Assembly: GCF_028622115.1 (NCBI RefSeq)
Contig: NZ_CP097263.1
Coordinates: 1,240,001 to 1,304,000, forward strand
Reading direction: 5' to 3'
Length of the DNA: 64,000 nucleotides
Origin: Kutzneria chonburiensis
Lineage (GTDB): Bacteria; Actinomycetota; Actinomycetes; Mycobacteriales; Pseudonocardiaceae
Part shown: in pieces, positions 1-64,000 of the stretch
Layout of the letters: every line of letters starts with the position of its first letter
How positions within the stretch are numbered: position 1 is the stretch's first letter
The notes under the pieces: generated by a model
What the model saw: only the letters and a program-made list of their open reading frames with translations
What the model was told of the DNA's origin: nothing
Databases searched by the model: none
Made by a program: the position numbers and the translations under genes

Positions 1-1101
1 GGCGACCTGGTCAAGGCCGTGCACCGGGTGATCGGCCACGCCGACGGCGTGCGGCGGATGGCCGTGCGCACCAACGCCGACACGCCCGAGGACGCCTTGC
101 GGGCCCGTCGCTTCGGCGCGCAGGGCATCGGCCTGTGCCGTACCGAGCACATGTTCCTCGGCGAGCGGCGGTCGCTGGTCGAGCAGCTGATCCTGGCCGA
201 CACCGACGAAGAGCGCGAGCGGCAGCTGGGTGAGCTGCTTCCGTTGCAGCGTCAGGACTTCGTCGAGCTGCTGGAGGCGATGGACGGGCTGCCGGTGACC
301 ATCCGGCTGCTCGACCCGCCGCTGCACGAGTTCCTGCCCGACATCACCGAGCTGTCGGTGCGGGTCGCCGTGGCCGAGTCCCGTGGCGAGGCACGGGAGA
401 ACGACCTGCGGCTGTTGCAGGCCGTGCACAAGCTGCATGAGCAGAACCCGATGCTGGGCCTGCGCGGCGTGCGGCTCGGCGTGGTCATCCCCGGCCTGTT
501 CCAGATGCAGGCCCGGGCCATCCTGGAGGCGGCCGCGCTGCGGATCAGGGCCGGGGCCGTGCCGCGGGTGGAGATCATGGTGCCGCTGGTGGCCAACGTG
601 CAGGAGTTCGAGACGGTCAAGCAGGACATCATCCAGGTGGCCCGCGAGGTGCGGGAGGCCGAGTCGACGCACCTGGAGTTCCTCATCGGCACCATGATCG
701 AGCTGCCGAGGGCCGCGCTGACCGCCGACCAGATCGCCGAGGCGGCCGAGTTCTTCTCCTTCGGCACCAACGACCTCACCCAGACCACCTGGGGCTTCTC
801 CCGTGACGACGTGGAGGCCGCGTTCTTCTCGGCCTACCTGGAGCGCGGCATCTTCGGCATCAGCCCGTTCGAGTCGATCGACCGGGACGGCGTCGGCGAG
901 CTGGTCCGGATCGCCGCGGAGAAGGGCCGGGCCCAGCGGTCGGGCCTCAAGCTGGGCGTGTGCGGCGAGCACGGTGGAGATCCGGACAGCGTGCACTTCT
1001 TCAACGAGGTCGGCCTGGACTACGTGTCCTGCTCGCCGTTCCGGGTGCCGGTAGCACGGTTGGAGGCCGGCCGGGCGACGTTGGCCGGACGCGCGCGCTG
1101 A
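1..1101 (+). CDS. ppdK: Pyruvate phosphate dikinase, C-terminal part (5' end outside window)
   Basis: The reading frame is open from the first base, so only the last 366 or so residues are present. They form the PEP/pyruvate-binding TIM-barrel domain of PPDK (PEP-utilising enzyme family): the RTNADTPEDA and GIGLCRTEHMF motifs come first, then ML-GLRGVRLG, the metal-binding E-I-M-VPLV segment, FFSFGTNDLTQTTWG, and near the end GVCGEHGGDP, which carries the catalytic cysteine. PPDK interconverts pyruvate and PEP with ATP and phosphate in the cytoplasm. The length and the terminal SCSPFRVPVARLEAG sequence are those of an intact C-terminus. The ATP-grasp and phosphohistidine domains should lie just left of the window. 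Confidence 0.95.
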   Translation, partial: GDLVKAVHRVIGHADGVRRMAVRTNADTPEDALRARRFGAQGIGLCRTEHMFLGERRSLVEQLILADTDEERERQLGELLPLQRQDFVELLEAMDGLPVTIRLLDPPLHEFLPDITELSVRVAVAESRGEARENDLRLLQAVHKLHEQNPMLGLRGVRLGVVIPGLFQMQARAILEAAALRIRAGAVPRVEIMVPLVANVQEFETVKQDIIQVAREVREAESTHLEFLIGTMIELPRAALTADQIAEAAEFFSFGTNDLTQTTWGFSRDDVEAAFFSAYLERGIFGISPFESIDRDGVGELVRIAAEKGRAQRSGLKLGVCGEHGGDPDSVHFFNEVGLDYVSCSPFRVPVARLEAGRATLAGRAR

Positions 1102-1153
1102 ACTGCTGTGTTTGTTGGCGCCGCCTTCGGCGTCGCGGCTCGGCCCCCGGGTA

Positions 1154-1256
1154 GCCGGTGCCTCGCCCTTGCTGGATTTCGACCGCCGCGTCGGCTTGAG
1201 TGGTCGGTTGCGTCGGTTGGCGGCGGCCGAAATCCAGCAACCGTGCGAAGCACCGG
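1154..1256. repeat. Long imperfect inverted repeat (hairpin element)
   Basis: The left arm at 1169-1188 (TTGCTGGATTTCGACCGCCG) pairs with 1221-1240 with 19 of 20 matches, around a 32-nt loop. The arms continue outwards with GCCGGTGC at 1154-1161 matching GCACCGGC at about 1249-1256. The whole unit can fold into one stem. It sits between the dikinase stop and the first recognisable codons of a decayed FAD dehydrogenase, exactly where that gene's N-terminus should be. It may be a terminator for the dikinase, a MITE-like element, or the scar of a rearrangement; nothing encoded in it was recognised. Confidence 0.6.
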
Positions 1257-1340
1257 CGGGGCCTCGCGAAGCCAAGCACCGGCCGACATGACCGGAAGGC
1301 CAATCACCGGTGGTGCCAGCCGGCACGCCCAAAGGAATCT

Positions 1341-2715
1341 GTGGAGCTGGCGCGGCAGGACTGGTTGGGCAGCGCGGCCTTCGACCGTGGCGTGGGCGAC
1401 AAGCTCGGTGAGGACTTCTGGGCTCGGCAGTGGGCCAACTTGCCGACGGGCACGGGAATTCCGTGCCGCGTTTCCACGTCACGTGGGGCACCGGGCCCGC
1501 GGTGATCGATCCGTTCGTGCGGCGCGTGCGTGCCGCCGCCGAGCGCGGCTTGGTGGAATTCCGCTTCCGGCACCGGGTTGACGAGGTCACCGTGTCCAAC
1601 GGCGTGGTCGACGGCGTGCGGGGTGCCGTGCTGGAACCGAGTTCCGCCCCCGGGGCACGGCCAGTTCTCGGGTCGTGGTCGGGGATTTCGAGCTGCACGC
1701 CCAGGCCGTGCTGGTGGCGTCCGGCGGTATCGGGGCCAACCACGACCTGGTGCGCGCCAACTGGCCGGTGGATCGGCTCGGCCCTGTGCCGCGACGGATG
1801 TTGACCGGCGTACCGGCCCATGTGGACGGTCGTATGCTGGCGATCAGCGAGAAGGCCGGCGGCCGGATCGTCAACCATGACCGGATGTGGCACTACACCG
1901 AGGGCGTGCGGGACTGGGAGCCGATCTGGCCCAACCACGGCATCCGTATCCTGCCCGGGCCCTCTTCGCTGTGGTTCGATGCTCGCGGAAACCGTTTCGC
2001 CGCACCGGCTCTGCCCGGTTTCGACACCGTCGGCACGCTGCGGGCCATCGGGCAGACCGGCCACGACTACTCGTGGTTCGTGCTGAACGAGAAGATCATC
2101 GCCAAGGAGTTCGCGCTGTCCGGCTCCGAGCAGAACCCCGACCTGACCGGCAAGAACATCCTGGCCACGCTCGGACGCGTCTTCCACAAGGGTCCGCCGG
2201 AGCCGGTGCAGGCGTTCATGGACAAGGGTGCGGACTTCGTCGTCGCACGCAGCCTGCCGGAGTTGGTCGCCGGCATGAACCGCTTGGCCGGCAACAGTTT
2301 GCTCGATGTGGAGGTGCTGCGCCGGCAGATCGAGGCTCGGGACCGTGAGGTGACGAACGCGTTCACCAAGGACGCCCAGATGACCGCCATCCGCGGCGCT
2401 CGGCGTTACCTGGGCGACCGTTTCGTCCGCACCGCCTCGCCCGGCCGTCTTCTCGACCCGTCCGGCGGGCCGTTGATCGCCGTGCGGTTGAGCATCCTGA
2501 CCCGCAAGACCTTGGGCGGTTTGCAGACCGACCTGACCGGTCAGGTCCTACGGGCCGACGGCACGCCTCTGCCGGGAATGTATGCGGCCGGCGAGGTTTC
2601 CGGCTTCGGCGGCGGGGGAGTGCACGGCTACCGGGCGTTGGAGGGCACGTTCCTCGGCGGCTGCATCTTCACCGGCCGCACCGCCGGACGTTCCCTAGCC
2701 GCGGCCCTTGGCTAG
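1341..2715 (+). pseudogene. Decayed FAD-binding dehydrogenase (fumarate reductase/ketosteroid dehydrogenase-like flavoprotein)
   Basis: Homology to the roughly 550-aa FAD-binding dehydrogenase family is spread over three frames. Bases 1341-1440 give VELARQDWLGSAAFDRG..FWARQWANL; from 1449 a second frame gives GHGNSVPRFHVTWGTGP and onwards; from about 1654 a third frame gives GTASSRVVVGDFELHAQAV and runs intact to AAGEVSGFGGGGVHGY and the stop. The N-terminal GxGxxG FAD-binding segment is absent, about 35 residues are missing between the first two pieces, and a further frame change lies in the CCCCCGGGG run at about 1648-1656. The C-terminal half alone could still start at GTG 1675 (346 aa) but lacks the cofactor fold. 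The 3' end overlaps the convergent MFS gene by 21 bp. Confidence 0.85.
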
Positions 2716-3819
2716 CACTCCAGCGGCGAGCGCCGCCACGACGAGGATCACGGCGGCGAGGAGCAGCGCGGGCCGATATCCGTTGTGCAGCAACGGGGCT
2801 GCGGCCAGCGGGCCGAGGATCTGGCCGACGGAGTAGCCGGCGGTGAGCAGCGCCACGGAGCGTGGGAAACGGAGCTCCGCGCCCGTGGCCAGGGCCAGGG
2901 TCGCGATGCCGATGAACGTGCCGCCGAACAGCACCGCCGCGATCAGCGCCCCGGCCGTGTCGTCCAGCAGCGCCGGCAACGCAACCCCGATCGCCTGCAC
3001 CAGCAGCGCCACCACCAGCAGCCACGGCTTCACCCACCGCCGGCCCAGCCATGCCCACAGCGCCGCCGACGGAGTCGCCGCCAGGCCGACCAGCACCCAC
3101 GCTCCGCTCCCCAACCATCCCGGCGAGGTCTGGTCGATGGCGGCGACGAGGAACGTGCCGGCGATGATGTAGCCGACACCTTCGAGGCTGTAGCTGGCGA
3201 AAAGTGCTGCGAATGAACGGGAACTGCCTCGCTTGACGTCTACAGTGGACTCACTTGACGGCTCCGGATGCATGGTCCACGCCCACGCGGCGAAGACGGC
3301 GGCCAGCAGCGCGGAACACCACCAGGCGGTCTGCCAATCGCCGATCGTACGGAGAACGAGCACCAACAGGCCGGACAACGCGATCCCGCCGCCGATGCCG
3401 CCCATCGCCCAACCGGGCAGGTGGGCGGGATGCTCACGGAGGTGGTGCAGCGCGGAGCCGACGGCGGCGACGAACGTGACGGCGCTGGCGAAGCCGGCGA
3501 TCAAACGTAGTGCCAGCCAGAGGAAAACGCTGTGCGTCAACGGCATCGTGGCCAGCGTGAGCACGATGACGACCAACGACGCGCGGGCCACGGACGGCCG
3601 GCGGAACACGGGCAACGCGCCGGCCAAGGCCCCGATGAGGTAACCGACGTAGTTGGAGGTCGCCAGTGCGGCCCCGCCCTGCGCCGACAGCCCGGCCTGC
3701 GCGGTCATCAACGGCAGGATCGGTGTGTAGACGAACCGGCCGATGCCCATGCTGGCCGCCAACGCCGCGGCGGACCGGCCGACGTGCACCCAAGGTGGCC
3801 CGTAGCGGGCAATGGTCAC
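2695..3819 (-). CDS. YbfB/YjiJ-family MFS transporter
   Basis: A 374-aa integral membrane protein with about 12 hydrophobic helices. The first transmembrane stretch ASMGIGRFVYTPILPLM and the following SNYVGYLIGAL are characteristic of the YbfB/YjiJ branch of the major facilitator superfamily; substrates are not known with certainty. I place the start at GTG 3819 because its first bases overlap the stop of the upstream isomerase gene (GTGA, 3816-3819), implying translational coupling. An in-frame extension to 3888 lacks homology. It probably exports or imports a compound handled by the adjacent muconolactone-isomerase-like protein, under control of the divergent LysR gene. Confidence 0.85.
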   Translation of the reverse strand: MTIARYGPPWVHVGRSAAALAASMGIGRFVYTPILPLMTAQAGLSAQGGAALATSNYVGYLIGALAGALPVFRRPSVARASLVVIVLTLATMPLTHSVFLWLALRLIAGFASAVTFVAAVGSALHHLREHPAHLPGWAMGGIGGGIALSGLLVLVLRTIGDWQTAWWCSALLAAVFAAWAWTMHPEPSSESTVDVKRGSSRSFAALFASYSLEGVGYIIAGTFLVAAIDQTSPGWLGSGAWVLVGLAATPSAALWAWLGRRWVKPWLLVVALLVQAIGVALPALLDDTAGALIAAVLFGGTFIGIATLALATGAELRFPRSVALLTAGYSVGQILGPLAAAPLLHNGYRPALLLAAVILVVAALAAGVLAKGRG

Positions 3820-4112
3820 CACTGGTTCAGCACGGGGTCGTTCGGGTGCGATTCGAGCTCGACGATCTCGGCCGACATCCACGGCCACAGCGGCAGCGTC
3901 CCGAGCACGTTGCCGCGCAGGTCGGCCTCGTCCTCGCCGCGCCAGATGCCGATGCTGCGCTTCTCGCCGGCCGGCCGCCAGATCCGGTACAGGCGCCCGG
4001 TGGCGGCCAGCTCCCTGGCACGGACCTTCTCCGCCGCGCGGCGGCGGTCGACCTCGGCCGGGTCGGTGCCGTCCGGAATGGTGGTGGTGATGGTCACGAG
4101 GAAGTCCTTCAT
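3816..4112 (-). CDS. catC: Muconolactone delta-isomerase family protein
   Basis: A 98-aa protein, close to the usual 96 aa of muconolactone isomerase (MIase family). It begins MKDFLVTITTTIPDGT, has the family core EVDRRRAAEKVRARELAATG, RIWRP, and ends with WMSAEIVELESHPNDP. CatC isomerises muconolactone to 3-oxoadipate enol-lactone in the catechol branch of the beta-ketoadipate pathway. Met at 4112 fits homologues better than the upstream in-frame start at 4148. No catA or catB lies nearby, so the true substrate may be another lactone. It is first in a two-gene operon with the MFS gene and is transcribed away from a LysR gene, the classic cat arrangement. Confidence 0.8.
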   Translation of the reverse strand: MKDFLVTITTTIPDGTDPAEVDRRRAAEKVRARELAATGRLYRIWRPAGEKRSIGIWRGEDEADLRGNVLGTLPLWPWMSAEIVELESHPNDPVLNQW

Positions 4113-4163
4113 GCCTTCATGGTGGGCGCTGACCTGTGCGGATGCCACGACCGGTCGACTCGC

Positions 4164-4178
4164 CTGTGATAGGCACAG
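4164..4178. promoter_or_regulatory. LysR-type operator (T-N11-A dyad)
   Basis: CTGTGATAGGCACAG is a perfect dyad with 5-bp arms and contains TGTGATAGGCACA, an exact T-N11-A LysR box. It lies in the 83-bp gap between the divergent isomerase and LysR genes, 17 bp before the LysR GTG. A second small palindrome, CCTAGG, follows at about 4182-4187. Autoregulation and control of the isomerase/MFS operon are inferred. Confidence 0.6.
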
Positions 4179-4195
4179 CCTCCTAGGATCAGGCT

Positions 4196-5098
4196 GTGGA
4201 GCTACGCCAGCTGAAGTACTTCGTCGCGGTCGCCGAGGAGCTGCACTTCGGGCGGGCGGCGGAGCGGCTGCTGATCGCCGGACCGTCGCTGTCGCAGCAG
4301 ATCAAGGCGCTGGAGCGGGATCTCGGCGTGGTGCTGTTCGAGCGCAACCGGCGCGGCGTCGCGTTGACCCAGGCCGGCGCGAACCTGCTGCCGCACACCA
4401 AAGCGCTGCTGGAACAGGCCGACGACCTCCAGCGGCGGGCCGGGCGGCTGGCCGGCACCGAGCAGGTGCGGCTCGGCTACGTGAACTGGCGACCGGCCGA
4501 TCTCCGCAGCCGGGCGGCCCCGGCCGCGGAGCTGATCATCGACACCTGGGTGGTGCCTTCGCACGCCCAGGCGTCACGCGTCGCCGAAGGCAGCCTGGAC
4601 CTGGCGATCTGCTGGATCCGCAAGCAGGACCTGGACCGCATGGACCTGGCTTCGCGGCTGCTCGGCTTCGACCGCCTGCACGCCGTGTCGGTCGGCGAGG
4701 ACGAACGGCCGGTGCGGGCGGCGGACGTGCTCGTGCCGGTCGACGACGACGAGACGTCCTGGTCGTCGTGGAATGCCTACGCCGAGGAGTTCGCCGAGCA
4801 CACCGGGGCTACGGTCGTGCGGATCTCCGACGGCGGCATCACCGGTGAGGCGTTCGTGGACCATGTCCGACGGCTGCGGCGGCCGGTGCTGAACTCGCCC
4901 AAGGGACAGGAAGTCCTGCTGCCGCCGGACCTCGTGCGCCGGCCGATCGTCGACCCGAGTCCACTGTGGACGTGGTCGCTGGTGTGGCGGCGGGCTGAGG
5001 TGCGGCGGTCGGTGTTCGACACGGTCGAGGCCGTCATGCGCGGCCCGGCATCCGAATTGGACGGTTGGCTACCCGCCGACGACCCGTACCGCCCGTGA
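4196..5098 (+). CDS. LysR family transcriptional regulator
   Basis: 300 aa. The N-terminus MELRQLKYFVAVAEELHFGRAAERL and PSLSQQIKALERDLGVVLFERN form the canonical LysR winged helix-turn-helix (residues 1-60); residues 90-290 form the substrate-binding domain. The start is GTG 4196. It is divergent from the muconolactone-isomerase/MFS pair with a T-N11-A dyad between them, so it most likely controls that operon. The stop is directly followed by the left arm of a terminator-like palindrome that an IS30 element has split. Confidence 0.92.
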   Translation: MELRQLKYFVAVAEELHFGRAAERLLIAGPSLSQQIKALERDLGVVLFERNRRGVALTQAGANLLPHTKALLEQADDLQRRAGRLAGTEQVRLGYVNWRPADLRSRAAPAAELIIDTWVVPSHAQASRVAEGSLDLAICWIRKQDLDRMDLASRLLGFDRLHAVSVGEDERPVRAADVLVPVDDDETSWSSWNAYAEEFAEHTGATVVRISDGGITGEAFVDHVRRLRRPVLNSPKGQEVLLPPDLVRRPIVDPSPLWTWSLVWRRAEVRRSVFDTVEAVMRGPASELDGWLPADDPYRP

Positions 5099-5099
5099 T

Positions 5100-5130
5100 G
5101 TCAGGAAGGGCCCCTTACTGACGTTCAACG
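5100..5130. repeat. Left half of an IS-interrupted 53-bp palindrome
   Basis: The 21-bp arm at 5100-5120 (begins GTCAGGAAGGGCC, ends CTTACTG) is the exact reverse complement of 6455-6475. It is followed by ACGTTCAACG. Removing the IS30 element and one copy of CGTTCAACG restores a stem with a loop of about 11 nt. The palindrome starts two bases after the LysR stop and lies between convergent genes, so it was probably a bidirectional terminator before the insertion. Confidence 0.75.
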
Positions 5131-6444
5131 GGCGGATTCCAGGGGTCGTTGCAACACTGGTGATCAACTGGTGTTGGCCAGGAGCATAGTCAGACGCTCG
5201 GCTGGGGTGTCCCAGCCGAGCGTTTTGCGTGGTCGGCCGTTGAGTTGGGCGGCGACCGCGGCCAGGTCGGCGGGGGTGTGGACGGACAGGTCGGTGCCTT
5301 TGGGGAAGTACTGGCGTAGCAGGCCGTTGGTGTTCTCGTTGGAGCCGCGTTGCCAGGGAGAGTGCGGGTCGCAGAAGTAGACCTGGATGCCGGTGGCCGC
5401 GCTGAACTCGTGGTGGCGGGCCATCTCCACGCCCTGGTCCCAGGTCAGCGACCGTGTGAGGTGGGCGGGTAGGGCGGTGATGGTGGTGATCAGGCCGTCG
5501 CGGACGGTCTCGGCGTCGTGGCGGCCGGGTAGGTGGACCAGCATCACGTAGCGGGTGCTGCGTTCGACCAGGGTGCCGATCGCGGAGGCGTTGCCCAGGC
5601 CCATGATCAGGTCGCCTTCCCAGTTCCCGGGGTAGGCGCGGTCTTCCACCTCGGCCGGGCGGTCGCTGATCATGACCATCGGTTCGGTGAACCGGGGGCG
5701 GCGTTGGTCGGGCCGGCGTCGGGGTGTGCGGGCGGTGCGTCCGGTGCGCAGGGCGCCGGTCAGCTCGCGGCGCAGCGCGCCGCGTGTTTGGACGTAGAGG
5801 GCCTGGTAGATGGTCTCGTGGGTCACGTGCAGCTCCGGCCGGTCGGGGTGGTCACGGCGTAGCCGACAGGCGATCTGCTCGGGGCTGTGCCGATCGTCGA
5901 GCATGCCCTGCACCAGATCGCGCAGTTCGGGGCGGGCGGCGATCTTGCCGGTTTTCGGGCGTGGTCGGCGGGCCTCGGCCCGGGCCTGGGCGGCGTGGGG
6001 CCGGTAGTCGCCGCTGGCGGGGTGGCGGTTGCGGGCCAGTTCCCGGCTGATCGTGGACGGGGTGCGTCCCAGTGCGGTCGCGATGGCCCGTACGCCGGTC
6101 CCGGCCCGGTGCAGGTCGGCGATCGCGATCCGTTCCTCGACGGACAGGAACCGGGACGAGATCGCCGGCCGCGCGGCCGGCAGACACGCGGGCGGGGCGG
6201 ACGACTGGCTGGTCGTCCGCCCCGGGCTGGGTGCTCGTCCGTGCCGCCACCGGTGGCCGGTGCGGCGGTTGATCCCCACGATCCGACATGCTTCGGTCGT
6301 GCCCACGCCCTGCTTCACAAGATCAAGATAGTGCTGGCGTTCAGCGTGGAGTTTCTTACGGCCCTGTGGTGAGCGGTCTTTGCGGATCTCGAACACGGCA
6401 ACCCCTGAACGGGTCAGGTGTTGCAACCACCACTAGAACCCAAG
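5131..6444. mobile_element. IS30-family insertion sequence
   Basis: About 1.31 kb. The terminal inverted repeats are 24 bp at 5134-5157 and 6418-6441 (20 of 24 identical, sharing the core GTTGCAACAC). They bracket one transposase gene with an intact DDE triad. The 9-bp sequence CGTTCAACG flanks the element on both sides (5122-5130 and 6445-6453) and may be a target duplication; however, the same 9-mer occurs again at 6475-6483 as part of the host repeat. The element looks complete and potentially active. Confidence 0.85.
5164..6396 (-). CDS. IS30-family transposase
   Basis: About 410 aa. The N-terminal region contains an HTH_38-type helix-turn-helix (FLSVEERIAIADLHRAGTGVRAIATALGR region, SxISRELARN), then the rve integrase core with the DDE residues in NWEGDLIMG, TWDQGVEMA and NENTNGLLRQYFPKGTD. 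I chose GTG 6396, preceded by AGGGG five bases upstream; TTG 6426 inside the right inverted repeat is an alternative in the same frame. No frameshift or internal stop was seen. Confidence 0.95.
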   Translation of the reverse strand: MFEIRKDRSPQGRKKLHAERQHYLDLVKQGVGTTEACRIVGINRRTGHRWRHGRAPSPGRTTSQSSAPPACLPAARPAISSRFLSVEERIAIADLHRAGTGVRAIATALGRTPSTISRELARNRHPASGDYRPHAAQARAEARRPRPKTGKIAARPELRDLVQGMLDDRHSPEQIACRLRRDHPDRPELHVTHETIYQALYVQTRGALRRELTGALRTGRTARTPRRRPDQRRPRFTEPMVMISDRPAEVEDRAYPGNWEGDLIMGLGNASAIGTLVERSTRYVMLVHLPGRHDAETVRDGLITTITALPAHLTRSLTWDQGVEMARHHEFSAATGIQVYFCDPHSPWQRGSNENTNGLLRQYFPKGTDLSVHTPADLAAVAAQLNGRPRKTLGWDTPAERLTMLLANTS

Positions 6445-6487
6445 CGTTCAACGCCAGTAAGGGGCCCTTCCTGACGTTCAACGCCAG
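6445..6487. repeat. Right half of the IS-interrupted palindrome with repeated CGTTCAACGCCAG
   Basis: The arm at 6455-6475 complements 5100-5120 perfectly. CGTTCAACGCCAG occurs twice here, at 6445-6457 and 6475-6487, separated by TAAGGGGCCCTTCCTGA, which itself contains the near-palindrome AAGGGGCCCTT. The block precedes the 3' end of the convergent lectin gene, consistent with a terminator or an intergenic repeat family. Confidence 0.7.
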
Positions 6488-6516
6488 GATCGGTCCCTTG
6501 ATCTTGGGGGTCGAAA

Positions 6517-7053
6517 TCAGAGGCCGATGGTGTTCCAGTACTGCTTCCAGCCGCCGACGCAGTCCGACTGTGCCAGCAGCAGGCCGTTGTCGGTGTTCCA
6601 GCCGGGCAGCTCCACGCACTTGCCGCTGTGCGCGTTCACCAGCCACGAGGATCCGCTGGCGTTGGGGAACGGGTTGACCTGGAACCGCCACTGCTGCGAG
6701 GAGTCGGCGGTGAAACAGGACGCCGTCACGATCAGCGCGCCGGCGTAGGTGGCGTCGCCGTCCACCGTCATGCACTTGCCGGTGCGCCGGCTGACCAGCT
6801 GGATGGTGCCGTTGGTCTGCAGCACCGGCGACCACTGCTGGTTGGAGACGTCGTCCTTGCACGACCACTGCTGGACGTGCGGGAAGGAGGAATTGGCCTC
6901 CTGATCACGCAGATCCATGCACTTGCCGCTCCACTTGCTCGTGATCTGGTACCAGTCCGTGTCGGCGCCGGCCGGGGCGGCGGTCAGCCCCAGCATCAGC
7001 GCCACCAGCGGCAGGACGATCAAGCCCAGTCGTCTCAGTCGGGACACCAACAT
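6517..7053 (-). CDS. Secreted ricin-type beta-trefoil lectin domain protein
   Basis: 178 aa from ATG 7053, which follows GAAAGGATC. Residues 1-30 form a Sec signal peptide (MLVSRLRRLG, then a leucine/valine-rich core, cleaved near APAGA-DTDW). The mature 148 aa are one beta-trefoil with three QxW-type repeats: GKCMDLRDQEANSS..VQQWSC, GKCMTVDGDATYAG..SQQWRF and GKCVELPGWNTDNG..KQYW. Such domains bind galactose- or xylose-containing glycans. No catalytic module is attached, so this is a stand-alone secreted lectin. Confidence 0.88.
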   Translation of the reverse strand: MLVSRLRRLGLIVLPLVALMLGLTAAPAGADTDWYQITSKWSGKCMDLRDQEANSSFPHVQQWSCKDDVSNQQWSPVLQTNGTIQLVSRRTGKCMTVDGDATYAGALIVTASCFTADSSQQWRFQVNPFPNASGSSWLVNAHSGKCVELPGWNTDNGLLLAQSDCVGGWKQYWNTIGL

Positions 7054-7144
7054 GATCCTTTCGATGCGGACAGCGTGCTTCGCTGCCGGACGAAAGGCTG
7101 TCAACGTCGGGAGAAACGCACCATTAGTAGAAGTGCGTATGCCT

Positions 7145-7798
7145 TCACCGCTGGGCGAGGTGCCTGAGCAGGGCGCGGCGGGCGGAGTGCACGTGTTCCT
7201 CGGCGGTACGCGCCAGCAGATCGCGATCGTTGCCCCGGATCAGGGCGGCCAGCTCCGTGTGCTCGACCACCACTCGGGCGAGGTAGTCCTGCTGGTTGGT
7301 GGCGATTCGTCGCAGCTGGAACAGGTACACCTGGGAACGGACGGCCTGCCACGCCTGGATCAGCCGGCTGTTGCCGGTCGCGGCGTAAACCGTGTCGTGG
7401 AAGGCGATGTCGAGCGCCAGCAGGTGCGCCGCGCCGCGGTCGATGTCGGCGGCCATCGCCGCGACGATGTCGTCCATCGCCGCCAGGGCGTCCGGGTCGG
7501 TGGCGGTCAGCGCGGCCAGGCGGTCGAGCGCGGCGCGGACCGTGTACACCTCCTCGACGTCACGCGGGGTCACGTCGATCACGTGCGTGCCGCGGTGCCA
7601 GGCGCTGTGCACCAGGCCCTCCCGCTCCAGCAGCGCCAGCCCTTCACGCACCGAACCGCGGCTGACGTCCAGATCTTTGGCCAGGTCCACCTCACGCAGC
7701 GACGCGCCGGGCGGGAAGAAGCCGTCGAAGATCGCGTCCCGGATCCGGTCGGCCGACTCCTCGGCCAGGCCGCGGCGGGCGGCCCTGGGCAGGCTCAT
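7145..7798 (-). CDS. GntR family regulator, FadR/FCD subfamily
   Basis: 217 aa from ATG 7798. Residues 1-70 are a GntR winged helix (LAEESADRIRDAIFDGFFPPGASLREVDLAKDLDVSRGSVREGL region) and residues 75-215 an all-helical FCD ligand domain with the metal-binding histidines in DIAFHDTVYAATGN and VVEHTELAALI. Such proteins usually sense carboxylic acids. A longer open frame to 8299 is antisense to the neighbouring gene. It is divergent from a VOC dioxygenase-like gene 45 bp away with a dyad between them. Confidence 0.92.
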   Translation of the reverse strand: MSLPRAARRGLAEESADRIRDAIFDGFFPPGASLREVDLAKDLDVSRGSVREGLALLEREGLVHSAWHRGTHVIDVTPRDVEEVYTVRAALDRLAALTATDPDALAAMDDIVAAMAADIDRGAAHLLALDIAFHDTVYAATGNSRLIQAWQAVRSQVYLFQLRRIATNQQDYLARVVVEHTELAALIRGNDRDLLARTAEEHVHSARRALLRHLAQR

Positions 7799-7803
7799 GT
7801 CCC

Positions 7804-7823
7804 AATGTTGACATTCGAACATT
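7804..7823. promoter_or_regulatory. Candidate GntR operator in divergent promoter
   Basis: AATGTT-N8-AACATT is a perfect 6-bp dyad in the 45-bp gap between the GntR and VOC genes. It overlaps the direct repeat ATTCGAACATTCGA. The gap is so short that a bound repressor would cover both promoters. Confidence 0.5.
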
Positions 7824-7843
7824 CGACCCGCAAGGTGGGGGCC

Positions 7844-8266
7844 ATGACCACTCGCCCCGCCTTCCACCTGGCCATCCCCGTCGACGACCTGGCCGCCGCC
7901 CGCTCCTTCTACGGCGGCGTGCTCGGCCTGGCCGAGGGCCGTTCCGCCGAGCAGTGGGTGGACTGGGACTTCCACGGCCACCAGGTCGTCACCCACGTCG
8001 TGCCCGGTGCCCGCGCCGAGGCCGGCCGCAACCCCGTCGACGGCCACGACGTGCCGGTGCCGCACTTCGGCCTCGTGCTCACCGTTGACGACTTCCACGT
8101 GCTGGCCGGCAAGCTCCGCGCCGCCGACACGGCCTTCGTCATCGAGCCCTACCAGCGCTTTGCCGGCGAGCCGGGGGAGCAGTGGACCATGTTCCTGCAC
8201 GACCCCGCCGGGAACGCCCTGGAGTTCAAGGCGTTCCGCGACGAGGCCCAGCTGTTCGCTAAGTGA
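7844..8266 (+). CDS. VOC family (glyoxalase/extradiol dioxygenase fold) protein
   Basis: 140 aa from ATG 7844, preceded by AAGGTGGGG. It opens FHLAIPVDDLAAARSFYGGVLGLAEGR, typical of vicinal oxygen chelate proteins, has central histidines (HVVPGA, VPVPHFGLVL) and ends with FLHDPAGNALEFKAF, whose glutamate is the usual third metal ligand. The reaction cannot be assigned from sequence. Its stop overlaps the convergent secreted protein gene by 8 bp. Confidence 0.85.
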   Translation: MTTRPAFHLAIPVDDLAAARSFYGGVLGLAEGRSAEQWVDWDFHGHQVVTHVVPGARAEAGRNPVDGHDVPVPHFGLVLTVDDFHVLAGKLRAADTAFVIEPYQRFAGEPGEQWTMFLHDPAGNALEFKAFRDEAQLFAK

Positions 8267-11200
8267 GCAGGGCCGCCAGCTCGCTCGCGGACAACACACG
8301 CTGGTAGACCTGGGCTTCGCCGATGTCGCCGGCGAAGTACTGCCAGGTGGACAACGCGTCGCCGACCGTCGGGTCGACCCGTGCGGCGCCGAACTGCATA
8401 TCGGTGTGGATCCCGGTCAACACCCCCTGGTTGGTGTCGTGGTGGGCCACCGTGGCACAGCCGCTGACGTACAGGTCGTTGTGGAAGGTCGTGCCGGCGG
8501 CATCGGCGGTGCTGGTGACGACGATGGTGTGCCACTGGCCGTCGGCGATCGAGCAGTCCGAGTTGAGCGGGTTGTCCATCACGTAGCTGCGAACCTTGCC
8601 GCCCACCACGCTGATCGCCGCCACCGACGCCGGACTGTTGGCGATGTAGGGATACGGCACCGACTCCGGATACGCGCCGTACTGCTCGCCGAGCACCGGG
8701 CCGCCCGCGCCGCCGACCGGCACGCGCACCCGGACGGCGACGGTCTCCGGCGCGACCACGGTGACGCTGCGCTTGGCGATGACCGGTGCCGTGCCGTTCG
8801 CGTCACCGGTGAAATGCAGACCGGTGCCGTCGGCCGGACGTGCGCTGTGCGCGGTCGTCAGGTCGTGTTCGGCGGCGCTGTCCCGGAACGTGGTGCTGCC
8901 GGCCGCCTCGTCGAACTTCCAGTCCGCGAAGGCCGGCGACGGCGGCTTCGGGGCCGCCAGCGTCTGGACGTCGGGCGCGGCCAGGGCCCGGTGATAGACG
9001 CGGACGTCGTCGAGTGCGCCGATGAACGGCATGTAGCCGCCGGTGGTGCCGGGCCAGACGAAGTCGTGGTTGCTGTGATCTGTGGTGAAGCCGGTGCCCA
9101 GCACGGCGAAGCTCTGGCCGAGCGGCGCACAGGCGTTGTTGCCCCACAGCTTGCCGTCGAGATACAGGAACGAGTCGTCGCCGAGGGTGCGGGTCATGGC
9201 CACGTGATGCCAGTTGCCGTCCCGCACGTTGACCGGCGCGACCATCTCCGGGCACACGGTGGAGTTTCCGCCGCTGTGCAGCCAACCCTTGTCGGTGTTG
9301 TCCACGTACAGCAGGGGCGCGGCGGCCGTCGGCGGATGGGAGGCCGGCCGGGCCGGATCGGTGTTGACCATGCCGTCGTTCTGCGTGCCGAGGATGACGC
9401 CGGCCGTGGAAGTGCGGAACCACAACGACACCGAGTCGCCGGTCTGCGAGGTGAACAGGTTGTCGGCCGTGGCACCGTTGGTGTTCTTGGTGAACACGAT
9501 GTACTGCGTGCCGTCGAAGGACAACGCGCCGTTGCGTGGACCGCTCGGGAGCTCGGCCGGCGTCTTGGGATTCAGACCGACCCGGATTCCCCAGTGGTCG
9601 CCCGGAGTGCTGTCGGCGATGTAGCGGAAGTGCTGCCGCTGCGCGTCGAGCTTCCACCACGCCACCAGATCCTGGGTGGTGGAGACGCCGTTCCAGGTGA
9701 AGTCGCCGGCGGTGCTGCCGGTGCCGGGATCGCTGCCGTAGCGGCGCACGGTGCCGTTGCTGAACACGAAGCGCTGGTTGGTCTCGTCGCCGTCGTCCTC
9801 GGCGTAGACGTAGTGCCGGCCGTCGGTGTTGGTGAACGCGGCCATCGACAGACCCATGTCGATCTCGCCGGTGTTCTCCCGGGGCGGCGTGGCGGCGGCG
9901 TGCCCGACCGGCAGGCCGTCCCAGGTGCGCATGTCGACTTCCTGGCCGCGGTGGGTGAAGTTGGTGGTGTAGAGATAGCCGCCGGTCGAGTCGAGCGCGA
10001 TGGCGTCGATCGTGTCCCGCGTCGCGACCGGCGTGCCGTCGAGCGGGGAGCGGCCCGGGATCAGGAAGCGCTTGCCGGTCGACAGGCTCACCACCGACAC
10101 GGTGTTGCCCATGTAGCCGCCGAACTGGTTGAAGCTGCCGGTGTCCGCCTCGGAATAGACGAGGTCGCTGCCGGCGTTGTGGCGGACCTGCTGGCCCAAC
10201 GGGGATCCCGCGCCGGTCGACGGGTCGAACTCGTGCTGGCCGGCCTGAGGCACGGCGAAGTCGGCCAGGTCGTACAACGCGGTGCCGGTGTGGTGCATCT
10301 TCAGCGTGCCGATGCCGACGGTGGCGGGCTGGCCGGTGTGGTACTGGCCGGCCTCGGCGAACCAGAGGTCGCCGTTGCCGTCCACCCACAGCGACGGATT
10401 GCCCATCACGAAACCCGAGGTGTTGGTGTGCGTCTCCGGGTCGCCGGCCTTGATGCCGTCCCGATCGGTGGTCAGCCGGAGGAAGTCGCCGTCGGGTGCG
10501 CCGGACAGCGGCGTGCCGGTGGCGATGACCCGCAGCTGGGCCACCCTGGTCGCGCCGCGGCCGCCGTTGTCGCCAAGGCGGTAGACGATGACGCCGCCGT
10601 GCGGGAACTCGGGGGTCTGGGAGCCGCCCATGTCGATCTCGTACAGGTACTGGCGGCCGTCGATGGTGCGGATCACCGAGCCGTTGGCGATGTAGGCCGC
10701 GTCGGCGTTGTCGTCCGGGGTCCAGTTGGCCGCCAGCTGCCACGGATGCCCCGGCAGGTCGTATCGCACGGCGAACTGGAGGCCTTTGCTGTTCAGCACG
10801 CCGTTGTCGACGTCAGGGGCCGGGTTGAAGACGCCGCCGAACCGCTCCGGCCGGGCCTTGCCGGTCGTGGTGTCGAAGAACAGCGTGCGCTGGTTCCAGA
10901 TGTCGGTCACCACCAGGGTCGTGCCGTCCGGCGAGACCGCGATCGACGCGCCGTGCCTCATGGCCGACAAGGTGTCCAGCTGCCAGCCGAAGTGGTCGTC
11001 GTCGACCGGTCCCGGGCCGTTCATCAGGCCGAGGTGGTCGAACTGCGCCGGCTTGGTGTCGCGCGGTGCGGCCGACACGTCGAAGACGCGGATCTTGCCG
11101 GTGCCGGCGTCGGAGACGTACAGCAGGGAATGCGTGTGGTCCCAGGCGACTCCGTACGGCTGGTTCAGGCCGCTGATCGTCTGGCCGGCGGTGAAATGGC

Positions 11201-12107
11201 CGGCGCTGTCGAGTGTGTACTGCTGCACCGTGGTTCCGACGGCGATCCAGTAGGTGCCGGCGCCGTCGGTCGCGATCGCGTGCGGCGCGGCGCTCAGGTG
11301 CAGCGACGACTGTCCATTGAGGACTGGTGCCGGCGCGCCGGTGGTCTTGTCGTACGCCAGCAGGTTGTTCGTGTTGTTGTCCGACACCAGCAGATAGCGC
11401 TGGTCGACGGCCATGCAGCTGACCACGGGCCGGCCGTAGGTCCACTGCCCGTTCACGACGATGTACGGCGTGCCGGCCGAGAACGGCGCGTTCGCGCCGG
11501 TATGGGCATCGGTGCGGTAGATGACCAGCTGGTTCGCGTTGGCCCCGTCGAGCCGGGCCGCCACGTAGATGTGGTCGTTGTCGGCCGCGACCGCGTAGCC
11601 CCGGTGGCCGGTGCCGCCGGGCATGTACCAGGACCGCTGGCCGTCGGCGACCGTGCCCGGCGGGTACTTCCGCAGCGGGTCGAACTCCTCCGACTGGGAC
11701 TCGGTGAACAGGTTGCCGGCGGGGTCGTAGGCCACGCCCGCGGTCAGGCTCGGCGTCTCGGTCGCCGCGAACGGCTTGTTGCCGACCTGCTTGCCGGGGT
11801 CGCCGACCTGGTTGTCATAGGCGCCGGTCACCGTGCTCACCGCGGCGCGCCAGCTGTACCTGCCCGGCGGCATGTCGTCGCCGTTGTCGTCCTTGCCGTC
11901 CCAGCTGACCGGGCGCTGGCCGGTGCGTTCGCTCAGGTCGGCCAGCTGGCGAACGACGTTGCCGGCTTCGTCGTAGATCGAGACGGACAGCCGCTGGCCG
12001 GCCTGCACCGGCACGGTGCCCAGCACGGTGGCGGCCGAGGCCGTCACACGCGCGACCATGGCCGCCACCGCCATGGTCGTTGTCAGTAAAGCAATGCGTG
12101 CGCGCAT
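8259..12107 (-). CDS. Large secreted protein: FlgD-like Ig, beta-propeller, two LamG domains
   Basis: 1282 aa from ATG 12107. Residues 1-25 form a signal peptide (MRARIALLTTTMAVAAMV, cut after TASA). Next comes a FlgD-type Ig fold ending in WDGKDDNGDDMPPGRYSWRA (about residues 30-100), then a long NHL/WD-like propeller region (about 110-780) with repeats such as GVAYDPAGNLF, AIATDGAGTYWIAV and SIAVSPDGTTLVV. The C-terminus carries two concanavalin-type LamG jelly rolls (about 810-1010 and 1060-1280; DLVAWWKLDA, GALSFDGTQYIVF, WHHVAMTR, DDVRVYHRAL, and a second copy). It is probably an extracellular carbohydrate- or surface-binding protein. No enzyme motif was recognised. Confidence 0.85.
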   Translation of the reverse strand: MRARIALLTTTMAVAAMVARVTASAATVLGTVPVQAGQRLSVSIYDEAGNVVRQLADLSERTGQRPVSWDGKDDNGDDMPPGRYSWRAAVSTVTGAYDNQVGDPGKQVGNKPFAATETPSLTAGVAYDPAGNLFTESQSEEFDPLRKYPPGTVADGQRSWYMPGGTGHRGYAVAADNDHIYVAARLDGANANQLVIYRTDAHTGANAPFSAGTPYIVVNGQWTYGRPVVSCMAVDQRYLLVSDNNTNNLLAYDKTTGAPAPVLNGQSSLHLSAAPHAIATDGAGTYWIAVGTTVQQYTLDSAGHFTAGQTISGLNQPYGVAWDHTHSLLYVSDAGTGKIRVFDVSAAPRDTKPAQFDHLGLMNGPGPVDDDHFGWQLDTLSAMRHGASIAVSPDGTTLVVTDIWNQRTLFFDTTTGKARPERFGGVFNPAPDVDNGVLNSKGLQFAVRYDLPGHPWQLAANWTPDDNADAAYIANGSVIRTIDGRQYLYEIDMGGSQTPEFPHGGVIVYRLGDNGGRGATRVAQLRVIATGTPLSGAPDGDFLRLTTDRDGIKAGDPETHTNTSGFVMGNPSLWVDGNGDLWFAEAGQYHTGQPATVGIGTLKMHHTGTALYDLADFAVPQAGQHEFDPSTGAGSPLGQQVRHNAGSDLVYSEADTGSFNQFGGYMGNTVSVVSLSTGKRFLIPGRSPLDGTPVATRDTIDAIALDSTGGYLYTTNFTHRGQEVDMRTWDGLPVGHAAATPPRENTGEIDMGLSMAAFTNTDGRHYVYAEDDGDETNQRFVFSNGTVRRYGSDPGTGSTAGDFTWNGVSTTQDLVAWWKLDAQRQHFRYIADSTPGDHWGIRVGLNPKTPAELPSGPRNGALSFDGTQYIVFTKNTNGATADNLFTSQTGDSVSLWFRTSTAGVILGTQNDGMVNTDPARPASHPPTAAAPLLYVDNTDKGWLHSGGNSTVCPEMVAPVNVRDGNWHHVAMTRTLGDDSFLYLDGKLWGNNACAPLGQSFAVLGTGFTTDHSNHDFVWPGTTGGYMPFIGALDDVRVYHRALAAPDVQTLAAPKPPSPAFADWKFDEAAGSTTFRDSAAEHDLTTAHSARPADGTGLHFTGDANGTAPVIAKRSVTVVAPETVAVRVRVPVGGAGGPVLGEQYGAYPESVPYPYIANSPASVAAISVVGGKVRSYVMDNPLNSDCSIADGQWHTIVVTSTADAAGTTFHNDLYVSGCATVAHHDTNQGVLTGIHTDMQFGAARVDPTVGDALSTWQYFAGDIGEAQVYQRVLSASELAALLT

Positions 12108-12191
12108 CTCGCTCCCGTCCGGGTCGTGATCAGGCAACGATCGCCGGGACGGGGCGGGAAATGCCGTCTGCTGCACGAAAAGGCGGTTTTG

Positions 12192-12740
12192 TCAGCCCTG
12201 CTCGGTCCGACGGAGCATGTCGGCCAGCAGCTCGCTGGCCGAGTTCTTGGGCTTGTTCTCGGCCACCGACAGCGAGGTGTCGGTGCGCTGGATGCCCTCG
12301 ATCTGCCAGACCCCGTTGATCAGCAGTTCCCGCAGGTGGGTGTGGTCGCGCACGCGCACCCGAACCACCATGTCCACCCCGCCGGTGACGATCATGACCT
12401 CCTCGACCTCGGGCAGCGCGGCCAGCTTGGTCATGATCGTGCCCTGCTCGAAGCCCTGGCCGGCGGTGACGGTCAGGTAGGCGATGGTCGGATAGCCCAG
12501 CGCGCTCCAGTTGAGCCGCACGCCGTAGCCCTCGATGACGCCCTGGCGGTGCAGGCGGGCGATCCGGTCGGCCACGGCCGGCGCGGACATGCCGAGCTCG
12601 CGGGCCAGGCTGCGCTGGGAGATCCGCGCGTCCTGGCTGAGCAGCAGCAACAGCTGGAGGTCGATGGCGTCGAGCTGGGCCGGTTCGACGGGCCGGGCCG
12701 CGTGCTCGCCGATGCCGCCGAGCGGCTTGACCCACTCCAT
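12192..12740 (-). CDS. Lrp/AsnC family transcriptional regulator
   Basis: 182 aa from ATG 12740 (GGAGAG six bases upstream). The HTH lies in the segment AIDLQLLLLLSQDARISQRSLAREL..PAVADRIARLHRQGVIEGY (residues 25-75), followed by an AsnC_trans_reg/RAM domain with TVTAGQGFEQ and VTGGVDMVVRVRVRD. It is divergent from the aminotransferase-cupin-SDR-HAD operon across 111 bp, so it most likely controls that operon in response to an amino acid. Confidence 0.92.
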   Translation of the reverse strand: MEWVKPLGGIGEHAARPVEPAQLDAIDLQLLLLLSQDARISQRSLARELGMSAPAVADRIARLHRQGVIEGYGVRLNWSALGYPTIAYLTVTAGQGFEQGTIMTKLAALPEVEEVMIVTGGVDMVVRVRVRDHTHLRELLINGVWQIEGIQRTDTSLSVAENKPKNSASELLADMLRRTEQG

Positions 12741-12851
12741 TGTCACTCTCCGTCACTTGATTGGCATCTGGACGTCATTGGTTGGGATATGTAAGGTCGA
12801 TGACGGAACTCTCCTGGCAAACGTAACCGACTGTCAAGCGAGGGGTGACAT

Positions 12852-14048
12852 GTGATCGACTGGACGACCCGGCTGGCCCGTCGCACGAGCACGACGCCGG
12901 ACCTCATCGGCGGCATTCTGGCGCTGGCCGGCGCCAAGGATCTGATCAACTTCTCCGGCGGGTTCCCGGACCCGTCGCTGTTCGCCACCGACGTGGTCGG
13001 CGACATCGCCCGCAAGCTCATCGACAGCGACGCGGCGGTGGCGCTGCAGTACTCGTCCAGCGAGGGCATCGCCAGCACCCGCGAGGCGCTGGCCGACCGG
13101 GTGGCGCAGACCGACGGGCGTCGGCCGGCCGACGACGAGCTGATGGTCACCAGCGGCGGCATCGACGCGATCACGTTGATAGCCAAGAGCATGCTCGACC
13201 CCGGTGACGTGGTCGTGGTCGAGGAGCCGAGCTATCTCGGCGCGGTCTCCGGCTTCATGGCCTTCGACCCGGCGCTGCGTGGCGTGCCGCTGGACGCCGA
13301 CGGCCTGGACGTGGACGCGTTCGCCGCCCTGCTGTCCGGGCTGCCGACGCCGCCCAAGCTCGTCTACACCATCCCCGACTTCCAGAATCCCAGTGGCCGC
13401 ACCATGTCCGTCGAGCGGCGGACCGCGCTGGTGGAGCTGTGCCGGCGGCACGGGATCCTGATCGTGGAGGACGTCGCCTACAGCCAGCTCGGCTTCGACG
13501 ACACGCCGCGGCCCAGCCTGTGGTCGCTCGGGCCGGACGTGGTCGTGCAGATCGGCACGTTCTCCAAGGTGTTCTTCCCCGGCGTGCGACTGGGCTGGGC
13601 CGTCGGGCCGTCGGCGATCATCGGGCAGCTGACGATCGGCAAGCAGAACTCCGACCAGTGCGCCGGGGCGTTGGGGCAGCGGATGCTGGAGGAATACCTG
13701 CGGGGCGGGCATCTCGACGAGCACCTGCCGCTGGCCCGTGCTCTGTATCGTCGGCGCGCGTCGTTGTTGACCGACGCGCTGGCACGGCATTTCGACGGGC
13801 TGGCCACGTGGACCGTGCCGCAGGGCGGGTTCTTCAGCTGGCTGCGGGTGCCCGGCGTGGACACCATGGCGCTGGCCGCCGTGGCCCGGGAGAGCAAGGT
13901 CGCCTTCGTGCCGGGCGCGGGATTCTTCGCCGCCGGCCGGGACGACGAGCATCTTCGGTTGTCCTACAGCAGGATCAGCGAGTCCGACATCGAGGAGGGC
14001 GTCGTCCGGCTGGCCGCCGCCGTCCGAACCATGCGGGAGAGGCCATGA
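12852..14048 (+). CDS. PLP-dependent class I/II aminotransferase (2-aminoadipate/MocR-type fold)
   Basis: 398 aa from GTG 12852, with GAGGGG just upstream; the nearby ATG at 12850 runs directly into TGA. Fold type I signatures: INFSGGFPDPSLF, LQYSSSEGIASTREALADR, VTSGGIDAITLIAKSMLDPGD, YTIPDFQNPSGRTMS, and the PLP-binding lysine K239 in FSKVFFPGVRLGW. This subgroup includes LysN-like 2-aminoadipate and aromatic/branched amino acid aminotransferases. Its stop overlaps the cupin start (ATGA), so the two are co-translated. Confidence 0.92.
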   Translation: MIDWTTRLARRTSTTPDLIGGILALAGAKDLINFSGGFPDPSLFATDVVGDIARKLIDSDAAVALQYSSSEGIASTREALADRVAQTDGRRPADDELMVTSGGIDAITLIAKSMLDPGDVVVVEEPSYLGAVSGFMAFDPALRGVPLDADGLDVDAFAALLSGLPTPPKLVYTIPDFQNPSGRTMSVERRTALVELCRRHGILIVEDVAYSQLGFDDTPRPSLWSLGPDVVVQIGTFSKVFFPGVRLGWAVGPSAIIGQLTIGKQNSDQCAGALGQRMLEEYLRGGHLDEHLPLARALYRRRASLLTDALARHFDGLATWTVPQGGFFSWLRVPGVDTMALAAVARESKVAFVPGAGFFAAGRDDEHLRLSYSRISESDIEEGVVRLAAAVRTMRERP

Positions 14049-14467
14049 CCACCAGCTCCGAGCACTTCAAGACCGACGGCTGCGGCACGCCGACCGCGGT
14101 TGGGCGGTTCGTGGACGTCCAGGCGATCAAGGCCATGACTCTGGTGCCGGGGCTGGACTTCCAGCCTGTGTTGGGCGAGAGCCTGTTGCTGAACTTCGCC
14201 TCGTACGAGCCCAATACCGAGGCTCCCATGCACAGTCATGCCGAGGAACAGATCGTCATCGTCACCGAGGGCGAGTTCGAGTTCACCATCGACGGCGTCA
14301 CGCGGACCATGCGGGCCGGCGATGTCGCCGTTGTGCCGCCGTGGGTTCCGCACGGCGCACGGACTCTTGACACCACGTGCAAGGAGATCGACGTCTTCAC
14401 GCCGCCGCGGCCGACCCTCGTGGACTACGCCGCCACCCAGGTCGAGCCGTCGAAGGCCGAGGACTGA
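14045..14467 (+). CDS. Single-domain cupin protein
   Basis: 140 aa from ATG 14045 within the ATGA overlap. One cupin barrel: APMHSHAEEQIVIVTEGEFEF gives the first metal motif (two His, Glu), GDVAVVPPWVPHGA the second. Candidate roles are isomerase, decarboxylase or dioxygenase of a small polar substrate made by the co-transcribed aminotransferase or SDR. The actual reaction is unknown. Confidence 0.85.
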   Translation: MTTSSEHFKTDGCGTPTAVGRFVDVQAIKAMTLVPGLDFQPVLGESLLLNFASYEPNTEAPMHSHAEEQIVIVTEGEFEFTIDGVTRTMRAGDVAVVPPWVPHGARTLDTTCKEIDVFTPPRPTLVDYAATQVEPSKAED

Positions 14468-14470
14468 CCC

Positions 14471-15244
14471 GTGGATCTTGGTCTGACCGGCCGCCGGGCC
14501 ATCGTGACCGGCGGCTCCAAGGGCATCGGCCTGGCCGTCGCCGCCGAGCTGGTGGCCGAGGGCGCTTCCGTTGCCATCTGCTCCCGCTCCGCCTCGGAGC
14601 TTGCGGCGGCCGCGTCTTCCTTGGGCGACAACATCTTCCACCAGGTCTGCGACGTCACCGACGCCGCCGCCGTCAAGTCCTTTGTGGACTCGGCCGCGGC
14701 GGCTCTCGGCGGCGTCGACATCCTGGTGAACAACGCCGGCCGCGCCCATCCCGGCAACTTCGAGACCTTGAGCGACGAGGACTGGCGGGCCGATCTCGAC
14801 GTCAAGCTCTTCTCCCAGATCCGCTGCTTCCGCGCCGCCCTGCCGCACCTTCGCGCCAGCACTTCGCCTCGGGTCGTCAACATCAACGCCGTCTACGCCC
14901 GTCAGCCCGATCCGGCGTTCTTCTCCACCACCGTCGTCCGCGCCGCGTGCCTGAACCTCAACAAGGTGCTCGCCCAGGAGTTCGGGGCCGACGGAATTCT
15001 GGTCAACAGCGTCAACATCGGCTTCGTCGACACCCCACAGTGGGGCAACATCCACGCGCGGCGGGCTCCCACCCAGGACCGCACCGAGTTCCTCGACGGC
15101 CTCGCCGCCGCCGAGGTCCCCCTCGCCCGCTTCGGCCGCGTCGACGAGGTCTCCGGCCTCGTCGCCTTCCTCGCCGGCGCCCGCGCCAGCTACATCACCG
15201 GCGCCGTCATCGACGTGGCCGGCGGCATGGGCAAGTATGTGTAG
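14471..15244 (+). CDS. SDR family oxidoreductase with atypical active site
   Basis: 257 aa from GTG 14471, three bases after the cupin stop. Residues 13-20 are the cofactor motif TGGSKGIG and NNAG follows at about residue 90; the end AGARASYITGAVIDVAGGMGKYV is typical of SDR enzymes. The expected Y-x-x-x-K is not seen: the aligned region reads ARQPDPAFFSTTVVRAACLNLNK, with no tyrosine and an arginine near the lysine position. It may use another general acid or be a divergent branch of the family. Third gene in the Lrp-controlled operon. Confidence 0.88.
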   Translation: MDLGLTGRRAIVTGGSKGIGLAVAAELVAEGASVAICSRSASELAAAASSLGDNIFHQVCDVTDAAAVKSFVDSAAAALGGVDILVNNAGRAHPGNFETLSDEDWRADLDVKLFSQIRCFRAALPHLRASTSPRVVNINAVYARQPDPAFFSTTVVRAACLNLNKVLAQEFGADGILVNSVNIGFVDTPQWGNIHARRAPTQDRTEFLDGLAAAEVPLARFGRVDEVSGLVAFLAGARASYITGAVIDVAGGMGKYV

Positions 15245-15709
15245 GTGTTGCTCTTCCTCGACGTCGACGGGGTCCTGATCCCGTTCGGCGGTTCCGGCTA
15301 TCCCGTGTATCCCACCGATTCCGCCAATCCGCTGCTCGCACGCGTCGACCCCGCCCATGGCGCTCGCCTGTCCGCGCTGCCGTGCGACCTGGTGTGGGCC
15401 ACGACGTGGTTGTCCGACGCGAACGACCAGATCGCGCCGCTGCTCGGTCTGCCGCCGCTGCCCGTCGTCACGTGGCCGGACGTGGACCCGCTGGTTCCTC
15501 ACGGCGTGCACTGGAAGACGCCGTTCCTGGTCGAGTTCGCCGCCGGCCGCCCTTTCGCGTGGGTCGACGACGAGCTCGGACAAGCCGATCGCGCCTGGGT
15601 TTCCGCACGTCACCGCGGGGACGCCCTGCTGCACAAGGTTGATCCCCGGGTCGGTCTCGCCGCCGCCGACTACGCGATCTTGGCCAGCTGGTTCGAGGGG
15701 TGCGGGTAG
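15245..15709 (+). CDS. HAD-like phosphatase domain protein
   Basis: 154 aa; the GTG start abuts the SDR stop codon. MLLFLDVDGVLIPFGG is a DxDGxx HAD motif I, and ATTWLSDAND and WVDDELGQADRAW resemble motifs II and IV of the small HAD family found alone or with RNA-repair modules (PF18143). The immediate adjacency suggests translational coupling with the SDR gene. Substrate unknown. Confidence 0.8.
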   Translation: MLLFLDVDGVLIPFGGSGYPVYPTDSANPLLARVDPAHGARLSALPCDLVWATTWLSDANDQIAPLLGLPPLPVVTWPDVDPLVPHGVHWKTPFLVEFAAGRPFAWVDDELGQADRAWVSARHRGDALLHKVDPRVGLAAADYAILASWFEGCG

Positions 15710-15733
15710 CCGGGGGAGCGGTGGTGATCCAGA

Positions 15734-16543
15734 ATGTCGGGCATGCCCGAGTTCGACGAGTCCGTGGACATCAGCCGGCCCAACCCGGCCCGGATGTACG
15801 ACTACTACCTGGGCGGGGCACACAACTTCGCGGTGGATCGGGAGGCGGCGGACCGGGTGCTGGCGATTCTGCCGGAGACACGCGAGTTCGCCATGCGCAA
15901 CCGGGAGTTCCTCCAGCGTGTGGTGCGGTTCCTGGCCGGCGAGGTCGGCATCACGCAGTTCCTCGACCTGGGCTCCGGCATTCCGACCGTGGGCAACGTG
16001 CACGAGGTGGCTCAGGCCGCGCATCCCAACAACCGCGTCGTGTACGTCGACCACGAACCGGTGGCCGTGGCCCAGTCCCAGCGCCTGCTGGCCGACAACC
16101 CCTACGCCGCCGTCATCCACGCCGACATCCGTGATCACGAGAAGGTCCTCAACCACCCGGAAACGCTGCGCCTGCTGGACTTCTCCAAGCCCGTGGCCGT
16201 CCTGATGCTCCAGGTCCTGCCGTTCATCCCGGACGCCGACGACCCGGCCCAGGTGGTCGCCGGCTATCGCGACGTCTGCGTTTCGGGCAGCTATCTGGCC
16301 CTGGCCCACAGCCTGTCGTTCGACTACTGGCCCGGCGCCGTCGCCGAGGCCGTCGAGATGTACACCAAGAGCACCCATCCGCTCAATCTCCGCACCCCCG
16401 ACCAGGTCGCGGCCTTCTTCGACGGCTACGACCTGGTCGAACCCGGCGTCGTCTTCACCGCCGTGTGGCGACCGGAGCGGCCGGTCGCCGACGACGAGGC
16501 CATCGGCAGCCGCGCCGTCGCCGGCCTCGGTCGGTTGTCCTAG
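15734..16543 (+). CDS. SAM-dependent methyltransferase (DUF574 / PF04672 family)
   Basis: 269 aa from ATG 15734. The opening DISRPNPARMYDYYLGGAHNFAVDREAAD, FLDLGSGIPTVGNVHEVA and VVYVDHEPVAVAQSQ mark the S-adenosyl methyltransferase family that is greatly expanded in actinomycetes. Substrates of most members are not known. Its stop shares CTAG (16540-16543) with the convergent hydrolase. Confidence 0.92.
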   Translation: MSGMPEFDESVDISRPNPARMYDYYLGGAHNFAVDREAADRVLAILPETREFAMRNREFLQRVVRFLAGEVGITQFLDLGSGIPTVGNVHEVAQAAHPNNRVVYVDHEPVAVAQSQRLLADNPYAAVIHADIRDHEKVLNHPETLRLLDFSKPVAVLMLQVLPFIPDADDPAQVVAGYRDVCVSGSYLALAHSLSFDYWPGAVAEAVEMYTKSTHPLNLRTPDQVAAFFDGYDLVEPGVVFTAVWRPERPVADDEAIGSRAVAGLGRLS

Positions 16544-17412
16544 CCCGGCTCAACCCACTCCCGCACGACGGCCGCCACCCGGTCCGGCACCTCGATCTGC
16601 GGCAAATGTCCTACGCCGTCCAGAAACAAGGCCTTCCACTGTGGATTGCGGCGCGCGGCCTCCCGGGCCGAACCGACCGGCACGAGACGGTCCTGCTCGC
16701 CGTGGATCAACAGCACGGGAACCGTGACGTCGCGCAGGGCGGCCCAAGCGGTGCGGCGGTTGATGGCCAACAAAGTCCGTGCGGAGGCAAGGAAAGCGTC
16801 GTCGGCGCCGGGACGGGCGGCGCGGTGCTCAAGGAGCTCGGCGACGGCGGTGACAAGAGCGTCCGGAACTCGGGAAGGGTCGAAGCAACACCGCCTGTAG
16901 GTCTCCAGAACCTGCCGGCGAGCGGTACGGCCACGACGGGAGAAAGCAAGCGCGGACCGCCCCAACACAGGCAACGCCAACCGGCCAAGAGTCATCACCA
17001 GAGCGACGTCGGGACGGTAGGGCAAAGCAGGGTCGATCAACACCAGGCGGGAAACTGAGGGACCGCCGACCCGGGAAGCGATGAGCCCGCCCATGGAGTT
17101 GCCGACGAGCACGACGGGCCCACCGACGACCTCGGTGATGAACCGGCGGACCAGGTCGGTGTTGGCGGCGATCGTGGAGTGCCGGTGATCGGGGGCGTTG
17201 AGGCCGTAACCGAGCAGGTCCGGCGCGAAGACGCGGAAGCGGTCGGTGAGGTGACCGGCCAGCAACACCCAGTCCAGGTGGGAGCCACCGAGACCGTGCA
17301 CCAACACGACGGCGGGCCCGTCGGCCGGGCCGCCGAAGTCCACATAGTGGACGGGGCCGTCGAGATCGACGTGCCGGCTCACGCCGCCCCAACGGCTCAG
17401 TGAGGAAACCAC
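16540..17412 (-). CDS. Alpha/beta hydrolase
   Basis: 290 aa from GTG 17412. It has the oxyanion-hole motif VLVHGLGGSHLDW, the nucleophile elbow GNSMGG (serine at about residue 107), the acid in HGEQDRLVPV and the catalytic histidine in GVGHLPQIEVPDRVA. The overall pattern is that of lipase/esterase or C-C bond hydrolase members. No signal peptide is present. The substrate cannot be inferred from the neighbours. Confidence 0.9.
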   Translation of the reverse strand: MVSSLSRWGGVSRHVDLDGPVHYVDFGGPADGPAVVLVHGLGGSHLDWVLLAGHLTDRFRVFAPDLLGYGLNAPDHRHSTIAANTDLVRRFITEVVGGPVVLVGNSMGGLIASRVGGPSVSRLVLIDPALPYRPDVALVMTLGRLALPVLGRSALAFSRRGRTARRQVLETYRRCCFDPSRVPDALVTAVAELLEHRAARPGADDAFLASARTLLAINRRTAWAALRDVTVPVLLIHGEQDRLVPVGSAREAARRNPQWKALFLDGVGHLPQIEVPDRVAAVVREWVEPG

Positions 17413-17499
17413 TCCGCCAGCATACGTTCCAGTACGTGAACACGAGATCGATCGGTCGGCGGGTATCCGGCACCGCGATCACGCCGATAGCCTGCGGCG

Positions 17500-19037
17500 A
17501 TGACCCGAAAACTGTTGTGCCTGACGGTGTCCTGCCTGGCGGCACTGCTGTTCGCGCCGATCGCGACAGCCGCGCCGCCACCGCCACCGAAGGTGGTGCC
17601 CGAACCGTCCTCGATCGTCACGCTGCCGGGCCAGACGTTCACGCTCAAGCCCACGGCGAAGATCGTCGCGCCGGCCGGGGCGGCGGCGACGGGGAGTACC
17701 TGGCGACGCTGCTGCGGAAGTCGACGGGATTCCGGTTACCGGTGACGACAACCGGCCTCCCGGGCGACATCCGACTCACCCTCGGCGGCCCGCAGAGCCT
17801 CGGCACCGAGGGGTACCGGCTGACGGTGACGGCCGTGAACGTCGACATCAGCGCGAAGGCCGAAGCGGGGCTGTTCTACGGCGTCCAGACGCTCCGCCAG
17901 CTGCTGCCGGCCAAGATCGAGGCCAAGACGGTCCAAAGTGGACCATGGACGGTGAAAGCCGTGACGGTGCAGGACACGCCCCGTTACGCCTGGCGTGGCG
18001 CGATGCTGGACGTGGCCCGGCACTTCTTCCCGGTCCCGCAGGTCGAGCAGTACATCGACCTGATGTCGATGTACAAGATGAACACGCTGCACCTGCACCT
18101 GAGCGACAACGACGGCTGGCGCATCGACATCAAGTCCTGGCCCCGGCTGGCCCGCTACGGCGGCAGCACGGACGCCAGCCGCGGCCCGGGCGGCTTCTAC
18201 ACGCAGGACGACTACACCGCGATCGTGCGCTACGCGGCCAGCCGGCACGTCACGATCGTGCCGGAGATCGACACCCCTGGCCACGTCACGGCGGCGCTGG
18301 CCTCTTACGCGCCGCTGAACTGCGACGGCGTCGCGCCGCCGCTGCTGAATCCGGGCTGGAGCTCGCTCTGCGTGCCGCTGGACATCACGTACAAGTGGCT
18401 GGACGACGTGATCGGTGAACTGGCGGCCATCACGCCGGGCGATTACATCGACATCGGCGGCGACGAGGCCGTCAACACCAGCGCGGCCGACTACAAGTAC
18501 TTCGTGAACCGGGTGCAGGCAATTGTCACCGCGCACGGCAAGAAACTGATGGGCTGGCACCAGGTCGAGGCGGCCGACCTCGCCGGATCGGCGGTCGCCG
18601 ACTATTGGGGAACGGCCGGTTCAAAGGATGACGAGGCATTGGCCAAGGTGGCGCAAAACCGTGGAAACAAACTGGTGCTCTCGCCGGCCGACAAGGTCTA
18701 TCTGGACATGAAATACGACGCCAGCACGCCGATCGGCCAGGACTGGGCCGGTTACAACAGTGTGCGGGATTCCTACGACTGGGATCCGGCGACCTTCGTG
18801 CCGGGTGTCGCCGACGATGTCGCCGGCGTCGAGGCTCCGCTGTGGACCGACGTGTTCCCGAACTGGGACGACGTGCAGTTCATGGCCTTCCCACGGCTGC
18901 CCGGTATCGCCGAGATCGGCTGGTCGGCGCAGCGGACGCATTCCTGGGACGACTACCGGGTGCGGCTGGCGGCGCAGGGACCGCGCTGGGATGTGCTGGG
19001 CGTGAAGTACTTCCGTTCGCCCGAAGTGCCCTGGTAG
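17500..19037 (+). pseudogene. Secreted GH20 beta-N-acetylhexosaminidase, one frameshift
   Basis: The signal peptide (MTRKLLCLTVSCLAALLFAP, cut after ATA) and the first 65 residues read from ATG 17500. The frame then breaks in GGGG at 17691-17694, and the remainder continues in another frame as GEYLATLLRKSTGFRLPVT to the stop at 19037. Restoring one G gives a continuous protein of about 512 aa. The GH20b domain precedes the GH20 barrel, with RGAMLDVARHFFP, HLHLSDNDGWRI, TPGHVTAALA and the catalytic Asp-Glu pair in DIGGDEA. It would release N-acetylhexosamine from chitin or murein fragments outside the cell. The break may be a sequencing error: an identical GACGGGGAGT context is broken at 50391. 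Confidence 0.8.
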
Positions 19038-19115
19038 CGGAAATGCGGTAGAGGGGCCGCCACCCCGCCACATCCCGGCATACTGTGCGCCAGCGTCGAA
19101 CCACTGGAGCATGGA

Positions 19116-22100
19116 ATGCCGAGGAGAGAACGTCCCATCGAGACCGAGGACGTCCCCGCCCGCTTCGCCGCCGGCTTGCGTGACCTGCGGGCCAAGGCCG
19201 GCAACCCGCCCTATCGCGAACTCGGCCGCCGCGCCCACTACTCCGCCGGCACGCTCTCCGACGCCGCCGCCGGCCGCAAACTCCCGAGCCTCGCCGTGAC
19301 CCTGGCCTACGTCCAGGCCCTCGGCGGCGACAGCGCCGAGTGGGAACGCCGCTGGCGCGACGCCGCCGCGGCCATCCCGGCGCCCGAGCCGACCGCGGAC
19401 ACCGCGACGGACTCGCCCTACGTCGGCCTCGCGGCCTTCCGTACCGACGACGCCGACCGGTTCTTCGGCCGGGAACGCCTGGTCGACCTGCTGGCCACCC
19501 GCCTGGAACAACACCGCCTGATCGGCGTGTTCGGCGCGTCCGGGGCCGGCAAGTCCTCGCTGCTGCGCGCCGGCCTGATCCCCCGGCTGCTGGCCGACGA
19601 CCCGGGCCGTGCTGTCCGGATCATCGCCCCCGGCGCGCATCCCCTCAAGCAACTAGACGACCTCGACACCGAGGACGTCATCGTCGTCGACCAGTTCGAG
19701 GAGCTCTTCACGCTCTGCGAGGACGCCGAGGAACGCACACAGTTCATCGACCAGCTCCTCGCCACTGACGCCCTCGTGGTGCTGGGCGTCCGTGCCGACT
19801 TCTACGGCCACTGCACCGCCCACGCCGAGCTGGTCGAGGCGCTGCGTGATGCTCAGATCGCCGTCGGCCCGATGACGGTCGACGAGCTGCGCCAGGCGAT
19901 CACGCAGCCGGCCATCGCCGTCGGCTGCACGGTCGAAGGCGCGCTGCTGGCCGAACTCGTCGTCCACACGCACGGCCAGGTCGGTGTCCTGCCGCTGCTG
20001 TCCCACGCCTTGCGCGAGACCTGGCGCCGCCGCCGCGGCAACACGTTGACCCTGACGGCTTTCCAGGCGGCCGGCGGCATCGAAGGGGCCCTCGCGAACA
20101 CGGCCGAGTCGCTGTACGAAGAGCTGAGGGCCGACCAGCAGGACCTCGTCCGCGGCCTGTTCCTGCGGCTCACCGCCCTCGGCAAGGGCACGGAGGACAC
20201 CAAGCGCCGCCTCCCGCTGGCCGATCTCGGCGACGACGAGAAGACGGTGCTGGACAAGCTCGTCGACCGGCGGCTGCTCACGGTCGACGGCGACACCGTC
20301 GAGATCACGCACGAGGCCCTGATCCGCAGCTGGCCGCGCCTACGGGACTGGCTGGCCGACAACCGTGAGGGCATGCGGACGCACGCCCAGCTCGGCGAGG
20401 CGGCGGCCGGCTGGATCGAGCTCGGTCGGGAGAAGGCCGCGCTGTACCGGGGAACCCGGCTGGCCGTGGCCCGCGACTGGGCGTCCACGAGCGGAAACGC
20501 CCTGAGCGCCAAGGAAAGGGACTTCCTCGACGCCAGCATCGCCGTCGCCGACGAGGAACAGCGGTCCACGAAGCGAAGAACGCGCCGCCTGCGCCAGCTG
20601 GTCGCCGGTCTGACGGTGCTGTTGCTGGTGGCCGCCGGGGCGACCGGACTGGCCGTCAACGCCCAGAATTCGGCCAACGAGCAGCGGGACATCGCACTGT
20701 CGCAGAAGGTCGCCGGCCAGGTGGCCCAGCTGCGCATCGCCAACCCCGCGCTGGCCGCGCAGCTCGCCCTGGCCGCGTACCGGCTGCAACCGACGGTCGA
20801 GGCCCGCTCGGCCCTGCTCTCGGCCTTCGCCACGCCGTACGCCACCAAGCTGCTCGGCCATGACAACAACGTCTGGTCGGTGGCCTACAGCCCGAACGGC
20901 AAGCTGCTGGCCAGCGGCGGCGAGGACAACAAGGCGCAGCTGTGGGACGTCAGCGGTGCGACACCGAAGGTCGCGGCCGAGCTGCACGGCTACGGCAGCA
21001 TGGTCAACGTGGTGGCATTCAGCCCCGACAGCAAGATCCTGGCCACCGGCAGCAACGACAACACGGTGCGCCTGTTCAACGTCACCGATCCCCGGCGCCC
21101 GCAGGAGATCGCCACCGCGGTCGGCCACACCGGCGGTGTCGACGGCCTCACGTTCAGCCGTGACGGCAAGCTGATGGCCACCGGCAGCGATGACCACACC
21201 GTCCGGCTGTGGGACGTGTCGGACCCGAGCCATCCCACGACGATCTCCGTCCTGTCCGGGCACACCGAGCGCGTCAACGCGGTGTCGATCAGCCCGGACG
21301 GCCACACGCTGGCGTCGATCAGCTACGACGGCACCGGCCGGCTCTGGGACATCAGCGATCCGCGGCAGCCGCATGAGCTGCCCTCGCCGGTCAAGCACGA
21401 CAGCGACATCCGCGCCGTCACCTTCAGCGGCAACGGCAAGCTCCTGGCCAGCGCCGGCAACGACAACGCGGTGCGGCTGTGGGACACCAGCGACCCCGGC
21501 AACGTGAAGCCGCTGGCCGTGCTGCCGCACGACAACCAGGCCACCGCCGTCGCGTTCAGCCCGGACAACCGGATCCTGGCCACCGGCAGCGCGGACACCA
21601 CCGTGCAGCTGTGGGACCTGGCCGATCCGACCAAGCCGGTGCGGCTGGACGCGCTGACCGGGCACACCAACTTCGTGATCTCGCTGGCCTTCAGCCCGGA
21701 CGGCAAGTCGCTGGCCAGCGGCAGCTGGGACCGCACGGTCCGGATCTGGGACCTCGGCAGCCTGCCGCTGGCCGGGCACAGCACGACCGCCAACGCGGTG
21801 GCCTTCGCGCCGGACGGTCGTCTGTATACAGGCGACAATGACGGCACGATCCGGTCATGGGATCCGAACGCCACCGGCGTCCCGGAGTCGAAGGCGAGCT
21901 TCTCCGGCAACGACAAGCCGGTGCGCGAGCTGGTCGTCAGCCCCACCGGCACGTTCCTGGCCGGCGCCGGCAACGACAACTCGACCGAGCTGTGGGACCT
22001 CGGCGGCACGAAGCTGGCCGACCTGCCCGGCCACACCAACATCGGTTTTCAGGACACGGTGTTCTCGGCCGCGATCAGCCCGGACGGCAAGCTGCTGGCC

Positions 22101-22793
22101 AGCACCGACAACGACCGCATGGCGCTGCTGCGCGACATCTCCAACCCGGCCGCCCCGCGCGACCTGGCCGAGGTGAGCGGCCCCGGCAAGGTGGTGCACG
22201 ACATCGCCTTCAGCCCGGACGGCACCATGATCGCGGTGGCCAGCGGGGACAACACCGTGTGGCTGTCGGACGTCAGCAACCCGAGCGCGCCGACGACGCT
22301 GGCCACCATCAAGGGCCACACCGACGAGGTCTACGCGGTGGCCTTCAGCCCGGACGGCAAGACGCTGGCCACCGGCAGCGGCGACAACACGGCCCGGCTG
22401 TGGGACGTGTCCGACCGCCAGCACCCGACGCCGATCGCCACCCTGACCGGGCACAGCCACATCGTGTACTCGGTGGCGTTCAGCCCCGACGGCCGGCTGC
22501 TGGCGACCGGCAGCAACGACGGCACCGCCCGGCTGTGGGACATGGCCGACCCGCACAACCCGACCCCGTACGCCGTGATCACGGGGCACGAGGCCGGTGT
22601 GCGTGGCGTTGCGCTCAGTGCCGACGGGCACACGCTGGCCACGGCCAGCAACGACGGCACCGCGCGGCTGTGGAACACCGATCCGGAGCAGGTCGCGCAG
22701 CGGATCTGCGGCCGCGTCTACCCGGAGATCACGCCGGCCGAGTGGGAGCAGTACCTGCCCAATGTGGGCTATCAGCCACCGTGCCGGCGGTGA
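19116..22793 (+). CDS. XRE-nSTAND ATPase with 14 WD40 repeats
   Basis: 1225 aa from ATG 19116. Residues 10-75 are a helix-turn-helix-like domain (ARFAAGLRDLRAKAGNPPYRELGRRA, SAGTLSDAAAGRKLP). Residues 100-430 form a novel STAND NTPase: FFGRERLVDLL, P-loop GASGAGKSS at 140-148, Walker B VIVVDQFEE near 188-196. A single transmembrane helix (LVAGLTVLLLVAAGATGLAV) lies at about 493-515, and 14 WD40 repeats fill 570-1200, enough for two seven-bladed propellers. Signal-transducing ATPases of this kind often serve in stress sensing or conflict systems. The helix would place the WD40 part and the NTPase on opposite membrane faces unless it is cytoplasmically buried. The 3' end overlaps a truncated SARP gene by 65 bp. 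Confidence 0.9.
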   Translation: MPRRERPIETEDVPARFAAGLRDLRAKAGNPPYRELGRRAHYSAGTLSDAAAGRKLPSLAVTLAYVQALGGDSAEWERRWRDAAAAIPAPEPTADTATDSPYVGLAAFRTDDADRFFGRERLVDLLATRLEQHRLIGVFGASGAGKSSLLRAGLIPRLLADDPGRAVRIIAPGAHPLKQLDDLDTEDVIVVDQFEELFTLCEDAEERTQFIDQLLATDALVVLGVRADFYGHCTAHAELVEALRDAQIAVGPMTVDELRQAITQPAIAVGCTVEGALLAELVVHTHGQVGVLPLLSHALRETWRRRRGNTLTLTAFQAAGGIEGALANTAESLYEELRADQQDLVRGLFLRLTALGKGTEDTKRRLPLADLGDDEKTVLDKLVDRRLLTVDGDTVEITHEALIRSWPRLRDWLADNREGMRTHAQLGEAAAGWIELGREKAALYRGTRLAVARDWASTSGNALSAKERDFLDASIAVADEEQRSTKRRTRRLRQLVAGLTVLLLVAAGATGLAVNAQNSANEQRDIALSQKVAGQVAQLRIANPALAAQLALAAYRLQPTVEARSALLSAFATPYATKLLGHDNNVWSVAYSPNGKLLASGGEDNKAQLWDVSGATPKVAAELHGYGSMVNVVAFSPDSKILATGSNDNTVRLFNVTDPRRPQEIATAVGHTGGVDGLTFSRDGKLMATGSDDHTVRLWDVSDPSHPTTISVLSGHTERVNAVSISPDGHTLASISYDGTGRLWDISDPRQPHELPSPVKHDSDIRAVTFSGNGKLLASAGNDNAVRLWDTSDPGNVKPLAVLPHDNQATAVAFSPDNRILATGSADTTVQLWDLADPTKPVRLDALTGHTNFVISLAFSPDGKSLASGSWDRTVRIWDLGSLPLAGHSTTANAVAFAPDGRLYTGDNDGTIRSWDPNATGVPESKASFSGNDKPVRELVVSPTGTFLAGAGNDNSTELWDLGGTKLADLPGHTNIGFQDTVFSAAISPDGKLLASTDNDRMALLRDISNPAAPRDLAEVSGPGKVVHDIAFSPDGTMIAVASGDNTVWLSDVSNPSAPTTLATIKGHTDEVYAVAFSPDGKTLATGSGDNTARLWDVSDRQHPTPIATLTGHSHIVYSVAFSPDGRLLATGSNDGTARLWDMADPHNPTPYAVITGHEAGVRGVALSADGHTLATASNDGTARLWNTDPEQVAQRICGRVYPEITPAEWEQYLPNVGYQPPCRR

Positions 22794-23553
22794 ACGGGCT
22801 CTGGCGGCGCAGCCGCGCATCGACCTCCGCGTGGCGGCCGAGCCGCCGGCCGAGGTCGGCGTACTCGATGGCCACGGCCACGCGCTGATCGGCCAGCGTG
22901 ACGGCGGCGGGATGGTGCCGCAGCCGGGCGTCGAAGCCGACCAGCGGCGATCCCCGCCAGCAGTCCAGGCTCGCCGCGTACAGCTCGTACGCCCGGACCA
23001 GGTCGCCCGCGCCGCGGGTGGCCGTGGCGCGCGCGGCCAGCGCCCGGAATTCCAGCAGGTCGAGCTGGCCGGGCTCGACCTTCAGCACGTAGCCGGTCCT
23101 GGCCGCCGACGACAACCACGGCGTCTGACCGAGCAGTCGCCGGACGGCGTCGGCGTGCCCGCGCAGCAGCCGCAGGCACGAGGCCGGCGGCGTGTCGCCC
23201 CACAGTGTGTTGATCACCTCGTCCCGGCTGACCTCCCGGTTGGGCTGTAGCGCCAGCACGGCCAGCAGCGCCGCCGCCTTCGGCCGCAGCAGGCCGAGCT
23301 CACGGCTGCGGCCCTGCACGGTCAGCGGTCCGAGCACGCCGATCCGCACCCGGTCGGGGCTGTGCGCCGGCGCGCCGTCGAGCACCTGCTGGATCTGCTG
23401 CCGCGACGCCATCCGCGGCGTGTTGATCTTGCCGTTCTCCCAGTAGCGCAGCGCCCGCACGCTGACGCCGGCCCGCACCGCGAGCTCACGCTGCGTCATC
23501 CCCGCGGTCTGCCGCTGCTGCCGCAGCGATCTGCCGAACTGCCCATCGTCCAC
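22729..23553 (-). CDS. XRE-SARP hybrid regulator, BTAD domain truncated
   Basis: 274 aa from ATG 23553. Residues 1-60 are an XRE helix-turn-helix (LRQQRQTAGMTQRELAVRAGVSVRALRYWENG). Residues 70-150 are a SARP-type winged helix (RIGVLGPLTVQGR, RPKAAALLAVLALQPNREVSRDEVINTLWG), and 165-250 the start of a bacterial transcriptional activation domain. The BTAD stops early: after LGRRLGRHAEVDARLRRQ the remaining residues are antisense to the end of the WD40 gene and not family-like. SARPs usually activate secondary metabolism. It could be a natural short form or a 3'-truncated gene still open to a chance stop. Confidence 0.75.
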   Translation of the reverse strand: MDDGQFGRSLRQQRQTAGMTQRELAVRAGVSVRALRYWENGKINTPRMASRQQIQQVLDGAPAHSPDRVRIGVLGPLTVQGRSRELGLLRPKAAALLAVLALQPNREVSRDEVINTLWGDTPPASCLRLLRGHADAVRRLLGQTPWLSSAARTGYVLKVEPGQLDLLEFRALAARATATRGAGDLVRAYELYAASLDCWRGSPLVGFDARLRHHPAAVTLADQRVAVAIEYADLGRRLGRHAEVDARLRRQSPFTAGTVADSPHWAGTAPTRPA

Positions 23554-23715
23554 GATCCGCTCCCCACCTCAGTTCCGACAGGCCAAGCAGTAGTCCGAGC
23601 GGCAAGTTCGATGTCGCCGGTCCGACGGCGAACGACAAAGACCGAACATCTGCGGAACAAGGCGGCAACCGGCAGGGTTGGGCTGAACAGCTGAGCAGCC
23701 GCGAAGGGAACGTCG

Positions 23716-24630
23716 ATGTCGAACACGTATCGGGCCGTCGAATACCGCGAGCACGGGGACTCCTCGGTGCTCGAGGTGGGCGAGCGCGAGGTGCCGGAGC
23801 CCGGCCCCGGCCAGGTCCGGCTGGCGGTCAAGGCCGCCGGGGTGAACCCGTTCGACTGGAAGGTGCGCCGCGGTTTGTTCGGGCCCTCGATGCCCGGCAC
23901 CTTCCCGGCCGTCCCAGGATCGGATGTCTCGGGCGTGGTCGACGCCGTCGGTCCGGGCGTCACGGCGTTCACTGTCGGTGACGAAGTGCTGGGCGCGGCC
24001 TCCGGTTCGTACGCGGAGATGGCGCTGGCCTCGGCCGACAATCTGGTGGCCAAGCCGGCCGAGCTGTCCTGGGCCGACGCCGCCGCGCTGAACACCGGCG
24101 TGACCACGGCCTACCGGGCGTTGGCGCTGCTCAAACTGGTCGCGGGGGAGACGTTGCTGATCGACGGCGCCGCCGGCACGGTCGGCAGCGTCGCCGCCCA
24201 GATCGCCGTCGCGCGCGGCCTGACCGTGATCGGGACCGCGAGCGAGCGCAACCACGAGTACCTGCGTTCGCTCGGCGTCATCCCGGTGCGTTACGGCGAC
24301 GGTTTTCTCGACCGCGTGGACGCCATCGGCCAGATCGACGCCGCCCTGGACGCGTCCGGCCGTGGCAACCTGCCGGCCCTGATCGAGCTGACCGGCGGCA
24401 CCGAGCGGGTGATCACCATCGCCGACGGGCAGGCCGGCGAGCTCGGCGTGCACTTCACGTCGGGCAGTGCGGAGGAGCAGGTGCCGGGGGCGCTGGCCGA
24501 GGGCGTCGCGCTGGCGGCCGCCGGCAAGCTGACCCTGCCGGTGACCACGTATCCGCTGGCCGAGGCCGCCGAGGCGCAGGACGAGAGCGAGGAAGGCCAC
24601 GTCCGGGGCAAGCTGGTGCTGCTCACGTGA
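23716..24630 (+). CDS. NADP-dependent MDR-type oxidoreductase (quinone reductase-like)
   Basis: 304 aa from ATG 23716. The GroES-like domain comes first (VKAAGVNPFDWKVRRG, PGSDVSGVVDAVGPGVTAFTVGDEV), then the Rossmann domain with GAAGTVGSVAAQIAVARG. No zinc-ligand cysteines are present, consistent with zeta-crystallin/quinone oxidoreductase relatives. It is divergent from the SARP gene over 162 bp and upstream of a co-directional LysR gene. Confidence 0.9.
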   Translation: MSNTYRAVEYREHGDSSVLEVGEREVPEPGPGQVRLAVKAAGVNPFDWKVRRGLFGPSMPGTFPAVPGSDVSGVVDAVGPGVTAFTVGDEVLGAASGSYAEMALASADNLVAKPAELSWADAAALNTGVTTAYRALALLKLVAGETLLIDGAAGTVGSVAAQIAVARGLTVIGTASERNHEYLRSLGVIPVRYGDGFLDRVDAIGQIDAALDASGRGNLPALIELTGGTERVITIADGQAGELGVHFTSGSAEEQVPGALAEGVALAAAGKLTLPVTTYPLAEAAEAQDESEEGHVRGKLVLLT

Positions 24631-24661
24631 TGACCGAGCCGGGTGGTGAGACACTCGGCTT

Positions 24662-25573
24662 ATGATCAGTTCGCGTCAGCTGGAGTACTTCCAGGCGGTG
24701 GCCCGGGAACTGCACTTCACCCGGGCCGCCGAGGCGCTGCGCATCGCCCAGCCGGCGCTGTCCCAGCAGATCCGCAAGCTGGAGCGCCAGCTGGGGCTGG
24801 ACCTGTTCGAGCGCAACAACCACAAGGTGGCGCTGACGCCGGCCGGCGTCGCGCTGCTGGCCCACACCGAGCGCATCCTGTCCGACCTGGTCGCGGTCGA
24901 GGAGGAGATGCTGGGCTGGGCCGGCGGCGTGCGCGGGCACATCCGGCTCGGCGTGGCCCGCGGCCTGACCGCCCGGCTGGCGGTGGTGTTCGCCGCCTTC
25001 TCGGCCACCTATCCCGCGGTCGAGATCGAGCTCCAGGAGCAGAACACCGTCGAGATGCTGGCCGGGCTGCACGCCGGCCGGCTGGACGTGGTGACGCTGG
25101 CCGCCCCGCCACCGCCCGGCGACCGCAGCCTGGTGTCGTACTCGCTCGGCGCGGAGCCGCTGGTGCTGGTGGCCGGGGAGAACACCGCGCTGGGCAGGCG
25201 CTGGCGCATCAAGGTCGGCGACCTGGACGGCGTCGACCTGATCAAGTATCCGCCCGGCTCGGCGGTGGGGGAGATCATCGCCGGCGCACTGGCCGCGGCC
25301 GGCGCGGAGCCACGGGTGCGCTTCGAGACGCGGGACTACACCACGGCTCGGGCGCTGGCCAACGTCGGGCTGGCGGCGGCGATCATGCCGCGTTCGGTGG
25401 CCGAGTCTCCGGGTCCGGCGGTGCGGGTGGTGGAGCTGACCCCGGAGCCGGTGTGGACGCCGGCGCTGGCCTGGTCGGCCAACCGGCGGCCGGCGCCGGC
25501 ACTGGAGACGCTGATCGACTTCATGGTCGGGCACCCGTCGCTGGCCCTGGACGGTGATATCTCGCAAGTCTGA
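24662..25573 (+). CDS. LysR family transcriptional regulator
   Basis: 303 aa from ATG 24662. It has the standard LysR N-terminus (ISSRQLEYFQAVARELHFTRAAEALRIAQPALSQQIRKLERQLG; residues 1-60) and an effector domain to the C-terminus. It is 31 bp after the oxidoreductase and 56 bp before the hydrolase gene in the same direction. It may regulate either or both. Confidence 0.93.
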   Translation: MISSRQLEYFQAVARELHFTRAAEALRIAQPALSQQIRKLERQLGLDLFERNNHKVALTPAGVALLAHTERILSDLVAVEEEMLGWAGGVRGHIRLGVARGLTARLAVVFAAFSATYPAVEIELQEQNTVEMLAGLHAGRLDVVTLAAPPPPGDRSLVSYSLGAEPLVLVAGENTALGRRWRIKVGDLDGVDLIKYPPGSAVGEIIAGALAAAGAEPRVRFETRDYTTARALANVGLAAAIMPRSVAESPGPAVRVVELTPEPVWTPALAWSANRRPAPALETLIDFMVGHPSLALDGDISQV

Positions 25574-25629
25574 CCATCAGCTTTTTCAGGTCTTGGACAT
25601 ATGGCCGGCGACCGTCGAATCTGGTCGAC

Positions 25630-26523
25630 ATGACCGTCACATCGTTGGCCGACGCACGCATGCTCGGCCTGGCCAAACGGATGTCGCTCGACACCGGCTT
25701 TCCCCGAGGGCTCGACACCGTGACGATGGTCGACGCCCACCCGCCGGCCCAGCTGCACCGGGTGCGCCTGGCCGACCATGACACCGTGGTCGCGCAGCGC
25801 GGCGACGCCGGGCCGGCCGTGCTGCTCGTGCACGCCCTCGGCCTCGATCACCAGATGTGGGAGCCGGTGATGGACGCGCTGGCCGTCGGCCGCCGCGTGT
25901 TCGCCTACGACGTGCGAGGCCACGGCGCGGCCGCCGGCTCGCCGAACCCGTACACGATGGCCGACACCGCCCGCGACCTCATCGGGGTTCTGGACGCGAT
26001 CGGCGTGCAGCGGGCGCACGTCGTCGGACTGTCCTTCGGCGGCGGCATCGCGCAGACGGCGGCCGTGCGGGCGCCGGAGCGGTTCGCCTCGCTGGCGCTG
26101 CTCGCGACCACGGACTTCCCGTTCGACGCCTTCGAGGGGCGGGCGTTGTCCGGGGAGAACGACGGCATGGCGGCGCAGGTCGCCCCGTCGCTCACGCGGT
26201 GGTTCACCGCGGACGCCCTCGCCGTGAACGGCGAGAGCGTGCAGTACGCCAGGGAACGCGTGCTCGGCGGCAATCCGGTCGACTGGGCTGCCGCCTGGCG
26301 CGCGTTCAAGAGCCTTGACGTGCAAGGAAAGTTGGCTGACCTGGGCGTGCCGACGCTCGTGTTGGCCGGCGAAGCCGACGTGTCGACGACACCGGAGATC
26401 ATGCGGGGCATCGCGACCAGGATCCCGGGCTCGCGGTTCCGGGTGCTGCCCGGCACGCCGCACATGCAGGTGCTGGAACAGCCCGCGCTGGTCGCCGACG
26501 CGCTGGCGGAGTTCTGGAGATGA
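25630..26523 (+). CDS. Alpha/beta hydrolase (3-oxoadipate enol-lactonase-like)
   Basis: 297 aa from ATG 25630. An N-terminal extension of about 45 residues precedes the hydrolase core: LLVHALGLDHQMWEPV, FAYDVRGHGAAAG, nucleophile in GLSFGGGIAQTAA, acid in LAGEADVSTT and histidine in PGTPHMQVLEQP. PcaD-type enol-lactonases share this pattern, and the following genes (quinone reductase, dienelactone hydrolase) suggest breakdown of an aromatic or lactone compound. The stop overlaps the next start (ATGA). Confidence 0.85.
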   Translation: MTVTSLADARMLGLAKRMSLDTGFPRGLDTVTMVDAHPPAQLHRVRLADHDTVVAQRGDAGPAVLLVHALGLDHQMWEPVMDALAVGRRVFAYDVRGHGAAAGSPNPYTMADTARDLIGVLDAIGVQRAHVVGLSFGGGIAQTAAVRAPERFASLALLATTDFPFDAFEGRALSGENDGMAAQVAPSLTRWFTADALAVNGESVQYARERVLGGNPVDWAAAWRAFKSLDVQGKLADLGVPTLVLAGEADVSTTPEIMRGIATRIPGSRFRVLPGTPHMQVLEQPALVADALAEFWR

Positions 26524-27503
26524 GAGCCGCCTGGTACGAGCGGGTCGGCCCGGCCGAGGACGTGCTCGTGGTCGGTGAGCTGCCCGACCCGGAGCCGGGC
26601 ATCGGCGAGGTGCGGGTCCGGTTGTCGGCGACCGGGATCAACCCGGCGGACGTGAAGCGGCGGGCCGGCGCCGGCGGTCGAGCCATGACCTATCCGCGGG
26701 TGATTCCCGGGGACGACGGCGCCGGCGTGATCGACCGGATCGGCCCGCGCGTCCCGTACACCCGGCTCGGCGAGCGGGTCTGGCTGCACTGCGCCAATCA
26801 AGGACGGCCCTACGGGACGTCGGCCGACTACGTTGTGCTGCCGTCGGATCGGGCCATCGCCTTGCCGGACAACACCGAGTTCGAGGTGGGCGCGTGTCTG
26901 GGCGTGCCGGCTCTGACGGCTCATCGGGCAGTCTTCGTCGACGGCCCGGTGTCCGGCAAGACGGTGCTGGTCACCGGCGGGGCCGGGGCGGTCGGCCACT
27001 ACGCCATCGAACTGGCCAAGCACGGCGGGGCCACGGTGGTGGCCACCGCCAGCACGCCGGACAAGCAGAAGGCGGCGCTGGCCGCCGGCGCGGACCACGT
27101 CGTGGACTACCGGTCGGCCGACGCGGCGGCGGAGATCCTGGCCCTGTCCGGCGGTGGCGTGCAGCGGGTGGTGGATGTCGCGTTCGGGGCGAATCTCCCG
27201 TTGACGTCGGTGGTGATCGCGACGAACGGGACGATCGTGGCCTACGGCTCCGATGCCGTGACCGAGCCGGCGCTGCCGTTCTATCCGCTGATGCGACGAA
27301 ACGTCACCATTCGCGCGGTGCAGGTGTTCACCATGCCGCTGCCGGCGTTGCGGGCCGCCACCGAGCACGTGAACCGGCTGCTGGCCGACACCGCGCTCAC
27401 CCATCCGATCGCCGACCGGTACCCGCTGGAAGAGATCGCCGCCGCGCACCGGCGGGTGGAGAGTGGCGACGTGGTCGGCAAGGTCCTGATCGAGCAGCGG
27501 TAG
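26520..27503 (+). CDS. NADPH:quinone reductase (MDR family)
   Basis: 327 aa from ATG 26520 in an ATGA overlap. RLSATGINPADVKRRAG, VIPGDDGAGVIDRIGP and the Rossmann motif GGAGAVGHYAIELAKHGG identify a zinc-free quinone oxidoreductase-like MDR protein. Co-translation with the preceding hydrolase and the nearby dienelactone hydrolase points to one catabolic or detoxification unit. Confidence 0.9.
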   Translation: MRAAWYERVGPAEDVLVVGELPDPEPGIGEVRVRLSATGINPADVKRRAGAGGRAMTYPRVIPGDDGAGVIDRIGPRVPYTRLGERVWLHCANQGRPYGTSADYVVLPSDRAIALPDNTEFEVGACLGVPALTAHRAVFVDGPVSGKTVLVTGGAGAVGHYAIELAKHGGATVVATASTPDKQKAALAAGADHVVDYRSADAAAEILALSGGGVQRVVDVAFGANLPLTSVVIATNGTIVAYGSDAVTEPALPFYPLMRRNVTIRAVQVFTMPLPALRAATEHVNRLLADTALTHPIADRYPLEEIAAAHRRVESGDVVGKVLIEQR

Positions 27504-27543
27504 GTTGGCAGCACAACGTTTTCCCGACCGCGAGCGGAGTGAC

Positions 27544-28284
27544 ATGCGCAAGGGCATGGTGGACGTGGCGACCCCGGACGGCGTCGCCGACTCGTACCTG
27601 GTGGTGCCGGACGGCGGCGGCCCCGGGGTGCTGCTGTTCATGGACGCCTTCGGCCTGCGGCCCCGTATCGAGGAGATGGCCGACGCCATCGCCGCGCGCG
27701 GTTTTGCCGTGCTGGCCCCGAATCTGCTCTACCGTGGCGGCCGCGCGCCGCAGTTCGACCTGGCCGACCTGGGCGACCCGGATAAGCGCGGCGCGCTGTT
27801 CGGGCAGATCATGCCGCTGATCGGCGCGCTCACCCCGGCCGCGATCGCCGCCGACGCCGGCGCGTACATCGACTTCCTGACCGCGCAGGACGGCGTCGAG
27901 GCCGGCCCGGTGGTGATCACCGGCTACTGCATGGGCGGCAAGAACGCCCTGCTCGCGATCGAGGCGCTGCCCTCGCGCGTCAAGGCCATCGCCTCGTTCC
28001 ACGGCGGCCGGCTGGCCACCGACCAGCCCGACAGCCCGCACCTGTCGGTCGGCAAGATCACCGGCGAGGTCTACTTCGGACACGCCGACCACGACCACTC
28101 CATGGACGCCGACCAGATCAAGCTGCTGGAGAACGCCCTGGACGAGGCCGGCGTGACCTACACCTCCGAGGTGTACGAGGGCGCGGAGCACGGTTACACC
28201 ATGACCGACACCGCCGCGTACCAGGAGGCCGGCGAGCGACGGCACTGGGAGAACCTGTTCGCGCTGCTCGAGCGCACCCGTTGA
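27544..28284 (+). CDS. Dienelactone hydrolase family protein
   Basis: 246 aa from ATG 27544. The nucleophile is the cysteine of GYCMGGKNALL, the hallmark of the dienelactone hydrolase family, with an Asp in FGHADHDHSMD and a His in EGAEHGYTM completing the triad. The usual activity is hydrolysis of dienelactone to maleylacetate, but many actinomycete homologues are general carboxymethylenebutenolidases. It ends in front of a strong hairpin. Confidence 0.9.
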   Translation: MRKGMVDVATPDGVADSYLVVPDGGGPGVLLFMDAFGLRPRIEEMADAIAARGFAVLAPNLLYRGGRAPQFDLADLGDPDKRGALFGQIMPLIGALTPAAIAADAGAYIDFLTAQDGVEAGPVVITGYCMGGKNALLAIEALPSRVKAIASFHGGRLATDQPDSPHLSVGKITGEVYFGHADHDHSMDADQIKLLENALDEAGVTYTSEVYEGAEHGYTMTDTAAYQEAGERRHWENLFALLERTR

Positions 28285-28292
28285 GATCACCG

Positions 28293-28325
28293 GTGGATCC
28301 CGCCTCGTGCCGCGGCGGGATCCAC
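28293..28325. terminator. Bidirectional hairpin terminator
   Basis: GTGGATCCCGCC (28293-28304) and GGCGGGATCCAC (28314-28325) form a perfect 12-bp stem around a 9-nt loop between the convergent dienelactone hydrolase and LysR genes. There is no long T-run, as is common in high-GC actinomycetes. The 3' arm runs into one copy of the recurrent TCCACTGTGGA sequence. Confidence 0.7.
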
Positions 28326-28337
28326 TGTGGACAGACG

Positions 28338-29198
28338 CTAGGTGTTTCCTGGTGAGTACAGCTCCGTGAGCAGGGCGATCGCCGCGTGGGTGGCCGGATG
28401 CGGATCGTGGCGGCGCCAGACCAGCTGCACCGGTACCGGCGGCGCGTCCCGCACGCGGCGGTAGACGATCCCGTCCCGGCGGTACTGGGTGACCGTGGCC
28501 TGCGGCGTGATGCCGACGAAGTGGCCGGCCGCGATGGTGGCCAGCCAGTCGTCGACGTCGTTGATCGGCGTCAGTTTCGGGCGGTGCTCCGGCGGCCAGA
28601 GATCGGCGGTCGTGGTGCCGGTGCGGCGGTCGACCAGCAGGTCCCGGTCGGCGATCTCGGCCAGCGTGATCGACCGGCGCTTGGCCCACGGGTCGTCGGC
28701 CGCCATCACGCAGTAGCGGGGCTCGCTGCCGACCGTGGCGTGCGAATAGCGTTGGCGGTCGATCGGCGTGCGGACGACGGCGAGGTCGCACAGGCCCTCG
28801 GCCAGACCGCCGGTTGCCGTGTTCGTACGGATGAACAGCAGCTCGACGCCGGGGTAGCGGGCCGCCCAGCGACGTTGGAACTCGGCCGTGTGGCGGCCGA
28901 TCGCCGACCAGGCGTGGCCGATGCGCAGCCGCGTGTGGCCGGTCGTGGCCTCGCGGACCAGGTTGTCGGCCTCGGCCAGCAGTTGCCGCGCGCGGGCCAG
29001 CACCTGCACGCCCGCGGTCGTCGGCGTGACGGAACGGCTGGTGCGGTGCAGCAGGCGCACGCCGAGCACCTGTTCAAGCGCCGACAGCGTGCGGGACACC
29101 GCCGCCTGGGACACGCCCAGCTCGATCGCGGCGTCGGTGAACGTGCCGGTGTCCACGATCGCGACCAGGCAGCGGAGCTGACGCAGTTCGAGATCCAT
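28338..29198 (-). CDS. LysR family transcriptional regulator
   Basis: 286 aa from ATG 29198 (MDLELRQLRCLVAIVDTGTF); the in-frame extension to 29231 is not family-like. HTH at AAIELGVSQAAVSRTLSALEQVLGVRLLHRTSR. Effector domain to the C-terminus. Divergent from an EamA transporter across 68 bp, so it probably controls export of a metabolite or amino acid. Confidence 0.93.
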   Translation of the reverse strand: MDLELRQLRCLVAIVDTGTFTDAAIELGVSQAAVSRTLSALEQVLGVRLLHRTSRSVTPTTAGVQVLARARQLLAEADNLVREATTGHTRLRIGHAWSAIGRHTAEFQRRWAARYPGVELLFIRTNTATGGLAEGLCDLAVVRTPIDRQRYSHATVGSEPRYCVMAADDPWAKRRSITLAEIADRDLLVDRRTGTTTADLWPPEHRPKLTPINDVDDWLATIAAGHFVGITPQATVTQYRRDGIVYRRVRDAPPVPVQLVWRRHDPHPATHAAIALLTELYSPGNT

Positions 29199-29227
29199 GC
29201 GTTTATCGTATAGATGACGTGTCGGAT

Positions 29228-29242
29228 GCATTTTGCGTATGC
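29228..29242. promoter_or_regulatory. Candidate LysR box
   Basis: GCAT-N7-ATGC dyad in the gap between the divergent LysR and EamA genes, overlapping a T-N11-A pattern. It lies about 25 bp before the EamA ATG at 29267. Confidence 0.35.
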
Positions 29243-29266
29243 GTCGGCCCGGCGCAGGCTGCCGTC

Positions 29267-30139
29267 ATGGCGACGGAACGGGTCGGGGGCATGGCGATGA
29301 TGCTGGGCGGCGCGCTGTCCAGCCAGGTCGGGGCCGCGACGGCGGCGCTGGCGTTTCCGGTGATCGGGCCGGCCGGTGTCGTCGCGGTCCGGCAGTGGGT
29401 GGCCGGCGCGGTGCTGCTGGCCGCCGGCCGGCCGCGATTACGGTCGTTCACCGGTCGGGAGTGGCGGCCCGTGCTGGCATTGGCTTTGGTGTTCGCCACC
29501 ATGAACCTGTCGCTGTACACCGCCATCGACCGCCTCGGCCTCGGGCTCGCGGTGACTTTGGAGTTCCTCGGGCCCATCGCCGTCGCGCTGGCCGGTTCGC
29601 GGCGTCTGGTCGACGTGATCTGCGCTCTCATCGCGGCTCCCGCCGCCATCGTGCTGGCCCGTCCGCAGGCCAGCACCGACTATCTCGGCATCGGGCTGGC
29701 GTTGCTCGCCGCCACCTGCTGGGCGTGCTACATCTTGTTGAACCGGACCGTGGGGGAGCGGTTGCCCGGTGCGCAGGGATCTGCCGCAGCCGCCCTGATT
29801 TCCGCCCTCGTGTATGTCCCCGTTGGACTCGTCGTGCTGGTTCTGCACCCGCCGACCCCGTATTCGCTGGGCGAGGCCCTGGCCGCCGGTGTGCTGTCGT
29901 CCGCCATTCCCTTCCTGGTCGACCTGTTCGCCCTCCGGCGCGTGCCCACCCAGTTCTTCGGGCTGTTCATGAGCGTCAACCCCGTGTTGGCCGCCTTGGT
30001 CGGTTTCGTCGTGCTCGGTCAGCGGCTCGCGTGGCTCGACTGGGCCGCCATCGTCGTCGTCGCCGGGGCCATGGTGGTCGCTAGTGTGGGGTCATGGGCG
30101 TTCGGCACACGATCACGGAGTCGCCCGTCGGACCGCTGA
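29267..30139 (+). CDS. EamA/DMT family transporter (RhtA-like)
   Basis: 290 aa from ATG 29267. Ten hydrophobic segments in two five-helix halves; the second EamA half includes YLGIGLALLAATCWACYILLNRTVG and PVLAALVGFVVLGQRLAWLDWAAIVVVAGAM. Members of this RhtA-like group export amino acids such as threonine and homoserine. The upstream GTG 29219 would add 16 residues across the presumed operator and is less likely. The 3' end overlaps ogt by 46 bp. Confidence 0.9.
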   Translation: MATERVGGMAMMLGGALSSQVGAATAALAFPVIGPAGVVAVRQWVAGAVLLAAGRPRLRSFTGREWRPVLALALVFATMNLSLYTAIDRLGLGLAVTLEFLGPIAVALAGSRRLVDVICALIAAPAAIVLARPQASTDYLGIGLALLAATCWACYILLNRTVGERLPGAQGSAAAALISALVYVPVGLVVLVLHPPTPYSLGEALAAGVLSSAIPFLVDLFALRRVPTQFFGLFMSVNPVLAALVGFVVLGQRLAWLDWAAIVVVAGAMVVASVGSWAFGTRSRSRPSDR

Positions 30140-30591
30140 CCTTGGTCGCCGACGGCTCCGCCTTGATCGGCCTCTACTTCTCCGACCACAGCCGCACACC
30201 CCGCATCCCGTTGGGCGAGCGCGACGACTCCGGCTTCTCCTCGGTGATTTCCCAGCTGGGCGAGTACTTCGCGGGTGCGCGGACCTCGTTCTCCCTCGAG
30301 CTGGCCCCTCGCGGCTCCGCCTTCGAACTCGCCGTCTGGGCCGCCCTCGTCACGATCCCGTACGGCGAGACCCGCACCTACGGCCAGCTCGCCGCCGCCC
30401 TCGGCGACCCCGCCGGCGCCCAGGCCGTCGGCAACGCCAACGGGTGGAACCCCATCAGCATCATCGTCCCTTGCCACCGCGTCGTCGGCTCCTCCGGCCG
30501 CCTCACCGGCTACGCCGGCGGCCTGCACCGCAAGCGATTCCTGCTGTCCCTGGAGGAACCGCCCGCCGAAGACCTCGGCCTGCTGTTCTAA
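30094..30591 (+). CDS. ogt: Methylated-DNA-protein cysteine methyltransferase
   Basis: 165 aa from ATG 30094. The acceptor cysteine is C127 in IIVPCHRVV, preceded by the arginine-finger region and YGETRTYGQLAAALGDPAGAQAVGNANG. It directly transfers the alkyl group from O6-alkylguanine in DNA to itself. The N-terminal domain is short and of Ogt type. It overlaps the end of the EamA gene by 46 bp in another frame, implying coupled translation. Confidence 0.95.
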   Translation: MGVRHTITESPVGPLTLVADGSALIGLYFSDHSRTPRIPLGERDDSGFSSVISQLGEYFAGARTSFSLELAPRGSAFELAVWAALVTIPYGETRTYGQLAAALGDPAGAQAVGNANGWNPISIIVPCHRVVGSSGRLTGYAGGLHRKRFLLSLEEPPAEDLGLLF

Positions 30592-30626
30592 CCGATGGTC
30601 TGTCGTCGCAAACCGGACCCCTTGTC

Positions 30627-32714
30627 CTATTTCCCGGACCGGTCCGCCAGCTTCTCGCGGACCGCATCGGCCTCCGAGGCCAGCCGCTGTGCCCGGTACA
30701 GCTCGGCCGCCCGTTCCCATGCCTGGACCGCCTTGGCCGGGTCGATCGCCACGGCCGCGTCGCCGAGGTGGTCTAGCACCCTTGCCTCGGACTTGGCGTC
30801 GCCGAGCCGCTGCGAGATCGCCTGTGATTCCTCGTACTGGCGAATTGCCGCAACGGGGTCGCCGATACCGTTGGCGATGAAGCCGAGGGTCATCAACGCC
30901 TTGGCCTCGCCGCTGGCGTCCATCCGCTCTCGGCATTGCGCGAGGGCGGCCGTCGAGCGCGTGCGTGCCTCCTCGAACCGGCCGAGTTTGGCCGTGTACC
31001 AGCCGATCTCGTCGAGCGCGTGCGAACCGCTGAGCGCCTGGCCCAGCCGGTCATAGAGTTCCAGTGCACGGATGGAGTGCTTGAGTGCCTCCTCGTCATC
31101 GCCTCGACGTTCACACGCCCGGGCGACGGCTCGGCGCGTATGTGCCTCGCCCAGTTCATCGCCACATTCCCGGGCCCAGGCCAGACCCTCGAGGCCATAG
31201 TGGTAGGCGTCTTCGTACCGGCTGAGATCGGAGCAGGCACGGCTGAGATGCCGATAGGCCCGGGTCCTCAGGTCCTTGTCCAGGTGCTTGGCCGCTTCCA
31301 CGCCGGACACCCACGCCGTGAAATTGTCATGTAGATGTCCCTGGCGGAGATTGAACGTCGTCATGGTCCAGGCCAGCGCCCACACTGTTGCAAACCAGCC
31401 GCGCTTGAACGCCTCTTGCTGGAGTGCCATCACATTGGCCCGCTCGGTGACCAGCCAGTGCCACGCTTGGTTCTCCTGCTTCAGATCGGGCAGTGTGCAG
31501 TCGGGCGGCAGTTCACCAAGCGTGATTTCCTGGTGGTGGGCGGCGATAAGCCGGTCGGCGGCATGTGAGGTGTGGCTGGACGCGGCCGCGAGGCGCAGCA
31601 GCGCGTCAGTTGTCTCCTCCGGAGTGGCCAGCGAGGCCGCGTATAAGCGCACCAGGTCGTGCAGCCGCACACTCGTCGTGAAATGACCTTGGACCAGTGA
31701 TACCCGGGCCAACGCCTGCAGGGATGTCGACAGGAGCTGCTTGGACAGGCCCGTGAGATTGGCCGCCTCGAACCGGCTGATGTCCGCGCCGGGTGCGGTG
31801 CCGAGCAGCCGGAACACACGGGCGTCCTGCGGCGTCAGTGCGTGATACGACCATGACAGCACCGCCTGCAGTGCGGTTTTGCCGCCGCCGTCGAGCGCGC
31901 TCAGCCGCGACGAGGCGTCGCGTAGCTCCTCGGCGAGGGTCGCTAGGGGAATGTCCACGTTGATCTGCGCCTGCCCGGCGACGATGCTGAGCGCCAGCGG
32001 CAGTCCGGCACACCAGCGGATCAGCTCGTCGACGGCGTCCGGTTCGTCGGCAAGCCGTTGGGCGCCAAGCCGTTGGGTCAACAGATCTCGGGCGGCCGCG
32101 TCGTCCAGCGCCGTGACTGCGACCGGACGCGCATGGTATCCGGTGACCAGCGCGTCCATCCGGTCCCGGCTGGTGATGAGAACGGTGCCAGACGCGCCGG
32201 GGAGCAGCGGCTCGACCTGTTCGCTGTCCCGCGCGTTGTCCAGCACGATCAGGATCCGCTTGTCGGCGGTCAGTGTTCGGTAGAGCCCGATCTGCGCCGC
32301 CGGGTCCTGCGGCATGTCGTCCGGCGGAACCCCGAGCGCATCCAGGAAACCGCGTACTGCTTCGTGCGGTGGCATGGGCTTCTCGTGCTGGTCGAAGCCG
32401 CGCAAGTCGACGAACAGTTGGCCGTCAGGGAACCGGTCGAGATTCCGGTAGGCCCAGTGCAGCGCCAACCATGTCTTGCCGATCCCGCCGACGCCTCCGA
32501 GCGCGGAGATCACCACCGTCGGGCTGGTGTCGTGCGCCACGGTGAGCTGGTGCAACTCCGTCTCACGGCCGATGAAGTCCGCGGACGGCAGCGGCAGCTG
32601 CCGGGGGATGGCGCGGTTGTGCGGTGCAATGTGCTGGATCACGGTGTCGACGTATCCGGCCTGCACGCCTGAGATGGACTGTGCTTTGTTCCGGATCTCT
32701 GACGCCCCAGTCAT
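30627..32714 (-). CDS. NB-ARC ATPase with C-terminal TPR repeats
   Basis: 695 aa from ATG 32714. Residues 1-45 are unassigned; FIGRETELHQL precedes the P-loop GGVGGIGKT at 73-81, then Walker B RILIVLDNARDSEQV, LITSRDRMDAL and GLPLALSIVAG form an NB-ARC module (to about 400). From about 470 to the end there are repeated TPR helices (RAYRHLSRACSDLSRYEDAYHYGLEGL, AYRHL-, ALDEIGWYTAKLGRFEEARTR, AKALMTLGFIANGIGDPVAAIRQYEESQ). It resembles AfsR/SARP-type C-termini but lacks the DNA-binding domain. Upstream in-frame residues to 33581 are antisense to the deformylase gene. Confidence 0.88.
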   Translation of the reverse strand: MTGASEIRNKAQSISGVQAGYVDTVIQHIAPHNRAIPRQLPLPSADFIGRETELHQLTVAHDTSPTVVISALGGVGGIGKTWLALHWAYRNLDRFPDGQLFVDLRGFDQHEKPMPPHEAVRGFLDALGVPPDDMPQDPAAQIGLYRTLTADKRILIVLDNARDSEQVEPLLPGASGTVLITSRDRMDALVTGYHARPVAVTALDDAAARDLLTQRLGAQRLADEPDAVDELIRWCAGLPLALSIVAGQAQINVDIPLATLAEELRDASSRLSALDGGGKTALQAVLSWSYHALTPQDARVFRLLGTAPGADISRFEAANLTGLSKQLLSTSLQALARVSLVQGHFTTSVRLHDLVRLYAASLATPEETTDALLRLAAASSHTSHAADRLIAAHHQEITLGELPPDCTLPDLKQENQAWHWLVTERANVMALQQEAFKRGWFATVWALAWTMTTFNLRQGHLHDNFTAWVSGVEAAKHLDKDLRTRAYRHLSRACSDLSRYEDAYHYGLEGLAWARECGDELGEAHTRRAVARACERRGDDEEALKHSIRALELYDRLGQALSGSHALDEIGWYTAKLGRFEEARTRSTAALAQCRERMDASGEAKALMTLGFIANGIGDPVAAIRQYEESQAISQRLGDAKSEARVLDHLGDAAVAIDPAKAVQAWERAAELYRAQRLASEADAVREKLADRSGK

Positions 32715-32749
32715 GACGATCAGTTTGCCGCACGGGCATTTTGTGTCTG

Positions 32750-33292
32750 TCAGCGCTGCCAGAACGGGCCCGCGTGGGGGGAGATCTTCACGGTGGGCGG
32801 GGTGTTCCAGTCGGCGGCGAGGATCTCGCGGAGGGCGGCGCGGCGGCGTTTCGGGTCCATCCGGTCGATGAACAGGACGCCGTCGAGGTGGTCGGTCTCG
32901 TGCTGGAGGCAGCGGGCGAGGTCGCCGCTGCCGACTATTTGCAAAGGATCGCCGTGCATGGTGTAGCCCTTGGCGACGACGTTGAGACGACGTTTGGTGT
33001 CGAAGTAGAGACCGGGCATGGACAGGCAGCCCTCGGGACCGTCCTGCTCCTGCTCGTCGGGGAAACGCAGGGTGGGATTGACGAGGTGACCCCGGGTGCC
33101 GCCCATGTTGTAGACGAAGACTCGGCGGGAAATCCCCAGCTGGGGAGCGGCGATAGCGGCACCTTGCTGCGCGGCGAGGGTGTCGTGGAGGTCCCGGACG
33201 AGCTTGTGCAGCTCCCGGTCGAAGTCGGTGACGGGGGCGGCGGGCTGGGTGAGGACGGGGTCGCCGAACAGGCGTACGGGCAGCACGGTCAT
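32750..33292 (-). CDS. def: Peptide deformylase
   Basis: 180 aa from ATG 33292. The three PDF motifs are present: GAAIAAPQLG (44-53, a variant of GxGLAAxQ), EGCLS (87-91) and HETDH (131-135), giving Cys and two His iron ligands and the catalytic glutamate. It removes the N-formyl group from nascent proteins. It is divergent from an ArsR-type regulator with a perfect operator between them, so this copy may be conditionally expressed, as expected of a second or resistance copy. Confidence 0.93.
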   Translation of the reverse strand: MTVLPVRLFGDPVLTQPAAPVTDFDRELHKLVRDLHDTLAAQQGAAIAAPQLGISRRVFVYNMGGTRGHLVNPTLRFPDEQEQDGPEGCLSMPGLYFDTKRRLNVVAKGYTMHGDPLQIVGSGDLARCLQHETDHLDGVLFIDRMDPKRRRAALREILAADWNTPPTVKISPHAGPFWQR

Positions 33293-33320
33293 GGCGACGA
33301 GAGTAGGGCGGCAGCAGATA

Positions 33321-33348
33321 GTTTGCAAAGAGAGTAGACTTTGCAAAC
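33321..33348. promoter_or_regulatory. Perfect 10-bp dyad operator
   Basis: GTTTGCAAAG (33321-33330) and CTTTGCAAAC (33339-33348) are exact reverse complements separated by 8 bp. The right arm abuts the ATG of the regulator at 33349, leaving no room for a ribosome binding site, so that gene is probably read from a leaderless transcript starting elsewhere or at the ATG. The left arm lies 29 bp upstream of the deformylase ATG. Confidence 0.75.
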
Positions 33349-33834
33349 ATGGAGAACCATCCGGTCCGGGAAGCCTTGTTGGAGCTGCTGCGCACCCGGG
33401 ACGAGCTGACGTCGACGGACGCGGCGAGGGAGCTGGGCGGCAACACCGGGCTGTACTCGTTCCACCTGCGCAAGCTGGCCGAGCAAGGCCTGGTGGAGGA
33501 CGTGCCGGGCGCGACGGGGCGGATCCGGCCGTGGCGGCTGGCCCGGGGTGGGCCGAAGGAGCCGGAGCTGGCGGAGCTCAACCGGCGCCTGGAGGACGAG
33601 AGCTATCAGCGCTGGCGCGACAACCGCGCCCAGGCGCCGGCCGAGTGGCGCGTCGACGAGGCGTTCAGCGAGGTCGTCTACCTGACGCCGGAAGAGATGG
33701 CGGCGATGGGTGATGCCATCCGCTCGATGATCACCCTGTTCCGCCACCGGGAGACGCAGCCGGCGGCGCGGCCGTCAGACGCGGCGCCGGTGGCGGTGGT
33801 GGCCCGCCTGTTCCCGATGCTGGATCCCGAATGA
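33349..33834 (+). CDS. Winged-helix ArsR-type regulator
   Basis: 161 aa from ATG 33349. Residues 1-70 form a winged HTH (NHPVREALLELLRTRDELTSTDAARELGG, GLYSFHLRKLAEQGLVEDVP), the rest is a helical C-terminal region with no recognised ligand site. Because the operator touches the start codon, it likely represses itself and the divergent peptide deformylase gene. Confidence 0.85.
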   Translation: MENHPVREALLELLRTRDELTSTDAARELGGNTGLYSFHLRKLAEQGLVEDVPGATGRIRPWRLARGGPKEPELAELNRRLEDESYQRWRDNRAQAPAEWRVDEAFSEVVYLTPEEMAAMGDAIRSMITLFRHRETQPAARPSDAAPVAVVARLFPMLDPE

Positions 33835-33905
33835 CGTCGTGACCGAACGGGTAAGCGAGGCGGGCCGATGACCTTCACCGAAGAACACCGGACGGTCGCG
33901 GTGTC

Positions 33906-34740
33906 ATGCTTGCACCGGACCTCGGGTCCGTACCGGGACCGGCGTCCGACGCGTTGGCGCTGGTCCCGGGCCTGACCGGCGGCCTGCTGGCGATCGGCGC
34001 GACGGCGCTGGTGTACTTCGCCGAGGACCTGTTCGCCCGCCTGCCGGTGCACTGGATGTGGTGGCCGGCGCTGGGCGGCCTGATCATCGGCATCGGCGGC
34101 CTGATCGAACCGAGGGCGCTCGGCGTCGGCTACGACGTGATCGACCAGCTCCTGACCGGCCACGCCACCCAGGCACTGATCGTCGGCATCCTGGTGGTGA
34201 AGACGGCGATCTGGTCGCTGTCACTGGGATCGGGCACCTCGGGCGGCGTGCTGGCGCCGGTGTTCATGATCGGCGCCTCGCTCGGCGCTGCGGAAAGCGG
34301 CTTCCTGCCGCACTGCACGCCGGGGTTTTGGGCCACGCTCGGCCTGGCGGCGGTGGTCGGCGGCGTGATGCGTTCCCCGTTGACGGGCACGTCGGTGTCG
34401 GCGTACGCGCTGTCGGTGTTGCTGCTCAAGCGATCCGTGTTGACGGAGAAGATCGCCCGCCGCCGGCTGCACCTGACCCGTGAGTACACCACCGACCCGC
34501 TGGAGTCGTTCTTCGCGCACGAAGTGATGACGCCCGAGCCACGTGCCGACTTCGCCACCCCGGCCCGGGTGTTCGTACACCCGGACGAGACTCTGCGCGA
34601 GGTGGCCAACAAGCTGGCCGAGAACTACGTGACCAGCGCGCCGGTGGTCGACCGCGACGACCCGACCAGCCACCTTGGCGTGATCACGCTGGCCCAGCTG
34701 CTGCACGCCCGCCGGCGCGACCTGCACGAGGAGCACCACC
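33906..34740 (+). pseudogene. ClC chloride channel fragment with CBS domains (both ends missing)
   Basis: Homology starts inside a ClC channel: YFAEDLFARLPVHWMWWPALGGLIIGIGGLIEP, then GSGTSGGVLAPVFMIGASLG (one of the anion-pathway motifs) and GGVMRSPLTGTSVSAYALS, followed by CBS-type sequence (HEVMTPEPRADF, LREVANKLAENYVTSAPVVDRDD). The N-terminal half of the channel is absent. After LLHARRRDLHEEHHRERL at about 34740 the frame stays open to 35069 but is only the antisense of the next gene. A working channel cannot be made from this. Confidence 0.8.
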
Positions 34741-35216
34741 GGGAACGCCTTTGCCCTGACCAACTCGGTCAGCACGCCGCGGTTGAGCCTTTGCACCGCG
34801 TCGACGGCTGCCGCGCCGAAAAAGCAGGCGGTGCGGTTCCAGTGCTGGGCGAACACGCCGAAGCCGTGGTCGCGGCCGACGAAACCGAGCAGGTGGTGGC
34901 GGTCCGGGTAGTGCGAGCGCTCCCAGTCCTTCAGTTCCGTGATGTCGTCGACGCGGTGCGGGCGGTACTGGCCGGGCCAGTGCAACTCGATGTGGTGGAA
35001 CACCGAGTCCCAGTCCTCCACACACGCTCGCAGCACGTCGTTGACCAGCTGGGCGAAGGGCTGTCGTGATTCGATCTCGGGCAGCCGGTAGGTGAGCGAG
35101 GGCGCTGGCTCGACGTAGCCGCGTTCGTCCCAGCTGACGGCGAAGTCCTCCTTGAACTGTCGGATCAGCTCGTAGCGGGTGTCCCAGTCCAACTCAACCC
35201 AGGCGAACTCCGGCAT
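34740..35216 (-). CDS. DUF2716-type protein, 3' end truncated or fused
   Basis: From ATG 35216 the protein reads MPEFAWVELDWDTRYELIRQ and continues with ELHWPGQYRPHRVDDI, GFVGRDHGFGVFAQHWNRTACFFGAAAVDAVQ, recognised as a small DUF2716-like protein of unknown role. After about residue 158 (LTELVRAKAFP) it runs into the antisense of the ClC fragment and stays open to 34221. The natural stop is not seen. The boundary near 34740 coincides with the point where the ClC homology ends, so a deletion or inversion joined two truncated genes. Confidence 0.65.
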
Positions 35217-35259
35217 GGCTCAAAGGGTAAGGGAGCCTTCAGGAATGCCGGCTGCTGCC

Positions 35260-35859
35260 CTAGGAGGCGTCGGGCACCGGCAGCTGCCCGTAGTCCACGT
35301 CGCCGGTGGTCTCCAACACCTGCATGTGCATCTTGATGAAGTTGTTGGCCGAGTCGGCCAACGGGCGCACCACGGTGTTGCGTGTGTCGGCGCGCACCTG
35401 GGCGATCAGGATGAATGCCTCGCCATGGGCCTGCCGCAGGGTGTTGGCGTAGTCGGTGTCGAAGGTCTTGCCGTTCTCCTTGGCCATCCGGTCGATGCCG
35501 ATCTGCATGTCCTCGGCCGGCTTGTCGGGCAGCGTGAGGCCGAGCTGGGCGGCGGCTGCCAGGTCCTCCTTCTGTAGCTGCACGTGCTGCGTGACGATCA
35601 TCTGCGCGGCCGCCCTGACCTGCGGGTTGGCCGAGCGCTGGAGTGCCCACTGGGACAGCGTGATCTCGCGGATGCTGGTCTCCTGCACCAGATTCATCAG
35701 CTTCACGTCGGCCGCGCTGAGCGGCCCGTACTTCGAGTCGGTCAGCGCCGCCGGCTTCGGCGTCGGCGGCGTGGCGGCCATGGTCTGCTGCGGGGCGGCG
35801 CATGCCGTCGTCAGCGCGGCGAGCGCGCCGAAAATGCCGAGAATTGACCGAGTCCTCAT
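35260..35859 (-). CDS. DUF4142 lipoprotein
   Basis: 199 aa from ATG 35859. The signal MRTRSILGIFGALAALTTAC has a lipobox, so the protein should be anchored outside the membrane. The mature part is a DUF4142 four-helix, ferritin-like domain: LSAADVKLMNLVQETSIREITLSQWALQRS, VRAAAQMIVTQHVQLQKEDL and a second pair of helices. Histidines such as in MIVTQHVQ may bind metal. Function unknown. Confidence 0.85.
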   Translation of the reverse strand: MRTRSILGIFGALAALTTACAAPQQTMAATPPTPKPAALTDSKYGPLSAADVKLMNLVQETSIREITLSQWALQRSANPQVRAAAQMIVTQHVQLQKEDLAAAAQLGLTLPDKPAEDMQIGIDRMAKENGKTFDTDYANTLRQAHGEAFILIAQVRADTRNTVVRPLADSANNFIKMHMQVLETTGDVDYGQLPVPDAS

Positions 35860-35943
35860 CGTCCCACGCTCCACATCGGACCGTTGCATGATCACACTGT
35901 TGTGCACTGCTAGTGTCCGATACGCGACGGAACGGCCGTTGGT

Positions 35944-37056
35944 TCAGCCGACGGTCAAACCGGCCAGGGCGGCGCCGACGCCGAGGACGGCCGCGCCGAG
36001 CAGGGCGGGCACGACGCCGCGGCGTAGCAGCAGGAGCCAGAGGGCGGCCAGTGCGAGCACGATCGCCTGCCACGGGTGGTGCAACGTCAACCCGAGCGGT
36101 ACGGCCGAACCGGCGATCGCGCCGATCGCCGCTGGTCCGGCACCGTCCAGAAAGGACTGTGCGGCCGCGCTGGCCCGCAGCCGCTCGAACCGGGGCCCGC
36201 CGATCAGCACGAACAGCAGCGACGGCGCGAAGGCCAGCAACGACGCGAGCAGCCCGCCGGACAGGCCGCCGGCGGCGTAGCCGACCACGGCGACGGTCTG
36301 CACGACCGGGCCGGGCGTGATCTGGCCGAGGGCGACGGCGTTGAGGAACTGCGCGCCGGTCATCCAGTGGTAGTGGTCGACGGCGTCGGCCTGCATCAGC
36401 GGGATGATCACGAAGCCGCCGCCGTAGGACAGCGCCCCGACCTTCAACGCCACCCACGGCAGCCCGCCGGCGATGCCGCCGACCAGCGGGAAGGCGAACG
36501 ACCGCGCGGTTCGCGTACGCCACGTGACCTCGACGAACCCGCACCCGGCCAGCACGAGCACCACCCATGGCCCGAACAGGACGGTCGCGGCCGCTCCGAG
36601 CAGCAGATACGCGATCCAGCGCCCGTGATTCCGGGCTCGAGTCCAGCTGGCCGGGATCAGCCCGACCGCCGCGTGCACGGCCACCGCCGCGACCGCCGCC
36701 CCGGCCCCGGCCGCCGCACCCGTCACCCACAGTGGCGGCGTGCCGCTGAGGAACAGCGCCGCCAGCGCCAGGATGACGACGAGCCCTGGGCAGATGAAGC
36801 CGACCGCGCCGACCAGCGCGCCCGGAATGCCCCGCAGCCGCCACGCGCAGAAGATCGCCAGCTGGGTCGAGGCGGGGCCGGGCAGCAGGTTGGTGGCGGC
36901 GATGCCGTCCTCGAACTCCTCGGCGGTCAGCCAGCCCCGCCGGTGTACGCACAGCTGCCGCAGCAACAGGATGTGCGTCGGCGGGCCGCCGAAGCCGATG
37001 CAGCCGATCCGACCCCACTGCGCGAGGATGGTGCCAAGGCCGACCCGTTCGTCCAC
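35944..37056 (-). CDS. chrA: Chromate transporter
   Basis: 370 aa from GTG 37056. It has the two homologous CHR halves: the first with CIGFGGPPTHILLLR and LLPGPASTQLAIFCAW, the second with VGALSYGGGFVIIPLMQ and ALGQITPGPVVQTVAVVGYA. ChrA proteins export chromate; many homologues in soil actinomycetes have unproved substrates. About ten transmembrane helices. It stands alone, with no chrB-like regulator beside it. Confidence 0.93.
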   Translation of the reverse strand: MDERVGLGTILAQWGRIGCIGFGGPPTHILLLRQLCVHRRGWLTAEEFEDGIAATNLLPGPASTQLAIFCAWRLRGIPGALVGAVGFICPGLVVILALAALFLSGTPPLWVTGAAAGAGAAVAAVAVHAAVGLIPASWTRARNHGRWIAYLLLGAAATVLFGPWVVLVLAGCGFVEVTWRTRTARSFAFPLVGGIAGGLPWVALKVGALSYGGGFVIIPLMQADAVDHYHWMTGAQFLNAVALGQITPGPVVQTVAVVGYAAGGLSGGLLASLLAFAPSLLFVLIGGPRFERLRASAAAQSFLDGAGPAAIGAIAGSAVPLGLTLHHPWQAIVLALAALWLLLLRRGVVPALLGAAVLGVGAALAGLTVG

Positions 37057-37218
37057 GAGCTAACACTATGACTTCAGTGCCGATCGAAATCAATTCGTTC
37101 CGTCAAACCTTGCTCAAGTCCCGTGGAGTTGCGGGGGTGACCCGGACAACACTCCTGGAACAGGTCGCGGACCCGGGGTCAGGGGGACACCGCCGAGGCG
37201 GCCGCAGGAGGTGACGTG

Positions 37219-37452
37219 ATGGCGTTCAGCCTGCTCATCATGGTCGGAATCGCCCTGCTCATCGTCGGTATCGTCCAGTCGGCCACCGCCGGACGGCGCC
37301 GTCGCCGCGACTTCGGCGGCGACGGCTACTACGACTCCGGTTCGTCGAACGGCCACCACCATCACCACCATGGGTCCTTCGGAGGCCACCATCACGACGG
37401 TGGTGGCTGGGGCGGTTTCGGTGACGGCGGCGGTGGCGGCCACCACGGCTGA
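37219..37452 (+). CDS. Small membrane protein with Gly/His-rich tail (natural His6)
   Basis: 77 aa from ATG 37219, with AGGAGGT seven bases upstream. Residues 3-22 are a hydrophobic helix (FSLLIMVGIALLIVGIVQSA), followed by RRRRR as a cytoplasmic stop-transfer signal, then a tail rich in Gly and His with a run of six histidines plus HHH and HHG. The tail could bind nickel, zinc or copper. No family recognised. The position next to chrA suggests, but does not prove, a link to metal handling. Confidence 0.7.
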   Translation: MAFSLLIMVGIALLIVGIVQSATAGRRRRRDFGGDGYYDSGSSNGHHHHHHGSFGGHHHDGGGWGGFGDGGGGGHHG

Positions 37453-37454
37453 CC

Positions 37455-37470
37455 TGATCGTGTGATCAGC
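37455..37470. terminator. Small palindrome between two genes
   Basis: CTGATC-GTGT-GATCAG is a perfect 6-bp stem with a 4-nt loop, immediately after the stop of the His-rich gene. It is weak for a terminator and could instead be a protein-binding site for the following lipoprotein gene. Confidence 0.3.
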
Positions 37471-37508
37471 ACGGCCGCGGCGGGCCCGGATGGCGTTAGA
37501 TGGGGGAC

Positions 37509-38420
37509 ATGGCGCGATTCCGGCTGGTGCCCGCCGCGGCGGTGCTGCTGCTGATGACGGCGTGCTCCGGCCAGGCCCCGGCGCCCGCGCCGACCACCAC
37601 CACGACGACAGCGGTGCCGGCCGGGTCGGCCCTTGTCGTGAAGATCGACAACGTCGCCGCGGCCCGGCCGCAGACCGGCCTGGCCGCGGCCAGCGTGGTC
37701 TACGTCGAGCCGGTCGAGGGCGGCCTGACCCGTATCGCGGCCGTCTACCTGAACCAGATCCCGGCCGAGATCGGGCCGGTGCGCAGCGCCCGCGAGACCG
37801 ACATCGATCTGCTCGGCCAGTACGGCAAACCGACGCTGGCCTGCTCCGGCTCGGCCCCGCAGCTGGTGCCGCTGCTGCAGAGCGCCGGTCTGGGGACCGG
37901 CTGCCAGAGCGCGGTGCCCGCCGCGTACTTCCGGAACACCAGCCGGCAGGCGCCGCATGATCTGTACGTGCACCCGGACAAGCTGCCCAAGGGCACCGGG
38001 CCGGTCGACCTCCAGGCCGTCGGACCCGCGCCGGCCGGTGGCACGCCGACGACCAAGCGACACGAGCAGGTGGCGCAGGTGGGCTTCGACTTCGAGTGGT
38101 CGGACCAGAAGTGGCTGATCTCCATGGACGGCAAGCCGTTGACCACCACCGACGGCGGCCAGGTCGGTGCGGCCACGGTGATCGTCCAGAAGATCACGAC
38201 CCGCGCCGGCACGGTTCCCGGTGATGTGGCCGGCAATCCTTCGCCGGTCGGCGTGACGGTCGGCAGCGGGGCGGCAACCGTGCTTCGGGACGGAAAGCTG
38301 TTCGAGGCCACGTGGTCGCGGACCACCCGCACCACCGCGACGATCTTCGCCGACGCCGCGGGCAACGCCGTGCCGGCGGCCGAAGGTCCACTGTGGATTC
38401 TGCTGGCCCCGGTGTCCTGA
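37509..38420 (+). CDS. DUF3048 family lipoprotein
   Basis: 303 aa from ATG 37509 (ATG 37500 is possible). The signal MARFRLVPAAAVLLLMTAC has a lipobox; a Thr/Pro/Ala-rich linker follows. The body is a YerB/DUF3048 module: VVKIDNVAAARPQTGLAAASVVYVEPVEGGLTRIAAVY and GPVRSARETDIDLLGQYG, then a second domain with GKLFEATWSR. Exported, role unknown, possibly cell-wall related. Confidence 0.88.
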   Translation: MARFRLVPAAAVLLLMTACSGQAPAPAPTTTTTTAVPAGSALVVKIDNVAAARPQTGLAAASVVYVEPVEGGLTRIAAVYLNQIPAEIGPVRSARETDIDLLGQYGKPTLACSGSAPQLVPLLQSAGLGTGCQSAVPAAYFRNTSRQAPHDLYVHPDKLPKGTGPVDLQAVGPAPAGGTPTTKRHEQVAQVGFDFEWSDQKWLISMDGKPLTTTDGGQVGAATVIVQKITTRAGTVPGDVAGNPSPVGVTVGSGAATVLRDGKLFEATWSRTTRTTATIFADAAGNAVPAAEGPLWILLAPVS

Positions 38421-38422
38421 CG

Positions 38423-40330
38423 GTGGCGAGCCGGCAGTACACGCCCCTGGACGGGCTGGACGACATCCCGTGGGCGCAGTTACACCATGCTTACGGCAAC
38501 GCATCGGACATCCCGGGCCGGTTGCGTGCGCTGGCCAGCAACTGGAACATGCGCGAGCAGCTGGACGGTATCGAGGGCGCTCTGTTCTCGTTGGACGGGG
38601 GCATCTGCTCGGCGACCACGCCGACTCTGCCGTACCTCGTGGAGCTCGTCAGCACGCCGAAGGTCCGCATCCGGGCCGACATCGTGGAGATGTTGGGGCG
38701 CCTGGTGATGCGCCTCAACGACCCGCGGTGGCGGTCGGAGCCCGACGCGGTGGCCGGCCGTGAGGTATTGATCTCCTTGCACGACAAGGTGATCGCGCTG
38801 CTCAAGGAACGCAACGCCAATCTGCGCCGGGAAGTCGTCGGCCTGCTCTGGCAGTACGCGGCGATAACGCCGCGGGCCAAGGAGATCGAGAAGGCGTTGC
38901 TGGCCAAGGACTCCCGGGAGAAGGAGCTGCGGATCCGGGTCAAGTCCCGGTTGGAGGGCGCCGGCGCCGGACGGGCCGCCGCGCTCCGGTTGGCCGAGAC
39001 GCCGGAGCTGCGGTTCGCGAACCTGGTGGCCCGCCGCATTCTCGACCGTGATTCGGTGTCCGTGCCGGAGTTGATCACTGCCGCCCTCGCCCCGGAGGTG
39101 CCGCGCGGGGCGTACGACATGTGGGCCGGCGATGGCCGCTACCTGTGCGACGCGCTGTGCCTCGACGACGATGTGCCGGCCCGGATGGAGATCATCCGGC
39201 CGCTGCTCATCCACGGCTCCGACGGAGTGCTGACCGGAGCCGTGGAGGCGGCCGGCGACGTCATGCGGCGGTCGCGTTCCGCCACCCGGTCGTTGCTGCC
39301 GCTGGTCGGAAACCTCTTGTACGACAGCAATGCCTACAACCGCGCCCGCGCCGCCGACCTCCTCGCCGCCGTCGGTGACGCGGGCACGCCGTACGCCGAC
39401 CGGCTGGCCGCCCTGCTGGCCGACGGTGATCCCATGGTCGAGGCGGCCGCCACGTGGGCCTTGGCGCGGCAGGGCGATGAGCGCGCGGTGTCGGTGGTTC
39501 TCCGTGCTGTCAAGGAAAGCAGTCGACAGCGGTCCGTCTTCGCCGCGAATCTCGGCGACATGGTCATCACCTGCGCGCGACTCAGCCCGAAGCGGGTGAT
39601 CCCCGTGCTGCATGCCGCGTTGGAGAAGTCCGGTCCCGAGCCGACTCCGTTGCAGGAGAACCTGTGGCGCGCCCTCGCTTCGTGCGGGCCGGCCGGCTAC
39701 GGCGCCGAGGACTCGTTGCTGCTCATGTTGGCGTCCAAGGAACCTGGGCTGGCGCTGACCGTCTTCGCGGGCTTCGGCTCCGCCGCCATCCACCTGGCGC
39801 CGTGGATCGAGGCCTTGGTCCGGGTCGTCGATGATCCCTACGTCGAGCTGCGCGCCGCCGGGGTGCACTGCCTCGTCACCGGCGACAACACCGTGCTGAC
39901 CGAGGTGATCGACCGGCTCGGACCGCCCGAGCACTGGCGGTTCGCCCACGCCTTCGCCTCGGCCGCGCCACTGCTCGACCCGCCCGACCGGGCCGTCGTG
40001 CTCAAGCGGGTCGAGAAGTGGGTCCGGGACAATCCCGCCTATTGGGGCGGCTATGGCGTGGCCGAGAGCGTCGTCGCCTGCGGTGACACCGACCTTGCCG
40101 TCGCCGTGCTGACCCAGGCCCTTGACGCCCCCGAACACGAGACCGCCGTCCTGACCGCGCTGCACGCCATCGCCAAGATCGGCCCGCCCGCCGCCGTCCT
40201 TCGGTCTCGCGTGTTGGCCCTGTTGGAACGGGACGAGCGGCTCGTTCCGCTGTTCGACGTCGGCACCATCGAGACCGACGACCGGATCCAGGCCGCCGCC
40301 CTCGACGCGCTGGCCGCCATCGGCCCTTGA
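38423..40330 (+). CDS. HEAT-repeat protein
   Basis: 635 aa from GTG 38423, two bases after the DUF3048 stop, so probably co-transcribed. The sequence is almost wholly helical repeats of HEAT/Armadillo type: TTPTLPYLVELVSTPKVRIRADIVEMLGRL, AADLLAAVGDAGTPYADRLAALLADGDPMVEAAATWALARQGDERAV and others. Such scaffolds bind proteins or nucleic acids. No catalytic motif, signal or membrane segment seen. Confidence 0.85.
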   Translation: MASRQYTPLDGLDDIPWAQLHHAYGNASDIPGRLRALASNWNMREQLDGIEGALFSLDGGICSATTPTLPYLVELVSTPKVRIRADIVEMLGRLVMRLNDPRWRSEPDAVAGREVLISLHDKVIALLKERNANLRREVVGLLWQYAAITPRAKEIEKALLAKDSREKELRIRVKSRLEGAGAGRAAALRLAETPELRFANLVARRILDRDSVSVPELITAALAPEVPRGAYDMWAGDGRYLCDALCLDDDVPARMEIIRPLLIHGSDGVLTGAVEAAGDVMRRSRSATRSLLPLVGNLLYDSNAYNRARAADLLAAVGDAGTPYADRLAALLADGDPMVEAAATWALARQGDERAVSVVLRAVKESSRQRSVFAANLGDMVITCARLSPKRVIPVLHAALEKSGPEPTPLQENLWRALASCGPAGYGAEDSLLLMLASKEPGLALTVFAGFGSAAIHLAPWIEALVRVVDDPYVELRAAGVHCLVTGDNTVLTEVIDRLGPPEHWRFAHAFASAAPLLDPPDRAVVLKRVEKWVRDNPAYWGGYGVAESVVACGDTDLAVAVLTQALDAPEHETAVLTALHAIAKIGPPAAVLRSRVLALLERDERLVPLFDVGTIETDDRIQAAALDALAAIGP

Positions 40331-40334
40331 GTCG

Positions 40335-40353
40335 CCGGCACGGGCGGTGCCGG
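40335..40353. terminator. Hairpin between convergent genes
   Basis: CCGGCAC (40335-40341) and GTGCCGG (40347-40353) form a 7-bp stem with a 5-nt loop just after the HEAT-repeat stop and before the 3' end of the convergent glycosyltransferase. Likely bidirectional, no T-run. Confidence 0.45.
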
Positions 40354-40396
40354 GCTTGGAGCGCACGGCGCGAGAGTCGACCCCGAGGCCGCCGGC

Positions 40397-41647
40397 TCAG
40401 ACCGTGAGGCGTGCGACGGCCTTGGCGACCTCGCCAGGGCCGTCGTCCTCGGCGAGCTTGGTGGCGACGATCTTGGCGTTGACGCGGAGCTCGTCGTCGG
40501 TCATGGCCCGGGTGATGGCGGCGGCCAACTGGTCGGCGGTGAACTTGCGCTGGGACAAGGTGCCGGCGCTGACGCCGAGGCGGCGCAGGCGGCGGGCCCA
40601 GAAGGGCTGGTCGCCGGCGAAGCCGGGAAGGGCGATGGCGGGCACACCGGCGCGTAGCCCGGCGGCGGTGGTGCCGGCGCCGCAGGCGTGGGCGACGACG
40701 GCGACGTGGTCGAACAGCCAGTCGTGGGGGATCTCGTCGATGGTGATGACGTCGTCGGAAGAGACGGCGAGCTGGGCCCAACCGGCCTGCACGATGCCGC
40801 GAACGCCGGCGGTGCGCAGGGCTTCGGCGATGAGGCCGGAGACGCGGACGGACTCGGCGGTGGGCATGGGCATGCTGCCGAAGCCGATGTAGACGGGCGG
40901 CGGGCCGGATTCCAGGAACTGGACGACATCGGCGGGCGGCGACCAACCGAGCGGGCGCGTGGGCCACCAGTAGCCGACGACGTCGAGGCCGGGGCGCCAA
41001 TCCTGGGGACGCGGCACGACCGAAGGGGAAAACCCGTGCAGGACGGGCCATTCCGCCGCGGCGCGGCGTTTGCTGAGTGCTCGTGCCGACACCTGGGGCA
41101 GGCCCAGCTGGGACCGGAGCGCGGCGAGCGGCTTGCGGTAGTAGTGGTCGAGCCACGCGGCGCCGAACCGGCCGACGGCCCGGTTGAGCACCGGGCCGGC
41201 CGACCAGCCGCCCACGGTCGACGGCGTGAAGTCGGCGGTGGCGGACCACGGCTGGAGGCGGATGCCGAGACTCGGGATGCCTCGCGCCTCGGCCAGCGGA
41301 TGGCCGGCCAGCTCGGCCAACGGCGACAGCAGCAGGATGTCCGCCGGCTCGTCGGCCATGGCCGTCAGCAGTGCCTCGCCGGCCCGCTGCATGCCCCTCG
41401 GCGACATGAACTCCATGACCGCCTTGGCCGGGTTCTCCACCTCGCCCATCCGGCTGAGGTCGCCGGCCGCCATCGACATCGCCTCGTGCGGCCGGAAACG
41501 CAGGCCGCAACTCGTGATCAGTTCCTCGAAAACAGGTAACGCTGTCAGCGTTACGTCGTGTCCCTCGGCTTGCAGCCGAGTGCCGATCCCGATCAGTGGC
41601 GCGGTGTCACCCCGCGAACCGACCGCCGCGATCACCACCTTGGCCAT
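40397..41647 (-). CDS. GT1 family glycosyltransferase (macrolide/antibiotic glycosyltransferase-like)
   Basis: 416 aa from ATG 41647. It has the N-terminal GT-B motif VIAAVGSRGDTAPLIGIGTRLQAEGHDV and the C-terminal nucleotide-sugar site: VYIGFGSMPM, HDWLFDHVAVVAHACGAGTTAAGLRAGVPAIALPGFAGDQPFWARRLRRLGV. Homologues add sugars to macrolides, polyketides or sterols. It follows a TetR gene by 3 bp, an arrangement common for self-resistance or detoxification by glycosylation. No other natural-product genes are adjacent. Confidence 0.9.
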   Translation of the reverse strand: MAKVVIAAVGSRGDTAPLIGIGTRLQAEGHDVTLTALPVFEELITSCGLRFRPHEAMSMAAGDLSRMGEVENPAKAVMEFMSPRGMQRAGEALLTAMADEPADILLLSPLAELAGHPLAEARGIPSLGIRLQPWSATADFTPSTVGGWSAGPVLNRAVGRFGAAWLDHYYRKPLAALRSQLGLPQVSARALSKRRAAAEWPVLHGFSPSVVPRPQDWRPGLDVVGYWWPTRPLGWSPPADVVQFLESGPPPVYIGFGSMPMPTAESVRVSGLIAEALRTAGVRGIVQAGWAQLAVSSDDVITIDEIPHDWLFDHVAVVAHACGAGTTAAGLRAGVPAIALPGFAGDQPFWARRLRRLGVSAGTLSQRKFTADQLAAAITRAMTDDELRVNAKIVATKLAEDDGPGEVAKAVARLTV

Positions 41648-41650
41648 GCT

Positions 41651-42271
41651 CTACCCCCTTCGTGTCGCCAGGTCGAACGTCGTCACCAACTCCCCGGCGT
41701 ACCCGTCCATGTCGTAGTTCGGATTGAGCGCCAGCTCCAGCAGCGGTCCGTTGCGGACCGCGCCGTTGATCGCCGACGCCATGTGTGCGACGTCGAAGTC
41801 GCGGAACTCCCCGGATTCCTGGCCCTCGCGCAGAATGGTGGCCAGGTCGAGCTTGGCGATGTCGGCCACCAGCTCCGGGTCGAGCGCGATCGCGTTCATG
41901 CGGTCGCCGCCGGCCGTGCGATAGCTCATGCCGATGTCGAACACCGCCGAGTACTGCGTGCGGTGCGACAGCATGAAGTCGGCGTTGGCCACGATGTACG
42001 CCCGCAGCTTCCCGCCGGCCGTCCGCTCCATCTCCAGCGCCGGCACGATCGCGTCGAGCGCCTCCCGGAACGAGTGGTGCACGATCTCCCGGACCAGGTC
42101 GTCCTTGTTGGCGAAGTGGTACAGCACCACGCTCATCGCCACCCCCACCCGCTCGGCGATCTTGCGGATCGAGGCCTGCGCGTACCCGATCTCGGCGATC
42201 ACCTCGATCGCCGCCAGCGTGATCTGCTTGCGTCGGGCGTTGTCGGCGAAGGTCCGGCCGTTCGATCGCAC
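41651..42271 (-). CDS. TetR family transcriptional regulator
   Basis: 206 aa. Start GTG 42271. HTH at RKQITLAAIEVIAEIGYAQASIRKIAERVGVAMSVVLYHFANKDDLV (15-60); the C-terminal domain is of the TetR_C ligand type. The start codon overlaps a CGATCTAA dyad, so the mRNA is likely leaderless and autorepressed. It is co-transcribed with the glycosyltransferase and probably senses its substrate. Confidence 0.92.
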   Translation of the reverse strand: MRSNGRTFADNARRKQITLAAIEVIAEIGYAQASIRKIAERVGVAMSVVLYHFANKDDLVREIVHHSFREALDAIVPALEMERTAGGKLRAYIVANADFMLSHRTQYSAVFDIGMSYRTAGGDRMNAIALDPELVADIAKLDLATILREGQESGEFRDFDVAHMASAINGAVRNGPLLELALNPNYDMDGYAGELVTTFDLATRRG

Positions 42272-42288
42272 GATCTAAGATTAGATCG
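42271..42288. promoter_or_regulatory. TetR operator overlapping the start codon
   Basis: CGATCTAA-GA-TTAGATCG is a perfect 8-bp dyad. It includes the first base of the TetR GTG (42271) and is followed by the GATCGATCGATC repeat at 42284-42295. No ribosome binding site can fit, supporting leaderless translation. Confidence 0.65.
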
Positions 42289-42324
42289 ATCGATCGAACG
42301 ACGTCAAGGCGCACCGGGGCGCTG

Positions 42325-42404
42325 CACCTGAGTGGCTCACTTGGCTTTCAGCGCCAAGTGAGCCACTCAGGTGGGGTCAGAACGCCAAGTGAGCCACTCA
42401 GGTG
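42325..42404. repeat. 21-bp inverted/direct repeat block, probable terminator
   Basis: The arm 42325-42345 (starts CACCTGAGTGGCTC) is the exact complement of 42353-42373 with a 7-nt loop, forming a 21-bp hairpin. A third copy in the same orientation as the second lies at 42384-42404 and reaches into the 3' end of the monooxygenase gene. It lies just 3' of that gene and before the TetR promoter. Such long perfect hairpins are a recurrent intergenic type here (compare 5100/6455). Confidence 0.7.
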
Positions 42405-43820
42405 GGGAGAGGGGTGGGCCAGGTGCCGGGGGTGGTGAGGCGGGCGGCGATGTAGCCGTCGGGGCGGACGAGCAGCGCGTCCTGGGGGCCGAGGTCCCAT
42501 GCGGTGACCTGCTGGATGCGGACGGGCCAAGGAGCCGGGGACTGCCAGGCGTCGGGGGAAGGCGTGAAGACGGTGAACCACTCGCCGAGGGCGTCGAGGG
42601 TGGAACGGCCGTCGGGGAGCCGGAGGTGGGGCATGCGGTGCCCGGGTAGGGGTGGGCACGTAGTCGGTGCCGGGTTCGACGGTGGAACCGTAAGCGACGC
42701 CGAGCACGAGCCCGAGCTGGTCGAAGTACTGCTGAGACCAAGGAAGCTCGACGTCGTCAGGAGGAGTGCCGGCGAGGAGCTGGGCGCGGCGGCTGGCGGC
42801 GGCGGACTCCATGAGGCGGCTGTTGGCTACGGCCTGGCGGAGGGTGATCTGGGCGACGGGCAGGCGCTCGGACTGGTAGGAGTCGAGCAGCGAGCCGGAA
42901 GCCCAGCCCTGCAAGGACGCGGCGAGCTTCCAACACAGGTTGTGCACGCCGGCGAGACCGGTGTTCATGCCGAGGCCGCCGGCGCCGGGCACGGTGTGGG
43001 CGGCGTCGCCGGCCAGGAACACGGGGCCCACGCGGAAGGACGACGCGACGAAAGCGGTGATGGTCCACTGCTGCACCCGCTGGACCTTGATCGCGACGGG
43101 GGAGCCGATGGCCTGGGAGACAAGGGATTCCCAGTCGGTGTCCGAAGTAGACGGAGAGATCCAGGCCCAGCCGCCCTCGGGGTACACGGGCAGGAACATG
43201 CCGTGGGCGGTGGCGTAGACACCGGCGGGCTCGGCGGCGGACCATTCAGACAGGTCGGCGTCGAAGACAACCGTCGTCATGTCGGACAGGGCACCGGGAC
43301 CGTCGGTGCCGATCGACAACAGTGAGCGCACGGTGGACTTGGCGCCGTCGGTGGCCAGCAGGTAACGGGCGTGGATCGTCTGGTCGCCGACGACAGCGGT
43401 CACGCCGTCGTCGGAGATGGACAGACCCGTCAGCTCGGCGCCGAAGACCATCGGATCGTCGGCGGCGGCAAGGAGGGTGGGCTCCAAACGGTCCTGGGAG
43501 GTGACGACGCCGAACTCGGGGCTGTCGGGGATCGGCGCGTGCACGCCGGTCATGGCGGCGGTGCCGAAATCGGGGCCGAACAGGGTGTCGCGGAAGCGGA
43601 TGCGCCCGAAGCGAGGGGCGAAGGCGCGGGAGCGCACGGTGTCGGCGATGCCGAGCTGACGGAAGATCTCCATCGAGCGCACGTTGACCAGCCGCGACCG
43701 TGGGAACGGCGACAGCTTCTCGCGCTTCTCCACCAGCAGCGTCCGCACGCCCCAGCGCGCCAGCAGCGCGCGGGCGGTGAGTCCGACGGGTCCCCCGCCG
43801 ACGATCAGCACGTCGGTCAT
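42398..43820 (-). pseudogene. FAD-dependent aromatic monooxygenase, one frameshift near the C-terminus
   Basis: From ATG 43820 the protein reads TDVLIVGGGPVGLTARALLARWGV (FAD GxGxxG), later the DG motif region (VGDQTIHARYLLATDGAKSTVR) and GDAAHTVPGAGGLGMNTGLAGVHNLCWKLA, typical of PheA/TfdB-class flavin monooxygenases. After TDYVPTPT (about 42650) the frame changes at a G/C run (42646-42652); the expected C-terminus MPHLRLPDGRSTLDALGEWFTV to LVRPDGYIAARL continues in the neighbouring frame to 42398. Removing one base restores about 473 aa. Either a sequencing error or a recent mutation. Confidence 0.82.
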
Positions 43821-43935
43821 GGCTCCAAGGTCGCGCAGCCGGCGGCCGGCGGCAACGGTCGATCGGGCACCTGATCAGGCGAGTGAAAGGAGTGAACGTG
43901 CTACGGTTATTTCACCGACGAGTGAGGAGCCCGAC

Positions 43936-44925
43936 ATGCGAGCCATCCAGTACCACCAGTTCGGCGACTACGACGTGCTCGGCGCGGCAACCGTCCGTGA
44001 GCCGGTCGCGCCCGAGGGCTGGGCGGTGGTGCGGATCGTGCTGGCCGGTGTCAGCCCCCTGGACAACACCGCCCGCCTGGGCAAACTCCCGGCCGGCGCG
44101 ATCAAGCCGTTCCCGGTGGTCCCCGGCGTGACCGGGGTGGGCGTCCTGGTCGAGCCGGGCACATCGGACCTGCCGGTCGGGACCAGGGTCGTGCTGGGCG
44201 GCGGCCGTTACGGGCTCGGCGTCGACGGGACGTGGGCCGAGCTGGTGGCCGCCGATCCGGCCAACCTCGTGCCCGTTCCGGACGCCGTCGACGACACGGC
44301 GGCCGCGGCGCTGACCACCGGCGCCGGCCACCTGACCGCGTTGCTCACCCTCACCGATGTCGTCGACTTCCGGCCCGGCGGGACGGTCCTCGCACCCGGC
44401 GTCGGTGGCGCGGTCGGCCAGGGCGGCGTGGAGATCGCCCGCGTGCTCGGGGCGTCGCAAGCCATCACCACGGCCACCTCCAGCGCCAAGGCCGCGAAGG
44501 GCCGCGAGGCCGGCTTCGAGGTCATCGACCTGACCCGGGAATCGTTGCGTGACGGGGTAAAGCGCATCACCGACGGCAAGGGGGTCGATGTCGTGCTGGA
44601 CGGGGTCGGCGGCGCGATCACCGGCGAGGCGCTGGGAAGCCTTGCGGCGCACGGTTCGCTGGTCAGCATCGGTTACTCGGCGGCCATGACCGCCACGATC
44701 GACGTCACCGACCTGATCTGGAAGAACGCTCATGTTCACGGTTTCCGGGTGGCGGCGTACACACCGGAGCAGACGCGCGCGGCCAACGCGAAGCTGCTGG
44801 ATCTGGTGGCACAGAAGGAGATCAATCCGATCGTCGACAGCGTGTTCCCGTTGGCCGACGCGGCGCGGGCGCAGCGGCACCTGATCGAGGGCGGGCCGTT
44901 CGGTCGGGTCTTGCTTGCCGCATAA
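43936..44925 (+). CDS. Zinc-free MDR-family NADP-dependent oxidoreductase
   Basis: 329 aa from ATG 43936 with GAGGAG upstream. RAIQYHQFGDYDVLGAATV, then VPGVTGVGVLVEPGT and the Rossmann part TVLAPGVGGAVGQGGVEIARVLGA and VDVVLDGVGG. Resembles quinone oxidoreductases. It is divergent from the FAD monooxygenase; GTGAAA (43883) and TTTCAC (43910) plus two GAGTGAA direct repeats in the gap may be a binding site. Confidence 0.9.
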   Translation: MRAIQYHQFGDYDVLGAATVREPVAPEGWAVVRIVLAGVSPLDNTARLGKLPAGAIKPFPVVPGVTGVGVLVEPGTSDLPVGTRVVLGGGRYGLGVDGTWAELVAADPANLVPVPDAVDDTAAAALTTGAGHLTALLTLTDVVDFRPGGTVLAPGVGGAVGQGGVEIARVLGASQAITTATSSAKAAKGREAGFEVIDLTRESLRDGVKRITDGKGVDVVLDGVGGAITGEALGSLAAHGSLVSIGYSAAMTATIDVTDLIWKNAHVHGFRVAAYTPEQTRAANAKLLDLVAQKEINPIVDSVFPLADAARAQRHLIEGGPFGRVLLAA

Positions 44926-45046
44926 CGGTCACGGAGCGTCCACAGTGCACACGAAAGAAGTAAAGTAGGCGGCGAAATGTGCAGTTCGACCGCCGTCGGG
45001 TAGGCCTCGGTGAACAACAGTGGCTACTAGCTTCCTGGAGGTCACC

Positions 45047-45853
45047 ATGGTCAACCCCGGTCGGCTGGCGGTTCTGTGCTCGGCGCTCGTACTGGCGGCG
45101 ACCGGCGCGGCCGCCGCGAACGCCGCACCAACCGCCGCTTCCGACAACGACCACGAGATGGGTTCGCAGATCGCGCTGGTGGAGGGCCGGGCCATGCCGG
45201 CGGCCCAACCGCTGACCGCCCAGGTCGCGCAGACCTCCGGTATGGACGTCAGCAGCCACCAGGGCAACATCGACTGGAAGGCGGTGGCCGGCAAGGGCGG
45301 CAAGTTCGCCTATATCAAGGCGACCGAGGCCACGACGTACACCAACCCGTTCTTCGCCCAGCAGTACAACGGGTCCTACGGTGCCGGCCTGCTGCACGGG
45401 GCCTATCACTTCGCGGTGCCCAACCAGTCCGGCGGCACGGCCCAGGCCGACTACTTCGTCAATCACGGCGGCGCGTGGTCGCGCGACGGCATGACGCTGC
45501 CGCCGGCGCTGGACATCGAGTACAACCCTTACGGCGCAACCTGTTACGGGCTCAGTCAGGCCGCGATGGTGGCGTGGGTGCGTGACTTCAGCAGCCGGGT
45601 GCTGGCCAGGACCAAGCGGTTCCCGACCATCTTCACCAGCACCAAGTGGTGGGCGCAGTGCACCGGCAACAACGGTGGCTTCGGCGCGGACAATCCACTG
45701 TGGATCCCGTTCTACGGCAGCTCGGTCGGCGCGCTGCCGGCCGGCTGGGGCTTCCTGACCATCTGGCAGTACGCCGACAAGGGCACGTTCCCCGGCGACC
45801 AGGACCGGTTCAACGGCGCGTACGACCGGCTCAAGGCGCTGGCCAACGGCTGA
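45047..45853 (+). CDS. Secreted GH25 lysozyme (N-acetylmuramidase)
   Basis: 268 aa from ATG 45047, preceded by GGAGGTCACC. Signal peptide residues 1-26 (cut after ANA). After a 38-aa linker comes the GH25 barrel: GMDVSSHQGNIDWKAV (D67), FAYIKATEATTYTN, LHGAYHFAVPNQSGG, the catalytic DxE in ALDIEYNPYG, and IWQYADKGTFPGDQDRFNG. It cleaves the beta-1,4 bond between muramic acid and glucosamine in peptidoglycan. It opens a short cell-wall neighbourhood. Confidence 0.95.
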   Translation: MVNPGRLAVLCSALVLAATGAAAANAAPTAASDNDHEMGSQIALVEGRAMPAAQPLTAQVAQTSGMDVSSHQGNIDWKAVAGKGGKFAYIKATEATTYTNPFFAQQYNGSYGAGLLHGAYHFAVPNQSGGTAQADYFVNHGGAWSRDGMTLPPALDIEYNPYGATCYGLSQAAMVAWVRDFSSRVLARTKRFPTIFTSTKWWAQCTGNNGGFGADNPLWIPFYGSSVGALPAGWGFLTIWQYADKGTFPGDQDRFNGAYDRLKALANG

Positions 45854-45865
45854 TCACCCGCTGAA

Positions 45866-45903
45866 GAGGCCCGCTCACCAGGAGTGTGAGCGAGCCTCGT
45901 TTT
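45866..45903. terminator. Rho-independent terminator
   Basis: GAGGCCCGCTCAC (45866-45878) pairs with GTGAGCGAGCCTC (45886-45898) with one mismatch around a 7-nt loop, followed by GTTTT. It ends the lysozyme transcript; the stem overlaps the last codons of the convergent coiled-coil gene. Confidence 0.8.
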
Positions 45904-46174
45904 CTATCTTCTGCGCGTAGCGCAGGGCTTCCAGCCGGATGCGGTTGGCCTCGTCGCAGACCAGCCGCAGCAGCCGGCTGGGCACGTCCGGTCCGGCCGC
46001 GCTGTCGGCCAGTCGCTGGTAAGCGCCGATCAGCTGGCTGCGCATCGCCGACAGCTCCTCGACGAGCTCCGCCCGCTCGGCTTCCAGCGCACGGACCTGT
46101 TGGCGCAGCTCCCAGACCCGGCGGGCCGGCGCTGACATCGGCACGGCGTCGTCGTACGCCTCGCTGACGGACAT
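45875..46174 (-). CDS. Small coiled-coil protein, DivIVA-like tail
   Basis: 99 aa from ATG 46174. It is predicted to be nearly all helix: ARRVWELRQQVRALEAERAELVEELSAMRSQLIGA is a heptad coiled coil, and LLRLVCDEANRIRLEALRYAQKIENEA resembles the EA-rich repeats of DivIVA/Wag31 C-termini. Divergent from the penicillin-binding protein that carries a similar tail. Polar growth or wall synthesis roles are inference. Confidence 0.65.
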   Translation of the reverse strand: MSVSEAYDDAVPMSAPARRVWELRQQVRALEAERAELVEELSAMRSQLIGAYQRLADSAAGPDVPSRLLRLVCDEANRIRLEALRYAQKIENEARSHSW

Positions 46175-46299
46175 GTCGCAGCGTGCCCCGGCCGGCGGCG
46201 ACTACTCGGCGCGAACCGCAAACCACCCGATCGAGGAACCCTCAGTTGTTTTCGCACGCAACCGCCGTGGCATTTCACAGAGGGAGAAAGGGGGCGGCC

Positions 46300-49200
46300 G
46301 TGCGGCGGACGTGGTTGCTGACCAAGCTGATCCTGGCCTGTGTGCTCGGCGGCGTATGCCTTGCCGGCATGGCCTTCCCGGTGGCCGGCGGGCTCGGCCT
46401 GCTGTCCAACGCGACCGGCGACGCGGTGCATTCGCTGGCCATCGCGCTGGAACGCGGCCGGCCGCCGTTCGCCTCGGTGCTCGAAGCCACCGACGGCACG
46501 CCGATCGCCTACCTGTACGACCAGTACCGGCTGGACACGCCGTCCGACCGGATCTCGCCCAACATGAAGGTCGCCATGGTGGCGATCGAGGACAAACGGT
46601 TCTACAGCCACCACGGCGTCGACCCGGCCGGCACGATGCGGGCGCTGATCAGCAACGGGGCCACCGGCGAGACCTCGCAGGGCGCATCGACGCTGACCCA
46701 GCAGTACGTGAAGAACTACCAGATCCTGGTCACCGCGCGGCACGACAAGAAGGCCCAGCAACGGGCCCGTGAGGTGACCGCGGTGCGCAAGATGCGCGAG
46801 GCGCGGGTGGCCGTCGAGCTGGACAGCCAGCTGAGCAAGGACGAGATCCTGACCCGCTACCTCAATCTCGTGACGTTCGTGGGCAATGTGGACGGTGTCG
46901 CCGCGGCGGCGCAGGTGTTCTTCGAGACCACACCGGACAAGCTGACCGTAACGCAGGCGGCGCTGCTGGCCGGTGTGGTGAACAATCCCGTCGCCTACAA
47001 CCCGTGGAACCACCCGCAGGCCGCGATCGAGCGCCGCGACATCGTGCTCGACGCGGAGGTGTCGATCGGCAAGCTCGACCAGTCCGACGCCGACCGAGCC
47101 AAGAAGCAACCGCTGGGTATCGTGGCCGAGCCGAGGATTCCGGGCAGCGACTGCGTCGGGATCAAGCCGGGCTACGGCTTCCTGTGCGCCTACGTGCGGG
47201 ATTACCTGCGGGCCAACGGCTTCACCACCGACCAGCTGCGCACCGGCGGCTACCGCATCAGGACGACGGTGGACGCCAGGCTCACCGGGCTGGCCAAGCA
47301 GGCCGTCGACGCCAACGTGCCGCCGCGGACACCGGGCATCGCCAACACCATGGTCGTCATCCGGCCCGGCGCCAAGCACGAGGTCGCGGCGATGGTGGCC
47401 AACCGGGAGTACGGGGTCGACGCGGCCGCCGGCCAGTCGATGACCAATCTGCCGGTCGAGGTCAGCGATCCGTTCGGCGCCGGCTCCATCTTCAAGCTGT
47501 TCACCACCGCGGCGGCGATGGAGCAGGGCAAGGTCGGGCTGAACACCAAACTGTCCAATCCGGACAGTCAGTGCTTCATGCCGCCGATCATCTTCGACGA
47601 CACGGTGTGCCACACCGTGCAGAACGACTACGTCGGCTATCCGAACCCGATCTCGCTCGAGGAGGCGCTGGCCACCTCGCCGAACGTTGCGTTCACCGAT
47701 CTGGAGCTGCGCGCGGGAATGCAGCCGGTGCTGACCATGGCCTACCGGCTGGGATTGCGCCGCACCATGGACGCCTCCGAGGCCGGCAGCCCGCCGAACA
47801 CCGACCCGTCCGACGAGCGGTACAAGCAAGCCGAGTACAACTCACCTCAGCGGGAGTACTTTCACAACAACCCGTCCTTCACGCTGGGCGTGAGTGCGGT
47901 GAGCCCGCTGGAGCTGGCCAACGTGATGGCCACTCTGGACGATGGCGGCAAGTGGTGCCCGCCGACGCCGGTGCGGCAGGTGTTCGACCACGACGGCCGG
48001 CCGATCTCGCTGCCCGACCAGGGATGCGAACAGGTCGTCGCGCCGGCCCTGGCCGACACGATGATCAGGGGACTGGCCAAGGACACCGTCTCCGGCACCT
48101 CGGCGACTTCGGCGCTGCGGGCCCACTGGCAACGCCAGCTGGCCGGCAAGACCGGGACCACCGAGTACAACGAGTCGGTCGGCTTCGTCGCCGGCATGCG
48201 GGGCTACGCGGCCTCCTCGCTGGTCTTCGCCGACGGTTCCGCCCCCGCGCCGATCTGCGCCTCGAAGCCGCCGCGGTTGGACTCGAACGACACCGGTTGC
48301 GCCGGCGCGTTCGGTGGTTCGCTGGCGTCGCCGCCGTTCTTCGCCGCGTTCAGCAAGCTGCTCGGCACCGCGCCCGACCGAGGGCTGCCGCCCGCCGATC
48401 CGTCCTACCTGGACGCGATGCCGCACGGGCCGACCGTCCCGTGGGTCGTCGGCAGCGGCACGCAACATGCGCAGGACACCTTGCGTCAGGCCGGCTACGT
48501 GCGGGTGGACGTGACGCCGCGGGCCTCGGACCGTCCGAAGGGGACGGTGCTCGGGCAGTCGCACGCCGGGGCGTTCCCCGCCGACACCGCGATCGAGCTG
48601 ATCGTCAGCGCCGGCCACGACGTCCCCGTTGACCACCCACACGGGTGGCATGCGAGTGGGTTTGACGGGGAAACCACCTGGTGGACGAAGGAGCACAAGA
48701 TGCTGATCGATGAGGTATCGAAGCGACAGCCGCGCGTTTTCCGGGTCCGGTTCCGGGGATATGCCCGCAACCAGGTCGACGACGAGATGACCGCGGTGGA
48801 CGAGGAGCTGCGGACCGTGCGGGCGGACCTGGAGGCCACCACCCGCCGGTGCGAGCACCTGAACGAGACGCTGGAGCAGACCCGGTCCGACCGGGACGCC
48901 GTGCTGCGGCAGTACCAGGAGCTGGCCCGGCGGGCCGAGCAGATGCAGTCCGAACTGGACCGGCTGCGGCCGGACCCGGACAAGCGGCTGGCTCAGACGC
49001 CGGCCGCGCAGCACATGCAGGTGATGATCGAGAACGCCGAGCAGGAGGCCAACCTCATCCGCAAGGCGGCCATCGAGCAGTCCGAGCAGCTGCGGGACCG
49101 GGCCGAGGAGCTGCTGCGGCAGCGGGTCGAGCTGGTCGAGCAGACCGAGCAGGAGACCCAGCGCTGCCTGGCCAAGGCGGCCGAGCAGGCCAGCCACATC

Positions 49201-49407
49201 GTGCAGCAGGCGGTCGAGCAGTCCCAGCTGCTGCTGGCCGAGATCCAGGAGCGGCAGGCGGCATTCGACGCCGGCTACTCGTCCTACGAGTCCGGGCCGT
49301 CGGTGCCGGTGCAGCGCCAGGACATCCCGCCGCGCCAGGAGGTCCAGCCGTATCAGGAGGTTCAGCCGCGCCAGGACGTGCCGCGGCAGCATCCGGTGGA
49401 CGTCTGA
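46300..49407 (+). CDS. Class A penicillin-binding protein fused in frame to a DivIVA-like coiled coil
   Basis: 1035 aa from GTG 46300, preceded by AAGGGGG. TM anchor at about 6-30; GT51 transglycosylase with catalytic E97 in AIEDKRFYSHHGVD and GASTLTQQYVKN; transpeptidase with SIFK (S396), SPN and KTG (K617); PASTA domain about 711-777. The usual stop is missing: after LIVSAGHDVPVDHP the frame continues through about 25 linker residues into LIDEVSKRQPRVFRVRFRGYARNQVDDEM and a long coiled coil with Gln/Pro-rich end, similar to DivIVA/Wag31-like proteins. It polymerises and crosslinks peptidoglycan outside the membrane; a coiled coil fused at this end would also be extracytoplasmic, unlike DivIVA. 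An internal start (see 48688) may yield the tail as a separate cytoplasmic protein. Confidence 0.85.
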   Translation: MRRTWLLTKLILACVLGGVCLAGMAFPVAGGLGLLSNATGDAVHSLAIALERGRPPFASVLEATDGTPIAYLYDQYRLDTPSDRISPNMKVAMVAIEDKRFYSHHGVDPAGTMRALISNGATGETSQGASTLTQQYVKNYQILVTARHDKKAQQRAREVTAVRKMREARVAVELDSQLSKDEILTRYLNLVTFVGNVDGVAAAAQVFFETTPDKLTVTQAALLAGVVNNPVAYNPWNHPQAAIERRDIVLDAEVSIGKLDQSDADRAKKQPLGIVAEPRIPGSDCVGIKPGYGFLCAYVRDYLRANGFTTDQLRTGGYRIRTTVDARLTGLAKQAVDANVPPRTPGIANTMVVIRPGAKHEVAAMVANREYGVDAAAGQSMTNLPVEVSDPFGAGSIFKLFTTAAAMEQGKVGLNTKLSNPDSQCFMPPIIFDDTVCHTVQNDYVGYPNPISLEEALATSPNVAFTDLELRAGMQPVLTMAYRLGLRRTMDASEAGSPPNTDPSDERYKQAEYNSPQREYFHNNPSFTLGVSAVSPLELANVMATLDDGGKWCPPTPVRQVFDHDGRPISLPDQGCEQVVAPALADTMIRGLAKDTVSGTSATSALRAHWQRQLAGKTGTTEYNESVGFVAGMRGYAASSLVFADGSAPAPICASKPPRLDSNDTGCAGAFGGSLASPPFFAAFSKLLGTAPDRGLPPADPSYLDAMPHGPTVPWVVGSGTQHAQDTLRQAGYVRVDVTPRASDRPKGTVLGQSHAGAFPADTAIELIVSAGHDVPVDHPHGWHASGFDGETTWWTKEHKMLIDEVSKRQPRVFRVRFRGYARNQVDDEMTAVDEELRTVRADLEATTRRCEHLNETLEQTRSDRDAVLRQYQELARRAEQMQSELDRLRPDPDKRLAQTPAAQHMQVMIENAEQEANLIRKAAIEQSEQLRDRAEELLRQRVELVEQTEQETQRCLAKAAEQASHIVQQAVEQSQLLLAEIQERQAAFDAGYSSYESGPSVPVQRQDIPPRQEVQPYQEVQPRQDVPRQHPVDV
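48688..48702 (+). promoter_or_regulatory. Internal ribosome binding site and ATG for the DivIVA-like part
   Basis: AAGGAG-CACAAG-ATG: a strong Shine-Dalgarno six bases before ATG 48700, codon 801 of the fused frame. Translation from here would give a 235-aa coiled-coil protein ending at 49407. Its presence suggests that two adjacent genes existed and that the stop of the first was lost, or that both products are made. Confidence 0.6.
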
Positions 49408-49474
49408 AATCGCGTTGACGGCAAGCCCGGGTGTCGGAAAGGATCTCGGCACACCACGAGCGAGGGAGCAGGCG

Positions 49475-49540
49475 ATGGGCAGCACGCGACAGCACGGGGC
49501 GCAGTCCGCCGCGGCCGTGTCGCGCGCCTATCGGCCCTGA
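49475..49540 (+). CDS. Possible 21-aa peptide
   Basis: ATG 49475 follows GGGAGCAGGCG and runs 22 codons to TGA (starts MGSTRQHGAQ, ends SRAYRP). It lies in the 249-bp gap between the PBP fusion and the tRNA. No homology recognised; the ribosome binding site is the only support. Confidence 0.2.
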   Translation: MGSTRQHGAQSAAAVSRAYRP

Positions 49541-49656
49541 CCTCGATCGGTGTTCTGAAGCCATTTTCCGACGCCCGTCTCCGCCGCGCCTGGCCGCGGT
49601 CGACGCGGGCTGTGGGTCCGGCCGCCCCTGACGTGGGGCGGGCCGGACCCGACCAC

Positions 49657-49739
49657 GGTGGAGACGGGGCGGTGGCGCCTCAGCCGGCTGTAAACCGGAC
49701 GCCCTCCGGGCATTGCAGGTTCGACTCCTGCCTCCACCA
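49657..49739 (+). tRNA. tRNA-Tyr(GTA)-like gene with unusual D arm
   Basis: 83 nt fold as a class II tRNA. Acceptor stem GGTGGAG/CTCCACC is perfect; D stem GGGG/CCTC (one G-T pair); anticodon loop CTGTAAA with GTA at 49690-49692; a long variable arm GCCC-TCC-GGGC; T arm GCAGG-TTCGACT-CCTGC is perfect; discriminator A. Oddities: A instead of T at position 8, no A14 in the D loop, a mismatched first pair in the anticodon stem, and no encoded CCA. It may be a diverged second tRNA-Tyr or a pseudogene. No integrase is adjacent. Confidence 0.65.
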
Positions 49740-49821
49740 CCGGCCGCACGGGCGACAATCGTTGCCCGGTCCGTGCGCTGGGTGGCGCGGCGCTGTCGGC
49801 CGTGCTTAGCCTGGGCGCATC

Positions 49822-50738
49822 ATGAACGACACCGTCACGCTGTCCACTTCGGACGTCGATGGCCGGGACGCGGCGGCGTACTGGCGTGATGTGGTGTGTT
49901 CGGCCTTTGTCGAAGTGGCGGTGCGGCCGACCGAAGAGGACGGGTTCGCCGGGGTGGTGCGGCATCGGGACGTGGCCGGCATCGGGTTCGCGCGGCTGTC
50001 CTCCTGCGGACAGCGGGTCGACCGTACGAGAGGCTATGTGGCCCGGAGCAACGAACATCACCTGCTGGCGAACATCCAGATCAGCGGCCAAGGGCTGCTG
50101 GCGCAGGACGGTCGCGGTGCGGTGCTGACGCCGGGGGTCCTGGCCTTCGTGGACAGTGCGCGGCCGTACACCATGCACTTCGGCGGGGAGTTCGCGCAGC
50201 TGGTGGTCCGGATCCCGGTGTCGATGCTGCCGCGCCGCACGCTGCGCGATGCCACCTCGACGGCGCTGGACGGTCCGGCCCGCCTGGTCACGGACTTCCT
50301 GTTGGGAATGGAAAACCTCGGCGCGGACGAACTGGTTCCCCACGCGCTGGGCCTGGTCGACACGGCCCTGGGGTGGGCGGCCGGGCGGACGGGGAGTCGC
50401 CGTTGGCGATCACACGGGAACGTGTGCGCAGGTTCGTTCGTGACAACGCCGGCAACGCGGACCTCGACGCCGATGCGGTGGCGGCCGGCTGCCGCATTTC
50501 CCGGCGGACGCTGTTCCGGGCGCTGGCGGACGACGAGTCGTTGACGGCGTTGCTGCGCCGGATCCGCGTGGAACGGGCGCAGCAGGTGCTGCGCTCCAAC
50601 CCGCGGCTGCCGGTCGCGGTCGTCGCGCAGCAGTGTGGGTTTGCCGGGGCTGCGCAGCTGCACCGGGCGTTCCGGCGCGTGACCGGCGGCACGCCGGGCG
50701 ATCACCGCAGGCGCTCGACGACCTTCGACACGAACTGA
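49822..50738 (+). pseudogene. AraC family regulator, one frameshift
   Basis: From ATG 49822 an AraC_binding_2-type ligand domain is read (AAYWRDVVCSAFVEVAV, GQGLLAQDGRGAVLTPGVLAFVDSARPYTMHF) up to ALGWAAGRTG. The frame breaks in GGGG at 50391-50394, and the HTH continues in another frame: ESPLAITRERVRRFVRDNAGNADLDADAVA, SRRTLFRALA, VVAQQCGFAGAAQLHRAFRRVTGGTPGDHR. Restoring one G gives about 305 aa. The broken sequence context, GACGGGGAGT, equals that of the GH20 gene. Overlaps the convergent flavoprotein gene by 37 bp. Confidence 0.82.
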
Positions 50739-51253
50739 GGCGGGGACGGCGGGGTCGGCCCTGTGACGACCCGGCCCAGCGACACGTCATACCGCGGGCC
50801 GTCAGCCGGTTCGACGACCTCGTGCCCGTCCGACCGCACCTGCGTGACGTTGCGCTGCACCGACGCCTTGGTCCACATAAGCCCGGACATCGCCGGGAAG
50901 AACACCACCGGCGACGGGAATTCCAGCACCGTGGTGGTCAGCAGGTTCGGCGCACCGCCGCCGGCCACCGCGGCCAGAGTATTGGCCGTCGCCGGCAGCA
51001 CCACGAACAGGTCGTGCTCGTCGGCCAGGCTCACGTGGTTGGCCCGCGCCCACGTCGCCGGATCCACGGCGGTGACCACGCGGTCGGCGAACAGCGCCAT
51101 GGTCGACGCGGGTAGGAAGGTCGTCGCGGTGTGCGTCATGAGCACCGTGACGGTGCCGGTGAACTCCGCCCGCAGCGCGGACAGGTACATGGGCAAGAAG
51201 GCGACGCCGCCGGAACCGCTGGCGCCGATGAGCAGATTGCCACCGAAAGTCAT
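50702..51253 (-). CDS. HFCD flavoprotein (CoaC/LanD-like decarboxylase family)
   Basis: 183 aa from ATG 51253. LLIGASGSGGVAFLPMYLSAL, the FMN-binding VVLPATANTLAAVAGGGAPNLLTTTV and FFPAMSGLMWTKASVQRNV correspond to the family motifs (PASANT and PxMNxxMW equivalents). Known relatives decarboxylate a cysteine (4'-phosphopantothenoylcysteine, or the C-terminal Cys of lanthipeptides). It lacks the CoaB half, so it is not a bifunctional CoaBC. No lanthipeptide precursor or LanB/C/M is beside it, so the substrate is open. Confidence 0.85.
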   Translation of the reverse strand: MTFGGNLLIGASGSGGVAFLPMYLSALRAEFTGTVTVLMTHTATTFLPASTMALFADRVVTAVDPATWARANHVSLADEHDLFVVLPATANTLAAVAGGGAPNLLTTTVLEFPSPVVFFPAMSGLMWTKASVQRNVTQVRSDGHEVVEPADGPRYDVSLGRVVTGPTPPSPPQFVSKVVERLR

Positions 51254-51369
51254 GCGGCCATGGTCATTGCGATCAGCCGAAAGAGTGTCATCATGAGTGC
51301 CAAGGTTCGTGACGATCCGTGCCCTGCGTTTCGAGCGGAACTCTAGTGCGAGGTCAGTACCATTGTGGA

Positions 51370-52014
51370 ATGGTTGCCGTATTGTATGACTTCGACGGTC
51401 TTCTCATTGACAGCGAAACAGCCGGACTGATCTCGTGGACCGAGGTGTACGAGTCGTTCGGGCATTCGATCGACCGTGACCACTGGCTGGCCGAGACGCT
51501 GGCCGGACGTGGGCCGTGCATGCCGAAGGAGCAGCTGGCCGCGCTCGTGACCGAGACGATCGACTGGGACACGGTCGAGGCCCTAAGGCTTAAAAGGCGG
51601 GATGAGCTGCTGGTTCTCCGGCCTGGGGTGCGCGAGCACCTGGCTCAGGCCGAGGAGCTCGGGGCGCTGACCGGCATCGTGTCCAACGCGCCGGACTGGT
51701 GGATCAGCCAGCGGCTGGCTGCGGTGGGCCTCGAGGAAAGCCGATTCGACGTCGTCATCACCAAATCGGCCGGATTGGCCAAGAAACCGGCGCCGGACGC
51801 CTATCTGGCGGCGCTGGACAAGCTGGGTGCGACGGCCGCGGAGGCCATTGCGTTTGAGGACAGCCCGATCGGAATTCGGGCCGCGCGACAGGCCGGAATT
51901 CGCTGTGTGGCGGTGCCCAATGCCGTGACGGAGAATTTCGACCTGACCATCGCCGATCTGGTGCTCGACCGGATCGACGCTGTTCCGCTGGCCGAGCTGC
52001 TGGACCGGCGGTGA
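51370..52014 (+). CDS. HAD hydrolase, beta-phosphoglucomutase-like subfamily
   Basis: 214 aa from ATG 51370. DFDGLLIDSE (motif I), GIVSNAPDWW (motif II), ITKSAGLAKKPAPDAYLAAL (motif III) and AIAFEDSPIGIRAARQAG (motif IV) are all present. The cap is the small helical type. Such enzymes hydrolyse or isomerise phosphorylated sugars or nucleotides. It is convergent with the alcohol dehydrogenase gene and probably outside the cluster to its right. Confidence 0.92.
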   Translation: MVAVLYDFDGLLIDSETAGLISWTEVYESFGHSIDRDHWLAETLAGRGPCMPKEQLAALVTETIDWDTVEALRLKRRDELLVLRPGVREHLAQAEELGALTGIVSNAPDWWISQRLAAVGLEESRFDVVITKSAGLAKKPAPDAYLAALDKLGATAAEAIAFEDSPIGIRAARQAGIRCVAVPNAVTENFDLTIADLVLDRIDAVPLAELLDRR

Positions 52015-52057
52015 CGGTGCCCAGCGCCGCCGAGTGCGCGGCGGCGCCGGGCACCGC

Positions 52058-53076
52058 TCACGGGCGCAGCACCAGCCGCCCGGCCACCTTGCCCGAGTGC
52101 AGGCGGTCCAACGCCTCGTTGACCTGCGACAACGAGTACCGGTCGGCGATCGGGATGCGCAGCGCGCCGGCCTCGGCCAGGCGCAGCACCTCGGCGGTGT
52201 CGGCCAGGGTCGCGCCGACGGACCCGAAAAGCCGGACCTCGCGGGTCACCGCCGTGGCGACGTCGATCCGCGCGGGCGCGTCCGTGTAGCCCACGAGCAC
52301 CACGCGCCCCTGCATGCGAACCATGTCGATCGCCTGCGCCGGAGTGTGGTCGTTGCCGACGGTGTCCACCACAACGTCGACACCGTCGCCGCCCACCAGC
52401 GCCCGAACAGCCTCGACCGCGTCAACGGCGAACGGGTCGACGCTGTGCGCAGCCCCCAACGACTCCGCGACCGCCCGGCTGTCCTCGTGCGGATCCACGG
52501 CGATCACCCGAGCGCCGCGTGCGGCCGCGACCTGCACGCACGCGAGGCCGACGCCGCCAACGCCGATCACCGTCACGGTCTCGCCCGACTGCACCTTCGC
52601 GACGGTGTCGACGACGTGCACACCGGTCGTGCCTGAGCAGCCCAGCACCGCCGCCTCGTCCAACGGCACGGACGACGGGACCGCCACCAGGCACCGGTCC
52701 GGCACCACGAGGTACTCGGCGAAGCCGCCGTCGGTGTCGAAGCCCCACTTGGCGTTGGCCTGCCGGCACAGGTTCTCCAGCCCCTGCGCGCACCAGCCGC
52801 AGCGGCCGCACCCGTCGTAGTAGTAGACGAGAACCCTTGTGCCGGCGGCAAAGCCGCTGACGTCACGACCTCGCCGGCGATCTCGTGCCCCAGCACCAAC
52901 GGAAACGACGGGCTGGTGGGCACGCCGGCCGACAGGTGCAGGTCGGTGTGGCACACACCGGCCGCATGCACCCGGATCAGCGCCTGGCCGGGCCCGGGCG
53001 TGGGCACCGGCCGGGTCTGGATCTCCAGCGGACCGTTCAGGGCGGTCAGCGCGGCCACCCGCATCTGCTCACTCAT
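52058..53076 (-). pseudogene. Zinc-dependent alcohol dehydrogenase, frameshifted
   Basis: From ATG 53076 (ATGA overlap with tenA) the N-terminal GroES part reads VHAAGVCHTDLHLSAGVPTSPSFPLVLGHEIAGEVV. The frame then changes near 52858-52866, and the rest continues as DVSGFAAGTRVLVYYYDGCGRCGWCAQGLENLC (structural-zinc cysteines), VIGVGGVGLACVQVAAARG and on to the stop. The loop normally between EVV and DVSGF (AVGP-like) is missing, so the lesion is probably a deletion of about 10-13 nt rather than a single-base error. It is last in the leftward cluster operon. An alcohol or aldehyde step on a hydroxymethylpyrimidine would fit. Confidence 0.75.
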
Positions 53077-53759
53077 CGGCGCTCTCCCGGCCAGGCGATG
53101 TCCAGCTCCCACGCGGCGTCGAAGACGTCCACCTGGTGCTGGAGGCTCCGCAGGTAACAGAGGTACATGTGCTCGCGACCGGCTTCGTCGGTGCGCGCGG
53201 ACTCGGTCTCCATCACCTCGGCGTGCGCTTCGGCCATCCGGTGCACTGCCCGCTGGACGTAGATGTCGGCCCACTTCTGGTACGCCGGCGGCCCGGCGAT
53301 CTGCATGCCGCGGAACCGCGCCCCGATCACCTGGGTGAACATGGCGCAGGGCAGCAGGGCCGACGCGATCTGGCCGATGTCGCCCTCCAGCGCGGTGCGG
53401 ACCAGGTGGTTGGCGTACGCCTCGCGGGCCGGGATGTAGGCGTCGCGGCCGATGCGCAGCTCCTCGGTGTACCCGAGGTCGGCCAGCAGCACCCGCTTGG
53501 TGTCGATCTCGTTGTGCACCCACACGTCGTCGATGACGGTGGCCGCGGCCTTGGCCCACGGCGTGCCGGGCGCCTTGGCCACGCCGAAGGCCAGGCTGCG
53601 ATGCAGGTCGACGATGTACGGCGCGTCGTTGACCTGGAAGGACACGAACTTCTCGACCGGCAGCCGGCCGGCGGCCATCGCCTCGATCCAGGGGTGATGG
53701 CGGTAGGCGTGCCACACGTCGGCGGCGCGCTCATGGCAGTGGTCGACGAATGAAGCCAT
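53073..53759 (-). CDS. tenA: TenA-family protein (thiaminase II-like)
   Basis: 228 aa from ATG 53759. TenA helical fold with the nucleophilic cysteine C138 in ASALLPCAMFTQV, aromatic and acidic pocket residues in HHPWIEAMAAGRLPVEKFVSFQVNDAPYI, and a C-terminal glutamate in VFDAAWELD. TenA releases 4-amino-5-hydroxymethyl-2-methylpyrimidine from thiamine or its breakdown products. Its place beside a hydroxymethylase and a ThiD-like kinase suggests work on a hydroxymethylpyrimidine analogue or immunity to one. It overlaps the FAD-subunit gene by 29 bp and the dehydrogenase by 4 bp. Confidence 0.85.
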   Translation of the reverse strand: MASFVDHCHERAADVWHAYRHHPWIEAMAAGRLPVEKFVSFQVNDAPYIVDLHRSLAFGVAKAPGTPWAKAAATVIDDVWVHNEIDTKRVLLADLGYTEELRIGRDAYIPAREAYANHLVRTALEGDIGQIASALLPCAMFTQVIGARFRGMQIAGPPAYQKWADIYVQRAVHRMAEAHAEVMETESARTDEAGREHMYLCYLRSLQHQVDVFDAAWELDIAWPGERR

Positions 53760-54615
53760 CGGTGGTGGTGCCTCCGTTCCTGACGGTGTTCAGGGCCTGG
53801 TGGAGCGCACGCCGGGTGAGGACCTCGACGGCGTGGCGCCGGTAGTCGGCCGTGGCGGTGGCGTCGGACACCGGCCGCACGGCCGAGGCGGCAGCCCGGG
53901 CGGCAAGATCCACTGTGGACTCATCGGGTCGTGCATCGACGAGAACGTGTGCGGCGTCGAGGAGTTCGCCGCCGGGATGGCCGAGGGTGTAGGCGGCGAT
54001 CCGTGCCGTACGGCAGCGGCCGTCGAGGTCCAATGCCACCCGCGCGGCGACGCCGGCGAGCTGGGGGCCGGTGTGGCGGTGCGCGACGCGCGCGAAGCCC
54101 CAGCCCTGGTCCTCGGGTTCACGGGCGAAGGTGATCGACGTGACGAGTTCGCCGTGGCGCAGCGGTTGGCCGGTGAAAAACGCTGCCGCGGCAAGGGTTC
54201 TCGGGCCGCCCGGGCCGGTGATCGTCACGTCGATGTCGCTGATCGCGGCCACGGCGGCGAGCTGCAAGCCCGGATCACCATGCGCCACAATGCCGCCGAT
54301 GGTGCCGCGTCGCCGCGTGAGCATCGTGCCGACGGATCCGAGCGCTGCGGCCAGTAAACCGTCGGCCGCGGCCAGCACGTCGGCCTGCCGGGCCGCGGCG
54401 CCCGCGACGAGTCCGCGGGCGCCCACCCGGACACCGGTCAGCTCGGCGATCCGGCCGATGTCCACGACCAGGTCGGGCTGCCGACGCCGGGTCCGCAGCA
54501 GCGGCACCAGCGACTGGCCGCCGGCCAGTACGGCCGGATCGGTGGCCTGGGCCAGCGCCGTGACGGCGGCCGGCACGTTTTCGGGCGCGTGAAAGCAGAA
54601 CGAGGACGCGTGCAC
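53731..54615 (-). CDS. Molybdenum hydroxylase FAD-binding subunit (CoxM/XdhB type)
   Basis: 294 aa from GTG 54615, with GGGG upstream. FCFHAPENVPAAVTALAQ, then the FAD-binding AGGQSLVPLLRTRRRQPDLVVDIGRI and the second motif TRRRGTIGGIVAHGDPGLQLAAVAA; the C-terminal CO_deh_flav_C domain follows. It should pass electrons from the [2Fe-2S]/molybdopterin protein encoded divergently at 56208 to an acceptor. The split over two operons is unusual; these subunits are normally adjacent. Confidence 0.88.
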   Translation of the reverse strand: MHASSFCFHAPENVPAAVTALAQATDPAVLAGGQSLVPLLRTRRRQPDLVVDIGRIAELTGVRVGARGLVAGAAARQADVLAAADGLLAAALGSVGTMLTRRRGTIGGIVAHGDPGLQLAAVAAISDIDVTITGPGGPRTLAAAAFFTGQPLRHGELVTSITFAREPEDQGWGFARVAHRHTGPQLAGVAARVALDLDGRCRTARIAAYTLGHPGGELLDAAHVLVDARPDESTVDLAARAAASAVRPVSDATATADYRRHAVEVLTRRALHQALNTVRNGGTTTDGFIRRPLP

Positions 54616-54649
54616 CGCGCCCACCCCCCGGGTCAGGCGATAGGGAAGA

Positions 54650-55882
54650 TCAGGAAGTGGCGAGCGCCTCGGCCGGCTCGTCGGTCGGCAGGCGCTTCTC
54701 CAGCAGCCGCATGGCAATGGTCGCCACCGCGGCCAGCGCGCCGAGCACGATCCACGGCAACGCCGGGCCCTGGGCGTACAGGGCGGTGAAGAAGGTCGGC
54801 GCGACGATATTGGCGACGGTGAAGCAGTACTGGAACATGGCCAGGTAGCGGCCACGCACGTGCTCGGGCGCGGCCGCGGCGGCCAGCGCGTTGGACACGG
54901 GCGCGTGCAGCAGCTCGGCCGCCGCGTAGAAAGCCACGCTCACCAACAGATACGGCACCAGCACGACCTGCGGCACGTCAAGCGCGAAGGCGAAGCCCAC
55001 CGACCACACCACCCACAGCCCGCCGGCCACCGCCATGGCCCGCACCCGAGTCAGCGGCCGGGCCAGCTTGACCACCACGCCCTGGCCGGTGGCCAGCAGC
55101 AGGGTGTTGACGGCGAGCAGCGGGCCGACCAGCCAGCCCATCCCGGGCAGGCCCTTGACCAGGTACACCGGCACCGCGATGCCGACCATCACGCTGCACA
55201 GGGCGAAGACCGTGTTGGCTCCGATCAGCAGCAGATACGGCCGGTCGCGCAGCAGCACGCCGTAACCGCCGACGGCCTTTTCCTTGGTGCCAGAGGACTT
55301 CTTGGCCAGCGGCACGCGGAACATGAGCAGCGCGGAGAGCGCGAAGGACACCGCGTTGGCGTAGGCCACGAGCTGGTAGGTGCCGACCGAGGCATCGACC
55401 ACGGCCAGGCCGCTGATCAGCGCGCCGAGTCCGGTGCCGGCTGCCTGGACCATGCCGACCAGCGCGAACCGCTGGTCGTTGCGGCGGCTCTCCTCGCCGG
55501 CCTCGGCCAGGCCGGCGACCACCGTGAAGAACGAGGACCAGAAGATCCGCTGGCCGACCGCGACGACGACCACCACGACCAGCATGGTGACCGGCCCGCT
55601 GACCCAGCCGTACGCGGCGAAGCCGACGGCCTGCACGGCCTGCGCGATCAACACGACGTTGCGGGCGTTCCACTTGTCGACCAGGTAGCCGATGAAGATC
55701 GGCACTGGCAGCGTCGAGATGGTCGCGACGCTGAGGAGCAGGCCGACGGTGGTGAGCGGCAGCTGGGTCACGGCGGTGAAGTAGAGCAGCGAGATGGGCA
55801 TGAACAGGCCGCTGCCGAGCATGTCGACGGCCAGCGCCGCCACCAGCGGCCGGCTGCCTTTGCCCTTGATGACGTCGAACAC
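54650..55882 (-). CDS. MFS transporter
   Basis: About 410 aa from GTG 55882, after GGGGGCATTGC. Twelve hydrophobic helices (MLGSGLFMPISLLYFTAVTQ, TVGLLLSVATISTLPVPIFIGYLVDKWNARNV, and a second set after a central loop). The position as the first gene of the leftward operon suggests export of the cluster's product or uptake of a precursor. The upstream in-frame extension to 56044 crosses the promoter region and is rejected. Confidence 0.85.
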   Translation of the reverse strand: MFDVIKGKGSRPLVAALAVDMLGSGLFMPISLLYFTAVTQLPLTTVGLLLSVATISTLPVPIFIGYLVDKWNARNVVLIAQAVQAVGFAAYGWVSGPVTMLVVVVVVAVGQRIFWSSFFTVVAGLAEAGEESRRNDQRFALVGMVQAAGTGLGALISGLAVVDASVGTYQLVAYANAVSFALSALLMFRVPLAKKSSGTKEKAVGGYGVLLRDRPYLLLIGANTVFALCSVMVGIAVPVYLVKGLPGMGWLVGPLLAVNTLLLATGQGVVVKLARPLTRVRAMAVAGGLWVVWSVGFAFALDVPQVVLVPYLLVSVAFYAAAELLHAPVSNALAAAAAPEHVRGRYLAMFQYCFTVANIVAPTFFTALYAQGPALPWIVLGALAAVATIAMRLLEKRLPTDEPAEALATS

Positions 55883-56207
55883 GCAATGCCCCCATGATCG
55901 CTGTTGTCGGAACCGGACGGTGGAACCGGTTTCGACTTTATAGCACGGTGGCCAATACGCCCTCAAATTCACCTCAATAGGTGGACCTCGAATGGCGGTC
56001 GAGACAGGCTGGAGAATCACTATCGCCGAAACCGGTTTCGGCACGGCTTGTGGTTCTCTGGTCGAGCCAGCGGGACGGGGGGACCGGAGCTGAAGATCCG
56101 GATGTCGGAAGCGGTACCGCGACCGGCAGCCCGTTCGTCCGGGTACCCCGCCCGCTGGGTCAGCGCGCTACCTGACCGGAAGCACCGGCACGACCGGGGG
56201 AAATGCT
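55883..56207. promoter_or_regulatory. Divergent promoter region with two AACCGGTTT palindromes
   Basis: This 325-bp gap holds no gene. At 56025-56042 is the perfect 18-bp palindrome GCCGAAACCGGTTTCGGC. At 55922-55933 is a second site, GGAACCGGTTTC, with one mismatch. GAAACCGGTTTC is a typical LacI-family operator. Site 55922 is 40 bp from the MFS start. No LacI-type gene occurs in the window, so the regulator must lie elsewhere, probably beyond the right edge. TTATAG at about 55939 is a possible -10 element. Confidence 0.65.
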
Positions 56208-58781
56208 TTGCGAGTCAATTATCCGGACGTCGGACAATTCTCCGATGCCGTCACCGTCGAATGCGTCGTCGATGACGCGGAACTGTCGGCAACCGTGCCG
56301 GCGGCGACCGCGCTCAATTCTTTTCTGAGCGGGAACGGCCACCCGGTGAACACCGGCTGCGACGCCGGCCAGTGCGGCCACTGCCTGGTCCGGCTGGACG
56401 GCGAGCTGGTGCGGTCCTGCCTGGTGCTGGCCGCCCAGTGCGACGGCAGCAAGGTCGAGACGGTCCGCAGTGCGGACCCGGGCCTGGCGCCGGTGCGCGA
56501 CTGGATGGCCGCCAGCTCGGCGTTGCAGTGCGGGCACTGCAGTCCGGCGTTCGTGCTGGCCATGGCCCCCGGCGGCCCGCTGCGGTCGTGCCCCGAGGAC
56601 GTGCGGTCGGCCATCAGCGACGTGATCTGCCGCTGCACCGGCTACACGGGCCTGGCCCGCGCTGCGGCCGGCGTGCTTTCCGGGGAGACACCGGAGCCCA
56701 AAAGCCGCGTCGAGGACGCTCGCCTGCTCAACGGGCGCGGCACCTTCGTCACCGGCCAGCACGTGCCCGGCCAGCTGTGGGCCCGGATCGTGCGCAGCAC
56801 CGAGCCGCACGCCCGGATCATCGCGATCGACACCACCGCTGTCGAAGGCATCGTGTTCACCGGCGCCGACCTGCCGGCCGGTATGCGCGACTTCGGCCGT
56901 GACCTGGCCGGGCCGGCCGAGCCGGTGCTGGCCACCGACACCGTGCGCTATGTCGGCGAGCCGATCGCCCTGATCCTGGCCGAGAGTCCTGCCGCCGCTG
57001 AAGATGGCGCGGCGGCGGTCACCGTGCGGTACGAGAAGCTGCCACTGCTGACCACGCCGGAGAACTACACCGAGCTGGCCGACGATGATCCGTGCTGGCT
57101 GCCGGAACAGAGCCAGCTCGTCCCGGCCGACTGGACCGGGCCGCAGCCGGAGGACGACGTCGTCACCCTGACCCGTCGGTTCACGCTGGCGCGGCAGACC
57201 GGGCTGCCGATGGAGACCCGAGGCATCCTCGCTATCTGGGAAGACGACACGCTGACGTTGCGCGGCATCACCAAGATGCCGCGGGCCCATGCCGCGGCCG
57301 TGGCCAAAGCGCTTGGCCTGCAACCGGAACAGGTCCGTACGCCCACCGATGACGTCGGCGGCGCGTTCGGCGTGCGCGGCGAGCTGTACCCGGAGGAGCT
57401 GCTGGCCGCCTGGGCCGCCCATGAACTGGGCCGGCCGGTCAAGTGGCAGGAGGACCGGGCCGAGCACCTGGTGGCGATCAACCATTCGCGCGGCCAGGTC
57501 TGGGACGTCACGATGTCGGCGACCCGCGACGGTCGGCTGCTCGACGAGGACGTCGTCATCGTGCAGGACGCCGGCGCCTACGCCCGGCCGCTGACCGCGC
57601 TGGTGCCGTACCTGGCCTCGGCGATGTTCCCCGGCCCGTACCACTTCCGTGCCTACCGGGCGCGGGTGCGCAGCCTGCTGACCAACCGGACGCCGATCGG
57701 CCCGGTGCGCGCGCCGGGCCGGTTCGAGACGAACTTCGTGCGCGAGCGCATGATGGACATGCTGGCCGAGCACCTCGGTCTGTCCCCGGTGGAGTTCCGC
57801 TCGAGGAACCTGTTGTCGGCCAAGGACATGCCCTACGATACTGGTACCACCAACGAGGGGCCGGTGCACTACGACAGCGGCGACTTCCGCGCTGCCTACG
57901 AGCAGGCTCTGTCCGAAGTGGACGTCCAGCCTGATCCGGGCGACGGCCTCCGCCGCGGCACCGCGGTCGTGCCGTACGTGGAGAAGGCCGGCCTCGGCGG
58001 CCGCGAACGCGTCACCGTGACGGTCGAGGACGACGGCACGGTCGTCATCGAGTCGGCCAGCTCGCCGTCCGGCCAGAGCCACGAGACGGCGTTGGCCACG
58101 GTCGCGGCCAACGAACTCGGCGTCCACCGCGACCAGGTTCGCGTGGTCTTCCCCGACGGGGACGGCCCGGCGGCCGGACTGGGCACCTTCGCCAGCCGCA
58201 CCGCCATGCACACCGGCAACGCCGTGCTCGACGCGTGCCGGAAGTTGAAGGCGCAAGGCACAAAGCGCGCCGAAGGCGGGTACGACGTCGACGCGCACAC
58301 CTATCCGTACGGTGCGGTGACCTGCGCCGTGGCCGTGGACCCCGAGCTGCTGACGGTTCGGGTCGAGCACCTGGCGCTGTCCTGCGACGTCGGTGTCCCG
58401 ATCAACCGGGATGTCGTGCACGGACAGCTGATCGGCGGCCTGGTGCAGGGCGTTTCGGCGGCCCTGTACGAGCAACTGCCCTACGACGAGGACGGGATGC
58501 CGCTGGCCAAGGGGCTGGAGCACTACCTGGTGGCGCTGGCCGCGGACCTGCCGGACGTGCGGATCACGCTGATCGACCCCGCGCCGCCGACCGCCCAGAG
58601 CCCGCGGAACCCGTTGGGCGTCAAGGGAATCGGCGAGGCCGGCATGGCCGCGGCGGCCGCCGCGGTTGCCGCCGCGATCTGCACGGCCGTGCCGGAGTTG
58701 AACCCGCGGCTCACCGCGACACCCATGACCCCCAGCCGCCTACTGGAGGCCGCCCACACCGACCAGGGGGAGAACCGATGA
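56208..58781 (+). CDS. Molybdenum hydroxylase, fused [2Fe-2S] and molybdopterin subunits (xanthine dehydrogenase family)
   Basis: 857 aa from TTG 56208, preceded by GGGGGAAATGC. Residues 1-160 hold two [2Fe-2S] centres: Cys 51, 56, 59, 71 (GCDAGQCGHC) and Cys 108, 111, 141, 143 (CGHC, CRCTG). Residues 170-857 are the molybdopterin domains, with DDVGGAFGVRGELYPEE, GPVRAPGRFETNF and the catalytic glutamate E810 in GVKGIGEAGM. Such enzymes hydroxylate N-heterocycles with water as oxygen source. A pyrimidine is a natural candidate in this setting. The FAD subunit is in the divergent operon. ATGA overlap with the next gene. Confidence 0.9.
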   Translation: MRVNYPDVGQFSDAVTVECVVDDAELSATVPAATALNSFLSGNGHPVNTGCDAGQCGHCLVRLDGELVRSCLVLAAQCDGSKVETVRSADPGLAPVRDWMAASSALQCGHCSPAFVLAMAPGGPLRSCPEDVRSAISDVICRCTGYTGLARAAAGVLSGETPEPKSRVEDARLLNGRGTFVTGQHVPGQLWARIVRSTEPHARIIAIDTTAVEGIVFTGADLPAGMRDFGRDLAGPAEPVLATDTVRYVGEPIALILAESPAAAEDGAAAVTVRYEKLPLLTTPENYTELADDDPCWLPEQSQLVPADWTGPQPEDDVVTLTRRFTLARQTGLPMETRGILAIWEDDTLTLRGITKMPRAHAAAVAKALGLQPEQVRTPTDDVGGAFGVRGELYPEELLAAWAAHELGRPVKWQEDRAEHLVAINHSRGQVWDVTMSATRDGRLLDEDVVIVQDAGAYARPLTALVPYLASAMFPGPYHFRAYRARVRSLLTNRTPIGPVRAPGRFETNFVRERMMDMLAEHLGLSPVEFRSRNLLSAKDMPYDTGTTNEGPVHYDSGDFRAAYEQALSEVDVQPDPGDGLRRGTAVVPYVEKAGLGGRERVTVTVEDDGTVVIESASSPSGQSHETALATVAANELGVHRDQVRVVFPDGDGPAAGLGTFASRTAMHTGNAVLDACRKLKAQGTKRAEGGYDVDAHTYPYGAVTCAVAVDPELLTVRVEHLALSCDVGVPINRDVVHGQLIGGLVQGVSAALYEQLPYDEDGMPLAKGLEHYLVALAADLPDVRITLIDPAPPTAQSPRNPLGVKGIGEAGMAAAAAAVAAAICTAVPELNPRLTATPMTPSRLLEAAHTDQGENR

Positions 58782-59767
58782 CCACCTCGTTCGCGTCCTT
58801 CCAGGACGCCTACCTCCACCACCTGCGGGCCGCGTTCGAACGGCCCGAGTACCGCAACGCGCCGCGCGGCAACAAGAGTTCCGAGCTGCTCGGCGTCGGC
58901 TACCGGCTGGACAACCCGGTGCAGCGGCTGATCACGTTGCCCAGCCGCAAGACCAACCTGGTGTTCAACTTCGCCGAGGCGCTGTGGTACCTGTCCGGCT
59001 CGGACCGCCTTTCCCACATCGGCTACTACGCCGGCAGCATCGCCCGGTACTCGGCCGACGGTGAGACACTGACCGGAACCGCTTATGGGCCACGGATTTT
59101 CGACCACGGCCGAACGGGACTGGACCAGTGGCGCAGCGTTGTGCGAACCTTGGCCGAGGACCCGGACAGCAAGCGCGCGGTGGTGCAGATCTTCGACGCG
59201 CGTGAGCTGCTGGTCGCCGACAACATCGACGTCGCCTGCACACTGGCGCTCCAGTTCCTGATCCGTGACGGCCGGCTGTGCTGCGTGGGCTTCATGCGGG
59301 CCAACGACGCCTTCCGCGGCATGGCCAGCGACGTCTTCTCCTTCACCTTCCTGCTGGAGGTGCTGGCCCGCCAGCTCGGCGTCGAGGTCGGCACCTACCA
59401 CCACCAGGTCGGCTCGATGCACGTCTACGACACCGACGCCGAGTGGGCGGCCCGCGTGCTGGCCGAGGCCGGCACGGAAAATCAAGCGCCCCAAGACTTT
59501 CCGGCCATGCCGGACGGCGACAACTGGCCGTACGTCCGGACGGTGCTCGACTGGGAGCGCGAGCTGCGGCTCGATGCCACCCGGCTGACCGCGGCCCAGC
59601 TGTCCCGGCTCGACCTGCCCGACTACTGGCGGCACGTCATCGGCCTGTTCGAGGTCCACCGCCAGCTCCGCCACCGCACCGGCATCGACACCGCGGTGCT
59701 CGACCAGCTCCCGGCCTCCTACCGCGAGCTCGTGCTCAACCGCTGGCCCGACTACGCCGGCTTCTAG
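58778..59767 (+). CDS. Thymidylate synthase homologue, probable CMP/dCMP 5-hydroxymethylase
   Basis: 329 aa from ATG 58778 (ATGA overlap). TS fold: LPSRKTNLVFNFAEALWYLSG, ARYSADGETLTGTAYGPRIF, catalytic cysteine C154 in NIDVACTLALQF (PCH replaced by ACT), and GTYHHQVGSMHVY near the folate site. Where thymidylate synthase has the uracil-reading Asn (LPFNIAS), this protein has Asp, D185 in GMASDVFSF; that change is known to convert specificity to cytosine in T4 dCMP hydroxymethylase and in MilA. The likely reaction is 5-hydroxymethylation of CMP or dCMP with methylene-tetrahydrofolate. The genome should hold another gene for dTMP synthesis. Confidence 0.85.
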   Translation: MTTSFASFQDAYLHHLRAAFERPEYRNAPRGNKSSELLGVGYRLDNPVQRLITLPSRKTNLVFNFAEALWYLSGSDRLSHIGYYAGSIARYSADGETLTGTAYGPRIFDHGRTGLDQWRSVVRTLAEDPDSKRAVVQIFDARELLVADNIDVACTLALQFLIRDGRLCCVGFMRANDAFRGMASDVFSFTFLLEVLARQLGVEVGTYHHQVGSMHVYDTDAEWAARVLAEAGTENQAPQDFPAMPDGDNWPYVRTVLDWERELRLDATRLTAAQLSRLDLPDYWRHVIGLFEVHRQLRHRTGIDTAVLDQLPASYRELVLNRWPDYAGF

Positions 59768-59795
59768 GAATCCGTTGTCCACGAAGGGAAACATC

Positions 59796-60296
59796 ATGAC
59801 CACCACGCAACGTGTCACCCCGAGCTCGGTGTTCGTCGGCGGGCCGTTCTACGGCCTGGTCAACCCCGAGACCGGCGTCATGGCGCCGCGTGACCAGAGC
59901 AAGATCAACCGCATCATCGAGCACTTCGAGCAGGGCGGGGCCAAGGTCTACAACGCCCACCGCCGCGAGCAGTGGGGCGCGCAGTTCCTCACCGCGCCGG
60001 TGTGCACCAAGCTGGACTACACCGAGATCGCCCAGTCCGACGTGTTCGTCGCCTACCCCGGCGTGCCGGTCTCCCCGGGCACCCACGTCGAGGTCGGCTG
60101 GGCCAGCGCGCTGGGCAAGCCGATGGTGCTGCTGCTGGAGCGCGACGCCAAGCACACCTTCCTGGTGATCGGCCTTGAGACCGTGGCCAACGTCGAGTTC
60201 ATCTACTTCGACGAGGTGGACGAGATCCTCGAGCAGCTCGACGACGCCGTGCACAAGGTGCTGACCCGCACCGGCCCGGTGCGGACCGACATCTGA
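59796..60296 (+). CDS. Nucleoside 2-deoxyribosyltransferase family N-glycosidase (MilB-like)
   Basis: 166 aa from ATG 59796, after GAAGGGAAACATC. VFVGGPFYGLVNPETG and the catalytic region SPGTHVEVGWASALGKP, with the glutamate E99 as presumed nucleophile. MilB and BlsM of this family hydrolyse (hydroxymethyl)CMP to free base and ribose 5-phosphate. Position directly after the hydroxymethylase gene matches milA-milB and the bacimethrin pathway, so release of 5-hydroxymethylcytosine is the likely step. TTG 59775 is an alternative start. Confidence 0.88.
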   Translation: MTTTQRVTPSSVFVGGPFYGLVNPETGVMAPRDQSKINRIIEHFEQGGAKVYNAHRREQWGAQFLTAPVCTKLDYTEIAQSDVFVAYPGVPVSPGTHVEVGWASALGKPMVLLLERDAKHTFLVIGLETVANVEFIYFDEVDEILEQLDDAVHKVLTRTGPVRTDI

Positions 60297-60324
60297 CGAA
60301 CGGCCGTCGATCGGGGCGATCTTC

Positions 60325-61194
60325 ATGTCCGACCAGGTTCCGGTCTGTCTGACCATCGGGTCCAGCGACTCCGGCGGCGGCGCCGGTGTGCAGGGCGACA
60401 TCAAGGCGTACGCCTCGGTCGGCTGTTTCGCCACGACCGTGGTGGTCGGCATCACGGCGCAGAACACCGCCGGCATCGCCGGCCGGTGGACGGTCCCGGT
60501 GCCGGCGGTGCTGGCCCAGCTCGACGCCGTGCGCACCGGATTTCCGCTGCGGGCGGCCAAGATCGGCACGACCTGGAGTGAGGAGCTGCTGCTCGCGGTG
60601 GCCGGCCCACTGCGGGAGCTCGCCGCCGACGGCGTGCCGATCGTGGTCGACCCGGTGATGGTGACCACCGCCGGCTCGTGGCTGTCGGACCTGGGCCGCA
60701 CCCGGGCCCTGGTGGCCGAGACGCTGTTCCCGGTGGCGACGGTGATCACGCCCAACCGGCGGGAGGCCGAGCTGCTGGCCGGCGTGGAGCCGGGCGGCTC
60801 GTCCCGGCGGGCGCTGGCCGAGAAGCTGGCCGGCCTTGGCGCGCCGGCGGTCGTCGTCACCGGGGGACCGCGGGAGCACGGCGACTGGTTCTTCGACGGC
60901 GTCGAGCACCACCACATCCAGGGCACGCACCACGACAACGGCGCCGAGCACGGGGCGGGCTGCGCCCACTCCGCGCTCGTCGCGGGCCTGCTGGCCCAGG
61001 GCCTGACGTTGACCAGCGCGGTCGGCGAGGCCCATCACCGGGCCGCCGAGAGCGTCCGCAACGGGCACGTCCACCTGGGCGACGGCCCGCATCCGGTGGA
61101 CGTGCTCGGGATCGGCGCCGAGACCGGCCGGTTCGGCGGGCCGGGACTGCGGTTCCCGCTGTCCTGGGCCCGTCCGCTGGACGTGCCGCGCTAG
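60325..61194 (+). CDS. ThiD-like hydroxymethylpyrimidine (phosphate) kinase
   Basis: 289 aa from ATG 60325. Ribokinase-fold ThiD features: CLTIGSSDSGGGAGVQGDIKAYASVGC, VDPVMVTTAGSWL, VITPNRREAELLAG, VVVTGGPRE and the anion-hole motif HGAGCAHSA with C213. Housekeeping ThiD reads GSDSGGGAGIQADLK and GTGCTLS, so this copy differs in both pocket motifs and is probably specialised. In the cluster it could phosphorylate a 5-hydroxymethylated pyrimidine base released by the preceding enzyme. Confidence 0.88.
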   Translation: MSDQVPVCLTIGSSDSGGGAGVQGDIKAYASVGCFATTVVVGITAQNTAGIAGRWTVPVPAVLAQLDAVRTGFPLRAAKIGTTWSEELLLAVAGPLRELAADGVPIVVDPVMVTTAGSWLSDLGRTRALVAETLFPVATVITPNRREAELLAGVEPGGSSRRALAEKLAGLGAPAVVVTGGPREHGDWFFDGVEHHHIQGTHHDNGAEHGAGCAHSALVAGLLAQGLTLTSAVGEAHHRAAESVRNGHVHLGDGPHPVDVLGIGAETGRFGGPGLRFPLSWARPLDVPR

Positions 61195-61222
61195 CACCGA
61201 ATCCGAGGAAAGGAGGTCGCGG

Positions 61223-62140
61223 GTGGCTCCCCGGCTGAGCGTGATCATTCCGACGCGGGACCGCGCGGGCAGGCTGCGCACCGCGCTCACCAGCGTGGCG
61301 GCGCAGGGCCGTGCCGATGTCGAGGTCGTGGTCGTCAACGACGGCGGCGCACCGGTCGAACCGGTCGTCGCCGAGTTCCGGCACCGGCTCGACGTCCGGC
61401 CGCTCACGCTGTCCGCCGAGGCGGGGCCGTCCGCGGCCCGCAACCACGGCATCGAGGCCGCCGAGGGGGAGTTCCTGAGCTTCCTCGACGACGACGACGT
61501 GTATCTGCCAGGCCACCTCGACTCGGCGCTGGCGGCGCTGGACGAGGGTGACGTTGACGTCGTCTACGCCACGGCCGGGGTCAGCGACACCTGGGTCGAC
61601 CCACTCGCCGCCGACCCGCCGGACCTGGTGGAGTCCTTCGATTTCGCCTGGCACGACGGGTTTCTCTCGGTGCTGTGCTACATCCCGCCGACCGGCGTGG
61701 TGCTGCGCAACAGCGCGCAGGCGCGGTTCGACACCGGCGTGCGGATCGCCGAGGACTGGGACCTCTGGCTGCGGCTGGCCCGCCGCCAGGGGTACCGGTT
61801 CCGGCACCTCGACCGCGTCGGCGTCGTGTACCACCGCATTCCGGCGCACAGCGTCTCCGACGACCCGGTCGGCAACGGCCGGCGGGCGCTGGGCATGTTC
61901 CACGCCGGCTACCAGCGCATGTGCGCCCGCTGGGCGGTGCCTCTGGATTCGCCGGAAGCCGCGTACCGGGATCTGGTGTTGCAGGTCTACCAGCATGCGT
62001 TCGCTCGTTACGACCGAGGCCGGACGCTGGGCTCGTTCTGGTACGAACGAATGGTCCGCACCCTGCACACCGGCTTCCTCGCCGGCACGCCCGCGGCGGA
62101 GCTGGCGCCGGGCCTGGCCGCGCTGCTGGAGCACCGGTGA
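61223..62140 (+). CDS. GT2-family glycosyltransferase
   Basis: 305 aa from GTG 61223, with a full AAAGGAGG ribosome binding site. GT-A fold: LSVIIPTRDRAGRLRTALTSVAAQ, VVVVNDGGAP, GPSAARNHGIEAAEGEFLSFLDDDDVY (metal-binding DxD) and EDWDLWLRLARR. It would transfer a nucleotide-activated sugar. In a nucleoside-type pathway it could glycosylate the pyrimidine or a further part. Its stop overlaps the next start (GTGA). Confidence 0.88.
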   Translation: MAPRLSVIIPTRDRAGRLRTALTSVAAQGRADVEVVVVNDGGAPVEPVVAEFRHRLDVRPLTLSAEAGPSAARNHGIEAAEGEFLSFLDDDDVYLPGHLDSALAALDEGDVDVVYATAGVSDTWVDPLAADPPDLVESFDFAWHDGFLSVLCYIPPTGVVLRNSAQARFDTGVRIAEDWDLWLRLARRQGYRFRHLDRVGVVYHRIPAHSVSDDPVGNGRRALGMFHAGYQRMCARWAVPLDSPEAAYRDLVLQVYQHAFARYDRGRTLGSFWYERMVRTLHTGFLAGTPAAELAPGLAALLEHR

Positions 62141-62547
62141 CCGCGCACCTGACCGCCGAGCAGGTCTACGCCCGGATGGCGCGCCTGCCGTTCTTCGTCG
62201 TGCTGATGCGGCCGACCCCGCTGTACAACTGGGACAGCGACGCCGGCCGCGAGCTGATGCGGGCCCACCTCCAGTGGCAGCTCGAGCTGGAGGACGAGGG
62301 GCGGCTGCTGGCCGCCGGCCCGCTGAACTACGGCCGGCCGACGACCGAGGACCACCCGATCGTCAATGCCGGCGGCATGTACATCATCGCCGCCGAGTCG
62401 CTGGCCGACGCCGAGCGGATCGCCGCGCAGGAGCCGTTCGGCGTGGCCGGCTGGCGCACCCACGTCGTCTGCACCTGGCTGCTCAACGAGGGCGTCGTGC
62501 GCGACAGCGCCGCCCCGGTCGTCGACCGCTTCGGACCACGGACCTAG
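62137..62547 (+). CDS. YCII-related domain protein
   Basis: 136 aa from GTG 62137 in a GTGA overlap. FFVVLMRPTPLYNWDSDAGRELMRAHLQWQLELEDEGRLLAAGPL, then GGMYIIAAESLADAERIAAQEPFGVAGWRTHVVCTW, which is the YciI/dimeric ferredoxin-like fold with a conserved His (H62-like position) and Asp. Proposed roles in the family include dehydrochlorination and ring chemistry in natural-product pathways. Role here unknown. Confidence 0.85.
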   Translation: MTAHLTAEQVYARMARLPFFVVLMRPTPLYNWDSDAGRELMRAHLQWQLELEDEGRLLAAGPLNYGRPTTEDHPIVNAGGMYIIAAESLADAERIAAQEPFGVAGWRTHVVCTWLLNEGVVRDSAAPVVDRFGPRT

Positions 62548-62556
62548 GAGACCACC

Positions 62557-62988
62557 ATGACCCTGTCCCACGACCACATCCTGTTGCCGGAAGGCATCTA
62601 CGCCGACGCGCGCGGGCGGATCATCGCGCTGCCCGACTTCCCGACCAAGCACGCGATGATCATCGAGTGCACCACCGGCGCGGTCCGCGGCAACCACTAC
62701 CACCACCACGAGAGCCACCTGATGTACGTGGTGTCGGGCCGCATGATCTACCTGGAGCACCAGGCCGACGGCGAGATCCTGACGCTGGACGTGAAGCCGG
62801 GCGAAGCCGTGGTCAGCCCGGTCTCGCTGGCCCACACCACGGTGTTCCCGGAGCCGACGGTGATCGCCGTGCTGTCCGATGTGGACCGTGGCGGCGAACG
62901 CTACGAGAACGAGGTCGTGCGGGTGGAACCGTTGCAGCACCAGGTGGACATCTCCCACCTCTACGACGGCCCGCAGGTCACGCCGTGA
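62557..62988 (+). CDS. Cupin protein, sugar isomerase/epimerase-like
   Basis: 143 aa from ATG 62557 after AGGAGACCACC. One cupin barrel with VRGNHYHHHESHLMYVVSG as the histidine-rich first motif and HTTVFPEPTVIAVLS later. The pattern resembles small cupins that act on NDP-4-keto sugars (WxcM/FdtA type) more than classical 3,5-epimerases. It is linked by a GTGA overlap to a TylC3-like C-methyltransferase, which supports a deoxysugar branch. Confidence 0.78.
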   Translation: MTLSHDHILLPEGIYADARGRIIALPDFPTKHAMIIECTTGAVRGNHYHHHESHLMYVVSGRMIYLEHQADGEILTLDVKPGEAVVSPVSLAHTTVFPEPTVIAVLSDVDRGGERYENEVVRVEPLQHQVDISHLYDGPQVTP

Positions 62989-64000
62989 GCGCCTGTGTGC
63001 TGTGCCGGGTGGCTGACCCGGCGCCGGTGGTGCTGCTGGAACCGACGCCGCCGGCCAACCACCTGGCCGCGACGCCGGAGCAGGCGCGGGCACTGCCCCG
63101 CTATCCGCTGGACCTCATGCGCTGCAACGCTTGTGGGTTGGTGCAGCTCGGCGATGTCGTCGACCGCAAGGAGTTGTTCAGCGACTACCGTTACGCCACC
63201 GGCGCGGTTCCCGCCCTGGTACGGCATTTCGGTCAGCTGGCCGATGACGTGATCGAGCGGCTTGGGCTGCCGGCCGGGGCGAAGGTCACTGAGATCGGCT
63301 CGAACGACGGCACGCTGCTGTCTTTCTTCGCCCGGCGTGGGATGAAGGTGCTCGGCGTCGACCCCGCCGTGCCGCTGGCGGCCGAGGCCGAGCGGCGTGG
63401 CGTGCCGACCGAGGTGGCGCTGTTCGACGACGAGGTCGCGGACGGAATCGTTGCCCGGCAAGGGCATTCCGACGTCGTGTTGGCGGCCAACGTGATCGCC
63501 CACGTGCGGGACGTTGACGCGGTGATCCGCGGCATCGCCCGGCTGCTCGGGCCGACCGGCACCGCGGTGGTCGAGGTGGCGCACGTGCTGCCGATGGCGG
63601 TCGACGGCGTCTTCGAGTTCATCTACCACGAGCACACCGCGTACTACTCGCTGCATGTCCTCCGAGACGCCTTCGCCCGGCACGGTCTGGATGTCGTTGA
63701 CGTGCAACAGATCGACACCCAAGGCGGCTCACTGCGGGTCTGGGCTCGACGGGACGGCCAGCCGGACAACGCGGTGACGGAGCTGCTGGCGGTGGAGCGC
63801 GAAGCGGGCGTGGAGGACGGTAGTTTCCTCGACGGCTTTGGCGATCGCGTCCGCCGCGTGGCCGACCGCCTGTACGACGTCGTGGCCGGATTGCGCGCGC
63901 AGGGCAAGGTGATCGGCGGCTACGGCGCGTCGGCGCGGGCCGTGACGCTGCTCGGCCAGTCGCGCATCGGCCCGTTCCTGGAGTGGATCGTCGACGACAA
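62985..64000 (+). CDS. NDP-sugar C-methyltransferase-like protein (3' end outside window)
   Basis: Starts at GTG 62985 and stays open to the last base (339 codons). C4-VL-C7 and a second CNAC pair form the zinc finger of Methyltransf_13; then the SAM site VTEIGSNDGTLLSFFARRGMKVLGVDP, and EFIYHEHTAYYSLHVLRDAFARHGLDVVDV with IDTQGGSLRVWARR as in TylC3/EvaC-type 3-C-methyltransferases; the start of the C-terminal Rossmann-like domain is GKVIGGYGASARAVTLLG. These enzymes methylate carbon 3 of 4-keto-2,6-dideoxysugars. The cluster therefore continues to the right. Confidence 0.88.
   Translation, partial: MSACVLCRVADPAPVVLLEPTPPANHLAATPEQARALPRYPLDLMRCNACGLVQLGDVVDRKELFSDYRYATGAVPALVRHFGQLADDVIERLGLPAGAKVTEIGSNDGTLLSFFARRGMKVLGVDPAVPLAAEAERRGVPTEVALFDDEVADGIVARQGHSDVVLAANVIAHVRDVDAVIRGIARLLGPTGTAVVEVAHVLPMAVDGVFEFIYHEHTAYYSLHVLRDAFARHGLDVVDVQQIDTQGGSLRVWARRDGQPDNAVTELLAVEREAGVEDGSFLDGFGDRVRRVADRLYDVVAGLRAQGKVIGGYGASARAVTLLGQSRIGPFLEWIVDD

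Follow-up and report, generated by a model that had tools for sequence, protein, structure and literature searches.

The closest described systems to the locus analyzed here are the mildiomycin pathway, with its CMP hydroxymethylase MilA and nucleotide N-glycosidase MilB, and the bacimethrin pathway of Clostridium botulinum, in which a thymidylate synthase (TS)-type CMP hydroxymethylase and a MilB-type glycosidase occur, in some loci near a ThiD homolog. The window, a 64,000-nucleotide stretch of the Kutzneria chonburiensis genome, encodes counterparts of both mildiomycin enzymes (64% identity to MilA and 63% to MilB), but adds ThiD, TenA, a molybdenum hydroxylase, an alcohol dehydrogenase (ADH), and a HAD-type phosphatase. 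The comparison with bacimethrin drew on 39 methyltransferase-type loci taken as bacimethrin-like; they carry a methyltransferase that lacks a homolog in the locus type described here (type A), whereas a TenA variant and the Mo-hydroxylase are type A features. The thiaminase II (TenA) and ThiD of thiamine salvage belong to the same families as their window counterparts, but differ at key residues described below. Among solved structures, the Mo subunit is closest to 6-hydroxypseudooxynicotine dehydrogenase, followed by CO dehydrogenase and then quinoline 2-oxidoreductase; unlike in these enzymes, the Mo subunit of the window carries the [2Fe-2S] domain as a fusion.

From sequence comparison, type A appears, with a probability of roughly 0.57, to represent a new subtype of 5-hydroxymethylcytosine (hmC) pathway, in which ThiD and TenA variants would act at the 5-methylene group in combination with an oxidation. 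Its product is probably neither bacimethrin nor mildiomycin, and the conserved gene set, apparently undescribed, points to a new natural product derived from hmC. In agreement with the first-pass annotation, which had not recognized the gene set, no paper describing it was found in the open-access literature, among the matches listed for the gene set and for TenA and ThiD residues. If this reading is correct, hmC natural products would extend beyond mildiomycin, bacimethrin, and hydroxymethyl-blasticidin to several more cluster types, and vitamin B1 enzymes would have been recruited and altered to handle a cytosine-type ring.

Gene content and layout

The cluster comprises the following genes, the last two of which lie beyond the window end:

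51370..52014, + strand: HAD-type phosphatase (Pfam HAD_2), a cluster member left of 52058
52058..53076, - strand: Zn-type ADH, with a frameshift near 52863 (C-terminal ORF 52058-52954)
53073..53759, - strand: TenA-like protein (Pfam TENA_THI-4, 3.4e-24)
53731..54588, - strand: FAD subunit of molybdenum hydroxylase (FAD_binding_5, 7.1e-26; CO_deh_flav_C)
54650..~55897 (start codon uncertain), - strand: MFS transporter (MFS_1, 5.8e-29)
56208..58781, + strand: molybdenum hydroxylase with fused N-terminal [2Fe-2S] domain (MoCoBD_1, 4.6e-62)
58778..59767, + strand: predicted MilA-type CMP 5-hydroxymethylase, TS family (475 bits vs MilA)
59796..60296, + strand: predicted MilB-type nucleotide N-glycosidase (206 bits vs MilB)
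60325..61194, + strand: ThiD-like kinase (Phos_pyr_kin, 7.9e-55)
61223..62140, + strand: GT2 glycosyltransferase a (Glycos_transf_2, 1.4e-23)
62137..62547, + strand: YCII-domain protein (YCII, 1e-11)
62557..62988, + strand: cupin (Cupin_2, 3.2e-06, Pfam score exactly at the cutoff)
62985..64193, + strand: C-methyltransferase, crossing the window end at 64000 (Methyltransf_13/23/14)
64207-65208: NAD-epimerase (Pfam)
65221-66447: GT2 b, a second GT2 (Pfam)

All gene families and the two divergent operons listed in the first-pass annotation are present, and Pfam agrees with the assignments; the ADH is split over two frames. That annotation had missed this break, the HAD gene, the altered MilB gate, the TenA and ThiD changes, and the sister clusters described below. 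The operons diverge at ~55.9-56.2 kb, with overlaps of 4-29 bases between several genes. The genes placed inside the cluster stand, but its true start lies further left, at the HAD gene, and its end past 64000, where extension of the sequence to the right, as that annotation had advised, recovered the rest of the methyltransferase, the NAD-epimerase, and GT2 b.

The N-terminal part of the ADH (from 53076) and its C-terminal part (to 52058) lie in different reading frames, and alignment with the Dactylosporangium gene places a 10-base gap near 52863, ruling out an intact ADH in this assembly. In locus L044, the ADH is uninterrupted and in a single frame. Given the frameshift, the pathway may be broken in this genome, or the sequence may be wrong.

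Recurrence of the core among MilA-type loci

One scan of the genome collection yielded 59 MilA-type loci, with more distant TS matches (L035-L043) left out of the analysis. The type A core of the window (ADH, TenA, FAD subunit, MFS, Mo-hydroxylase, TS, MilB, and ThiD) recurs in five of them (L044, L045, L046, L047, and L053), spanning four actinobacterial families and three gene orders; this recurrence is more than chance would give, and the core genes are found together in relatives, rather than scattered without co-occurrence, which the first-pass annotation had named as a finding that would refute its reading. Since the surveyed loci are related, these and the following counts do not represent independent events. 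Homologs of the ADH and of the FAD subunit are present in all five relatives, as is the MFS transporter (30-74% identity), which also occurs in both type C relatives. A HAD homolog was identified in four (L044, L045, L047, where it is on the opposite strand, and L053) and was not found in L046. The remaining genes are more sporadic: GT2 a is found in L044 and both type C loci, YCII in L044, L045, and L047, and the cupin in L044, while the C-methyltransferase, NAD-epimerase, and GT2 b all occur in L044 only, leaving the glycosyltransferase/methyltransferase/epimerase block complete in one of five relatives.

Two further groups, types B and C, have TS-MilB-ThiD-TenA in common with type A but lack the Mo-hydroxylase, and the recurrence of these four genes suggests that they behave as a unit. 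In 39 of the 59 loci, the TS is accompanied by a methyltransferase, a group labeled bacimethrin-like for this analysis. In a TS tree built without L097, L099, L101, and L102, and returned with a long-branch warning, the type A TS genes form one group with the orphan L073 (support 99/93); no other core gene is present on the 17 kb of L073. Of 394 sampled genomes of the class, cluster-type TenA (E<=1e-35) was detected in 2, the genome containing the window and a single further one, and in both it lies no more than 6 kb from a MilA-type gene. Scoring covered a portion of the initial candidates in each genome (two per genome for the Mo subunit), so absences in this sample are soft.

Residue changes in the shared enzymes

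The window TS scores 475 bits against MilA (63.9% identity) and 70 bits against the best thymidylate synthase, which rules out a plain thymidylate synthase. Ala176 and Lys133 mark MilA-type CMP hydroxymethylases, in contrast to the Ser and Arg of thymidylate synthase and dCMP hydroxymethylase (PMC5175136), and both are retained in the window protein and in type A-C loci. With a MilA-grade match and both CMP-selecting residues, the protein looks like a CMP 5-hydroxymethylase, consistent with the CMP hydroxymethylation originally proposed for this locus.

The window glycosidase (206 bits, 62.7% identity to MilB) retains the catalytic Glu (MilB Glu103); its proposed role as a MilB-like N-glycosidase is upheld by homology and by this residue, even though its gate residue is altered. 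At the gate, Arg23 of MilB is replaced by Tyr, whereas Arg or Lys has been published for all milA-linked MilB homologs. Tyr, Phe, or Leu occupies this position in all eight type A and C proteins (six type A and two type C; the S. rosea MilB carries Leu), and all 49 of the other readable loci have Lys, L101 being uncovered there. Engineered Leu at the gate nearly abolished MilB activity, which counts against the hmC pathway preferred below. The altered gate suggests a 5-substituent or an order of steps unlike that of mildiomycin. The type A and C MilBs would be natural exceptions to the published gate rule, testable on single purified enzymes. Locus L032, from the same genome as L052, was dropped from the MilB, TenA, and ThiD counts.

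The close match of the TS and MilB to their mildiomycin counterparts, together with the downstream GT2, C-methyltransferase, and epimerase, could indicate a mildiomycin-like nucleoside antibiotic, with a glycosyltransferase returning the freed base to a sugar before decoration. This is very improbable: the full sugar block is present in only one of five relatives, which also leaves little backing for the glycosylated product suggested by the first-pass annotation. Neither an aminotransferase (MilD) nor a dihydrodipicolinate synthase-like protein (MilN) was found among the Pfam-scanned cluster proteins, and the accessible excerpts on mildiomycin, from which these two functions are taken, do not name ThiD, TenA, or a Mo enzyme. 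Glycosyltransferases among the scanned proteins are of the GT2 type only (Pfam; MilC, a cytosylglucuronate synthase, was considered by family alone).

When mapped to Bacillus subtilis TenA, the window TenA retains Asp44, Tyr112, Cys135 (the catalytic Cys, window Cys138), and Tyr163, but has Gln209 in place of the catalytic Glu205. TenA E205A is reported to have significantly lower activity (PMC5623701). This position is Gln in 18 of 18 type A-C proteins and Glu in 12 of 12 readable others, comprising 11 alignable TenAs from 31 control loci (L106-L136) and L102; L075 is uncovered at this position, and the other 20 control loci were dropped as PqqC-like, as judged from three read by eye. A search of this genome with the cluster TenA returned no match besides itself, and a second, ordinary TenA was rejected, as the other PF03070 match reads as PqqC-type by eye. 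Together, the TenA and MilB residue signatures offer a simple route to more such clusters.

The assignment of a ThiD-like kinase is supported by the Phos_pyr_kin family match, even though its score (188.4 bits) falls under the NCBIfam HMP-P kinase equivalog cutoff (204.95). Met80 of ThiD is replaced by Thr in 16 of 18 type A-C proteins, namely those of types A and B, with type C ThiDs retaining Met80, a point against the proposed pathway. Outside these types, all 17 surveyed loci have Met, as do the second ThiD of this genome and L133. All 18 type A-C proteins lack an AK[SG] motif that 16 of the 17 other loci have, but it has also been lost from the genome's ordinary ThiD and from L078 and was therefore rejected as a diagnostic signature.

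The first-pass annotation had considered a thiamine antivitamin of the bacimethrin kind, in which hmC or a close derivative would enter the thiamine biosynthesis of competitors and poison it. The TS, glycosidase, and a ThiD homolog are indeed shared with loci taken as bacimethrin-like, and the absence of a methyltransferase from the cluster is not decisive, because Streptomyces albus, which makes bacimethrin, is reported to have its TS and methyltransferase at separate places. However, no homolog of the L034 methyltransferase, assumed in this analysis to be that of bacimethrin, was found in 104 kb or in the five type A loci, and the whole genome has only weak matches, at five places (31% identity and 40 bits for the best). 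When six stretches, L009 and the five type A loci, were searched against Rfam at the gathering score, one tRNA was the sole match, and hence no TPP riboswitch was found; the TenA also lacks the thiaminase II Glu205. An antivitamin is accordingly quite unlikely.

Oxidation and the predicted pathway

Comparisons of the Mo enzyme diverge as to its substrate. Among solved structures, the Mo subunit scores best against 6-hydroxypseudooxynicotine dehydrogenase, which hydroxylates an N-heterocycle (376 bits, vs 181 for an aldehyde oxidoreductase), whereas in NCBIfam both the Mo and the FAD subunit come closest to CO dehydrogenase and glyceraldehyde dehydrogenase, with scores of 407, 394, and 135 bits that stay under the cutoff. 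Of the extra ring oxidation proposed in the first-pass annotation, oxidation by the Mo enzyme holds up, with the ring as a possible site; the match to glyceraldehyde dehydrogenase, an aldehyde oxidizer, weakens this step.

Alternatively, the side chain could be oxidized, with the ADH producing the 5-formyl group and the Mo enzyme, as an aldehyde oxidase, giving 5-carboxycytosine. Release of the oxidized base by the MilB variant would explain the lost hydroxymethyl gate, with ThiD and TenA being protective or recycling enzymes. This scheme is consistent with the joint presence of the ADH and Mo enzyme in all five type A relatives, the altered gate in all six type A MilBs, the NCBIfam match to glyceraldehyde dehydrogenase for both subunits, and the aldehyde oxidoreductases among solved relatives of the Mo subunit. 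Yet type C also lacks the gate, with no match to the ADH, Mo, or FAD subunit in its two loci, the Mo subunit scores higher against the heterocycle hydroxylase, and no clear role is left for the conserved ThiD and TenA variants; oxidation of the side chain is rather unlikely.

In the preferred hmC pathway with ThiD and TenA acting at the 5-methylene, the MilA-type enzyme would place CH2OH on C5 of CMP, a step with strong sequence support, and the MilB-type glycosidase, by homology, would release the base from the nucleotide. The altered ThiD may then phosphorylate the hydroxymethyl group, and the TenA variant, with its nucleophilic Cys retained and Glu205 changed to Gln, would catalyze not thiaminase hydrolysis but a substitution on a cytosine-type (2-oxo) ring, at its activated 5-methylene. 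The Mo-hydroxylase and FAD subunit could oxidize a ring carbon, a less certain step than the others; C6 is the sole ring C-H of hmC and hence the candidate site. The ADH presumably sets the oxidation state and HAD the phosphate, the GT2/C-methyltransferase/epimerase block may add a sugar in this genome and in Dactylosporangium, and the MFS transporter would export the product.

A broader and more tentative proposal, possible though on the doubtful side, is that types A, B, and C are sister pathways with a common four-enzyme module, in which TenA has turned from hydrolase to transferase. It would join the ThiD-activated cytosin-5-ylmethyl group to different partners supplied by accessory genes, namely the Mo-hydroxylase set, a radical-SAM set, or a JmjC/asparagine-synthase set. 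No precedent for TenA acting as a transferase was found in the open-access literature, among the matches listed, and a bond-building TenA would add a new reaction to those of the fold.

A mobile-element origin of type A was also considered and rejected: a tblastn search with TenA against 72,556 plasmid records matched one record, Streptomyces sp. 3211 p3211-1, which carries a TS-MilB-ThiD-FAD oxidoreductase-TenA module near an integrase and transposases. The MilB of this module has the Lys gate, and the module is hence type-B-like rather than type A.

Extent of the cluster and its sister types

The biosynthetic cluster noted in the first-pass annotation is real, and its core proposal of CMP hydroxymethylation, base release, a ThiD-like kinase and an extra oxidation holds. 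The source genome is a single contig of 10.41 Mb, in which the window and the 40 kb to its right were analyzed; all genes named previously were present by ORF and Pfam analysis. The cluster extends from a HAD phosphatase gene (51370-52014) to a second GT2 gene beyond the window (ending at 66447). MFS and TetR genes follow, up to 68408, and cannot be linked to the cluster because the contig of its best relative stops there.

A genome-collection scan with a four-sequence alignment of the thymidylate-synthase-like (TS) MilA-type hydroxymethylase, with types assigned by tblastn of cluster proteins, yielded 59 loci: 5 of type A (the core of the window), 9 of type B, 2 of type C, 39 with a methyltransferase like that of locus L034, and 4 with none of these. 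The three sister types extend the original proposal, as does a recurring four-enzyme module with a changed TenA active site.

Gene content of the sister cluster types
Type A (Dactylosporangium sucinum, Streptomyces sp. CB02923, Saccharopolyspora rosea, Microbacteriaceae bacterium, Actinophytocola xanthii): alcohol dehydrogenase (ADH), TenA, FAD subunit, MFS, Mo-hydroxylase, TS, MilB and ThiD in 5/5; HAD in 4/5
Type B: B12-type and SPASM radical SAM, HPr-kinase-like protein, phosphorylase, TS, MilB, ThiD, FAD oxidoreductase, TenA; conserved over L033, L048, L049, L051, L052, L057, L058, L059 and L089, with the radical SAM, HPr-kinase-like and phosphorylase genes before TS
Type C (L050, L061): TenA, HAD, MilB, TS, GT2, ThiD, MFS; also aspartate/ornithine carbamoyltransferase, asparagine synthase, JmjC-like and APH-like genes

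The Dactylosporangium locus has all 15 genes in unchanged order (63-83% identity) and alone among the type A relatives carries the complete GT2-YCII-cupin-C-methyltransferase-epimerase-GT2 block. Gene order is kept in three of the five relatives, including the Microbacteriaceae locus, but with HAD on the opposite strand there, and differs in S. rosea and A. xanthii. Type B clusters are apparently undescribed; one type B locus, L060, lacks both radical SAM genes, the HPr-kinase-like gene and the phosphorylase. The type C carbamoyltransferase may feed pyrimidine supply. In a TS tree of 59 rows, type A grouped with the orphan TS of L073 (support 99/93), type B (100/99) and type C (100/100) each formed a group, and the three joined at 83/91.

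Scattered occurrence of the genes, named in the first-pass annotation as grounds for rejecting the cluster, was looked for in 394 genomes of the class, for each of which part of the candidates was scored. Cluster-type TenA (E<=1e-35) occurred in two genomes, both times with a MilA-type TS within 6 kb, and no stray copy was seen away from such a TS. MilA-type TS (E<=1e-50) was found in six genomes, four of them (42-48% identity) without cluster-type TenA, and the Mo subunit (E<=1e-150) in the window's genome only.

An APH-type phosphotransferase, possibly for self-protection, is encoded in two type A loci (L046, 11600-12529; L053, 14476-15348) and both type C loci (~9.0-9.97 kb); a search of the 104 kb spanning the window cluster gave no match.

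Hydroxymethylation and base release

The window TS scored 475 bits against MilA (5jnh; 63.9% identity over 327 residues), whereas its highest score for any thymidylate synthase was 70 bits. In PMC5175136, the preference of MilA for CMP over dCMP is ascribed to Ala176 and Lys133, both of which are kept in the window TS and in type A, B and C loci. On these sequence grounds, CMP hydroxymethylation is well supported as the predicted first pathway step, as originally proposed.

Base release is likewise upheld, since the window protein matches MilB (206 bits, 62.7% identity) and has the catalytic Glu. In MilB, Arg23 recognizes the hydroxymethyl group, and PMC4081090 reports Arg or Lys at this position in all homologs linked to milA-type genes. 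The window protein has Tyr. Across 57 loci and the window, this gate was Tyr in three, Phe in two and Leu in one of the six type A proteins and Phe in both type C proteins, whereas it was Lys in all 49 other readable loci (10 type B and 39 others; one locus lacked coverage). The Fisher p value of 6e-10 overstates this contrast because the loci are related. Type A and C gates, absent from the first-pass annotation, are thus natural exceptions to the Arg/Lys rule. In PMC4081090, MilB R23L is nearly inactive and R23M shifts preference toward CMP; by analogy, the natural Tyr, Phe and Leu proteins would either recognize another 5-substituent or compensate elsewhere in the protein.

Altered vitamin B1 enzymes and comparison with known pathways

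Of the residues of B. subtilis TenA, Asp44, Tyr112, Cys135 and Tyr163 are conserved in the cluster TenA. The Glu205 position, however, is Gln in 18/18 TenAs from the clusters (the window, five type A, ten type B and two type C proteins), whereas Glu205 is kept in all 12 readable controls (11 family genomes and L102). Activity is reported in PMC5623701 to be significantly lower in E205A and abolished in C135A. The cluster TenA is therefore probably no longer a plain hydrolase.

The proposed ThiD-like kinase was confirmed. Its Met80 position, which contacts the HMP ring together with Gln44, is Thr in all six type A and ten type B proteins; Met80 is kept in the two type C proteins, 17/17 other loci, the second ThiD of the genome and L133. 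ThiD and TenA may thus both be adapted to a 2-oxo pyrimidine. An AK[SG] motif is missing from all 18 A-C ThiDs and found in 16/17 other loci; it was not relied upon, because the ordinary ThiD of the genome also lacks it.

On Streptomyces sp. 3211 plasmid p3211-1 (L138), near an integrase and transposases, a module of TS-MilB-ThiD-FAD oxidoreductase-TenA precedes genes for a P450 and a flavin oxidoreductase; the TenA of this module also has Gln at the Glu205 position.

The suggestion of a thiamine antivitamin gained no support. The bacimethrin genes described in PMC12345177 encode a TS and a methyltransferase along with a glycosyl-bond enzyme, and the 39 methyltransferase loci, one of which also has a distant TenA match, were taken for bacimethrin-like. 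The L034-type methyltransferase has no homolog in the 104 kb at the cluster or in type A loci and only five weak matches in the whole genome, and no TPP riboswitch was found at the cluster at the gathering score. The missing methyltransferase is not decisive, because in the bacimethrin producer S. albus the TS is also reported to be situated away from it (PMC12345177). MilA and MilB of mildiomycin are close relatives of the window TS and glycosidase; however, mildiomycin has MilD and MilN (PMC11784345), and no gene of either type was found among the window cluster proteins. No description of the gene set appeared among the matches listed in the open-access literature, a coverage mostly outside subscription journals, and PMC12637900 contained no mention of the gene names looked for.

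Oxidation enzymes and frameshifted genes

The Mo subunit is fused to its [2Fe-2S] part. Its nearest solved structure is 6-hydroxypseudooxynicotine dehydrogenase (376 bits), followed by CO dehydrogenase (278), quinoline 2-oxidoreductase (251) and aldehyde oxidoreductase (181). The best NCBIfam matches stay below their cut-offs: CO dehydrogenase at 407 bits and glyceraldehyde dehydrogenase alpha at 394 for the Mo subunit, and glyceraldehyde dehydrogenase beta at 135 bits for the FAD subunit. The proposed extra oxidation stands, and ring hydroxylation is tentatively favored: the solved-structure scores speak for it, and the NCBIfam matches weaken it. C6 is the sole ring carbon of 5-hydroxymethylcytosine that bears hydrogen.

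The ADH gene (52058-53076) is frameshifted, with a 10-base gap near 52863 relative to the Dactylosporangium gene, reflecting either a real pathway lesion or an assembly error. A gap of this length is not typical of homopolymer error; a sequence error may still underlie it, because a nearby AraC-type gene (49822-50738) is also split between frames near 50440, with the ligand-binding part in one and the helix-turn-helix in the other. Farther left, a penicillin-binding protein with transglycosylase, transpeptidase and weak PASTA matches shares a single open frame (46183-49407) with a C-terminal part that weakly resembles DivIVA (20 bits, under the cut-off).
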